Shown here one piece after another: positions 1-45,505 of a stretch of DNA of 45,505 nt. A program made the translations under genes and the position numbers. The stretch is taken from assembly GCF_000382365.1 (NCBI RefSeq), contig NZ_KB908237.1, positions 1 to 45,505 of the forward strand, written 5' to 3'. Position 1 is the first letter of the stretch. The number at the start of each line of letters is the position of its first letter. The notes below the pieces were generated by a model. That model was given only the letters and a program-made list of their open reading frames with translations. It made no database searches and was not told where the DNA came from. This DNA comes from Pannonibacter phragmitetus DSM 14782. GTDB lineage: Bacteria > Pseudomonadota > Alphaproteobacteria > Rhizobiales > Stappiaceae.

Positions 1-242
1 TTCCCAAGGATGTCCGGCGGATCATTTATACGACGAATGCCATCGAGGCCTTGAATTCCAAGCTACGCCGCGCGGTACGGGCAAGGGGCCACTTCCCCTC
101 TGACGAGGCGGCCACCAAACTCCTGTATCTGGTCTTGAACAGATCGGAGAAAGAGTGGAAAATGCCAGCCAGAGAATGGGCGATGGCTAAATCCCAATTC
201 GCAGTTCTCTTCGCGGACCGTTTCCAAGCCGCGAGGGCGTAA
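1..242 (+). CDS. IS256-family (Mutator-type) transposase, C-terminal fragment
   Basis: This is the last ~80 codons of a transposase whose 5' part is cut off by the window edge; the frame begins at base 3. The stretch IIYTTNAIEALNSKLRR (from about base 21) is the conserved C-terminal signature of IS256-family DDE transposases, which includes the region of the last catalytic glutamate (TTNAIE). The ending LNRSEKEWKMPAREWAMAKSQF is also typical, with a tryptophan-rich tail. The fragment is in frame and ends at a normal TAA, so the element could be intact outside the window. It lies immediately upstream of a truncated glpP and is the apparent cause of that truncation. Confidence 0.88.
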   Translation, partial: PKDVRRIIYTTNAIEALNSKLRRAVRARGHFPSDEAATKLLYLVLNRSEKEWKMPAREWAMAKSQFAVLFADRFQAARA

Positions 243-290
243 ACAGAAATGTTCAACCGCACGCCCGTACACGAAATTCCTGACACTCCC
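1..290 (+). mobile_element. Right end of an IS256-family insertion sequence (left part outside window)
   Basis: The window opens inside an IS256-family element. Its transposase stops at 242, and about 48 bases later the element appears to end near position 290. The segment GAAATTCCTGACACTCCC (273-290) resembles the terminal inverted repeats of this family, and coding sequence of a glycerol transporter permease begins directly after it. The exact last base is uncertain by a few positions because the other end and the target duplication are outside the window. Confidence 0.75.
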
Positions 291-291
291 C

Positions 292-591
<300 letters not shown>

Positions 592-601
592 GGAGCCCCC
601 C

Positions 602-1501
<900 letters not shown>

Positions 1502-1503
1502 TC

Positions 1504-1788
1504 ATGATCGATCTCAGCTGGATGGCCTGGACCTGGCAGACGGCCGCGTTCTTCATCCTGATCGGGCTGATGCTCGCCGGCATGGGCATCTGGGAATATG
1601 TCTCGCCCGGCGGCAACCCGCGCTACGGCATCCTGCGCATGACGACGACGCGCGGAGACCGGCTGTTCATTTCGCTGCTTGGCAGCGCTTTCATCAACAT
1701 AGCCTGGCTTGGCTTCGGCGGCCCGGATCTGTGGTGGGCTCTCGCACTCTCGGCCGTCTACGCCATCGGCGTATTCCGCTTCGTTTAG
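1504..1788 (+). CDS. glpU: Small integral membrane protein of the glycerol transporter locus (DUF2160, GlpU-like)
   Basis: A 94-residue protein with three hydrophobic stretches (about residues 12-29, 52-68 and 72-93) separated by the polar segment EYVSPGGNPRYGILRMTTTR. It matches my knowledge of the DUF2160 family of small membrane proteins that sit between the permease and binding-protein genes of rhizobial glycerol transport operons (glpSTPQUV). It starts three bases after the glpQ stop and is surely co-transcribed. Its biochemical role is not established; an accessory role in the transporter is inferred from position only. Confidence 0.75.
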   Translation: MIDLSWMAWTWQTAAFFILIGLMLAGMGIWEYVSPGGNPRYGILRMTTTRGDRLFISLLGSAFINIAWLGFGGPDLWWALALSAVYAIGVFRFV

Positions 1789-1798
1789 CGAGTAGGGA

Positions 1799-1820
1799 CC
1801 CGGCGGAGCTCTCTGCCGGG
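1799..1820 (+). other. Intercistronic hairpin before glpV
   Basis: CCCGGC (1799-1804) and GCCGGG (1815-1820) form a six-pair stem with a ten-base loop between glpU and glpV. No T-run follows. Such structures often protect or tune mRNA of highly expressed binding-protein genes; that role is inferred here. Confidence 0.4.
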
Positions 1821-1854
1821 GGGAGTGATGGTGCATACGCTATGGGAGGAAAAC

Positions 1855-3579
<1,725 letters not shown>

Positions 3580-3607
3580 CCGGGAGCCTTCCGGTCTGAT
3601 GCCTCTG

Positions 3608-3638
3608 ACGGCCAGGATGCTTCCCGCATTCTGGCCGT
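3608..3638. terminator. Bidirectional terminator between glpV and the response regulator
   Basis: ACGGCCAGGATGC (3608-3620) pairs with GCATTCTGGCCGT (3626-3638) around a five-base loop, 13 pairs with one G-T wobble. It lies 28 bases after the glpV stop and just after the end of the convergent regulator gene, so it can serve both. Confidence 0.65.
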
Positions 3639-3640
3639 TC

Positions 3641-5002
3641 CTATTCCCGGACGGTTCTTAACTGTCCTCGTCCCGGCTGATGCCGTGGCGGCGCATTTTT
3701 TCCCATAAGGTGCTGCGGGAGATGCCAAGGCTGTTGGCGGCAGCGCTGGTGGAGCCGCCCGCCTGGGCGAGAGCCGCGATGATATGGGCCCTTTCGGCGG
3801 CATCGCGCACATCGGCAAGCGGTGTTCCCGGTCCGGCGGCGGCAATGACCGGGGGGGGCCGTCCGGCTGAGGCCTTCGGGGAAAATATCGGTTTCTGTCA
3901 GGGTGCTGCCGCTGCCAAGCGCGACGGCCCGTTCCACGCGGTTGATCAGTTCACGGAAGTTGCCCGGCCAGCCATGCAGCCGTGCGGCGTCTTTCGCGGT
4001 CTCGCTCAGCGGCGGCGCGCCAAGGCCCATGCGGGCGGCCGCTTCTGCCGCAAGCCGTTCCAGCAGGGCCGGGATCTCCTCCCGCCGTTCGCGCAAGGGC
4101 GGCAGCTTGCAGGTGATGACATTGATGCGGAACCACAGGTCTTCGCGGAAGGCGCCGCTCGTGGCCATGGCCTCCAGATCCTTGTTCGTGGCGCAGACCA
4201 CCCGCGCCTCGAAACGCCGGCTCTGGCTGGCGCCGAGGCGCCGGAATTCGCGCGTTTCCAGCACGCGCAGCAGCTTGACCTGCAAGGCAGGGGGCAGATC
4301 GCCGATTTCGTCGAGAAACAGCGTGCCGTCTTCTGCTTCCTCGAAGAAACCGCGATGGGCTGCGCCTGCACCGGTGAAAGCTCCGCGCTCATGGCCGAAG
4401 AGCAGGGAATCGGCGAGGTCCGCCGGCAGCGCCCCGCAGTTGACCGGCACGAAGGGCTTGCCCTTGCGTGGTCCTGCCTCATGCACATAGCGGGCTGCCA
4501 CTTCCTTGCCCGAGCCCGTTTCTCCCAGCAGCAGGACAGGCAGATCGATAGCTGCCGCCCGGCGCAGGGTGCTGCCGGTCTTTTCCATGGCCGGGCTGCC
4601 TGAAAAGGGATCTGCAGTGCTGCCTGCCAGACTGCGGCGGCGGCTGGCGATCGTCTGCAGCGTGTCGACAAGGGCATCGAGGTCGAAGGGCTTGCTGACG
4701 TAGTCAAGCGCCCCGTCGCGCACCAGCCGCACCGCCTGGTCGATGTCACCATAGGCGGTCATGAAGATCACCGGCACCATGCCGGACCGCGCGAAATGCT
4801 GCCGCATGACGCTTTCGCCATCGCCGTCCGGCAGGCGGATGTCGGAGAGGATGATGTCCGGTGCATCCCCGTCCAGCGCTGCGCGGGCCTCGCTGGCCGA
4901 GCGGGCCCAGCGGACCTTGAAGCCTTCCAGCTCCAGCCGCTGGCGCAGGGAGGCGCCGAGGGTCGCGTCGTCCTCGACCACGAGGATGCGGCTCGCCGTC
5001 AT
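3641..5002 (-). CDS. Sigma-54-dependent response regulator (NtrC/DctD type), C-terminal helix-turn-helix out of frame
   Basis: As written the frame gives 453 residues. The receiver domain spans about 1-118, with acidic pocket D11/D12, phosphorylated D54 and K104. The AAA+ domain follows, with Walker A GETGSGKE (160-167), the sigma-54 contact motif GAFTGA (207-212) and Walker B LFLDEIGD (228-235). After about residue 383 the protein turns into low-quality Arg/Pro-rich sequence. At a run of eight G (3851-3858), removing one base restores a proper Fis-type DNA-binding helix (SAAANSLGISRSTLWEKMRR) and a stop at 3658-3660. So DNA binding is lost unless the run is a sequencing error or slips. It overlaps the kinase gene by ATGA and follows the mrp operon. 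The target is inferred to be mrp. Confidence 0.85.
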   Translation of the reverse strand: MTASRILVVEDDATLGASLRQRLELEGFKVRWARSASEARAALDGDAPDIILSDIRLPDGDGESVMRQHFARSGMVPVIFMTAYGDIDQAVRLVRDGALDYVSKPFDLDALVDTLQTIASRRRSLAGSTADPFSGSPAMEKTGSTLRRAAAIDLPVLLLGETGSGKEVAARYVHEAGPRKGKPFVPVNCGALPADLADSLLFGHERGAFTGAGAAHRGFFEEAEDGTLFLDEIGDLPPALQVKLLRVLETREFRRLGASQSRRFEARVVCATNKDLEAMATSGAFREDLWFRINVITCKLPPLRERREEIPALLERLAAEAAARMGLGAPPLSETAKDAARLHGWPGNFRELINRVERAVALGSGSTLTETDIFPEGLSRTAPPGHCRRRTGNTACRCARCRRKGPYHRGSRPGGRLHQRCRQQPWHLPQHLMGKNAPPRHQPGRGQLRTVRE

Positions 5003-6447
5003 CTGGCCTTGCTCCCGATTTCCGGTTCGCTGGTGAGGGTCAGCTGCACCGTGGTGCCTGCGCCCTCCTTGCTGCGGATCGACAGGTCCGCGCCGATCCG
5101 CGCCACCAGATTGGACACCACCCAGATGCCGATGCTGCGTTCCACCGGCACATCATCGACCTGGCCGGAGATGATGGCCGCCACCAGTTCCGGCGGCATG
5201 CCGGGGCCTTCGTCGGTGACCTTCAGCACCACCTTGTGTGCGGCTTGATCCCGGCCAAGGCCAATGGTGACGATGCCGCCGGGCGGTGAGGCGCGCACCG
5301 CGTTGAGCATCAGATTGATGAGGATCTGGCGCAGGGCGTCCGCATCGGTCATCACCTGCGTGGCCTCATCAAGCTCCCAGGCCAGAACCACCCCGGCACG
5401 CCGGGCCTCGGGGGCGATCAGCAGCTCCAGATCCTGAATGTCGCGTGCCGTGAGAAGCTTGGCGCCCGAGCGCCTGCGATAGGTGGACAGGGTGACATCG
5501 ACGACGCGGCCAATGCTGTCGAGCCCGTTCTCCAGAAAGTCGAGGGTTTCCTTACGCACCTCTTCACGGTCGCCAAAGCGCCGGAGGGTGGAAATGCCGT
5601 TCTTCAACCCGGCGAGGGGGTTGCGCACCTCATGGGCGATGCTGGCGGCCATGCGTGCCAGCAGCCCGTCCCGCTCCTGCTGGGCCATCTGCTCCAGCAT
5701 GCTCACCCGCTGGGCTTCGGACTGCTCCCGCAGGGCGAGGGCGGCTTCCAGCTGGCGCAGCTCGTCGCCGCGCCGCCATCCGGCTGCCCCGGAAGCGTCG
5801 GCTTCCTGATCGGCAAGGCGGTCGATGAACCTGTCAAGCGGCATGAGAGCCCGGCGCGTCACCGCATAGGTGGCCAGTGCCGCAATGATGGCGACAAGGA
5901 TGTCGATCCCCAGAGCAACGCTTGCTGCCATGCTGGCCGCATCTTCAAGAGGCGTCGTGTCAAAGGTGGCGGCGAGATAAAGGCGCCGGTCCTCGAGAGG
6001 ATAGCTGCGGGCAATCAGCAGCACCGGCCGGTCTGGCACGCTGGTGAGGCTGACACCTTCCGGCCCGAGCGTTTGCGCCTCGCTGAGCGCCTGGTTCAGC
6101 AGGTCTTCGTCTGTTTCTGTCAGCACCGCCGTGCGGACGGTGCCGGTCCTGTCGGTCCACCGGGCCGCCATGCCCTGTTCAAGCAATGCCGTCCGGAAGG
6201 TAAGGGAGGCCGCCAGCTGGGCGCCGACTGTTTCCTCTGCGTCCTTGCCCTTGATTTCAGCGGCGATATGTCCGGCAACAGCATCCAGAAACACCAGGGC
6301 CTGATCCCTCAGGCCGGTTTCATTGCTGGAGCGCAGCACCATGACGCCAATCTGGGTCGTGCCCACCGCCACGACGAACATGGCGATGGCCACGAACAGG
6401 GGCAGGGCAACGGACAAAGGCAGCTTTGATCGCAAAGATGTCGTCAT
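4999..6447 (-). CDS. Membrane sensor histidine kinase paired with the sigma-54 regulator
   Basis: A 482-residue kinase. A first membrane segment lies at about residues 10-36, a periplasmic sensing region of about 130 residues follows, and a second membrane segment lies at about 172-197. The dimerisation domain carries the H-box SIAHEVRNPLAGL with the phosphorylated histidine near residue 272. The N-box (NLMLNAVRASPPGG) and G-box DEGPGMPP complete the ATPase. It resembles DctB/NtrB-like partners of sigma-54 activators. I prefer the ATG at 6447; a TTG at 6459 would add four residues. It starts 43 bases after mrpG and overlaps the regulator by four bases, so the pair may be transcribed with mrp. 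The signal sensed is unknown; ionic or pH stress is a guess from the neighbours. Confidence 0.87.
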   Translation of the reverse strand: MTTSLRSKLPLSVALPLFVAIAMFVVAVGTTQIGVMVLRSSNETGLRDQALVFLDAVAGHIAAEIKGKDAEETVGAQLAASLTFRTALLEQGMAARWTDRTGTVRTAVLTETDEDLLNQALSEAQTLGPEGVSLTSVPDRPVLLIARSYPLEDRRLYLAATFDTTPLEDAASMAASVALGIDILVAIIAALATYAVTRRALMPLDRFIDRLADQEADASGAAGWRRGDELRQLEAALALREQSEAQRVSMLEQMAQQERDGLLARMAASIAHEVRNPLAGLKNGISTLRRFGDREEVRKETLDFLENGLDSIGRVVDVTLSTYRRRSGAKLLTARDIQDLELLIAPEARRAGVVLAWELDEATQVMTDADALRQILINLMLNAVRASPPGGIVTIGLGRDQAAHKVVLKVTDEGPGMPPELVAAIISGQVDDVPVERSIGIWVVSNLVARIGADLSIRSKEGAGTTVQLTLTSEPEIGSKAR

Positions 6448-6490
6448 GTCCAATTGCAATAGCCCAACCGCAAGCCGGGGTGCCAGAGCT

Positions 6491-7765
6491 TTATGCCGTC
6501 TGGCCAGAATGCGGCTCCATGATCAGCACGTCGCTTTCCAGGCCCGGTGCGATGCGTTCGCGCCAGGGCGTGCCGTACCAGCTGGTGCGCAGGGGGCGGG
6601 GCGTGTGGCCGAGTATGACGGCGCGCACGCCTTCCGCCCCTGCCGGGATGGAACAGTCATCACCTTCTGCGGCCAATTGCATGTAGTCACAGCCAAAGCG
6701 GCGGGCAACGCCGGTAATATGCGACGGGCTGTCCGGCTGGTTGGTGACATGGACAAGCTTCGTCACGTCCCAAAGGCCGCTGAGCAGGGCCCATTCCGTC
6801 AGGGCGGGCAGATGGGCTTCGCCGCAGTCGCGCACCACGAGCGTGCGGGCGCTTTCCGGCAGGGACTTGCCAGATGTGAAGAGAACCGGGCCGCGGTGGC
6901 AGGACGGCAGGCGCAGCAGACCATCCGGCTCCCAGGTGGTCAGGTCGCGGCGGCCCTCTGTCTGATGATGGAACCAGCCCTTGCAGGGCAGCACCAGCAG
7001 CGTCCGGCCCGGTGCGTCTGCGCACATGAGAAGCTGCTCGGGATCACCTTCGTCATAGACCAGCACCGGCTCGGATGACGCCCGGGACGTGCAGGCCTTC
7101 AGCGCCCGCAATGCGCCGCTGGCCTTGTCGCGGATCATCCTGCGCATTTGCGCGTGATCACTGGCTGCCGTGATGGCATGGGTGTCGATCAGCACATAGG
7201 CGGTCAGTCCGGCGCCATTGCCTTTGGCGATGGCACAGGCCCGTTCCGCTGGTGGCTGCACTTCGCCGTCGATGACTGCAAAGCGCACTGCCTCCAGCAC
7301 GGGCAGCGGCTTCAATGCGCCTCGCGGTTCGGCAAGATGGCGGAAGGGCGCTGCTGCCCGGCGGCCGTCCGGCTCAAGCACTGCGTCCCCGGCCGGCCAG
7401 CCGGTGGGCCACTGGGTGCGCTCGTCCAGCGGCTGGGGCGCCCGGTGCAGCACGCCCTGCAGCGCATCCCCGCCGGCAAGCGCCAGCCGGGCGCCGGAGA
7501 CATAGGCGGCGCGGCCCAGAAGATGGCCAGCGACAGGCACGGTCAGCAGCAGGAACAGCAGGGTGAAAAGCCCCAGCACCACCGCATCCATCTCGCCGTG
7601 GGCGATAATGCTGCCGAGCAGCACGAGGCCCGCGCCCAGGGTTCCGGCCTTGGTGGCGGCATGCATGCGCTGGAACGGGTCCGGCAGCTTCATGACGCCC
7701 AGAGCGGCGATGCACAGAAAGGCGACACCTGCCAGTTTCAGCAGGACGGAAAGCAGCAAGAGCAT
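6491..7765 (-). CDS. mrpG: MrpG fused to a tandem universal-stress-protein-like C-terminal region
   Basis: Residues 1 to about 95 are a standard MrpG/MnhG subunit: three membrane helices with the signature VMKLPDPFQRMHAATKAGTL. A usual MrpG ends near 110-130 residues, but this frame continues to 424. The extra ~300 residues are soluble and look like two alpha/beta units. The second (about 305-420) starts RTLVVRDCGEAHLPALTEWA and ends VILGHTPRPLRTSWYGTPW then SDVLIMEP, which follows the beta-alpha pattern of universal stress proteins. The first unit (about 150-290) is more diverged. The usual USP glycine-rich nucleotide motif is altered, so ATP binding is doubtful. The ATG at 7765 overlaps the mrpF stop and has GGAGG upstream. 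The assignment of the tail is my pattern reading. Confidence 0.8.
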   Translation of the reverse strand: MLLLLSVLLKLAGVAFLCIAALGVMKLPDPFQRMHAATKAGTLGAGLVLLGSIIAHGEMDAVVLGLFTLLFLLLTVPVAGHLLGRAAYVSGARLALAGGDALQGVLHRAPQPLDERTQWPTGWPAGDAVLEPDGRRAAAPFRHLAEPRGALKPLPVLEAVRFAVIDGEVQPPAERACAIAKGNGAGLTAYVLIDTHAITAASDHAQMRRMIRDKASGALRALKACTSRASSEPVLVYDEGDPEQLLMCADAPGRTLLVLPCKGWFHHQTEGRRDLTTWEPDGLLRLPSCHRGPVLFTSGKSLPESARTLVVRDCGEAHLPALTEWALLSGLWDVTKLVHVTNQPDSPSHITGVARRFGCDYMQLAAEGDDCSIPAGAEGVRAVILGHTPRPLRTSWYGTPWRERIAPGLESDVLIMEPHSGQTA

Positions 7766-8055
7766 CACTTGTCCTCCTTCTTCTTTTCAAGCAGCGCCGA
7801 CAGCGAGCAGGTGGCGAGGAAGCCGACCAGGGCGATGCCGAAGGCGATATCCAGAAATTCCCGCCGCCCTGTGCCGATCATGGTCAGCGCGGCAATGGCG
7901 ACGGCGATGCCGGTCAGCATGTCCAGCGCGACGAAGCGGTCGGCATAGCCGGGGCCGGTGACCATGCGGATGGCGGCAAGCGTCAGGGGCACCATCAGGA
8001 TTGCGATCAGGATGGCGGCGAAGAGGGTCAGGTAGCTGTCCAGAAACTCGATCAT
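7765..8055 (-). CDS. mrpF: Mrp antiporter subunit F
   Basis: A 96-residue protein with three membrane helices (about 6-26, 36-56 and 62-84). AIRMVTGPGYADRFVALDML is the MrpF/PhaF signature. It is a small integral subunit of the multi-subunit Na+(K+)/H+ antiporter, needed for complex assembly. The start at 8055 overlaps the mrpE stop by ATGA. The longer frame upstream is antisense-like noise. Confidence 0.92.
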   Translation of the reverse strand: MIEFLDSYLTLFAAILIAILMVPLTLAAIRMVTGPGYADRFVALDMLTGIAVAIAALTMIGTGRREFLDIAFGIALVGFLATCSLSALLEKKKEDK

Positions 8056-8383
8056 CCTTCTATCTCCTTGATGCGCTTCTCGAATGTGTCCTTGATGTTG
8101 TCCGCGACCACAGCCGGATCGGCGGCATCCAGAACGTGAACGTAGAGGGTGCTGAGGTCCTCGCTGACATGCAGCGAGGTGGTTCCCGGCGTCAGGCTGA
8201 CGCAATTGGCCAGCATGGTGACACCGGCGCGGCTGCGCAGGTTGACCGGCACCGCCACAATGGCCGGGCGCAGTGCCGTGCGGTTGCCCAGAACCTGCCG
8301 GGCTACCGTGATGGACGAGGCCACCAGTTCTCTCAGAAACACGAGCCCGAGAATTGCAGACTGGCCGATGCGAATGGCGAGGG

Positions 8384-8387
<4 letters not shown>
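8052..8387 (-). CDS. mrpE: Mrp antiporter subunit E, short form lacking the N-terminal membrane region
   Basis: A 111-residue MrpE/MnhE. The conserved core is present: RPAIVAVPVNLRSRAGVTML, then the LTPGTTSLHVSEDLSTLYVH motif. Most family members have about 160 residues with two extra membrane helices at the start; here translation begins at the third. The ATG at 8387 overlaps the mrpD stop (ATGA) and has GGAG upstream, so the short form looks genuine and not a missed start. MrpE is required for assembly or activity in characterised systems; whether the short form suffices is not known from sequence. Confidence 0.88.
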
Positions 8388-9881
<1,494 letters not shown>

Positions 9882-9889
<8 letters not shown>

Positions 9890-10268
9890 TGCGGGTGGCC
9901 TCCTTGTCAAAGGGCGAGCCCAGCTCTTCGGCCGCGTTCTGCTCGTCGGTGAAGACGGAGCCGAGGGCCGAGTAAGCCTTGAGCACGAGAGCAGCGGCAA
10001 ATGACACCAGCGCAAAGCCGATGACGATGGCAGTCAGGATCAGAGCCTGGGGCAGCGGGTTGGCCGATTCTGCGCCCAGGGTTTCATCGCCCTTCGGGAT
10101 GATCGGCGGGGCGGTGAACTGAAGTCCTCCGGCGACGAAGATCAGCAGGTTCACCGCTGCCGACAGCAGCACGACGCCGAACAGGATGCGCATCACGTGC
10201 CGCGACAGCAGCAGATAGATGCCTGCGCCCATCTGGGCGGAAATGGCAAAGGCGTAGATGAGGCTCAC
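9882..10268 (-). CDS. mrpC: Mrp antiporter subunit C (NuoK-like)
   Basis: A 128-residue membrane protein with three helices (about 4-24, 28-48 and 72-95), homologous to NuoK. The segment [20 protein letters not shown] is the diagnostic MrpC/MnhC motif and includes the position equivalent to the NuoK proton-channel region. It starts with GTG at 10268, overlapping the mrpB stop as GTGA, with GGAG upstream. Confidence 0.92.
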
Positions 10269-10669
10269 TGTTCCACTCCCTCATAAAACCGGAAGACCAG
10301 CGACAGCACGCCGCCGATGACGACCATGAAGACGCCGATGTCGAAGATCGTGGCTGTGCCCACGTGTGTTGAGCCGAGGCTCGTCCACCAATGGGTCAGG
10401 AACGAACCATCCGAGAAAAGACCCGGCAGGCCGCTGACGAAGGACAGGAACAGGCCGCAGCCCATCAGCGTGACGGGGTGAACCATCAGTGCGCGGCGGG
10501 CCGTCTCCACGTTTCCGGCCAGCGCCAGCAGCGCAAAGCCAAGGGCGGCAAACAGCCCCCCGATGAAGCCGCCGCCGGGTTCGTTATGGCCGCGGAAGAG
10601 CATGTAGATGGACGCCGCGAGCATCAGCACGAAGACGAGACGGGACATGGTTGAGAAGATGATGGACAT
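10265..10669 (-). CDS. mrpB: Mrp antiporter subunit B
   Basis: A 134-residue membrane subunit with four hydrophobic helices. [13 protein letters not shown] (after the first helix) is the MrpB/MnhB signature. I chose the ATG at 10669 because AAGGAG lies eight bases before it; a GTG at 10678 overlaps the mrpA stop and would add three residues. It is a separate gene here, unlike loci where an MrpA-MrpB fusion is encoded, so this is a seven-gene (group 1) mrp operon. Confidence 0.9.
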
Positions 10670-10674
10670 GACTG

Positions 10675-13002
10675 TCACTCCTTCGTGCTGGCAGGCTTGC
10701 GGGCACTGCGCAGCAGGCCCCAGGCGGCGATGGTTGCGAGGGCGACGACGGCGATCTCACCCAGCGTGTCGATGGCGCGGTAGTCAACGAGGATCACGTT
10801 GACGACGTTGCGGCCATAGGCTTCCAGGTAGCTGGTCTCGCCGAAATATTCGGACAGGCGCAGGTCAACCGGGGTGACGCCGATGGAGGCGAGCGCGACG
10901 AACATGATCACGGCAAAGCCGGTGGCGATCAGGCCATCGCGGCGCCGCTCGCTGACGGTGCGCGAGTGGCGGCGGCGCGAGGGCAGGCGCAGCAGCACCG
11001 CCGTCATCAGGATGACGATCAGCGTTTCCACGGCGGTTTGCGTCAGGGCGAGATCCGGCGCGCCGTTGAGCATGAAGACCACGGCAGAGCCGAAACCGGT
11101 GACGCCTGCTGCCACGAGCCCGGCGATCAGCGAGCGCACGAAGACCGTTGCGATGGCACCTGCCGCCGTCAGCAGCAGCACCAGCACCACGGAGATGCGG
11201 ATGCGGCCTTCACCCGCCAGGAAGTCCCAGGAGGGTGCCGAGAGGAAGGCGAAGGCAAGACCCGCGATCACCGTCAGCATCACGATGGTGGTGTAGCGGT
11301 GCTGGTCGCCGTTCTGCAGGGTGCGGGTCGACAGGCGCGCCGTACCCAGAATGCCGTTGAGCGCCTTGTGATAGAACCGGTCACCCAGCCAGGCATAGAA
11401 CCGGTCGTAGTGGCGCAGCGTGTTGTGGATGCGGGTCCACTGCAGCACGATCACGGCACCGATGGAGATGACGAGGGCCGACAGCATCAGCATGGGCGTC
11501 AGGCCGTGCCACAGCTTGAAGGACACATCCACCGGCTGGCCATAGAGGGCCGAGGCGGCAGGGGCGATGAGCCACTGGGCCACCGGACCTGGCACGAGGC
11601 CGATCAGGATGCCGCCGGCGGCCAGCAGCAGCGGACCCACGAGCAGGCCCGGCGTCTCGCCATGACGCACCTCGCTGACGCGCTCTGCCTTGAAGTAGAA
11701 CGGGCGGATCGACACCACACCGGCCACGCCCACCATCACCGCATTGACGAGAACGGCGGCTGCAACAGGCAGGAAGTTCCAGTCGCTGGCGAGCTGTGCC
11801 TCGAACAGGTACTCCTTGGAGATGAAGCCGACGAAGGGCGGCAGGCCGGCCATCGACAGGCTGGCCAGCACGGCAGCAACAGCGGTAACCGGCAGGAAGC
11901 GGGCGAGTCCGCCCAGCTTGCTGAGGCTTGCCTCGCCCGTGGCATGAATGGCGGTGCCTGCACAGAAGAACAGCGCCGCCTTGTAAAGGGCATGGGCGAG
12001 GATGAAACCGGCTGTGGCCACGGCTGCAACTTCACCGGTCAGGCCGATCAGCATCACCAGAATGCCGAGCGAGGCGACGGTGGACTGGGCCAGCACGGCC
12101 TTGAAACCTTCCGCCCGCAATGCCTGCAGGGCAGCAATGATCATGGTCAGCGAGCCGACGATGACAAGCGTGTGGCCGAAGGCGGGCATTTCGGCAAAGA
12201 CACCGTCGAACCGCGCCAGCAGGAACACGCCCAGCTTCACCATCGTGGCCGAATGCAGATAGGCGGAGGCCGGCGTCGGCGCGGCCATGGCATTCGGCAG
12301 CCAGAAGTGGAACGGGAACTGCGCGCTCTTGGTGAAGGCGCCGATCATGATCAGGACCGCGATCGTCCCGGCCCAGGGGCTGGCCACGAGTTCGCCGGAG
12401 CGGGCGAGCACCTCGGTGAAGGAGAAGGTCCCCATGGTCATGCCGATGACGAGAATGCCGGCAAACAGCACCAGGCCGCCGCCGCCGGTGACGACCAGAG
12501 ACTGCAGGGCCGACTTGCGGGCAGCTTCCTTGTGGCCGTCAAAGCCGATGAGCAGGAACGAGGCCAGGCTCGTCAGCTCCCAGAAGACGAACATGACGAT
12601 CAGGTTGTCGGAGAGCACCGTGCCCAGCATCGCCGCCATGAACAGCATGATGAGGCTGAGGAAACGGCCGGTCTCGGTGCGCGGCTTTTCCGCGAAATAG
12701 GCGCCGGCATAGATCACCACCAGCGTGCCGATGCCGCTGATCAGCAATCCGAAGAGCAGTGAAAAGCCGTCCAGGCGGAACGCGAGTTCCACACCCAGCG
12801 ACGGCACCCAGGCGAGTTGCGCGGTCAGGGCCTCGCCCGAGGCGACCTGTCCGGCCTGCATCAGCAGCGAAACAAAGATGCCCAGGGGGATGAGGCACAC
12901 CACCCAGCTGGTTGCGCGCCCCAGAAATGTCGAAGCTGGCCGCGCAATCGCTGCGCCGGCCAGTGCGGCAAGTATGCTCCATTCAAAGCTCACGGCTTGC
13001 AT
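10675..13002 (-). CDS. mrpA: Mrp antiporter subunit A (complex I NuoL-like)
   Basis: A 775-residue polytopic protein, the largest antiporter subunit. The first ~500 residues match NuoL/MrpA, with [20 protein letters not shown] and [16 protein letters not shown] around the ion channel. The C-terminal third holds the extra MrpA helices, including the DUF4040-like segment [20 protein letters not shown]. With MrpD it moves Na+ or K+ out in exchange for protons. I give the ATG at 13002; a GTG at 12993 is better spaced from GAGGG and is a real alternative, while a TTG at 13032 would lie inside the apparent sigma-54 promoter. First gene of mrpABCDEFG-kinase-regulator, all minus strand with overlaps or short gaps. 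Confidence 0.92.
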
Positions 13003-13027
13003 CCCTCTTGCTGTTTGCCCCTGTATT

Positions 13028-13043
13028 GGCAAGAGCTGTGCCA
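13028..13043 (-). promoter_or_regulatory. Sigma-54 (-24/-12) promoter for mrpA
   Basis: On the minus strand the sequence TGGCACAGCTCTTGCC carries both invariant doublets of a sigma-54 promoter (TGGCAC, five bases, TTGC). Transcription would start near 13016-13017, leaving a leader of about 15 bases before the mrpA start. The neighbouring sigma-54 activator gene and the inverted repeat 50-100 bases upstream support it. Confidence 0.65.
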
Positions 13044-13092
13044 GCGGAATTTTTCTTTTTATTTCAATGGATTTTCCTGCTGTAGAGTTCCT

Positions 13093-13146
13093 CCTGTCCG
13101 GATTTCCGGACGGCTGCCGGGGCCCCCGTCCGGAAATCCGGACAGG
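13093..13146. repeat. 19-bp perfect inverted repeat with self-palindromic arms, between mrpA and nasT
   Basis: CCTGTCCGGATTTCCGGAC (13093-13111) is repeated as its exact reverse complement at 13128-13146. Each arm contains its own palindrome GTCCGG-four bases-CCGGAC, so the site offers two equal dyads with centres 32 bp apart (three helical turns). It lies about 77-130 bases upstream of the predicted mrp start point, the usual position of binding sites for a sigma-54 activator. It could also form a stem of 19 pairs in RNA or a cruciform. Confidence 0.75.
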
Positions 13147-13181
13147 GGCGCATGCCCTGCCGCAGATGGTGAAAAGGGGCT

Positions 13182-13212
13182 TTGGAGCCCGTGTGAGGGG
13201 CGTGCCTATAAA
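13182..13212 (+). promoter_or_regulatory. Possible housekeeping promoter for nasT
   Basis: TATAAA at 13207-13212 is a fair -10 element about 50 bases before the nasT start. The only -35 candidate, TTGGAG at 13182, is 19 bases upstream, which is longer than usual. Weak call. Confidence 0.3.
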
Positions 13213-13262
13213 ACGTGCAGTGCGAGTGTTGCGCTGCAGAAAAGCCCCGGCATAATCGCGGC

Positions 13263-13847
13263 ATGGACGCTGCCCTGACCGTACTCGTGATCGATGAGAA
13301 CGACATTCGCGCCTCGATCATCGAGCGCGGATTGCGGGAGGCCGGGCATGAGCGGGTGATCCTCCTGTCCAGCATGGACGGGCTGGTGCGCCGCATCGTC
13401 GAGATCGACCCGGATGTGATCGTGATCGATCTGGAAAACCCCAACCGTGACCAGCTGGAGCATCTGTTTCAGGTGTCGCGCGCGGCCCAGCGGCCGATTG
13501 CCATGTTCGTGGACCGCTCGGAAAGCGGCATGGTCGCGGCGGCGGTGGAGGCGGGGGTGTCGGCCTATGTGGTCGATGGGCTCAGGCAGGAGCGGGTGAA
13601 GCCGATCCTCGACATGGCCATTGCCCGGTTCAACGCTTTTTCGCGGCTGCAGCAGGAACTGGCAGAGGCACGCAACGCGCTGGAAGAGCGCAAGGTGGTG
13701 GAGCGGGCCAAGGGTATCCTGATGAAATCCCGCGGGCTCAGCGAGGAAGAGGCTTTCACGCTGCTGCGGCAGACGGCGATGAACGAGAAGAAGAAGATCG
13801 CGGACATCGCCCAGAGCGTTGTCACCGCAGCCGGCTTGCTGCTGTGA
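13263..13847 (+). CDS. nasT: NasT: ANTAR-domain RNA-binding antiterminator of nitrate assimilation
   Basis: A 194-residue response-regulator-like protein. The N-terminal receiver domain (about 1-120) keeps VLVIDEND and the acceptor-region aspartate (VIVIDLENPN). The C-terminal ANTAR domain (about 130-190) contains VERAKGILMKSRGLSEEEAF, the family's RNA-binding helices. In characterised systems NasT is held by NasS without nitrate; when released it binds paired hexaloop hairpins in the nas leader RNA and prevents termination. Such hairpins are present at 15329-15397. I start at the ATG 13263; the frame upstream has no site. nasS follows 43 bases later. Confidence 0.92.
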   Translation: MDAALTVLVIDENDIRASIIERGLREAGHERVILLSSMDGLVRRIVEIDPDVIVIDLENPNRDQLEHLFQVSRAAQRPIAMFVDRSESGMVAAAVEAGVSAYVVDGLRQERVKPILDMAIARFNAFSRLQQELAEARNALEERKVVERAKGILMKSRGLSEEEAFTLLRQTAMNEKKKIADIAQSVVTAAGLLL

Positions 13848-13890
13848 ACGGCCGGCCGGAATGGGGAGCGCGTAAAAGGAGTTGGACAGG

Positions 13891-15153
13891 ATGAACGCAC
13901 ACCCGGCACATGCCCCCGATCTTCCCCTGCCCGGCAAGGGGCCGGGCCGGGAGCCGCGCGTGCTCAGGGCCGGGTTCATTCCGCTCGTTGACGCCTCGAT
14001 CCTGCTGGCCGCTGCCGAGGCGGGCTTTGCCGAACGCGAGGGTTTGCGGCTGGAACTGGTGCGTGATGTGTCCTGGGCCAATGTGCGCGACAGGCTCGCC
14101 TTCCGCCAGTTCGATGTTGCCCATATGCTTTCTCCAATGCCCGTGGCGGCCCAGCTTGGCCTTGGTTCCAACCCGTCGCCTGCGGTCACGCCTTTCTTTC
14201 TGGGGCAGGGCGGCAATGCCATCACGCTGGCGCTGCGGCTGTTCGAGGAAATGGCGGCGCTTGCCGAAGGCGTGGAACGGGCTGATGCGCTGGGCTGCGC
14301 CAGGGCTTTGGCGCTGGTGGTGCGGGCGCGGCGCGAGGGCGGCATGGCGCCGCTGACGCTGGGCGTCACCTATCCGTTTTCCTCGCATAACTATGAGTTC
14401 CGCTACTGGCTGGCGGCTGGCGGCATTGATCCGGATGCGGATGTGCGGCTGGTGGTCGTGCCGCCGCCGATGACCTCCGACGCGCTGGAAGCAGGCGCCA
14501 TTGACGGCTTCTGCGTCGGAGCGCCGTGGAACATGATTGCCTCCGAGCGCGGCGTGGGGCGGATCGTTGCCGTCAAGCAGGACATCTGGCCGCTGGCGCC
14601 GGAAAAGGTGCTGGCCATGCGGCCGGAATGGGCCGATGCCAATCAGGACACGGTGATGCGGCTGATCGTGGCGCTGGACCGGGCGGCGCGCTGGTGTCAG
14701 GCGCCGGAAAACCACGATGATCTGGCCGCGATCCTTGCCGATCCGCGCTATCTGGGGGCACCGAAGGACATCCTGCGCCGCGTTCTCGCGGGCGAATTCA
14801 GCCTCGATGCCCATGGCCGCACGCGCCGGATCGACAGCTATTTCCGCTTCCATGGGCAAGGGGCGAATGTGCCCAGCCAGACGCTGGCCTTGTGGATCTA
14901 CAGCCAGATGATCCGCTGGGGGCAGGCGGAGTTTTCGCAGGCACTGGCGGAGAAAGCTGCCAGTGCCTGCCGCCCGGATCTTTACCGCGATGCGCTGGGT
15001 GCCGATGCGGATGCAGACCTTGATGAGGCCGCGCTGACTGCCGCATCCTTCATGGATGGTGCGCGCTTTGATCCTCAGGACATCATGGCCCATGTGGAGG
15101 GTTTCCCGGTGCGCCGCAGGCCCGGTGAGCCGGTTCCGCTCTCTGAGGTGTGA
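13891..15153 (+). CDS. nasS: NasS: cytoplasmic nitrate/nitrite sensor, NrtA-like fold
   Basis: A 420-residue protein of the NrtA/CmpA nitrate-binding family, but with no signal peptide, as expected for the cytoplasmic sensor NasS. Shared motifs with the transporter protein NrtA downstream include YWLAAGGIDPDADV, VVVPPPMTSDAL and the stretch DGFCVGAPWN, which lines the anion pocket in this family. Its known role is to bind NasT and release it when nitrate or nitrite binds. I chose the ATG at 13891 because AAGGAG (13876-13881) lies nine bases before it; a TTG at 13882 is less likely. A long regulatory region follows before nrtA. Confidence 0.9.
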   Translation: MNAHPAHAPDLPLPGKGPGREPRVLRAGFIPLVDASILLAAAEAGFAEREGLRLELVRDVSWANVRDRLAFRQFDVAHMLSPMPVAAQLGLGSNPSPAVTPFFLGQGGNAITLALRLFEEMAALAEGVERADALGCARALALVVRARREGGMAPLTLGVTYPFSSHNYEFRYWLAAGGIDPDADVRLVVVPPPMTSDALEAGAIDGFCVGAPWNMIASERGVGRIVAVKQDIWPLAPEKVLAMRPEWADANQDTVMRLIVALDRAARWCQAPENHDDLAAILADPRYLGAPKDILRRVLAGEFSLDAHGRTRRIDSYFRFHGQGANVPSQTLALWIYSQMIRWGQAEFSQALAEKAASACRPDLYRDALGADADADLDEAALTAASFMDGARFDPQDIMAHVEGFPVRRRPGEPVPLSEV

Positions 15154-15166
15154 GTGGATTCAATTT

Positions 15167-15228
15167 GTGCAGATAAGTTGCTGCACTGCATGATGATGCA
15201 CAAAAAGGTGGCTCAGTGAATATGCACC
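15167..15228 (+). promoter_or_regulatory. Candidate NtrC-type enhancer sites upstream of the nrtA operon
   Basis: GTGCA (15167-15171) and TGCAC (15182-15186) form an inverted pair. TGCAC-five A-GGTG (15197-15210) is close to the NtrC half-site arrangement, and TGCACC follows at 15223. The cluster lies about 100-160 bases upstream of the predicted transcription start, suitable for an enhancer of a sigma-54 promoter. NtrC as the binder is inferred from the pathway. Confidence 0.5.
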
Positions 15229-15299
15229 TGCCAGAGGCCTGAAAGCGTGTTTTCCAGAAAATTATTATAATTCAAGTGGATGTGGGCCTCGTCTGCGTT

Positions 15300-15315
15300 T
15301 GGCACGGCGCTTGCT
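15300..15315 (+). promoter_or_regulatory. Sigma-54 promoter of the nitrate assimilation operon
   Basis: TGGCACGGCGCTTGCT matches the -24/-12 consensus completely (TGGCAC, five bases, TTGCT). The start point would be close to 15326, just before the first leader hairpin. Nitrogen-limitation control through sigma-54 and NtrC is the usual arrangement for such operons. Confidence 0.85.
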
Positions 15316-15328
15316 TTTAAGACTGCAC

Positions 15329-15397
15329 TCCGGTCAACGGCGACCGGATACATCGAACGCACATAACCGCGTTCACGAGAGACATCGACGTCGCTTG
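15329..15397 (+). ncRNA. ANTAR-target leader RNA: two hexaloop hairpins (NasT binding site)
   Basis: Hairpin P1 (15329-15348) has stem TCCGGTC/GACCGGA and loop AACGGC. Hairpin P2 (15376-15397) has stem CGAGAGAC/GTCGCTTG with one A-G mismatch and loop ATCGAC. Both loops have six bases with A at position 1 and G at position 4, the signature recognised by ANTAR proteins such as NasT. A third stem (GAACGC/GCGTTC, 15355-15374) lies between them. The leader begins right at the predicted sigma-54 start point and precedes a T-run, as expected for nitrate-dependent antitermination. Confidence 0.75.
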
Positions 15398-15406
15398 GTT
15401 TGCAGC

Positions 15407-15455
15407 CGGGAACCTCCCTTCCCGCGCGCAGTCACCGGGCGGCGTTTTTTGTTTT
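15407..15455 (+). terminator. Probable leader terminator controlled by NasT
   Basis: CGGGAA/TTCCCG (15407-15424, loop CCTCCC) is followed by a GC-rich segment and then six T, G and four T (15445-15455). The T-run is convincing, but I could not find one clean stem directly abutting it, so the exact terminator fold is uncertain. Confidence 0.45.
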
Positions 15456-15504
15456 GGGCTCCAGGAAAAACAGAAGGGCCCGGGCAAAGAAGGGGACAGA
15501 CACG

Positions 15505-16794
15505 ATGAGCATCACCACAGCCGGCCTCAGCCGCCGCACCTTGTTGAAGTCCACCGCCGCCGCCGCCCTTGCCGGGGCTGTGAAGTCGGCGTTTCCCTCC
15601 GGCGCCTTTGCACAAGGGGCAGGGCCAGAGACAACCCGTGCCGTTCTCGGCTTCATCGCGCTGACCGATTCCGCGCCGCTGATCGTGGCCAAGGAGAAGG
15701 GGCTCTTCGCCAAATACGGCATGCCGGATGTGGAAGTGGTGAAGCAGGCCTCCTGGGGCACCACGCGTGACAATCTGGTGCTGGGCTCGCAAGGCAACGG
15801 CATCGATGGCGCGCATATCCTGACGCCGATGCCCTATCTCATCTCGGCCGGCAAGGTGACGCAGAACAACGTGCCGCTGCCGATGGTCATTCTCGCCCGC
15901 CTCAATCTGGATGCGCAGGGCATTTCGGTGGGCTCTGCCTACAAGGACCTTCAGGTCGGGCTCGATTCCAGCGTGCTGCGCGAAGCCTTTGCCGCACGCA
16001 AGGCGGCTGGCAACCCGGCCAAGGCGGCGATGACCTTCCCCGGAGGTACCCATGACCTGTGGATCCGCTACTGGCTGGCCGCCGGTGGCATCGATCCGGA
16101 CACGGATGTGGAAACCATCGTCGTGCCGCCCCCGCAGATGGTGGCCAACATGAAGGTCGGCACCATGGACTGCTTCTGTGTGGGCGAGCCCTGGAACGAG
16201 CAACTGGTCAATCAGGGCATCGGCTTCACCGCCGTCAACACGGCGGAACTGTGGAACAAGCACCCCGAGAAGTCTCTGGGCATGCGCGCCGACTGGGTGG
16301 AGAAGAACCCGCGTGCGGCGCAGGCCCTGCTGATGGCCGTCATGGAAGCGGCCCAGTGGTGCGATGACATGGCCAACAAGGACGAGCTGTCCGCAATCGT
16401 CGGCAAGCGCGCCTGGTTCAACGTGCCGGCCAAGGACATCGTCGACCGCCTGAAGGGTGAATATGACTACGGCAACGGCAAGGTCGTCGAAGACAGCCCG
16501 CATTTCATGAAGTTCTGGCGCGACCACGCCTCTTATCCGTTCCAGAGCCACGATGCCTGGTTCCTCACCGAGGACATCCGCTGGGGCAAGTTCGAGCATG
16601 GCACCGACATCAAGGCCATGATCGCAAAGGTCAACCGTGAAGACCTGTGGCGCGAGGCAGCCAAGGCCCTGGGCGTCTCCGACATCCCGGCATCCACCTC
16701 ACGCGGTGTGGAAACCTTCTTCGACGGCAAGGTTTTCGACCCGGAGAACCCCGAAGCCTACCTGAAGAGCCTTGCGATTACGCGGATCGCCTGA
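15505..16794 (+). CDS. nrtA: Nitrate ABC transporter substrate-binding protein NrtA
   Basis: A 429-residue periplasmic nitrate/nitrite-binding protein. The N-terminus carries a twin-arginine signal (LSRRTLLKSTAAAALAGA) with likely cleavage after the AFA near residue 35, so it should be exported folded through Tat. Family motifs include LTPMPYLISAG, YWLAAGGIDPDTDV and FCVGEPWNEQ. I start at the ATG 15505, preceded by AAGGGG; an upstream open frame from 15400 runs through the leader and is not coding. It is the first gene of nrtA-nrtB-nrtD-nirB-nirD-nasA-cysG and is closely related to the cytoplasmic sensor NasS encoded just upstream, which suggests an old duplication. Confidence 0.92.
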   Translation: MSITTAGLSRRTLLKSTAAAALAGAVKSAFPSGAFAQGAGPETTRAVLGFIALTDSAPLIVAKEKGLFAKYGMPDVEVVKQASWGTTRDNLVLGSQGNGIDGAHILTPMPYLISAGKVTQNNVPLPMVILARLNLDAQGISVGSAYKDLQVGLDSSVLREAFAARKAAGNPAKAAMTFPGGTHDLWIRYWLAAGGIDPDTDVETIVVPPPQMVANMKVGTMDCFCVGEPWNEQLVNQGIGFTAVNTAELWNKHPEKSLGMRADWVEKNPRAAQALLMAVMEAAQWCDDMANKDELSAIVGKRAWFNVPAKDIVDRLKGEYDYGNGKVVEDSPHFMKFWRDHASYPFQSHDAWFLTEDIRWGKFEHGTDIKAMIAKVNREDLWREAAKALGVSDIPASTSRGVETFFDGKVFDPENPEAYLKSLAITRIA

Positions 16795-16808
16795 AGGCAG
16801 CATGAGAT

Positions 16809-16839
16809 GCCCCGGAGCGGTGCTGCACCACTCCGGGGC
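16809..16839 (+). other. Strong intercistronic hairpin between nrtA and nrtB
   Basis: GCCCCGGAG pairs with CTCCGGGGC, and inside it GGTG pairs with CACC around a three-base loop, with one C/A mismatch between the two stems. There is no T-run, so it is more likely an mRNA-stabilising or processing structure that raises NrtA over the membrane subunits. Confidence 0.6.
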
Positions 16840-16864
16840 TGAAGAAGACCCGAGGGAGAACCCG

Positions 16865-17761
16865 ATGCCACAGACCCAGCTGAAGATGAAGGACGCCGCG
16901 ATACGCAAGGCCACGGCCAGCGTCATCGCCTTTACCGCCCCCATGAAGACAAGCAGCCATTTCACCCGCGCCCAGGCGCTTGCCCGCAGCGCGTCGGAAA
17001 CGCTGCTGCCGCCCGTGATCACCCTCGCCGTGCTTCTGGCCCTTTGGGAAGTTCTGTGCTCCTCACCCACCGCCAGCCTGCCGTCGCCTTCGAAGGTGCT
17101 GTCGGAGAGCTGGGAGATCATCGTCCATCCGTTCTACACCGGGCAGGGCATCGATCAGGGCATGTTCTGGCAGATCCTCGCCAGCCTGCAGCGCGTGGCT
17201 GCCGGCTATGCCTTCTCGGTTGTCGCAGGCATCGGCCTCGGTGTGCTCGTCGGCTCCAGCCAGTGGGCCATGCGGGGGCTTGATCCGATCTTCCAGGTGC
17301 TGCGCACCGTGCCGCCGCTGGCCTGGCTACCCTTGTCGCTGGCAGCCTTTCAGGATGGCAGCCCCTCGGCCATCTTCGTCATCTTCATCACCGCCGTCTG
17401 GCCGGTCATCATCAACACGGCGGTCGGCATCCGCAACATTCCGCAGGACTATCAGAACGTTGCCAGGGTGTTGCGGCTGAACGGCTTCGAGTATTTCGCC
17501 AAGATCATGCTGCCCGCTGCCGCGCCCTACATCTTCACGGGCCTGCGCATCGGCATCGGTCTGTCCTGGCTCGCCATCGTGGCGGCGGAAATGCTCATCG
17601 GCGGCGTCGGCATCGGCTTCTTCATCTGGGACGCGTGGAACTCGTCGCTGATCAGCGACATCATCGTCGCCCTCGTCTATGTCGGGGTCGTCGGCTTCTT
17701 CCTTGACCGTCTCATCGCCTTTGCTGGCCGCCTCGTCACCCGTGGCACCGCGAACGCCTGA
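16865..17761 (+). CDS. nrtB: Nitrate ABC transporter permease NrtB
   Basis: A 298-residue inner-membrane permease of the taurine/nitrate/bicarbonate ABC family with about six helices after a ~45-residue cytoplasmic N-terminus. FRTVPPLAWLPLSL-like sequence (LRTVPPLAWLPLSLAAF) and the coupling-loop region VARVLRLNGFEYFAKIMLPA are typical. It ends with a variable C-terminal tail. I chose the ATG at 16865 because GGGAG lies about eight bases before it; the frame is open back to 16772 through the nrtA end and the hairpin. Confidence 0.9.
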   Translation: MPQTQLKMKDAAIRKATASVIAFTAPMKTSSHFTRAQALARSASETLLPPVITLAVLLALWEVLCSSPTASLPSPSKVLSESWEIIVHPFYTGQGIDQGMFWQILASLQRVAAGYAFSVVAGIGLGVLVGSSQWAMRGLDPIFQVLRTVPPLAWLPLSLAAFQDGSPSAIFVIFITAVWPVIINTAVGIRNIPQDYQNVARVLRLNGFEYFAKIMLPAAAPYIFTGLRIGIGLSWLAIVAAEMLIGGVGIGFFIWDAWNSSLISDIIVALVYVGVVGFFLDRLIAFAGRLVTRGTANA

Positions 17762-17775
17762 ACAGGAGAACCGGC

Positions 17776-18576
17776 ATGGCACAGTCCTATCTTTCCCTGC
17801 AGCTTGTCTCCAAGACCTACGAGCGGGCAGGCCTCAAGTCCGAAGTGCTGCGTGAGGTTTCGCTCAATGCGGACAAGGGCGAGTTCATCTCCATCATCGG
17901 CCACTCCGGCTGCGGCAAGTCCACGGTGCTCAACATCATCGCGGGGCTCACCCCGGCGACGACGGGCGTGGTGTTTCTGGAAGGGCAGGTGGTGGATGCC
18001 CCCGGCCCGGAACGGGCGGTCGTCTTCCAGAACCACAGCCTGCTGCCCTGGCTGACCGTCTACGAGAATGTCGATCTGGCGGTCTCCAAGGTGTTCCGGG
18101 GCCGCAAGAGCAAGGCCGAGCGGCATGACTGGGTGATGCACAATCTCGATCTGGTGCAGATGGCCCATGCGGGCAGCAAGCGTCCGGCGGAAATTTCCGG
18201 TGGCATGAAGCAGCGCGTCGGCATCGCCCGGGCGCTCTCCATGGAACCCAAGGTGCTGTTGCTGGATGAGCCCTTCGGCGCACTGGATGCGCTGACCCGC
18301 GCCCATCTGCAGGATGCGGTGATGGAGATCCACGCCCGGCTCGGCAACACCATGATCATGATCACCCATGACGTGGACGAGGCCGTGCTTCTGTCAGACC
18401 GCATCGTGATGATGACCAACGGCCCGGCAGCCTGCATCGGCGAGGTGCTGGAGGTGCCGATCGAGCGCCCGCGCAACCGCATCGAGCTGGCCTCCGACCG
18501 CACCTATCTGAAGTGCCGCGAGGCTGTCCTGAAATTCCTCTACGAGCGTCACCGCTTCGTGGAAGCGGCGGAGTGA
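17776..18576 (+). CDS. nrtD: Nitrate ABC transporter ATP-binding protein (single-domain NrtD/NasD type)
   Basis: A 266-residue ABC ATPase that powers nitrate import. Walker A is GHSGCGKST (about residues 42-50), the Q-loop is in VVFQNHSLLPWLTV, the signature is ISGGMKQR, Walker B is VLLLDEPFGALDALTR and the switch histidine is in MITHDVDEA. It lacks the C-terminal NrtA-like domain of cyanobacterial NrtC, so the single-domain name is preferred; some databases call this orthologue NrtC or NasD. GGAG precedes the start, 14 bases after nrtB. Confidence 0.92.
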   Translation: MAQSYLSLQLVSKTYERAGLKSEVLREVSLNADKGEFISIIGHSGCGKSTVLNIIAGLTPATTGVVFLEGQVVDAPGPERAVVFQNHSLLPWLTVYENVDLAVSKVFRGRKSKAERHDWVMHNLDLVQMAHAGSKRPAEISGGMKQRVGIARALSMEPKVLLLDEPFGALDALTRAHLQDAVMEIHARLGNTMIMITHDVDEAVLLSDRIVMMTNGPAACIGEVLEVPIERPRNRIELASDRTYLKCREAVLKFLYERHRFVEAAE

Positions 18577-18581
18577 GACCC

Positions 18582-21047
18582 ATGCGCCAGAAACTCGTTA
18601 TCGCCGGCAATGGCATGGCTCCGGGACGGATGCTGGAGCATCTTCTGGAGCAGGCGCCGGACCTTTACGACATCACCATTTTCAACGCCGAACCGCGCGT
18701 GAATTACGACCGCATCATGCTGTCGCCGGTTCTCTCGGGCGAAAAGGCCTTCGAGGATATCATCATCCATGGCGATGGCTGGTACATCCGTAACGGCATC
18801 ACCCTCTACAAGGGCCACCGCATCACCACCATCGACCGTGAGGCGAAGACCGTCACCTCCGATCAGGGCGAGATTGCAGCCTACGACAAGCTGGTGATCG
18901 CCACCGGCTCGGTGCCCTTCATCCTGCCCGTGCCGGGCAAGGACCTGAGAGGCGTCATCACCTACCGCGATCTGGATGACGTGGATGCCATGCTGCTGGC
19001 CGCGCAGGCCCGCGAGACGGCGGTGGTCATCGGCGGCGGTCTGCTGGGGCTGGAAGCGGCTGCCGGGCTGAAGGCGCGCGGCATGGATGTGACCGTGCTG
19101 CACGTGATGCCGACGCTGATGGAGCGTCAACTCGATCCGGCGGCAGGCTATCTGCTGCAGCGCTCGCTGGAAGAGCGCGGCATCAAGGTGATGACCCGCG
19201 CCAACACGCAGGCACTGCTGGCCGATGACACCGGCAAGGTCCGTGCGGTCGCGCTGCAGGATGGCACGGAAGTGCCCGCGACGCTCGTCGTCATGGCGGC
19301 GGGCATCCGCCCCAACGCCGGCCTTGCCCGCGAGGCAGGGCTGGATGTGAACCGGGGCATCCTCGTGGATGACCGCATGCGCACCAGCGCTCCGGACATC
19401 TTCTCCCTCGGCGAATGCGCGGAAGTGGGCGGGCAGGTCTATGGCCTTGTCGCGCCGCTCTATGAAATGGCGCGGGTGCTGGCGGGCGAACTGGCAAAGC
19501 CGGTGACGGGTGAAGACGTGAAGGGCTTCGTCCATCAGGACACGCCCACCAAGCTCAAGGTCACCGGCATCGATCTCTTCTCGCTGGGCGATTTTGCCGA
19601 AAGCGAGGACCGGGAGGAAATCGTCCTGCGCGATGCCAGCGCGGGCGTCTACAAGCGGCTGATCCTCAAGGATAACCGTATCATCGGTTCGGTCCTCTTC
19701 GGCGAGACCGGCGATGCCGCATGGTTTGCGGATCTGAAGAAAAAGGGCACGGATATCTCGGATCTGCGCGAGACGCTGATCTTCGGGCAGGCCTTCCAGG
19801 GAGGGGGCGCACTGGACCCTACGGCGGCCGTTGCGGTGTTGGCGGATGATGCGGAAATCTGCGGCTGCAACGGCGTGTGCAAGGGGACCATCGTTTCGGC
19901 CATCACGGCCAAAGGCTTGACCAGCCTTGAGGAGGTCCGCGCCCACACCAAGGCCTCGGCCTCCTGCGGCAATTGCACGGGGCTGGTGGAAAAGGTGATG
20001 CAGCTCACGCTTGGCGACAGGTTCCAGGCGCAGGCGGTCAAGCCCATGTGCGGCTGCACCACGCATAGCCATGACGAAGTGCGCCGCCTGATCAAGGCGA
20101 AGAAGCTGAAGTCCATTCCGGCGGTGATGCAGGAGCTGAACTGGTCCACCTCCGGTGGCTGCGCCAAGTGCCGGCCTGCGCTCAACTACTATCTGATGGC
20201 TGATTGGCCGGGCGAATATGAGGATGACAGCCAGTCGCGCTTCATCAACGAGCGCGTTCACGCCAACATCCAGAAGGACGGTACCTATTCTGTCGTCCCG
20301 CGCATGTGGGGTGGCATGACCTCGGCGGCAGAACTGAGGGCCATCGCCGATGTGGTGGACAAGTTCGCCATTCCCGCCGTCAAGGTCACCGGCGGCCAGC
20401 GCATCGACATGCTGGGAGTGAAGAAAGAAGACTTGCCCGGCGTCTGGGAAGATCTCGGCAAGGCCGGCTTCGTCTCCGGCCACGCCTATGCCAAGGGCCT
20501 GCGCACCGTGAAGACCTGCGTCGGCTCGGACTGGTGCCGCTTCGGCACGCAGGATTCGAGCGGTCTGGGTGTGCGGCTGGAGAAGTTCCTCTGGGGCTCC
20601 TGGACGCCGGCCAAGGTGAAGCTGGCCGTCTCCGGCTGCCCGCGCAACTGCGCCGAGGCCACCTGTAAGGACGTGGGCGTGATCTGTGTGGACAGCGGCT
20701 ACGAGATCCATTTCGCGGGCGCTGCCGGGCTCGACATCAAGGGCACGGATGTTCTGGGCCTTGTCCATACCGAGGATGAGGCGCTGGAGCACATCACGGC
20801 GCTGATTCAGATGTACCGCGAGCAGGGCCATTATCTGGAGCGCATCTACAAGTGGGCCAAACGCATCGGCCACGACGAGGTGCGCCGTCAGATCATGGAA
20901 GATGGCGACCGCCGCCGCGCCTATTTCGAGCGCTTCGTCTACTCGCAGAAATTCGCGCAGACCGACCCCTGGTCCGAGCGTGTTTCTGGCAAGGACAAGC
21001 ATGAATTCCGGCCCATGGCCGTGCTGGGACTGGAGGCGGCGGAATGA
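18582..21047 (+). CDS. nirB: Assimilatory nitrite reductase [NAD(P)H], large subunit
   Basis: An 821-residue cytoplasmic enzyme reducing nitrite to ammonium with six electrons from NAD(P)H. The N-terminal half is a pyridine-nucleotide/FAD oxidoreductase (second Rossmann motif VVIGGGLLGLEAA near residue 148). Two BFD-type [2Fe-2S] segments follow (CGCNGVCKG near 427 with ASCGNC, then MCGCTTH with GGCAKC). The C-terminal sulfite/nitrite reductase domain carries the siroheme-4Fe4S cysteines: C-x5-C in TCVGSDWCRFG (about 646) and C-x3-C in GCPRNCAEA (about 686). The ATG at 18582 follows the nrtD stop by three bases. It overlaps nirD by four bases. Confidence 0.95.
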   Translation: MRQKLVIAGNGMAPGRMLEHLLEQAPDLYDITIFNAEPRVNYDRIMLSPVLSGEKAFEDIIIHGDGWYIRNGITLYKGHRITTIDREAKTVTSDQGEIAAYDKLVIATGSVPFILPVPGKDLRGVITYRDLDDVDAMLLAAQARETAVVIGGGLLGLEAAAGLKARGMDVTVLHVMPTLMERQLDPAAGYLLQRSLEERGIKVMTRANTQALLADDTGKVRAVALQDGTEVPATLVVMAAGIRPNAGLAREAGLDVNRGILVDDRMRTSAPDIFSLGECAEVGGQVYGLVAPLYEMARVLAGELAKPVTGEDVKGFVHQDTPTKLKVTGIDLFSLGDFAESEDREEIVLRDASAGVYKRLILKDNRIIGSVLFGETGDAAWFADLKKKGTDISDLRETLIFGQAFQGGGALDPTAAVAVLADDAEICGCNGVCKGTIVSAITAKGLTSLEEVRAHTKASASCGNCTGLVEKVMQLTLGDRFQAQAVKPMCGCTTHSHDEVRRLIKAKKLKSIPAVMQELNWSTSGGCAKCRPALNYYLMADWPGEYEDDSQSRFINERVHANIQKDGTYSVVPRMWGGMTSAAELRAIADVVDKFAIPAVKVTGGQRIDMLGVKKEDLPGVWEDLGKAGFVSGHAYAKGLRTVKTCVGSDWCRFGTQDSSGLGVRLEKFLWGSWTPAKVKLAVSGCPRNCAEATCKDVGVICVDSGYEIHFAGAAGLDIKGTDVLGLVHTEDEALEHITALIQMYREQGHYLERIYKWAKRIGHDEVRRQIMEDGDRRRAYFERFVYSQKFAQTDPWSERVSGKDKHEFRPMAVLGLEAAE

Positions 21048-21415
21048 ACGCGATGACACCAGACTGGATCGAGATCGGCAGCCTGTCCGATATTCCCCGC
21101 TCGGGCGCCCGTGTCGTCAAGACACCGGCCGGCTGCATCGCCCTGTTCCGCACCGATGCGGACGAAGTCTATGCGCTGGACGACCGCTGCCCCCACAAGG
21201 GCGGGCCGTTGAGCGAGGGCATCGTGCATGGCCGGCATGTCACCTGCCCGCTGCACAACTGGGTGTTTGACCTTGCGACGGGTCTGGCTCAAGGGGCGGA
21301 TGAGGGGGCTGTGGCCACGACACCTGCCCGTGTCGAGGGCGGGCGGGTGTTCCTCACCCGCGCCGCGCTGACCCTGCATGGCCGGACCGCGCAAGGGGAG
21401 AGGCTGGATGGCTGA
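21044..21415 (+). CDS. nirD: Nitrite reductase small subunit (Rieske type)
   Basis: A 123-residue Rieske [2Fe-2S] protein. The cluster ligands are in DRCPHKGGPLSEG (C-x-H) and VTCPLHNWVFDL (C-x2-H). It partners NirB in the NADH-dependent assimilatory nitrite reductase. Its start overlaps the nirB stop (ATGA) and its own stop lies inside the start of nasA, which indicates translational coupling along the operon. Confidence 0.93.
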   Translation: MNAMTPDWIEIGSLSDIPRSGARVVKTPAGCIALFRTDADEVYALDDRCPHKGGPLSEGIVHGRHVTCPLHNWVFDLATGLAQGADEGAVATTPARVEGGRVFLTRAALTLHGRTAQGERLDG

Positions 21416-24116
21416 AACCACCCGCACCGCCTGCCCCTATTGCGGTGTTGGCTGCGGCGTGCTGGCCACCCGGCATGACGATGGCTCCGTCACCGTGAAG
21501 GGCGATCCGGAGCATCCCTCCAACTTCGGGCGGCTCTGCTCCAAGGGGTCGGCGCTGGCGGACACGCTGGCGCTGGAGGGCCGGCTCCTCCATCCGGAAA
21601 TCGGCGGCCGCCGGGCCTCCTGGGATATGGCGCTTGATCTCGTCGCCCGCCGGTTCAGCGAGGCCATCCGCGAGCATGGGCCGGACAGCGTGGCCATCTA
21701 CGGCTCCGGCCAGCTTCTGACGGAAGATTATTACGCCGCCAACAAGCTGATGAAGGGCTTCATCGGTTCGGCCAATATCGACACCAACTCGCGCCTGTGC
21801 ATGGCGTCCTCCGTTGCCGGTCACAAGCGGGCCTTCGGCTCGGATACCGTGCCGGGCAGCTATGAGGATCTGGAGGAAGCGGATCTTGTGGTGCTGGTGG
21901 GCTCCAACCTCGCCTGGTGCCATCCGGTGCTGTTCCTGCGGCTGGAGGCTGCCAAGGCGGCGCGGCCGTCCCTGCGGGTTGTCACCATCGACCCGCGCCG
22001 CACGGCCACCAGCGAGCTGGCGGATCTGCATCTTTCTATCTGTCCCGATGGGGACACGGCGCTCTTCACCGGGCTGCTCGCTTATCTCGACGAGGGCGGG
22101 CGCATCGACCGGGCTTATGTGCGCCAGCATGTGAACGGGCTCGAGGAAGCGCTGGCTATTGCCCGCCAGTGGCCGGTGAGCGCAGTCGCCGCCGCAACCG
22201 GGCTTGCCCCGGCTGAAACCGGCGCCTTCTTCGAGCTTTTCGCCCGCACGCAGAAGGTGGTGACGGTCTATAGCCAGGGCGTCAACCAGTCCGTCTCCGG
22301 CACGGACAAGGTGAATGCCATTCTCAATGTGCATCTTGCCACAGGCCGCATTGGCAAGCCCGGCATGGGGCCGTTTTCCGTCACGGGGCAGCCCAATGCC
22401 ATGGGTGGGCGCGAGGTGGGCGGCCTTGCCAACATGCTCGCCGCCCATATGGACCTCGACAATCCGGCGCATAGGGACATCGTGCAGGGCTTCTGGAACG
22501 CGCCAAAGCTGGCAGCCAAGCCCGGCCTGAAGGCAGTGGAACTGTTCGATGCCATGCACGAGGGCCGCATCAAGGCGGTCTGGATCATGGCCACCAACCC
22601 GGTGGACAGCCTGCCGGATGCGGACCGGGTGCGTGAGGCCTTGGGCCGCTGCCCCTTCGTCGTTGTCTCCGATGTGTTGCGCGATACGGACACCACCCGC
22701 CACGCCCATGTGCTTCTGCCCGCCGCTGCCTGGGGCGAGAAGGACGGCACGGTGACCAATTCCGAGCGGCGCATTTCCCGCCAGCGCGCCTTTCTGCCGC
22801 TGCCCGGCGAAGCCTTGCCTGATTGGGCCATCATCTCTGCCGTGGCGCGGCGCATGGGGCATGGTGAGGCCTTTGCCTATACGAGTGCGGCAGATATTTT
22901 TGCTGAACATGCTGCCCTTTCCGGGGCTGGCAATAACGGCAGCCGGGATTTCGATATCAGCGCCCATGCCGGGATAAGCCAGCCAGATTATGACGCGCTT
23001 GAGCCCTTCCTCTGGCCTGTGCCCGCAGAAGGAAAAGGCCCGGAAGATGGCCGCTTCTTTTCGCAAGGCGGCTATTTCACCCCGGACCGCAAGGCGCGGA
23101 TGGTGCCGGTGGTGCCCGCCGCAACCGGACCGGACGAGGAGGGGCTGCTGACGCTCAACACCGGCCGCATCCGCGATCAATGGCACACCATGACGCGCAC
23201 CGGCCGGGCAGCGCGGCTGCTGACCCATATCGCCGAGCCCTTCGCCGAAATTCACCCCGATGACGCCGCTGTTCATGGCATTGCGGCGGCGGATCTGGTG
23301 GAGGTTTTCAATGTGCGGGGCAGCGTTCTCGTGCGCGCCGTGGTGACGGAGCGGGTGCGCCGGGGCGAGGTTTTCGTGCCGATGCACTGGACGGGGCAAT
23401 TTTCCGCCTGCGCCCGCATTGATGTTCTGGCCGGGCGGCAGCGTGATCCGTTCTCCGGCCAGCCGGGGCTCAAGCGCAATGCCGTGCGCATCTCGCCCGT
23501 TGCAGCCCGTTGGCATGGCTTTGCCGTGCTCTCCCGCGCACCGGAGCATTTGCCCTTCGCCTATTGGGCTCTTGCGCCGCTGGCTGACACCGGAACCAGC
23601 GAGGCGGTGAAGATCGAATTTGCCACGCTGGACGAGGACGCGCCGGAAGAGATTGCGGCAAGCCTCCTGCGCCGCTGCACGATTGGCGGGGCTGGCAAGC
23701 CGGAGCAGATGTCGTTCCATGCGGCGTCTGACGGGCTTTACCGTTGCATGGTCTGGCAGGATGGCGTTCTGGCCGGTGCCGTATTCCTCGCCCGCAAGCC
23801 GGTTGCCGTTTCCCGCAGCTGGGCCAGCAGCCTGCCCGGCACGCGGGACGATGGCCCCGCCACCCGCTGGCGGCTGCTCGCCGGGCGCCCTGCGGCGGAT
23901 GTACCTGACAAGGGGCCGGTGATTTGCACCTGCTTCCAGATCGGCGCCAACGAAATCCGCCGCGCTGCTGCTGAAGGCTCTGACACGGTGGCTGCAATTG
24001 GCGCCTGCCTTGGCGCAGGCAGCAACTGCGGCTCCTGCCGCCCGGAAATCGCCCGCCTGCTGGCGGAGTGCAAACCCCATGAGGAGGCGCATGACCATGC
24101 TGCACGTTCAGCCTGA
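21408..24116 (+). CDS. nasA: Assimilatory nitrate reductase catalytic subunit
   Basis: A 902-residue cytoplasmic molybdopterin enzyme reducing nitrate to nitrite. Cysteines C9, C12 and C16 (CPYCGVGC) with a fourth in RLCSKG near residue 43 bind the N-terminal [4Fe-4S] cluster. The molybdopterin domains follow, including GSNLAWCHPVLF, and a Molydop_binding domain near the C-terminal third (TGRIRDQWHTMTRTGRA). The last ~65 residues form a BFD-like [2Fe-2S] domain (CTCFQIGANEI and GSNCGSC). No separate NasB-type flavoprotein is encoded here, so electrons probably come from a ferredoxin or another carrier through this domain. The ATG at 21408 overlaps nirD; the C-terminus overlaps cysG by 26 bases. 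Confidence 0.94.
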   Translation: MAETTRTACPYCGVGCGVLATRHDDGSVTVKGDPEHPSNFGRLCSKGSALADTLALEGRLLHPEIGGRRASWDMALDLVARRFSEAIREHGPDSVAIYGSGQLLTEDYYAANKLMKGFIGSANIDTNSRLCMASSVAGHKRAFGSDTVPGSYEDLEEADLVVLVGSNLAWCHPVLFLRLEAAKAARPSLRVVTIDPRRTATSELADLHLSICPDGDTALFTGLLAYLDEGGRIDRAYVRQHVNGLEEALAIARQWPVSAVAAATGLAPAETGAFFELFARTQKVVTVYSQGVNQSVSGTDKVNAILNVHLATGRIGKPGMGPFSVTGQPNAMGGREVGGLANMLAAHMDLDNPAHRDIVQGFWNAPKLAAKPGLKAVELFDAMHEGRIKAVWIMATNPVDSLPDADRVREALGRCPFVVVSDVLRDTDTTRHAHVLLPAAAWGEKDGTVTNSERRISRQRAFLPLPGEALPDWAIISAVARRMGHGEAFAYTSAADIFAEHAALSGAGNNGSRDFDISAHAGISQPDYDALEPFLWPVPAEGKGPEDGRFFSQGGYFTPDRKARMVPVVPAATGPDEEGLLTLNTGRIRDQWHTMTRTGRAARLLTHIAEPFAEIHPDDAAVHGIAAADLVEVFNVRGSVLVRAVVTERVRRGEVFVPMHWTGQFSACARIDVLAGRQRDPFSGQPGLKRNAVRISPVAARWHGFAVLSRAPEHLPFAYWALAPLADTGTSEAVKIEFATLDEDAPEEIAASLLRRCTIGGAGKPEQMSFHAASDGLYRCMVWQDGVLAGAVFLARKPVAVSRSWASSLPGTRDDGPATRWRLLAGRPAADVPDKGPVICTCFQIGANEIRRAAAEGSDTVAAIGACLGAGSNCGSCRPEIARLLAECKPHEEAHDHAARSA

Positions 24117-25608
24117 AACTTCCGGTGCTGCCAGCCGCTCTGCCCGCCCGCAGCGTCCTGCCCGGATGGAGCCTCTGGCCGTGCTGCCGGTGTTCCTGCC
24201 GCTCACGGGCCGCAAGGCGGTGCTGGCCGGGGGCGGGGAGCCCGCCGCCTGGAAAGCCGAGCTGCTGCTGGCCGCAGGGGTGGAATTGCACCTCTTCACA
24301 GACAGCCCTTGCGAGGATCTGGCGGCGCTGCTGGCCGACCCGGTGCTGAACCTGCGCATCCATCATGTTTCCCGGCGCTGGCAGCCGGAAGATCTCACTG
24401 GCGCAGCTCTCGCCATTGCTGATGCGGAAGATGACGAGGAGGCCGCAGCCTTCTTCGCGGCGGCCCGTGCGGCGGGAGTGCCGGTGAATGTTATCGACCG
24501 GCCGGCCTTCTGCCAGTTCCAGTTCGGCGGCATCGTCAACCGCTCGCCGCTGGTCGTCGGCATCTCCACCGATGGCGCGGCCCCCGTGCTGGGTCAGACG
24601 GTGCGTCAGAAAATCGAAACCCTGCTGCCGCCCGGCCTGTCGCGCTGGGCGCAGCTTGCAGCCCGCATTCGCGCAGCGGTGAGTGAACGGCTGGAGAGCG
24701 TGGCCTTGCGGCGGCGCTTCTGGCGGCAGTTCAGCGAAGCCGCCTTTGCGCGCGGGGAACTGGGCCTTGAGGAGGATTTCGGCGCCCTTATCGATCATCT
24801 GGCTGAGGAAGCCCCCGCCACAGGCGAAGTGGTTCTGGTGGGGGCAGGCCCCGGCGATGCCGCCCATCTGACGCTTGGCGCCATGCGGGCGCTGCAGTCG
24901 GCGGATGTGATCCTGTTTGACGATCTCGTCAGCGCCGAAGTGCTGGAGCTTGCCCGCCGGGAGGCAAAGCGCATGCTCGTCGGCAAGCGCGGCGGGCGGG
25001 AAAGCTGCGCGCAGGAAGACATCAATGACATGATGGTTTCGCTCGCCCGGCAGGGACGCAAGGTGGTGCGGCTGAAGTCCGGCGATCCCATGGTGTTTGG
25101 CCGGGCGGGCGAGGAAATCGCCCGCCTCGAAGCCGAAGGCATCCCCGTTTCCGTGGTGCCGGGCATCACGGCGGCCTCTGCCATGGCTGCGCGGCTGAAG
25201 GTGTCACTCACCCACCGCGACCATGCTCAGGGCCTGCGCCTGATGACCGCCCATTCCCGCCACGGCGGCCTGCCGGACACGCTGGACCTGACAGAGCGCG
25301 CCACCGCAGCCTCCACCACCGTGTTCTATATGGGCCGCCGCATGGCAGACAGCCTGCGCCAGCGGCTCCTGTCGGAAGGCGTCTCCCCTGACTTGCCCGT
25401 TGTGGCCCACGGCTCCGTCAGCCGCCCGGAGGAAAAGATCTGGACCGGCCGCCTTGCAGACCTTTCCAGCACCGCCATGGCCGCCTTCGGCGACGCCCCG
25501 GTGCTGATTGGAATAGGGCAAGTCTTTGCGGCGGCGAAGGTGGCGGAAGAGGTGGCCTCATTCGTAACGGATCTGATGCCTCCGCTTCCCTGTCAAACGC
25601 GTGCGTGA
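24091..25608 (+). CDS. cysG: Siroheme synthase CysG (trifunctional)
   Basis: A 505-residue fusion enzyme making siroheme from uroporphyrinogen III for the nitrite reductase. The N-terminal part (about 25-240) is the precorrin-2 dehydrogenase/ferrochelatase, with an altered dinucleotide motif VLAGGGEPAAWKAELL. The C-terminal part (about 245-490) is the uroporphyrinogen-III C-methyltransferase, with VVLVGAGPGDAAHLTLGAM, VRLKSGDPMVFGRAGEE and VVPGITAASAMAA. I chose the ATG at 24091 because GAGGAGG (24081) is well spaced. Its position at the operon end ties cofactor supply to enzyme synthesis. It overlaps the convergent ubiV by 16 bases. Confidence 0.93.
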   Translation: MTMLHVQPETSGAASRSARPQRPARMEPLAVLPVFLPLTGRKAVLAGGGEPAAWKAELLLAAGVELHLFTDSPCEDLAALLADPVLNLRIHHVSRRWQPEDLTGAALAIADAEDDEEAAAFFAAARAAGVPVNVIDRPAFCQFQFGGIVNRSPLVVGISTDGAAPVLGQTVRQKIETLLPPGLSRWAQLAARIRAAVSERLESVALRRRFWRQFSEAAFARGELGLEEDFGALIDHLAEEAPATGEVVLVGAGPGDAAHLTLGAMRALQSADVILFDDLVSAEVLELARREAKRMLVGKRGGRESCAQEDINDMMVSLARQGRKVVRLKSGDPMVFGRAGEEIARLEAEGIPVSVVPGITAASAMAARLKVSLTHRDHAQGLRLMTAHSRHGGLPDTLDLTERATAASTTVFYMGRRMADSLRQRLLSEGVSPDLPVVAHGSVSRPEEKIWTGRLADLSSTAMAAFGDAPVLIGIGQVFAAAKVAEEVASFVTDLMPPLPCQTRA

Positions 25609-26501
25609 AGGGGATTGCCGGACCATGAGACACCGGCGGCCCCTTCCAGAAAGCCGTCGCAGAAGGCGCCGCCCGGCGCATGGGGGAGGGCTTTGGCGCT
25701 CATCTCCTCTGCGCTGATGCGTCCTTGCACCAGATCATCAAACAGGCTGATCACCTCGAAGAAGCCTTGCGTCTGCGGCGAAAGCCTGAGGCCGCTGACG
25801 CCGGCGCTCTTCAGGCGCGGCAGGGTGTGGGCCATGTTGGCGCATTGGGCCGAGAGCGTCTGCACGCCGTTGATGGCCAGAAACTCCTGCCCGTCCAGCG
25901 TATCCACCGCCAGCCCGTCCGGATCATCGGCGCAGACGAACTGGCACTGATCCTTGGCCCGGTCGTGGTAGCGCGCATGATAGCAGCGGCCGGAAATCGC
26001 CAGCGGCAGGCGGCCCCAGCCCCAGACCTCCACCGGCACAGGGCCCGCTGCCGCAGCCAGCCGCTCCACCGAGGCCATGGGCAGTTCCGGCGGCAGGCAG
26101 AAACGCACCGCGCCGCGCGCCTTCAGGAAGGCCACCGTCCCCTCGTTATAGACGTTGATCAGCGGCCCTGCCGAAAAGGCCGCTCTTTCCGGCAGGTGGG
26201 CGAGGGCGGTGATGTCATTCACCTCCATCTCAAGGCCCATGTCCGCCAGTTCTGCCGTCTGCTTGCGCTCGCGCTTCAGGGTGACCAGCGCAAGGCTTGT
26301 CACGGCCACCGCCTTGCCGCCCGCCTGCAGCCGTTCGATGGCTTCGGGCAGGCGGGTCTGATAGAAGGGCAGGCGCTTGGAGCAGACCAGTTCACCGATG
26401 ACAACACGCTTCACGCCCGGTGTTTCGGCCAGCCTTGCATAGAAATCACTCCACGCCGCAGCATCCCAGAAGCCCATCACCGGGCCAACCGTCAGCTCCA
26501 T
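25593..26501 (-). CDS. ubiV: UbiV: O2-independent ubiquinone hydroxylation protein (U32 family)
   Basis: A 302-residue protein of the peptidase-U32-like family, orthologous to E. coli YhbV/UbiV. The cysteines expected to hold the [4Fe-4S] cluster are visible: one in GELVCSKRLP (about residue 40) and three in SGRCYHARYHDRAKDQCQFV plus the following C. UbiU and UbiV form a complex that hydroxylates ubiquinone precursors without oxygen, using prephenate as the oxygen donor in characterised bacteria. It is last in ubiT-ubiU-ubiV, four bases after ubiU. It converges on cysG with a 16-base overlap. Confidence 0.9.
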   Translation of the reverse strand: MELTVGPVMGFWDAAAWSDFYARLAETPGVKRVVIGELVCSKRLPFYQTRLPEAIERLQAGGKAVAVTSLALVTLKRERKQTAELADMGLEMEVNDITALAHLPERAAFSAGPLINVYNEGTVAFLKARGAVRFCLPPELPMASVERLAAAAGPVPVEVWGWGRLPLAISGRCYHARYHDRAKDQCQFVCADDPDGLAVDTLDGQEFLAINGVQTLSAQCANMAHTLPRLKSAGVSGLRLSPQTQGFFEVISLFDDLVQGRISAEEMSAKALPHAPGGAFCDGFLEGAAGVSWSGNPLHARV

Positions 26502-26505
26502 CCTG

Positions 26506-27483
26506 TCATCTCCAGATCTTGTTATAGGCCCCGGCGGTGGAGCTTTGGCCCTCGGTCAGCTGCGCCAGCATGCCTGCGGGCACGGGGCGGCCTGCTTCCA
26601 GCGCCTCCACGGCGGTGCGGAAGTTGCGAACCACCTGCGACACATAGGCCCGCGACCGCTGGCGGCCCTCGATCTTCAGCGCAGAAACCCCGGCCCGCGC
26701 CAGCGCGGGCAGCAGTTCGGAGGCATCAAGGCTTGCCGGGTCTTCGAAGACGTAGCCCGTGCGGGCACCCACCTTGAAACAGCCCTTGCACAGGGTGGGA
26801 TAGGGGGCAGCTTCCCCCTTGGCCGACCGGTGGATGGTGTAGCCGCCCAGCCGTGCCGCCAGATCCTGGCCCTCTTCGGCATATTCCACATGGCTTGCGG
26901 GCGAGCAGACGCCGTTCATGTTGGGCGAGCGGCCGGTGATATAGGACGACAGGGAGCAGCGCCCCTCCGCCATGACGCAGAGCCCGCCGAAGATGAACAC
27001 CTCCGTCTCGACGCTGATCTCCCGGTTGATGGCGGCGATTTCCTCCACGCTCAGCACACGCGGCAGCACCACCCGCTTTACGTCAAATGTGTCTGCATAG
27101 AAGTTGATGACATCGGGGTTTGCGGCTGCTGCCTGAACAGAGAGATGCCGCCGCAGATTGGGATGCCGTTCTGCCGCGTAGGCGATGAGGCCGAGATCGG
27201 CGAGGATCACCGCGTCGCCACCCGCCTGTTCCGCATCGGCAACGGCGCGGTGCCACAGGTCCTCGTTTCCGGCGCGGGGAAAGGTGTTGATCGCCACAAG
27301 CACCTTTGCCCCGCGTGCATGGGCATAGGCCACGCCCGCCGCCAGCTCCTCGCGGGAGAAGTTGAGGCCGGGGAAATTGCGGGCGTTGGTGTCATCGGCA
27401 AAACCGCAATAGATGGCATGGGCTCCGGCATCGGTGGCAGCTCTCAGGGCTGCAGGCGTTCCGGCAGGGCAGACGAGTTCCAT
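26506..27483 (-). CDS. ubiU: UbiU: O2-independent ubiquinone hydroxylation protein (U32 family)
   Basis: A 325-residue U32-family protein, the partner of UbiV. The start MELVCPAGTPAALRAATDAG is typical. Cluster cysteines lie in GGLCVMAEGRCSL, NGVCSPASH and TLCKGCFKVG. I start at the ATG 27483, which shares one base with the ubiT stop (TGATG); a GTG three bases earlier is possible. The operon behind an FNR box is consistent with anaerobic or micro-oxic quinone synthesis. Confidence 0.91.
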   Translation of the reverse strand: MELVCPAGTPAALRAATDAGAHAIYCGFADDTNARNFPGLNFSREELAAGVAYAHARGAKVLVAINTFPRAGNEDLWHRAVADAEQAGGDAVILADLGLIAYAAERHPNLRRHLSVQAAAANPDVINFYADTFDVKRVVLPRVLSVEEIAAINREISVETEVFIFGGLCVMAEGRCSLSSYITGRSPNMNGVCSPASHVEYAEEGQDLAARLGGYTIHRSAKGEAAPYPTLCKGCFKVGARTGYVFEDPASLDASELLPALARAGVSALKIEGRQRSRAYVSQVVRNFRTAVEALEAGRPVPAGMLAQLTEGQSSTAGAYNKIWR

Positions 27484-28070
27484 CACCGGAAAGCCTCCAT
27501 GGGTGCCGGGCGGCTCAACGGCACGCCGGTCATGGACTGCAACAGGGCAATCACGCGGTTGGCGGCTCCTGCGAGCGGGCCGGTGAGGCGGGCGATTTCC
27601 GCCCCCAGATCCAGCTCCGCGTCATCAATGGCATTGCGCAGGGCAAGGGCCGCAGACGTATCGCCCTCAATGGTGAGATCGCGGGAGAAGAACAGAGCAT
27701 CCCCATCCCACACCCCGTGCACCAGCCCGACGAGCGCCGCCAGCTTTCCGGTGATGCGGGCGTCAGCGGCAGGCGGGGTTGCATGCAGGGTGATGGTCAG
27801 CGGCTCTTGAGAAAGGTCCATCAGGAAGGTCAGCGGCACATCGCTTGCCGTCAGCGCAAAGCGGCAGTGGCGGTAGGCGCCGAGCCGGGTCATCAGGCCG
27901 GGATGGCGCGCCACGATCCGCCGCGCCGCTTCGCTCAGCACAAAGGCCGCAGGCGCTGCGGGGGCAAGGCGCAGCCCGAGCGCCAGAAACGGCGGCATTC
28001 CGGGAATGGACGGGGGCTGGCCAGCGCCAGAGCGGCTGTCAGGGCTGGTAGTGGGGCCGGAAGGGAACAT
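27483..28070 (-). CDS. ubiT: UbiT: SCP2-domain lipid-binding protein for anaerobic ubiquinone synthesis
   Basis: A 195-residue protein with an SCP2 (sterol-carrier-like) fold in its C-terminal two thirds, matching YhbT/UbiT. The region DLSQEPLTITLHATPPAADA, then GKLAALVGLVHGVWDGDALFFSRDLTIEGDT, fits the family. It is thought to bind the lipid quinone intermediates and to replace UbiJ under anaerobiosis. The first ~30 residues are low-complexity and the true start could be the ATG at residue 25. First gene of ubiTUV. Confidence 0.85.
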   Translation of the reverse strand: MFPSGPTTSPDSRSGAGQPPSIPGMPPFLALGLRLAPAAPAAFVLSEAARRIVARHPGLMTRLGAYRHCRFALTASDVPLTFLMDLSQEPLTITLHATPPAADARITGKLAALVGLVHGVWDGDALFFSRDLTIEGDTSAALALRNAIDDAELDLGAEIARLTGPLAGAANRVIALLQSMTGVPLSRPAPMEAFR

Positions 28071-28099
28071 GCGGGGCTCCGTGTGTCACGTTGCCCGGC

Positions 28100-28141
28100 A
28101 CCATAGGCACCCCGATGCAGGCTGTAGTTGATGCGCATCAA
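28100..28141 (-). promoter_or_regulatory. FNR-activated promoter of ubiTUV
   Basis: TTGATGCGCATCAA at 28128-28141 is an exact FNR/Anr consensus (TTGAT-N4-ATCAA). On the minus strand TATGGT (28105-28100) makes a -10 element with its start near 28093. That puts the FNR site centre at about -41.5, the standard class II activation position. Oxygen-regulated expression follows from this by analogy. Confidence 0.8.
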
Positions 28142-28198
28142 CTCCAGCGGCCTATCCCGCCTGTTCCTGCTTTTGATCCTGTTTCTGATTTCTGATGG

Positions 28199-28849
28199 TC
28201 AGCCGCGCCGTTCCAGAGCCAGCCTGAGGCCGAAGGCGATCAGCACGGAGCCGGTCAGCCCGTCGATGCCGCGCGTGAAGGACGGGCGGCGCAGCAGTCC
28301 GGCAATGGGCCGGGTCGCCAGAATGATGACGGCAAACCACAGCACGCCCATCAGCCCGTGGATGGCGGCAAGTCCCGTGCTGAAGGCGGTGACAGGCACG
28401 TCCGCCGGGATGAACTGCGGCAGGAAACTGACGTAGAAGACGCCGACTTTGGGGTTCAGCAGATTGGTCATCAGCCCGCGCCAGAACCAGCCCTGGCTGG
28501 CGCTCTGGCCTGCGGCCATTTCGGCGGCTGCCTGTTCCAGCTGCGCCGGACCGGCAGGGCGCAGGGCGGCGCGGACCATCCTGAAGCCCAGCCAGATCAA
28601 ATAGGCCGCCCCGGCAAATTGCATCACCCGGTAGGCCGCCTCGGAAACAGCCAGCAGCGCCCCCAGCCCCACCGAGGCGGCAAAGCCCCAGGTGATGACG
28701 CCGGCGGAAATGCCAAGCCCCGCAGCAAAGGCCTGTTTCGGGCCTTCCACGGTCGCCGTGCGCAGCACCAGCGCCGTGTCCAGCCCCGGTGTCAGGGTGA
28801 CGAGGGCAGCTGCAATCGAAAAGGCGATGATGGCTGAAACCGGGTCCAT
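28199..28849 (-). CDS. LysE/RhtB-family amino acid or metabolite exporter
   Basis: A 216-residue inner-membrane protein with about six helices. The N-terminal LVTLTPGLDTALVLRTATVEG and GLGISAGVITWGF are diagnostic of LysE/RhtB translocators, as is the LLNPKVGVFYVSFLPQF motif around residue 135. Substrates in this family are amino acids or homoserine lactone-like compounds; which one applies here cannot be told. It is a single gene between the ubiTUV promoter and the pca cluster, with no clear functional link to either. Confidence 0.9.
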   Translation of the reverse strand: MDPVSAIIAFSIAAALVTLTPGLDTALVLRTATVEGPKQAFAAGLGISAGVITWGFAASVGLGALLAVSEAAYRVMQFAGAAYLIWLGFRMVRAALRPAGPAQLEQAAAEMAAGQSASQGWFWRGLMTNLLNPKVGVFYVSFLPQFIPADVPVTAFSTGLAAIHGLMGVLWFAVIILATRPIAGLLRRPSFTRGIDGLTGSVLIAFGLRLALERRG

Positions 28850-29136
28850 GGCTGTCTCCGCATGCCGGAAGGGCAGGCCGTCATATTGCAGCTTTGGCAG
28901 CGACGTCCAAGTGAGAAAAGCCTCAGAAGGAAAGCTGAAAGCTCACGCCCGCTGCACAGTTTCCGCCAGCAGCGCCTTGGTGCGTGGGGAAAGCGGGCCG
29001 CCGCGCCGCCCCGGCCTTGTGCCGGGGCCTGTAAGGCTGGCAGTGTCTGCTGGTCAACTGCACGGCATGGCCACCTTGCGTCCCTGACGGGTCCCGGCAC
29101 GGTGGGGATCTGCTTGATACGCTCAAAACAACCTCA
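28850..29136. other. Non-coding interval upstream of lysE-type gene, with one hairpin
   Basis: I see no supportable gene in these ~290 bases. The segment contains a short stem CCCCGGC/GCCGGGG around CTTGT (about 29012-29030), a kind of GC-rich hairpin common in intergenic regions of these bacteria. It must also hold the promoter of the LysE-type gene, which I could not identify. Confidence 0.4.
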
Positions 29137-29178
29137 AAAGCCCCGGCCGCAGGCCAATCCGCCTGCGGCCGGGGCTTT
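29137..29178 (-). terminator. Terminator after pcaIJF
   Basis: AAAGCCCCGGCCGCAGGC (29137-29154) is perfectly repeated in reverse at 29161-29178 with a six-base loop, 18 pairs in all. It begins five bases beyond the pcaF stop. On the minus strand the stem ends in TTTTGAGG, a short T-run. Confidence 0.85.
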
Positions 29179-29182
29179 CGGG

Positions 29183-30388
29183 TCAGACGCGTTCGATGGC
29201 CACGGCGATGCCCTGGCCGACGCCGATGCACATGGTGGCGAGCGCCAGCGAACCGCCGGTCTTGGCCAGCTGCAAGGCAGCGGTGCCAGTGATGCGGGCG
29301 CCAGACATGCCGAGCGGATGGCCGAGCGCGATGGCGCCGCCGTTCGGATTGACGCGGGCATCATCATCGGCGATGCCGAGGTCGCGCAGCGTGGCAAGGC
29401 CCTGCGAGGCGAAGGCCTCGTTCAGTTCGATCACCGACAGCTTGTCCTGGGTGAGGCCGAGGCGGGCCAGCAGCTTCTTGGAAGCCGGAGCCGGTCCGAT
29501 GCCCATGACGCGCGGCGGCACACCGGCGCTGGCCCCGCCCAGAATGCGGGCGATCGGGGTCAGGCCATAGCGCCTGGCAGCCTCTGCCGAGGCGATGATG
29601 AGCGCGGCGGCACCATCGTTGACGCCCGAAGCATTGCCCGCCGTCACCGAGCCGCCAGTGCGGAACGGCGCCCTGAGAGCGGAAAGCGCCTCGATCGTGG
29701 TCTCACGCGGGTGCTCGTCCTTGTCCACCACCTTCGGCTCGCCCTTGCGCTGGGGGATCATGACGGGCGTGATTTCCTCTGCAAGGCGGCCATTGGCCTG
29801 TGCTGCGGCGGCTTTCTGCTGGCTGCGCAGGGCGAAGGCATCCTGATCGGCACGGGAGATGTTGTAGTCTTCCGCGACGTTCTCCGCCGTCTCCGGCATG
29901 GAGTCGATGCCATACTGCGTCTTCATCAAAGGGTTGACGAAGCGCCAGCCGATGGTGGTGTCATAGACGGCATTCTCACGGGAGAAGGCGGCGTCGGCCT
30001 TGGGCATGACAAAGGGCGCACGCGACATGCTTTCCACGCCGCCGGCGATGATCAGCTCCGCTTCCCCGGCCTTGATGGCGCGGGCGGCGGCGATCACCGC
30101 ATCCATGCCCGAACCGCAAAGCCGGTTCATGGTGGTGCCCGGCACTTCGACCGGCAGGCCCGCCAGCAGCAGGCTCATGCGTGCCACGTTTCGGTTGTCC
30201 TCGCCCGCCTGGTTGGCGCAGCCGAAGATCACCTCGTCCACCGCGCCCCAGTCGACGCTGCGGTTGCGGTCCATCAGCGCCTTCAGCGGAATGGCACCCA
30301 GATCATCGGCCCGGACGCTTGCCAGAGCACCGGCATAGCGGCCGATGGGCGTGCGGATGTAGTCACAGATATATGCGTCGGTCATCAT
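29183..30388 (-). CDS. pcaF: Beta-ketoadipyl-CoA thiolase
   Basis: A 401-residue thiolase cleaving 3-oxoadipyl-CoA to succinyl-CoA and acetyl-CoA, the last step of the beta-ketoadipate pathway. The N-terminal catalytic cysteine is in [13 protein letters not shown] (about residue 91). The C-terminal motifs [27 protein letters not shown] and [12 protein letters not shown] contain the catalytic histidine and second cysteine. [11 protein letters not shown] near the start is typical of PcaF. Two adjacent ATGs (30388, 30385) and a TTG are possible starts; GGAG spacing slightly favours 30385. The neighbouring pcaI/pcaJ make the pathway assignment firm. Confidence 0.9.
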
Positions 30389-31059
30389 CAAAGCTCCGGA
30401 ACGGTCAGGTCTGCCACGGGGCCATCCAGATGCAGCTTTGCACCGGTCTGGGCCTGCAGCGCTTCGAGCGTCAAGGCTGGCAGTTTTTCGCGCAGGACGA
30501 AATGCCCCTTTTCGATATCTATGACGGCGAGCGACGTATAGACACGGGTGACGCAGCCGACGCCGGTGAGCGGCAGTGTGCAGCGCTCCACCAGCTTCGG
30601 CTTGCCGTCCTTGGTGACGTGATCGGTGATGACGGCAACGCGCTTGGCGCCGTGCACCAGATCCATCGCCCCGCCAACGGCCGGCACGCCCTTCGGGCCC
30701 GTGGACCAGTTGGCAAGGTCGCCGTTTTCCGCCACTTCGTAGGCGCCGAGGATGGCGACATCCAGATGGCCGCCGCGCACCATGGCGAAGCTGTCGGCGT
30801 GGTGGAAGAAGGCAGCGCCGGGCTTCAGCGTCACCGCCTTCTTGCCCGCGTTGATCAGATCCCAGTCCTCTTCGCCTTCCGCCGGGGCCTCGCCGAAGCC
30901 GAGGAGGCCGTTTTCGGTGTGGAAGATGGCCTCGCGGCCCGGGGGCTGGAACTTGGCCACCATCTCGGGAAAGCCGATGCCGAGGTTCACATAGGCGCCA
31001 TCGGTGATGTCCTGCGCGGCGCGCCAGGCAATCTGGGCGTTGGAGAGCTTGCTGGTCAT
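30388..31059 (-). CDS. pcaJ: 3-oxoadipate CoA-transferase subunit B
   Basis: A 223-residue family I CoA-transferase subunit. The catalytic glutamate lies in FHTENGLLGFGEAP (the SENG-like motif, here TENG), and the conserved GGAMDLVHGAKRV follows. With PcaI it transfers CoA from succinyl-CoA to 3-oxoadipate. It overlaps pcaI by four bases (ATGA) and pcaF by one. Confidence 0.92.
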   Translation of the reverse strand: MTSKLSNAQIAWRAAQDITDGAYVNLGIGFPEMVAKFQPPGREAIFHTENGLLGFGEAPAEGEEDWDLINAGKKAVTLKPGAAFFHHADSFAMVRGGHLDVAILGAYEVAENGDLANWSTGPKGVPAVGGAMDLVHGAKRVAVITDHVTKDGKPKLVERCTLPLTGVGCVTRVYTSLAVIDIEKGHFVLREKLPALTLEALQAQTGAKLHLDGPVADLTVPEL

Positions 31060-31778
31060 GGGTGATGGGCTCCTGCGCGGTTGAGGGCTTCCTCCTGCTG
31101 CGGGGAGGGCACCTCCACGATCATGTCGACGAAAATGCCGGGGGTGATGACCGCCTCCGGATCAATGCTGCCTGCCTCGACGGCGCGGCTCACCTGCGCA
31201 ATGGTGCAGGCTGCGGCCATGGCCATGATCGGGCCGAAGTTGCGCCCCGCCATCCGGTAGGTCAGGTTGCCGTGGGTATCGCCAGCCTCTGCCTTGATCA
31301 GCGCGAAGTCAGCCTTCAGCCAGCGCTCCTGCACATAGTGGCGGCCATCGAACTCGGCCACCGGCTTGCCATTGGCCAGATCCGTGCCATAGGCGGTGGG
31401 GGTGTAGAAGGCGGGAATGCCTGCGCCGCCCGCGCGGATGCGCTCGGCCAGCGTGCCCTGCGGCACCAGTTCCAGCTCGATCTTGCCGGACAGATACAGC
31501 TCGGTGAAGACGCGCGGATCGGCAGAACGCGGGAAGGAGCAGACCATCTTGGCGACCATGCCCTGCTCGATGAGCGCGGCAATGCCTACATGGCCGTTTC
31601 CGGCGTTGTTGTTGATGACCGTCAGGTTCTTCGGGCTGCCGGTTGCAAGGTAGCGGTCGATGAGGGCGTGAATGAGCTCGATCGGCGCACCGGAGCCGCC
31701 AAAGCCGCCGATCATCACCGAGGCGCCGTCCGGAATGCCGGCGACGGCCTCCGCAAGCGTGGCAATTCTCTTGTCCAT
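31056..31778 (-). CDS. pcaI: 3-oxoadipate CoA-transferase subunit A
   Basis: A 240-residue alpha subunit of the CoA-transferase. Motifs include SVMIGGFGGSGAP, the NNNAGNGHVGIAALI stretch and FYTPTAYGTDLANGKP. It is the first gene of pcaIJF; GGGAGG stands seven bases before its ATG. It is divergent from pcaR, with a 112-base control region between them. Confidence 0.92.
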   Translation of the reverse strand: MDKRIATLAEAVAGIPDGASVMIGGFGGSGAPIELIHALIDRYLATGSPKNLTVINNNAGNGHVGIAALIEQGMVAKMVCSFPRSADPRVFTELYLSGKIELELVPQGTLAERIRAGGAGIPAFYTPTAYGTDLANGKPVAEFDGRHYVQERWLKADFALIKAEAGDTHGNLTYRMAGRNFGPIMAMAAACTIAQVSRAVEAGSIDPEAVITPGIFVDMIVEVPSPQQEEALNRAGAHHP

Positions 31779-31843
31779 GAATATCCTCCCTGGGAGACTT
31801 CCGGGCAGGAAGCTACGCTGCCTTGTGACGGCAGGAAACGGAT

Positions 31844-31898
31844 TTGTGCGGATGTTGACTTTTGTTCAATTCCCGTAATTTCTTGTGCGCATGTTGAA
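31844..31898. promoter_or_regulatory. Putative PcaR operators: 16-bp direct repeat between pcaI and pcaR
   Basis: TTGTGCGGATGTTGAC (31844-31859) and TTGTGCGCATGTTGAA (31883-31898) differ at two positions and are 39 bp apart. The second overlaps the pcaR start codon and the first lies between the divergent genes. IclR-type regulators bind repeats of about this length beside their own genes, so they are likely operators, with the second suited to self-repression. Confidence 0.55.
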
Positions 31899-32649
31899 CA
31901 AGACCGATTTCATAGCTTCTCTCGCCAAGGGGCTCAGTGTGCTGGAAGCCTTCCGGGCCGACCGCTCGCGCCTGTCCATCTCCGATGTGGCCGAAGCCAC
32001 GGGACTGGACCGTGCCACGGCCCGCCGCTGCCTTCTCACCCTGCATGAAACGGGCTATGCCGATTATGACGGCAAGTTCTTCACCCTGACGCCCAAGGTG
32101 CTGCGCCTTGGCATGGGGGCGCTGGCCGCCCTGCCTCTGGCGCAGGTCGTGCAGCCCTGGCTGGATCAGCTTTCCGAGCAGATCGGCCAGTCTGCCTCCG
32201 TAGCCATCAGGGATGACGTGGAAATCGTTTATCTTGCCCGCGCTGCGCAGCGCCGGGTGATGTCCATCGGCCTGATGCCGGGCTCCCGCCTGCCGGTGCA
32301 TTGCACCTCCATGGGCCGCGTGCTGCTGGCGGCGATGCCGGAAGCTGAGGCCGCAGCCCTGATCGAGCGCTGCGACCTGACCCCGCGCACCCCGCGCAGC
32401 CTGACGGCGCCGCAGGAGATCATGGCCCGTGTCTCCGAGGCGCGGGTCCTCGGCTATGCCATCATTGATCAGGAGGTGGAGCTGGGCCTGCGCTCCATCG
32501 CCGTGCCGGTCTATTCCTCGCGCGGGCAGGTGGTGGCGGCGCTCAACGTGGGGCTTGCGGCCGTGCAGGCCAGCGCGGAGGAACTGCCGGGCCTTTTTCT
32601 GCAGCCCTTGCTGAAAGTGCAGGAGGGACTGCGCCGTGTCATCCGCTGA
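31891..32649 (+). CDS. pcaR: PcaR: IclR-family regulator of the beta-ketoadipate genes
   Basis: A 252-residue IclR-type transcription factor. The winged helix-turn-helix spans about residues 8-70 (SISDVAEATGLDRATARRCL), and the effector domain follows, with LPVHCTSMGRVLLAAM and LGYAIIDQEVELGLRSIAVP, both typical of PcaR/PcaU/PobR. The effector is probably beta-ketoadipate or a related compound. I use the ATG at 31891; a GTG at 31885 would add two residues. It lies divergent to pcaIJF. Confidence 0.88.
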   Translation: MLNKTDFIASLAKGLSVLEAFRADRSRLSISDVAEATGLDRATARRCLLTLHETGYADYDGKFFTLTPKVLRLGMGALAALPLAQVVQPWLDQLSEQIGQSASVAIRDDVEIVYLARAAQRRVMSIGLMPGSRLPVHCTSMGRVLLAAMPEAEAAALIERCDLTPRTPRSLTAPQEIMARVSEARVLGYAIIDQEVELGLRSIAVPVYSSRGQVVAALNVGLAAVQASAEELPGLFLQPLLKVQEGLRRVIR

Positions 32650-32739
32650 AGCTTATACATCCCATACATGAGGTTGCTGCTCCCCTCGGCGGGTGAGACC
32701 ACCCGCCTTGGTTTGTCGAAGACCTGAAGGAGAGCAGCG

Positions 32740-33031
32740 ATGGAATATTACGTTGGATTGGACGTGAGCCTCAAGAGCACGCACATCTGCGTTATGGACC
32801 AGGAGCGGCAGGTAGTGTGGCGTGGGAGCGCGGATACGCAGCGGTCGATGATCGCGGAACGGCTGAAGAGATGGCAGGGCGATCTTGCGAAGCTGGGGTT
32901 TGAAGCTGGCCAAACGGCTGGGTCCCAAGCGTGCACGCACGGCGGTTGCTCGCAAATTGGCAGTCCTGCTGCTTGGGCTTTGGAAGAGGGAGGATCATTT
33001 CCGCGCCGCGCCTGGTGGCAAAGCTTTATAG
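32740..33031 (+). pseudogene. IS110-family transposase remnant with internal deletion
   Basis: The frame starts well (MEYYVGLDVSLKSTHICVMD, with the first DEDD-type aspartate in GLDVS) and keeps about 57 residues. Near 32902-32909 it jumps to the very end of a transposase in another frame (LAKRLGPKRARTAVARKLAV, then WKREDHFRAAPGGKAL) and stops at 33029-33031. A full enzyme has about 340-400 residues, so some 250-300 codons are gone. Sequence GAAGCTGG at the junction occurs in the context expected of a short-homology deletion. GGAG precedes the ATG. The remnant cannot be active. Confidence 0.82.
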
Positions 33032-33314
33032 AAATTGAGATCGTGAAGTTCGTGCGCAAACAAACCCTCAGTGTCCATGAGGTGAAGCGACCGGACCGGG
33101 ACGGACGAATGCGAGACAGTTGGATGCGGGCCAAAGTTAAGACCCCGTTTGATACACTGCATCGCCCCCTGGATGTGAAGCGAAAAGCCCCGGATAGTGG
33201 TGACGGACTGGGACAGACCGCACACCGAAGAGAACCATGGGACGCTTTTAATCTTCGACCGGAGTGGACTGGGAAATGCGAACAAAAATCTTGACGCAGC
33301 AGCCAAATGTAGAG
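33032..33314. other. Non-coding 3' flank of the IS110 remnant
   Basis: No gene is supportable here; open frames in this stretch show no recognisable protein. Lower GC and the position directly after the transposase end suggest that much of it is the element's right non-coding end. I could not place the terminus. Confidence 0.4.
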
Positions 33315-33412
33315 AACCAGCACTCAATGAGCTTGACACATCGGGAGTTGGTCAAGCCCGTGCGGCGCATGAGCAAATTCAAGGCTTGATGCGTCAGCAT
33401 CGAAAGCCTTGG
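33315..33412 (+). repeat. Dispersed double-hairpin repeat, copy A
   Basis: These 98 bases match the reverse complement of 42716-42813 with 15 mismatches and no gaps (about 85% identity). The best-conserved part is GCGTCAGCATCGAAAGCCTT and its flank. Copy A lies between the IS110 remnant and the Kef-type antiporter. Its long hairpin is more decayed than in copy B, though several changes keep pairing. Confidence 0.85.
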
Positions 33413-33496
33413 CAAGATGATGGCATAGGGAACTTTCCGCCTTGCCAGCACCACGGGCGGCGGTGGATATGGAGGCGTGAACATCAGGAAACATCC

Positions 33497-35272
33497 ATGG
33501 CCGCCGCATCAGCCCCGCCGCTTTTTACGGAAGCGATCATCTTTCTGGCTGCAACCGTCGTTGCCGTGCCGCTGGCCAAGCGGCTCGGCATCGGCTCTGT
33601 CGTAGGCTATCTGATCGCCGGTATGGCCATCGGCCCCTTCGGGTTCAATGCCTTTGGCGCTGCGCCGATGGTGCTGGGTGTGGCGGAACTGGGCGTGGTG
33701 CTGCTGCTGTTCGTCATCGGGCTGGAACTGGACGCCAGCCGCCTGTGGCGCATGCGGCGTGATATCCTGGGCCTCGGCACGGCGCAGGTTCTGCTGACGG
33801 GCACTGTCCTTTATGCTCTCTTGCGGCTGATGGGCGAGGATCTGGAGCCCGCTCTTGTGGCCGGGCTTGGCCTTGCGCTCTCTTCCACCGCCTTTGCGCT
33901 GCAGATCCTGCAGGAGCGCGGGCAGCTTTCCTCAGCCTATGGGCAGAGGGCCTTTGGCGTGCTGCTCCTGCAGGATATCGCCATTGTGCCGCTGCTGGCG
34001 CTGGTGGCCATTCTTGCTCCTTCCGGGACGGAGGGAGCGTCTGCAGGGGCGCTGGAGGAGATCGGCCGCACGGTTGGCGCTGTGCTGGGCGTGGTGGTGG
34101 CCGGGCGCTATCTGATGACACCGCTGTTCCTGCTTTTGGCCCGCAGCAAGGCGCGTGAGGTGATGCTGGCGGCCGCCCTGCTGGTGGCACTGGGCAGTGC
34201 GGGCGTCATGCATGCGGTGGGGCTTTCCATGGCGCTGGGGGCGTTTCTGGCAGGTGTGCTGCTGGCCGAATCCAGCTTCCGGCACACGCTGGAGGCCGAC
34301 ATCGAGCCGTTCCGTTCGCTGTTGATGGGGCTGTTCTTCGTCGCCGTGGGGATGTCGCTCGACTTCACCGTTCTTGCCGGCAGCTGGGTGCTGGTGGCCG
34401 GTGGCGTGATTGCACTGATGCTGGTCAAGGGCGTGCTGCTTTGGGCACTTGCGCGGGTGTCCGGTTCCAGCAATGCGGATGCGCTGCGCATTGCCGTCAC
34501 CCTGCCGCAAGGGGGGGAATTTGCCTTTGTGCTGTTCACAGCAGCAGTGTCGCAGGGGATTTTCAGTGCCGGGGAGGCCAGCGTGCTGACGGCGGTGGTC
34601 ATCGTCTCCATGCTGCTGACGCCCGTTGCCTGTGCGGGTCTGGATTATCTTGGCGCCCGGCTGAAGGCGCGGGGCGTCGAAACCCCGTTTGCCGAGACCT
34701 TCGAGGATGCCGCGCCCGTGGTTCTCGTCATTGGCTTCGGCCGGTTCGGCATGATGGTGGCGCAGCTACTGACATCGGAAGGGCTTGAGATCACGGCAAT
34801 CGATCTCAGGCCGGAGCGCATCGCCTATGCCCGCAAGCTGGGCTACAAGGTCTACTACGGCGATGCCACCCGTGCCGATGTGCTGATGGCTGCCGGGGCG
34901 GGCAAGGCTGCGCTGATCGCCCTGTGTGTTGAAAATGACAGCGTGATGGACCGCGCGATCCACGCCATCCGTGATGCCTGTCCGCAGGCGCGGCTGTTCT
35001 GCCGGGCCACCAGCCAGACCCATGCGCTGGCACTGACGCGGCTGGGCGTCGATTTCCACATCCGGGAAACATTCGAATCCAGCATCGCCTTTGGCCGCGC
35101 AGCGCTGGAGGCATTGGGCATCCCGGATGACAGGATCAATGACGTCGTGGAAGATGTCCGCCGCCGCGACCGGGAGAGGACGGAACTGCAGCTCAACGAG
35201 GGTGAATTTGCCGGCTCCGACCGGCTGCATGCACTCACCCCGCGCGATGAAGCGCCGAAGCGGGACACTTGA
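33497..35272 (+). CDS. Kef-type K+/H+ antiporter (CPA2 family with RCK domain)
   Basis: A 591-residue monovalent cation:proton antiporter-2 protein. About 12 membrane helices fill residues 1-390, with VVGYLIAGMAIGPFGF and LLLLQDIAIVPLLAL-like motifs (GVLLLQDIAIVPLLAL), where the QD pair is expected for KefB/KefC. An RCK_N/TrkA-N domain follows from about 405 (VVLVIGFGRFGMMVAQLL, a GxGxxG fold). Glutathione-gated KefC residues cannot be judged. I start at the ATG 33497 (AGGA upstream); the longer frame to 33197 crosses repeat and IS flank and is not coding. No KefF/KefG partner is next to it. It ends at a strong terminator. Confidence 0.88.
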   Translation: MAAASAPPLFTEAIIFLAATVVAVPLAKRLGIGSVVGYLIAGMAIGPFGFNAFGAAPMVLGVAELGVVLLLFVIGLELDASRLWRMRRDILGLGTAQVLLTGTVLYALLRLMGEDLEPALVAGLGLALSSTAFALQILQERGQLSSAYGQRAFGVLLLQDIAIVPLLALVAILAPSGTEGASAGALEEIGRTVGAVLGVVVAGRYLMTPLFLLLARSKAREVMLAAALLVALGSAGVMHAVGLSMALGAFLAGVLLAESSFRHTLEADIEPFRSLLMGLFFVAVGMSLDFTVLAGSWVLVAGGVIALMLVKGVLLWALARVSGSSNADALRIAVTLPQGGEFAFVLFTAAVSQGIFSAGEASVLTAVVIVSMLLTPVACAGLDYLGARLKARGVETPFAETFEDAAPVVLVIGFGRFGMMVAQLLTSEGLEITAIDLRPERIAYARKLGYKVYYGDATRADVLMAAGAGKAALIALCVENDSVMDRAIHAIRDACPQARLFCRATSQTHALALTRLGVDFHIRETFESSIAFGRAALEALGIPDDRINDVVEDVRRRDRERTELQLNEGEFAGSDRLHALTPRDEAPKRDT

Positions 35273-35283
35273 GGGAATGAAAA

Positions 35284-35312
35284 GACCCGCCAGCTGTTGC
35301 AGCAGGCGGGTC
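35284..35312. terminator. Bidirectional terminator between the Kef gene and the IalB gene
   Basis: GACCCGCC (35284-35291) pairs with GGCGGGTC (35305-35312), and inside it GCTG pairs with CAGC around TTG, with one A/A mismatch. It lies 12 bases after the antiporter stop and near the end of the convergent gene. Confidence 0.75.
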
Positions 35313-35339
35313 CTGAAGGCGCAGAGCTTTGCGGGGGCG

Positions 35340-35891
35340 TTACGGCAGGGCGTCGAAGCCGGCGGAGAAGCCGGCGAGCGAGATCGGAATGCCGATGCCT
35401 TCTTCCGGGGTCTGGAAGATGATGAAGGTGGCCTGCTTGCCGCCGCGCAGCTTGCCCACCACGTCATCCTGCAGGATCACTTCGGCAATGCAGCCATTGG
35501 GCAGGCAGCGTACGAAGGCGGCGCGGCCGATATCGGCGTCATCAACACGCAGGCCAAGGCCGGAGGGCAGCAGCACGCCGAGCGGCGCCAGAACGCGCAG
35601 GATGCGCGCCTGCTTGTCGGCGGTCTTCAGCACGATGACCGAAAGGCCAACATTGTCCCGGTCTTCCGCCGTTACGTTCTGGATAAGGGCGCACTGCTCG
35701 CTTTCGGCACCCGGAGGGGTGTCGCAGCGCATCTGCCAGTCACCGTGAACAGCCTTCACCTCGCCCTGGGCAAGGGCGGGGCTGGTGAAGGCCTGCGCTC
35801 CCAGGCCCAACAGAAGGCCAAAAACCGGGGCGGCAAAAGCGGCAAGGCGCGGGATACGGGTCAGCAAGGACTTTTCTCCGACTGGGGTCAT
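35340..35891 (-). CDS. Invasion-associated locus B (IalB) family periplasmic protein
   Basis: A 183-residue secreted protein. Residues 1-42 contain a positively charged start and a hydrophobic stretch ending in SPALAQ, a good Sec signal peptide. The mature part has the IalB pattern: HGDWQMRCDTPPGAESEQCA with two cysteines and later RCLPNGCIAEV with two more, likely forming disulfides. IalB proteins are common in alphaproteobacteria including non-pathogens; their exact function is unclear. The start codon is preceded by a short hairpin (CGCCG/CGGCG at 35894-35906) instead of a clear ribosome site. Confidence 0.85.
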   Translation of the reverse strand: MTPVGEKSLLTRIPRLAAFAAPVFGLLLGLGAQAFTSPALAQGEVKAVHGDWQMRCDTPPGAESEQCALIQNVTAEDRDNVGLSVIVLKTADKQARILRVLAPLGVLLPSGLGLRVDDADIGRAAFVRCLPNGCIAEVILQDDVVGKLRGGKQATFIIFQTPEEGIGIPISLAGFSAGFDALP

Positions 35892-36041
35892 TCATCGCCG
35901 CAACGGCGAATCAGGTTCTTAAAACTCAACGCACAATGCCGCAAGCGGGCAGCGTGATCCACATTTCAATAGGCTCCATGGCAGAAGCAAGGCGGAAACA
36001 CCGCAAGAGGCGGGAAAAATGCCTGTCTGCGGCTGGCTGCG

Positions 36042-36055
36042 TTGATTCTGATCAA
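36042..36055. promoter_or_regulatory. FNR box (perfect consensus) in the ialB-ctaC interval
   Basis: TTGATTCTGATCAA matches TTGAT-N4-ATCAA exactly. It lies 150 bases upstream of the IalB-type gene and 574 bases upstream of ctaC. No well-placed -10 element is visible on either side, so repression or a distant role is possible. Confidence 0.65.
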
Positions 36056-36108
36056 GCTGTGCATGGCGCAGGCTGCCGGGCCGGAGGTTTCAGCCGGACT
36101 ACAAATTA

Positions 36109-36122
36109 TTGACAAGGATCAA
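36109..36122. promoter_or_regulatory. Second FNR-like box, one mismatch
   Basis: TTGACAAGGATCAA differs from the FNR consensus at one base and is centred 67 bp from the perfect site at 36042-36055. TTGACA within it could also serve as a -35 element. The pair suggests an oxygen-controlled region before the aa3 oxidase genes. Confidence 0.5.
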
Positions 36123-36274
36123 GGCGGGGAAATGGACAGGCTCTGGCGAAATCACGACAAACCCATTGCTAAGGCCGTTCTCTTGTGGTTTTTGTGCCCG
36201 GAGAGGGAGAAGTGATAAGGCTGCGGCAGAACGTCGCTCCTCCCTTCGCCGCATCGTGCTGAATGCGGTTATAT

Positions 36275-36290
36275 GCGTATGATCATACGC
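36275..36290. promoter_or_regulatory. 16-bp perfect palindrome, probable operator
   Basis: GCGTATGATCATACGC reads the same on both strands. It sits just after the AT-rich TTATAT (36269-36274), a possible -10 element, in the long leader of ctaC. The binding protein is not identifiable by sequence alone. Confidence 0.5.
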
Positions 36291-36385
36291 GAAACGGACG
36301 CGAGATACTCCTGTCTGATGCAGGGCGCCAAAAGGATGCCGGCCTCGGGCGGGAGATTTGGCTGTCCTGAAAGTTTGAAGGTTCC

Positions 36386-36428
36386 GCCTCGACGGTGAGG
36401 CAGCGGGTACAGGCCGGGAAGCCGGCCT
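36386..36428 (+). other. Two adjacent hairpins in the ctaC upstream region
   Basis: GCCTC/GAGGC (about 36386-36401) and AGGCCGG/CCGGCCT (36411-36428, four-base loop) stand in tandem. The interval 35892-36628 (~740 bases) otherwise holds the FNR boxes and palindrome listed separately; I see no convincing gene in it. A 27-codon frame at 36132-36215 is noted under findings. Confidence 0.4.
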
Positions 36429-36628
36429 GAAGCCGGGCAATCTCCGGATGGGACGCGCCGCTGGTGGAACCGGATGCCGCCTCTGCCTGCAAGGTGGGGA
36501 TGGTGCATCTCCGCTGCAAGGGCAGGCCGCGCAGGCCGCTCCGGGGTGGAGACAAGGAAAACCGCCGCAAGGCGGGCGAATTGAGCATGATCCGCCCCGG
36601 GGGGCGGGCAAGGGAAGGGAGCGCGGAC

Positions 36629-37531
36629 GTGAAGGCAAACTTCAAGCGTCTCATTGCGGCAGGTGCAGCGGCTGTCTTGCTGGCGGGAACCGCCGGTGCG
36701 GCAATGGCCGAGGTTTCGGGCGGTATGTCCAGCTGGCAGCTTGGCCTGCAGAATTCCGTCACCACCGTGATGGACGACATTCACTGGTTCAAGAACTTCA
36801 CGCTTGGCATCATCACCATCATCACGCTGTTTGTGCTGGCGCTGCTGATCTACGTGATGGTGCGGTTCCGCCGTAAGGCCAATCCGTCGCCCTCGCGCAC
36901 GTCGCATAACACTATGATCGAAGTGGCATGGACGGTTGTGCCGATCCTCATTCTGGTCGTCATTGCCGTGCCGTCCTTCCGCCTGCTGTACAAGCAGGTC
37001 GAGCTTCCGGCCTATGACATGACGGTCAAGGCGACGGGCTACCAGTGGTACTGGGGCTATGAGTACACGGACGAAGCTCTGGACGGCATCGCCTTCGATG
37101 CCATCATGCTGAAGGACGACGAGCGCCAGAAGGTGGCCGACGAGCGCGGCGTGCCACTGCAGGATGTGCCGCGGCTGCTGGCGACCGACTACGAGGTCGT
37201 GATCCCGGTCAACAAGACCGTCCGGGTGCAGGTGACTGCCGCTGACGTGATCCACGCCTTTGCGATGCCGGCCTTCGGCATCAAGATCGACGCGATCCCG
37301 GGCCGCCTGAACGAGACCTGGTTCAACGCCCGCGAGACCGGCATCTATTACGGCCAGTGCTCCGAGCTTTGCGGCAAGGATCATGCCTTCATGCCGATCG
37401 CCATCCGCGTGGTGACGCAGGAGCAGTTTGACGCCTGGGCCGAGACCGCCAAGACCGACATCGACGGCGCGCACAAGCAGCTGATGGCGTCCATCGCAGC
37501 CGAGCGCAACACGGCTGTCGCCGCTCGCTGA
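36629..37531 (+). CDS. ctaC: Cytochrome c oxidase subunit II (aa3 type)
   Basis: A 300-residue periplasm-facing subunit that accepts electrons from cytochrome c. A signal peptide occupies about residues 1-25 (hydrophobic LIAAGAAAVLLAGTAGAAMA). Two membrane helices follow (about 50-75 and 95-117), then the cupredoxin domain. The CuA site is CSELCGKDHAFMP with C244, C248, H252 and M255. GYQWYWGYEY carries the aromatic electron-entry patch. I chose the GTG at 36629 because GGAAGGGAG is well spaced and the signal peptide starts there; upstream ATGs at 36587 and 36464 give no signal. First gene of the cta cluster. Confidence 0.93.
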   Translation: MKANFKRLIAAGAAAVLLAGTAGAAMAEVSGGMSSWQLGLQNSVTTVMDDIHWFKNFTLGIITIITLFVLALLIYVMVRFRRKANPSPSRTSHNTMIEVAWTVVPILILVVIAVPSFRLLYKQVELPAYDMTVKATGYQWYWGYEYTDEALDGIAFDAIMLKDDERQKVADERGVPLQDVPRLLATDYEVVIPVNKTVRVQVTAADVIHAFAMPAFGIKIDAIPGRLNETWFNARETGIYYGQCSELCGKDHAFMPIAIRVVTQEQFDAWAETAKTDIDGAHKQLMASIAAERNTAVAAR

Positions 37532-37664
37532 GGCGCATAGATTACGGTGCGGCGGCACGGCCACCGCACCTGCTCAAGCTGAAAGGGATGCGGCGGAGTT
37601 TCCGCCGCTTCCGCTCAATCCAGAGGGGCGCGGAGGGCAAGAGGAGCTGCCCGCCCCGTCGTGA

Positions 37665-39281
<1,617 letters not shown>

Positions 39282-39302
39282 GCAGCGCTCCTGCAGGAAA
39301 CA

Positions 39303-39333
39303 GAAATGCCGCGCCGCATGGGCGCGGCATTTC
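39303..39333 (+). terminator. Hairpin terminator or attenuator between ctaD and ctaB
   Basis: GAAATGCCGCGCC (39303-39315) pairs perfectly with GGCGCGGCATTTC (39321-39333), 13 pairs and a five-base loop, starting 22 bases after ctaD. Only TTT ends the stem, so read-through is likely. The 240-base gap up to ctaB holds two more stems: GCAGACAG/CTGTCTG (39379-39398) and CTCCGCG/CGCGGAG (39473-39491). Confidence 0.65.
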
Positions 39334-39521
39334 GCCCGGATCCTTCATACGGGAAAAGCCGTAATCTTGGCGGATCCAGCAGACAGGTCAGCTGTCTGTG
39401 CCCTGCTGCGGCAGGGAACCCGAAGAGAAAGGGCAGCATCCGGCCGCAGGGCCATGGGTGCAAAGCCCTCGCCTCCGCGCCCGCCGCGGAGCCCAGGACG
39501 CACAGGTACGAGGAAGAGCCG

Positions 39522-40460
39522 ATGTCTCTCGCAGAGAGCAATGACAGGATGACTGCCGGCCCCGCCGTCTGGAACGGTGGCATGGGTTCGGTTGGCGACT
39601 ACATCGCCCTGCTGAAGCCGCGGGTCATGTCGCTCGTGATCTTCACCGCCTTTGTCGGCATGATGCTGGCGCCCGGCTCGATCCATCCGCTTGTCGCCGG
39701 GGTTGCCCTTCTGTGCATTGCCGTCGGCGCTGGCGCATCCGGTGCCCTGAATATGTGGTATGACGCGGACATCGACGCCGTCATGAGCCGCACCGCAAAG
39801 CGGCCGATCCCGGCCGGCAAGATCACACCGGACGAGGCCCTGGCCTTTGGCATGGTGCTGTCCATCGGTTCCGTGCTCGTGCTCGGGCTTCTGGTCAACT
39901 GGTTCGCCGGGGCCTTCCTCGCCTTCACGATCTTCTTCTACGCGGTTGTCTACACTATGTGGCTGAAGCGCTCGACGCCGCAGAACATCGTCATCGGCGG
40001 CGCGGCCGGTGCTTTCCCGCCGATGATCGGCTGGGCGTCGGTCACGGGTGGCGTCAGTCTCGAAAGCTTTGTGCTGTTCCTGATCATCTTCATGTGGACG
40101 CCGCCGCATTTCTGGGCTCTGGCCCTGTTCAAGAGCGGTGACTACCGCGCGGCCGGTATCCCGATGCTGCCGGTTGTGGCCGGTGAGGCGGCAACGCGCC
40201 GCCAGATCCTGATCTATTCCATCATCCTGGCGCCGCTGGCCGTGGCGCCCTATGCGCTCGGCTTTGCCGGTGTGGTCTATGGTGTGGCCGCCACCGTGCT
40301 GGGCGCCGTGTTCCTGGGACTGGCGGTTGCCGTCTACCGCAAGCGCGAGGGCGAGGCGGCCCGCAAGGCGGCCGTGCGGCTGTTCAGCTTCTCCATCCTC
40401 TATCTTTTCCTGCTCTATGCCCTGATGCTGGGCGAGAGCCTTGCCGGGCGGATGCTTTGA
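39522..40460 (+). CDS. ctaB: Protohaem IX farnesyltransferase (haem O synthase)
   Basis: A 312-residue UbiA-family prenyltransferase that adds a farnesyl group to haem b, the first step to haem a for subunit I. Nine helices are visible. The first Asp-rich motif is [19 protein letters not shown] and the [19 protein letters not shown] loop is conserved. I start at the ATG 39522, preceded by GAGGAAGAG; the frame is open back to 39306 across the terminator and is not coding there. Confidence 0.93.
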
Positions 40461-40463
40461 GCC

Positions 40464-40619
40464 ATGACGGAAGACGGTATCAAGCTCACCGATGAACAGC
40501 TGAAGCGGCGCAAGGCCCGCTCGCTTGCGATCGGCCTGTCCCTCGCCGGTCTCGTGGTTCTGTTCTACCTCGTCACCTGGTTGAAGCTGGGCGCTGCCGT
40601 CCTGCAGCGTCCTTTGTGA
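40464..40619 (+). CDS. CoxF-like small single-span membrane protein of the cta operon
   Basis: A 51-residue protein too short to stand out in routine ORF lists. A charged start (MTEDGIKLTDEQLKRRKARS) is followed by one membrane helix (about 22-41) and a short tail. It starts three bases after the ctaB stop and ends six bases before ctaG. Small proteins of this pattern sit at the same place in other alphaproteobacterial cta operons and are annotated as CoxF or cytochrome oxidase assembly proteins; the function is not proven. Confidence 0.8.
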   Translation: MTEDGIKLTDEQLKRRKARSLAIGLSLAGLVVLFYLVTWLKLGAAVLQRPL

Positions 40620-40625
40620 GGTCCC

Positions 40626-41240
40626 ATGAACAGCGACCCGAACGGAACCGACACGCACCGCCGCGACGCAAGCAACCGAAAGGTGGCTTTCGTCTGTGCG
40701 TCCATCTTCTTTGCGATGGTGGGCGCCTCCTTCGCTGCCGTGCCACTGTATGAACTGTTCTGCCAGGTGACCGGTTTCGGCGGCACGACACAGCGTGCCG
40801 AAAGCGAGAGCGGCACCGTCATCGACCGCAAGATCACCGTCCGCTTTGATGGCAACATCAATGGCGCGCTGCCCTGGAGCTTCAAGCCGCAGCAGCGCAG
40901 CGTGACCCTGCGCATGGGCGAGACCATGCAGGTGGCCTATGAGGCCCACAACACCAGCTCTGACGTGACCACGGGTACATCCGTGTTCAACGTCACGCCC
41001 TTCGAGGCAGGGGCCTATTTCAACAAGATGCAGTGCTTCTGCTTCACCGAACAGGCGCTGGCCGCCGGTGAGGGCGTTGAAATGCCCGTGGTGTTCTTTG
41101 TCGACCCGGCGATGGATGCAGATCCTGACCTGAAGCACGTCAAGGAAATCACCCTGTCTTATACTTTCTACCCGGTGCAACATCCGGTCAAACCAGTCGC
41201 TGCCAGACCTGCGGATCCGGCAGCGGGGAGCAATTTGTGA
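40626..41240 (+). CDS. ctaG: Cytochrome c oxidase assembly protein CtaG (Cox11)
   Basis: A 204-residue membrane-anchored copper chaperone that delivers copper to the CuB site of subunit I. One N-terminal helix (about 17-38, FVCASIFFAMVGASFAAVPL) is followed by the periplasmic beta domain. The copper-binding CFCF motif is MQCFCFTEQ, with cysteines at 137 and 139, and a further conserved cysteine is in YELFCQVTGFGG. The C-terminal tail is Ala/Pro rich. Tightly placed between the small protein gene and ctaE. Confidence 0.94.
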   Translation: MNSDPNGTDTHRRDASNRKVAFVCASIFFAMVGASFAAVPLYELFCQVTGFGGTTQRAESESGTVIDRKITVRFDGNINGALPWSFKPQQRSVTLRMGETMQVAYEAHNTSSDVTTGTSVFNVTPFEAGAYFNKMQCFCFTEQALAAGEGVEMPVVFFVDPAMDADPDLKHVKEITLSYTFYPVQHPVKPVAARPADPAAGSNL

Positions 41241-41303
41241 TGGGTCAGGCCGTAGAACGGCCGGTCCGTCCGGAACGCATTTGGAACTTCGGGGAGCATG
41301 CCC

Positions 41304-42176
41304 ATGGCTGAGGCACATACCAAGAACCACGACTACCACCTTGTGGACCCAAGCCCCTGGCCGTTCCTGGCCTCGATGGGCGCCTTCATTCTTGCTCTGG
41401 GCGGGATCGGCCTGATGCGCTCTGCCAAGGGCGCCGACTTCACCATCTTCGGTGCCGATCTCACCGGCTGGGGCCTCTTCGCCGTTGGCCTCGTGATCGT
41501 GCTCTACGTCATGTACGCCTGGTGGCGCGACACCGTGCGCGAATCGCAGGAAGGCCATCACACCCGTGTGGTCAGTCTGCATCTGCGCTACGGCATGATC
41601 CTGTTCATCGCTTCGGAAGTGATGTTCTTCGTCGCCTGGTTCTGGGCTTTCTTCGATGCCTCGCTCTTCACCAGCGAAGCCATCCAGTATGCCCGTGTCG
41701 AGGCAACCGGTGGCGTCTGGCCGCCGGAGGGCATCACCCCGTTTGATCCCTGGCACCTGCCGCTGCTGAACACGCTGATCCTGCTCACCTCCGGCACCAC
41801 CGTGACCTGGGCACATCATGCGCTGCTCGAGAATGACCGTCAGGGCCTGAAGTGGGGCCTGACCCTCACCGTGGTCCTGGGCGTGATCTTTTCGATCTGC
41901 CAGGCCTATGAGTATATGCATGCAACCTTTGCCTTCTCGGGCAACATCTATGGCGCCACCTTCTACATGGCCACCGGCTTCCACGGCTTCCACGTGATCG
42001 TCGGCACCATCTTCCTGGCGGTCTGCCTCATCCGCGCTTCGGCCGGCCAGTTCACCCCGCAGAAGCACTTCGGCTTCGAGGCGGCGGCCTGGTACTGGCA
42101 CTTCGTCGACGTGGTGTGGCTGTTCCTCTTCGCCACCATCTATATCTGGGGCGCATGGGGCGTTGCCACGCACTGA
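41304..42176 (+). CDS. ctaE: Cytochrome c oxidase subunit III
   Basis: A 290-residue protein with seven helices. Signature segments include KNHDYHLVDPSPWPFLASMG, FIASEVMFFVAWFWAFFDAS (with the conserved glutamate) and FEAAAWYWHFVDVVWLFLF. It stabilises the proton uptake path of the oxidase. I prefer the ATG at 41304, seven bases after GGGGAG; the ATG at 41298 is too close to that site. Confidence 0.95.
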   Translation: MAEAHTKNHDYHLVDPSPWPFLASMGAFILALGGIGLMRSAKGADFTIFGADLTGWGLFAVGLVIVLYVMYAWWRDTVRESQEGHHTRVVSLHLRYGMILFIASEVMFFVAWFWAFFDASLFTSEAIQYARVEATGGVWPPEGITPFDPWHLPLLNTLILLTSGTTVTWAHHALLENDRQGLKWGLTLTVVLGVIFSICQAYEYMHATFAFSGNIYGATFYMATGFHGFHVIVGTIFLAVCLIRASAGQFTPQKHFGFEAAAWYWHFVDVVWLFLFATIYIWGAWGVATH

Positions 42177-42205
42177 CGTGCGGATGAAACCGGTGTAAAC
42201 AGAAC

Positions 42206-42245
42206 AGGCCCGGGCGGGTGGCGTGCATGCCATCTGGCCGGGCCT
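42206..42245 (+). terminator. Terminator after ctaE
   Basis: AGGCCCGG (42206-42213) pairs with CCGGGCCT (42238-42245), with an inner stem TGGC/GCCA, followed by TTCGCTTTC. It lies 30 bases beyond ctaE and may only partly stop transcription into the DUF983 gene. Confidence 0.6.
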
Positions 42246-42276
42246 TTCGCTTTCAGGCGGGGCCAGAGAGGTTTCA

Positions 42277-42699
42277 ATGCAGAACAGCTTGCAGGACAGC
42301 TTCCAGGACAGGGCGCTTTATCCGCCGCAGAATCCGGTGTCCGCCGGTCTGAGATGCCGCTGCCCGCGCTGCGGGGAAGGGCGGCTGTTCCGCGGCTTCC
42401 TGACGCCGCGCCCGGCCTGCACGGCCTGCGGCCTCGACCTTGCCTTTGCCGCCGAAAGCGGCGACGGCCCGGCCGTCTTCGTCATCATGATCGTCGGCTT
42501 CATCGTGGTGGGGCTGGTGCTGGCGGTGGAACTGGCCTATGCGCCGCCCATATGGCTGCATCTGCTGCTCTGGCTGCCGCTGACGGTCATCCTTGGCCTT
42601 GGCGTGCTGCGCCCGCTGAAGGGCCTGATGATCGCCATGCAGTACCGCAATGATGCGGCCGAAGGCAAAATTGATGCGGATGGCCAGGACGAAGCCTGA
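42277..42699 (+). CDS. DUF983 membrane protein with zinc-ribbon start
   Basis: A 140-residue DUF983 protein. The N-terminal cytoplasmic part has two cysteine pairs (CRCPRCGEGRLF and CTACGLDL), a likely small zinc ribbon. Two or three helices follow (VFVIMIVGFIVVGLVLAVEL and LHLLLWLPLTVILGLGVL). This family is regularly found between ctaE and SURF1 genes in alphaproteobacteria, which suggests a role in oxidase biogenesis, but no biochemical function is established. I start at the ATG 42277 after AGAGAGG; the frame upstream lies in the terminator. Confidence 0.85.
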   Translation: MQNSLQDSFQDRALYPPQNPVSAGLRCRCPRCGEGRLFRGFLTPRPACTACGLDLAFAAESGDGPAVFVIMIVGFIVVGLVLAVELAYAPPIWLHLLLWLPLTVILGLGVLRPLKGLMIAMQYRNDAAEGKIDADGQDEA

Positions 42700-42715
42700 A
42701 ACCGGTCGTCTCCTA

Positions 42716-42817
42716 CCAAGGCTTTCGATGCTGACGCATCACGCCTTGAAAATGCTCAGGCGCCACACGGGCTTAACCAATGCTCGATGAGTCAAGCTCA
42801 TCAAGCATTGGTTAAGC
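42716..42817 (-). repeat. Dispersed double-hairpin repeat, copy B
   Basis: Bases 42716-42813 repeat 33315-33412 in reverse orientation (about 85% identity). Two stems are visible: CAAGGC/GCCTTG enclosing GATGC/GCATC (42717-42748), and a long stem GCTTAACCAATGCT/AGCATTGGTTAAGC extended by GATGAG/CTCATC (42771-42817), 20 pairs with one mismatch. It fills the gap between the DUF983 gene and the SURF1 gene. Confidence 0.85.
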
Positions 42818-42847
42818 CAATCCGCAAGCCGAACAGGATCGAAACAC

Positions 42848-43630
42848 GTGTCCGCCTCAAACCGCCCCTCCCGTTCCCCCGGCCAATCTGTTGTCCGCCG
42901 CCTGCTTGTGCCGGGAGTGGCGGCAGCCATCGGCCTTGCCATTCTCCTCAATCTCGGCCTGTGGCAGATGCAGCGGCTGGCCTGGAAAGAAGCCTTGATC
43001 GAACGGGTGAGCGCAGATGTGGCGCGGCCGGCTGTTCCCGCGCCCGGGCCGCAGGACTGGCCGCTTGTCACCGCCGATCCCTTGACGGACTACCGCCATG
43101 TGGCCGTCAGCGGCCGCTATCTGCCGGGTGCTGCCTATTACTATACATCCCTGCCGGTCAAGTCCGGCGCGCCATCCGGCCCCGGCTACATGATCTACAG
43201 CCCGCTTGTCACGGAGGAAGGCTGGCTGGTGATGATCAACCGGGGCTTTGTGCCGCAAGGGCTGGCGGCGGATCTGATGGCGGAGCTGGAAACACCGCCG
43301 CCGGGCGGCCAGCAGCTGACGGGCCTTCTGCGCCGCCGGGAAGAGCCGAACTGGACAACCCCGGCCGTGGACACCGGAAAGCGCATCTGGTTTGCCCGTG
43401 ACACGGACCATATGGCGGAGGTTCTGGGCGCCACCGGCAGCCTCGCGCCCTACAGCATCGATCTCGACGCCGCCTTCACCGGCGCGGACGGACTTCCCAA
43501 GGCGGGTGAAACGGTGGTGAAGTTCAAGAACGATCACCTCGGCTATGCCCTGACGTGGTTTGGTCTTGCCGCCACGCTCGCCGGGGTCTTCATTGCCTAT
43601 GCAGTGCAGATCTTCCGCCGGAGAGCCTGA
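42848..43630 (+). CDS. SURF1-family cytochrome c oxidase assembly protein
   Basis: A 260-residue inner-membrane protein with a helix at each end (about residues 21-40 and 236-254) and a periplasmic domain between, the SURF1/Shy1 layout. Family motifs are LGLWQMQRLAWKEALI, the YRHVAVSGRYL segment, WLVMINRGFVP and the closing NDHLGYALTWFGLAATL. It helps insert haem a into subunit I. It starts with GTG at 42848 after AGGA; no ATG is available in a suitable place. The dispersed repeat lies 31 bases upstream, so it may have its own promoter or be affected by the repeat. Confidence 0.92.
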   Translation: MSASNRPSRSPGQSVVRRLLVPGVAAAIGLAILLNLGLWQMQRLAWKEALIERVSADVARPAVPAPGPQDWPLVTADPLTDYRHVAVSGRYLPGAAYYYTSLPVKSGAPSGPGYMIYSPLVTEEGWLVMINRGFVPQGLAADLMAELETPPPGGQQLTGLLRRREEPNWTTPAVDTGKRIWFARDTDHMAEVLGATGSLAPYSIDLDAAFTGADGLPKAGETVVKFKNDHLGYALTWFGLAATLAGVFIAYAVQIFRRRA

Positions 43631-43728
43631 ACGGCGCAAGGCGCAACGCGTCCCGGCTTCCAGCCCCCGCGCTTTGGCAGGTTCGCGCGGCTGGCACGGC
43701 GCGTGCTGCCTTCAACCGGTCCCCTGCT

Positions 43729-44403
43729 TCAATCAGGCTTGCCTTTTTTCGGGCTGCTGAAGCCCGTCTGCCGTAGTCTGTGACGGCTTGCGGAGGGCTT
43801 GGTCTCTCCTTGGCGGGCAGCTGCCAGAACCTGCCTTGGCGACAGGATGATGCGGCAGCGGCTGTCCGGCCCCGGCATGGCAAAGGGTGGCTGCGGCTGC
43901 ATCTGCAGGGGGGCAAGCGTACGCACCAGTGGCCTGCCTATGGACGATAACGGAAGGGCAGGGCCTGAAACGGCATGCGATGACGTATCGGGCGGATTGG
44001 CTGCGGAGGGCGTGCCGGGCCCGGCGACTGGTCTGACCGGCTGCGCAAACGGACGCTGGTCTGGAAATGCCCCGCCTTGGGCCCGGCTGTTGCCGGCGTC
44101 CCGTTCAACCAGTGAAATCATGGATTTGTAAGGACCGGATCGTTGCGGCTCTGTGCATTCTGGGGAGGGCTTGCGCACCTCCTGCTTTCGCCTGAGGGCA
44201 TGGACCGCAGCGGCCGAAGCAATCACAAGGGAAACTGGCCACAGCAGGGCGCCCGCGAAAGCGAGGAAAAAGGAGAGCCGGCCTGTGCGCCCGCGCTCCA
44301 CCAGCTCCAGCATGGAAGCAGTCAGAAAAACAAAAGCAATCAGGCCATAAATGCCAATAGCCACGGCACCGGCAAGGCCGCCAACAAAGCCAAGCGCGGA
44401 CAT
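43729..44403 (-). CDS. Unrecognised membrane protein with a long proline-rich tail
   Basis: A 224-residue protein I do not recognise. Two membrane helices lie at about residues 5-30 and 42-67 (GLIAFVFLTASMLELVERGR, then FFLAFAGALLWPVSLVIASA). The remaining ~150 residues are rich in Pro, Ala, Arg and Ser with no clear fold and look disordered and cytoplasmic. I start at the ATG 44403, six bases after AAGGAG; a longer frame to 44460 lacks a site. The strong start site supports translation, but the long tail could partly reflect GC-rich open frame, so the true extent is somewhat uncertain. It is downstream of another small membrane protein gene. Confidence 0.6.
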   Translation of the reverse strand: MSALGFVGGLAGAVAIGIYGLIAFVFLTASMLELVERGRTGRLSFFLAFAGALLWPVSLVIASAAAVHALRRKQEVRKPSPECTEPQRSGPYKSMISLVERDAGNSRAQGGAFPDQRPFAQPVRPVAGPGTPSAANPPDTSSHAVSGPALPLSSIGRPLVRTLAPLQMQPQPPFAMPGPDSRCRIILSPRQVLAAARQGETKPSASRHRLRQTGFSSPKKGKPD

Positions 44404-44495
44404 ATCCCGCTCCTTATGCTGCTTGCCACCCCCACGTAGCATGCAATCGCAATGCGGCAAAATTCAAGAGCACTACCTAAAACGGCGTGGAAAAG

Positions 44496-44750
44496 TCAGA
44501 AAAGAATGGCAACCGAAACACCGGCCGCAGCCAGAACCACGGCCATCGAACCCCAGAACAACAGATTTTTGATCAGAAGGAAAGAGGCAGTCACGCCGTC
44601 TCCGTTTGCATCCGTAGACCGCCCTGCACTCTCCCAGGCCTCATCCTGCAGATCCTCAGCCCAGGCCGCATCGGCAGGCGCGGGCTGTCCGGGAAGCCTG
44701 TGCTCCGGGACGCCGGATGTCTTGCGGGTTTCGCCTGCTGCCGGTTGCAT
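44496..44750 (-). CDS. Unrecognised tail-anchored small membrane protein
   Basis: An 84-residue protein of unknown family. The first ~50 residues are polar (acidic WAEDLQDEAWESAG in the middle), and one helix lies at the very C-terminus (LLFWGSMAVVLAAAGVSVAI), so it should be a tail-anchored membrane protein. I choose the ATG at 44750 over the longer frame to 44885, which has no helix or motif of its own; a GAGAG lies close upstream. It precedes the other unknown membrane protein gene by 92 bases and may form a two-gene unit with it. Confidence 0.5.
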   Translation of the reverse strand: MQPAAGETRKTSGVPEHRLPGQPAPADAAWAEDLQDEAWESAGRSTDANGDGVTASFLLIKNLLFWGSMAVVLAAAGVSVAILF

Positions 44751-45147
44751 CAACTCTCTACTCCTGACTGACCGTATGCCACCTGAGTAGGCCTGCCAAT
44801 CGTTAACAACTGTTAAACATTGAGGTCGCAATTTGAGGGACTCAGCGGTTTCCGGTGTGCTTGTGCATAGGGAAGATGGCCACATTGGGAAGGCCGCTCC
44901 TGCACGGCTTTTCGGGCCACCTCGTGGGGCATGTTTACAGCGGCCGCAAGGCGGAGAGGGACGGGCTCTCCTTCCGCACGAGCACTTCTCTCACCCTGGT
45001 GGCCACCGCAGGCATACATCCGTTGCGGACAGCAGACCGCAGTGATGAGCCGGTTTATTACAGGGTCTCTCTGCTCCCCTCCTTGCGAGGGGGCCATGGT
45101 TGTGACGGACAGCCAGTCAGGCTCCAACTCCTCTCCCCCCTTGAGGG
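44751..45147. other. Non-coding interval before the ISAs1 element
   Basis: I find no convincing gene in these ~400 bases. Overlapping open frames on both strands (for example 44813-45127 minus and 44855-45172 plus) show no recognisable protein, no signal or membrane segment and no good start site. The AT-rich stretch CGTTAACAACTGTTAAACATTG (about 44801-44822, read in part) could be the promoter region for the minus-strand unit. Confidence 0.35.
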
Positions 45148-45505
45148 CAGGGCTATCGCATATGGCTTATGAGCGATGTTAGGAAGTCCTCGTCCCATCC
45201 AGCCTTTTTGATTTTCCGCCTGATTGAGGCCTTGTCAGGATGGGAGCGGATGACGTTGAGGGCGATTTTTCGCAGGAGGGCGATGTTCTGCGGGCCGTTG
45301 TCCTTACGGTTTCTTGCGGCGTCCTCGCAGAAGTGGACGTCGAGGACCCAGTGCAATTTGTTTTCGATGTGCCAATGGGTTCTGACGGTTTCGATGAGGG
45401 CGTTTGGTGACATGATCCTGGACAGGAGGAAGAAGCGGACATGACTGGTCTGGGTGCCATCTGCATGACGGCAGGCGGTCTCGACGGAGCCGACGGCCTG
45501 CAGCC
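45148..45505 (-). mobile_element. ISAs1-family insertion sequence, 3' part (continues beyond window)
   Basis: CAGGGCTATCGCA at 45148-45160 fits the outer end of ISAs1-family inverted repeats, and the transposase stop codon lies inside it, as is common in this family. The rest of the element runs off the end of the window. Confidence 0.7.
45153..45505 (-). CDS. ISAs1-family transposase, C-terminal part
   Basis: About 117 codons of the transposase are present; the 5' part lies outside. The reading frame is open from the window edge (LQAVGSVETACRH...) to the stop at 45153-45155. THWHIENKLHWVLDVHFCED followed by AARNRKDNGPQNIALLRKIA is the diagnostic C-terminal signature of ISAs1-family DDE transposases and contains the catalytic glutamate. 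There is no sign of decay in the visible part. Confidence 0.88.
   Translation of the reverse strand, partial: LQAVGSVETACRHADGTQTSHVRFFLLSRIMSPNALIETVRTHWHIENKLHWVLDVHFCEDAARNRKDNGPQNIALLRKIALNVIRSHPDKASIRRKIKKAGWDEDFLTSLISHMR

Follow-up and report, generated by a model that had tools for sequence, protein, structure and literature searches.

How is the Mrp antiporter of Pannonibacter phragmitetus DSM 14782 switched on? An earlier note on the window (the whole stretch of DNA that was analysed, 45,505 nucleotides of contig NZ_KB908237.1) had placed a -24/-12 promoter in front of mrpA and proposed that a sensor kinase and an activator encoded at the end of the operon complete a self-contained circuit. 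Judging from the comparison of sequences reported here, we consider it highly probable that this Mrp cation/proton antiporter is inducible and that the locus supplies a sigma-54 switch of its own.

Pfam identified all Mrp subunits from A to G in the window, and the gene order mrpA-B-C-D-E-F-G, kinase, response regulator (Table 1) agrees with the description of an operon that runs into a kinase and a sigma-54 activator. The gap between mrpG and the kinase gene is 43 bases, and the kinase and regulator genes overlap by 4. With its seven subunits, mrpA-G, the operon resembles the Mrp (Mnh/Pha/Sha) operons of CPA3 antiporters; it is set apart from them by the terminal kinase-regulator pair, the predicted sigma-54 promoter and the long C-terminal domain of MrpG.

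Table 1. Features of the mrp locus (positions within the window).
Feature	Position	Strand	Basis or remark
Distal palindrome GTCCGGAAATCCGGAC, predicted upstream activating site	13128..13143		Centre 92.5 bases from T of TGGC
Proximal palindrome GTCCGGATTTCCGGAC, predicted upstream activating site	13096..13111		Centre 60.5 bases from T of TGGC
Predicted -24/-12 (sigma-54) promoter TGGCACAGCTCTTGCC	13043..13028	minus	Motif scan; best upstream match in 21/21 linked loci
mrpA	10675..13002	minus	Pfam Proton_antipo_M, MbhD, MbhE
mrpB	10265..10678	minus	Pfam MnhB
mrpC	9882..10268	minus	Pfam Oxidored_q2
mrpD	8384..9889	minus	Pfam Proton_antipo_M; start from reading frame and homology
mrpE	8052..8387	minus	Pfam MNHE
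mrpF	7765..8055	minus	Pfam MrpF_PhaF; start from reading frame
mrpG with C-terminal extension of ~330 residues	6491..7768	minus	Pfam PhaG_MnhG_YufB, residues 12-89 only
Membrane sensor histidine kinase, AioS-like	4999..6447	minus	Pfam HisKA, HATPase_c; model; adjoins mrpG in related loci
NtrC-type response regulator, AioR-like	3641..5002	minus	Pfam Response_reg, Sigma54_activat, AAA_lid_14; alignment; trees
Helix-turn-helix of regulator, out of frame with the remaining coding sequence	3658..3822	minus	In frame in L013

In the structural model of the kinase (mean pLDDT 73.5), long helices surround a short alpha/beta domain. This domain may be a periplasmic sensor of the PAS/Cache-like kind, flanked by two membrane helices. 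A fold search with this model matched mainly kinase cores and not the sensor domain; the best solved relative is ZraS. The best NCBIfam matches were ntrC followed by AtoC for the regulator, and AtoS followed by ZraS for the kinase. NtrBC, AtoSC and ZraSR are among the closest known systems, but the scores lie far below the equivalog cut-offs. These two-component systems act on other targets.

The regulator of the window retains its receiver domain, its AAA+ domain and the GAFTGA loop, whereas the C-terminal helix-turn-helix is out of frame; a run of eight G (3851-3858) lies between the two frames. In the sister species (genome G008, locus L013) the regulator is intact, with the helix-turn-helix in frame and 95 percent identity over residues 1-380, and the same holds for the reading frame in all seven rows besides the window in an alignment of eight. 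Three of these eight regulators (L017, L019, L020) have GAFTSA in place of GAFTGA in the loop that contacts sigma-54. Because its DNA-binding helix lies in another frame, the switch of the window strain itself may be broken or misassembled. A transposase-like reading frame was noticed by eye just 3' of the regulator in the sister species (L013, 14243-14872, plus strand). Taken together with the presence of the kinase locus in two of five members of the genus, it hints at mobility or loss.

In the promoter candidate TGGCACAGCTCTTGCC, TGGCAC and TTGC are both exact, with a spacer of 5 bases and with the GG and GC dinucleotides present. Measured against the longer consensus TGGCACGN4TTGCW there are two mismatches, so the 'full match' claimed previously is true for the core TGGCAC-N5-TTGC only; the distance given to mrpA was borne out (25 bases between TGGCACAGCTCTTGCC and the ATG at 13002). 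The genome of the strain contains rpoN. Sites of this kind are not rare: with up to two mismatches the window holds 9 matches where 10.8 are expected, and the exact core occurs 15 times in the 4.78 Mb genome compared with 12 times for a reversed control pattern. The motif therefore does not by itself carry a claim of sigma-54 control, and TGGCACAGCTCTTGCC taken alone is weak evidence. For the 260-base upstream gap, however, it is an unusual site: its score was reached by 11 of 2000 dinucleotide shuffles of the gap, either strand counted. A further strong -24/-12-like match, TGGCACGGCGCGTGCT, lies at 43692-43707 (plus strand).

Upstream of the -24 box are two palindromes, GTCCGGAAATCCGGAC and GTCCGGATTTCCGGAC, which the earlier note had overlooked. 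Both are perfect, and their centres are 32 bases apart. NtrC-type activators bind paired sites of this type. The exact form GTCCGGN4CCGGAC occurs three times genome-wide, and two of these copies stand upstream of this mrpA. With one mismatch allowed the number rises to 61, which is below the 78 obtained with the reversed control; only the exact, paired form is therefore informative. A text search for the palindrome gave no match.

Does this arrangement persist in other genomes? Within the family of the window strain, the kinase was found in 11 of 87 genomes (E up to 1e-40), and in nine of these 11 MrpG directly precedes it and the regulator directly follows; all eight relatives among the nine carry mrpA-G in larger stretches. 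An order-wide search found the kinase in 34 of 397 genomes (E up to 1e-60). Thirty of these loci were retrieved, one of them cut by a contig end, and seven, the window included, have an MrpG match beside the kinase. When the best 80 named-genome loci listed and six coded ones were compared, 13 of the 86 had such a match. The matches listed include Rhizobium albus, Pelagibacterium luteolum and Salinarimonas rosea as well as MAGs titled Salinarimonas, Methylobacterium and Burkholderiaceae; the pair behind mrpG thus occurs in several alphaproteobacterial families and in one MAG titled Burkholderiaceae.

We then define as linked the distinct mrpA loci that were assigned to kinase-activator operons and had upstream DNA at hand (n = 21). 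L069 and L070 were dropped before counting (same contigs as L020 and L015), as was L175 (same place as L065); L060 and L064, which have no mrpA, were replaced by L171 and L172 from other contigs of the same genomes, presumed to belong to the same operon. In 21 of 21 linked loci the highest score upstream of mrpA (12.6-17.6) belongs to a sigma-54 site; in three of these sites (L065, L074, L171) the -12 element lacks an intact GC. All 21 genomes contain rpoN. By a fixed rule both palindromes are present in 18 loci and one in the remaining three (L061, L062, L172). Measured from the -24 box, the centres of 15 pairs fall at -60 to -62 and -92 to -94; the other three pairs (L063, L065, L068) have different offsets. 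The comparison proposed in the earlier note thus came out in its favour, with the kinase-regulator pair conserved behind mrpG in relatives and the promoter site conserved before mrpA (21/21 loci). In L073 (3997, minus strand), a Burkholderiaceae MAG, a second sigma-54-like site points in the opposite direction from the same palindrome pair before mrpA.

Thirty mrpA loci of the same order served as controls; among them is the regular mrp operon that the genus has as a second copy (L025-L029). No regulator was found in the DNA retrieved around any of the 30, an absence that is weaker for L209 and L228 because contig ends cut them. Weak kinase matches (23-31 percent identity) occur somewhere in the stretch in 13 controls, none of them with a regulator. 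With start codons taken from reading frames, none of the 30 has a site scoring at least 12.5 before mrpA, a threshold that, like the palindrome rule, was chosen after the first loci had been seen; the regular copy of the genus likewise has no strong sigma-54 site before its start. At least one palindrome-like stretch lies within 400 bases in seven controls, and the combination of promoter and palindromes in none. A scan of the loci in the comparison (4.79 Mb, both strands, repeats included) found this module before mrpA in linked loci and beside AioS-AioR-like pairs, and once facing the opposite way, in the L073 gap.

These data bear on an alternative in which the -24/-12 site matches by chance and mrp is expressed from an ordinary promoter or by read-through. 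The abundance of the core in the genome would fit such a reading, as would the sigma-54-like sites, scoring 15.5, that lie inside mrpA by the assigned start in three controls of one genus. Against it stand the conservation of the site and of the palindromes in the linked loci and the behaviour of 1050 shuffled upstream regions: 19 scored as high as the site and 51 matched the count of two palindromes when each criterion was applied alone and without a distance rule. We rejected a chance match on the conservation and geometry of promoter and palindromes, and consider it very improbable. The MrpA tree offers only two independent contrasts (sign test p 0.5), the linked loci being largely co-inherited, and our claim is therefore one of conservation and not of statistical association. 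The comparison across loci turns TGGCACAGCTCTTGCC into strong evidence for a sigma-54 promoter.

The DNA on the other side of the promoter raises a different possibility. A cluster that resembles nitrate assimilation genes occupies 13263-24116 (plus strand) and comprises an ANTAR regulator (nasT-like), two NMT1-like binding proteins, an ABC transporter, a nirB-like gene, a Rieske nirD-like protein and a molybdopterin reductase. A leader at 15317-15430 (plus strand), 3' of a site at 15300, folds into successive hairpins, which we take to be what is expected of an ANTAR antitermination target. NtrC might bind the palindromes and the promoter as part of nitrogen control, a reading favoured by the divergent orientation of the nasT-like, nasS-like, nitrate transport, nirB, nirD-like and nitrate reductase-like genes relative to mrpA and by the match without mismatch to the sigma-54 consensus at 15300. 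However, inspection by eye of the flanks of 13 relatives showed a nasT-like neighbour in L013 alone, while the palindromes persist elsewhere and are common to AioR-type loci. Control through the divergent nas genes was rejected on the strength of this single occurrence in 13 flanks, and we regard it as extremely unlikely.

The closest counterpart of the locus that we found is the control of the arsenite oxidase genes aioBA by AioXSR and RpoN (accessible text of PMC3834237, PMC7533571, PMC6011840 and PMC5908839). According to the accessible text of PMC3834237, two palindromes and a -24/-12 box precede all 12 aioBA operons with aioXSR and are absent from the others; the promoter of NT-26 is given as TGGCACAACGATTGCA (PMC6011840, accessible text). 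The window has the same layout: an AioS-like kinase and an AioR-like NtrC-type regulator adjoin each other and their presumed target, and a -24/-12 box with two upstream palindromes is present here and in 18 of 21 linked loci. The spacing of the palindromes is 32-33 bases in the AioX-type loci compared, as in most linked loci. The proximal palindrome differs in position: most linked loci have it at -60 to -62, but it lies at -70 to -72 in four of the six AioX-type genomes in which the module was found, and at -60 and -82 in the remaining two. In two genomes (G011, G052) the same module lies 3' of the regulator and 5' of arsenite oxidase genes.

The kinase-activator pair and AioS-AioR are sister groups. 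Of the 19 linked regulators in the tree, 16 fall into a clade of their own (SH-aLRT 97) and 20 AioX-type regulators into a separate one (SH-aLRT 99); linked and AioX-type regulators together are set apart from five further NtrC-type regulators that the genome encodes (99). The regulator of the window falls outside the AioX-associated clade. The placement of L065, L073, L074 and the unlinked L075 is not resolved, and a single mrp clade of regulators is not rejected (p-AU 0.388). L018 and L072 (incomplete), L046 (too short), L055 and L040 were left out of the trees, and L038 and L071 (identical, long branch) out of the rooted one. L075 (9804, plus strand; Acetobacteraceae AT-5844) encodes an AioSR-like pair with neither an Mrp nor an AioX match; the module stands before the kinase, and a gene for what may be a TctA-like transporter lies downstream.

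The differences from AioXSR concern the target, mrpA-G, and the absence of two components. With an AioX query from L021 (Pfam Phosphonate-bd), an AioX-like gene was found before the kinase in 23 of 55 loci (22 genomes), and no homologue in the window or in any other mrp-linked locus among the 55. The arsenite oxidase large subunit exceeded its family cut-off in two of 17 genomes (G011, G052) and in none of six in a second set, and the small subunit of G011 was above the NCBIfam cut-off; arsenite oxidase was above cut-off in none of the 21 linked genomes (15 + 6). We therefore rejected true AioXSR membership, as no AioX homologue was found in the linked loci searched and no arsenite oxidase above cut-off in the linked genomes. 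Even so, the circuit could be real but belong to an arsenic or oxyanion module in which arsenite or a related oxyanion is the signal for the AioSR-like pair, which responds by increasing Mrp activity. Kashyap is said to have reported in 2006 that an Na+:H+ antiporter is essential for arsenite oxidation in A. tumefaciens. The same tie is described in the accessible text of PMC3022917 and PMC5703873, and the membership of the regulator in the AioR family and the shared enhancer layout point the same way. The lack of AioX and of arsenite oxidase speaks against this reading, and so does the lack, by eye, of an arsenic island in the flanks of 13 linked loci. We judge an arsenic module improbable.

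For the sigma-54 switch of Mrp itself we propose the following model. The membrane kinase would sense a periplasmic condition via its short PAS/Cache-like domain and phosphorylate the NtrC-type regulator. Two regulator dimers would occupy the paired GTYCGGN4CCGRAC palindromes and then oligomerise, and the resulting AAA+ ring would touch sigma-54 polymerase at TGGCAC-N5-TTGC and open the promoter at the predicted start site. Co-transcription of mrpA-G with kinase and regulator would create a positive loop. A sister branch of AioS-AioR would thus have been put to use on Mrp, without the AioX sensor protein. As to the signal, sodium, alkali or envelope stress is our guess. The self-contained circuit of kinase, activator and sigma-54 promoter that had been suggested is supported by the comparison across loci, with the helix of the regulator out of frame in the window itself.

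MrpG adds an unusual element. A CPA3 MrpG is expected to be a small membrane protein of ~100 residues; that of the window has 425, only the first 89 of which are recognised by Pfam. An AlphaFold2 model of moderate confidence (mean pLDDT 66.5) gave tandem universal stress proteins as the best Foldseek matches (3ab7, E 2.5e-8), with MrpG subunits of solved Mrp complexes at lower ranks. The C-terminal extension is accordingly modelled, with the same moderate confidence, as a tandem universal-stress-protein-like domain. In 28 of the 30 control loci only 69-116 residues of MrpG align; the MrpG of L209 is cut by a contig end, and that of L199 (G214 C5; L173 in the promoter comparison) aligns over 423 columns. 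L199 has no kinase-regulator pair in its stretch and no strong sigma-54 site upstream, and the long extension is thus not strictly tied to the kinase. As a tentative idea, which we think possible and less than even, a single old sigma-54 circuit could have been put to two sister uses, AioS-AioR arsenite sensing and a direct-sensing, AioX-less Mrp switch, with the antiporter sharing in its own sensing via the MrpG domain. If this is true, the tandem domain would signal the state of ions, pH or nucleotides, and the antiporter operon would have built-in feedback, a wiring of Mrp that we did not find reported in the accessible text of the literature compared.

The name mrpA is also in use for an unrelated gene of MR/P fimbriae. 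For the antiporter, no report of sigma-54 or two-component control was found in the accessible text of the open-access literature searched, which includes PMC4641369, PMC12516955, PMC6754898, PMC2700814, PMC7533571, PMC3834237, PMC6011840, PMC5908839, PMC5703873, PMC6292899, PMC9408914, PMC9927469, PMC7699953 and PMC3022917. In the accessible main text of the Mrp review PMC5703873 the terms 'sigma', 'two-component', 'histidine kinase', 'regulator' and 'universal stress' do not occur. The earlier suggestion that the circuit could be new stands for its target, Mrp, and not for the two-component family or the enhancer-promoter layout, which are known for AioXSR-aioBA (PMC3834237, accessible text). 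The sigma-54 design of the locus is thus a known one, and what is different is its target, on which the accessible open-access literature yielded no earlier report.

Until now this layout has been described for enzymes that oxidise arsenite; here it suggests how some bacteria may switch Mrp on only when needed. Since kinase, activator, enhancer-like pair and sigma-54 promoter site travel with the operon, Mrp induction becomes directly testable. A sister group of AioSR that lacks arsenite oxidase may provide a route to ask how AioX-based arsenite sensing arose, and with it the link reported in Agrobacterium between arsenite oxidation and an Na+:H+ antiporter could be read in regulatory terms. 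Finally, the fusion in MrpG may give the Mrp complex a regulatory domain on its cytoplasmic side.
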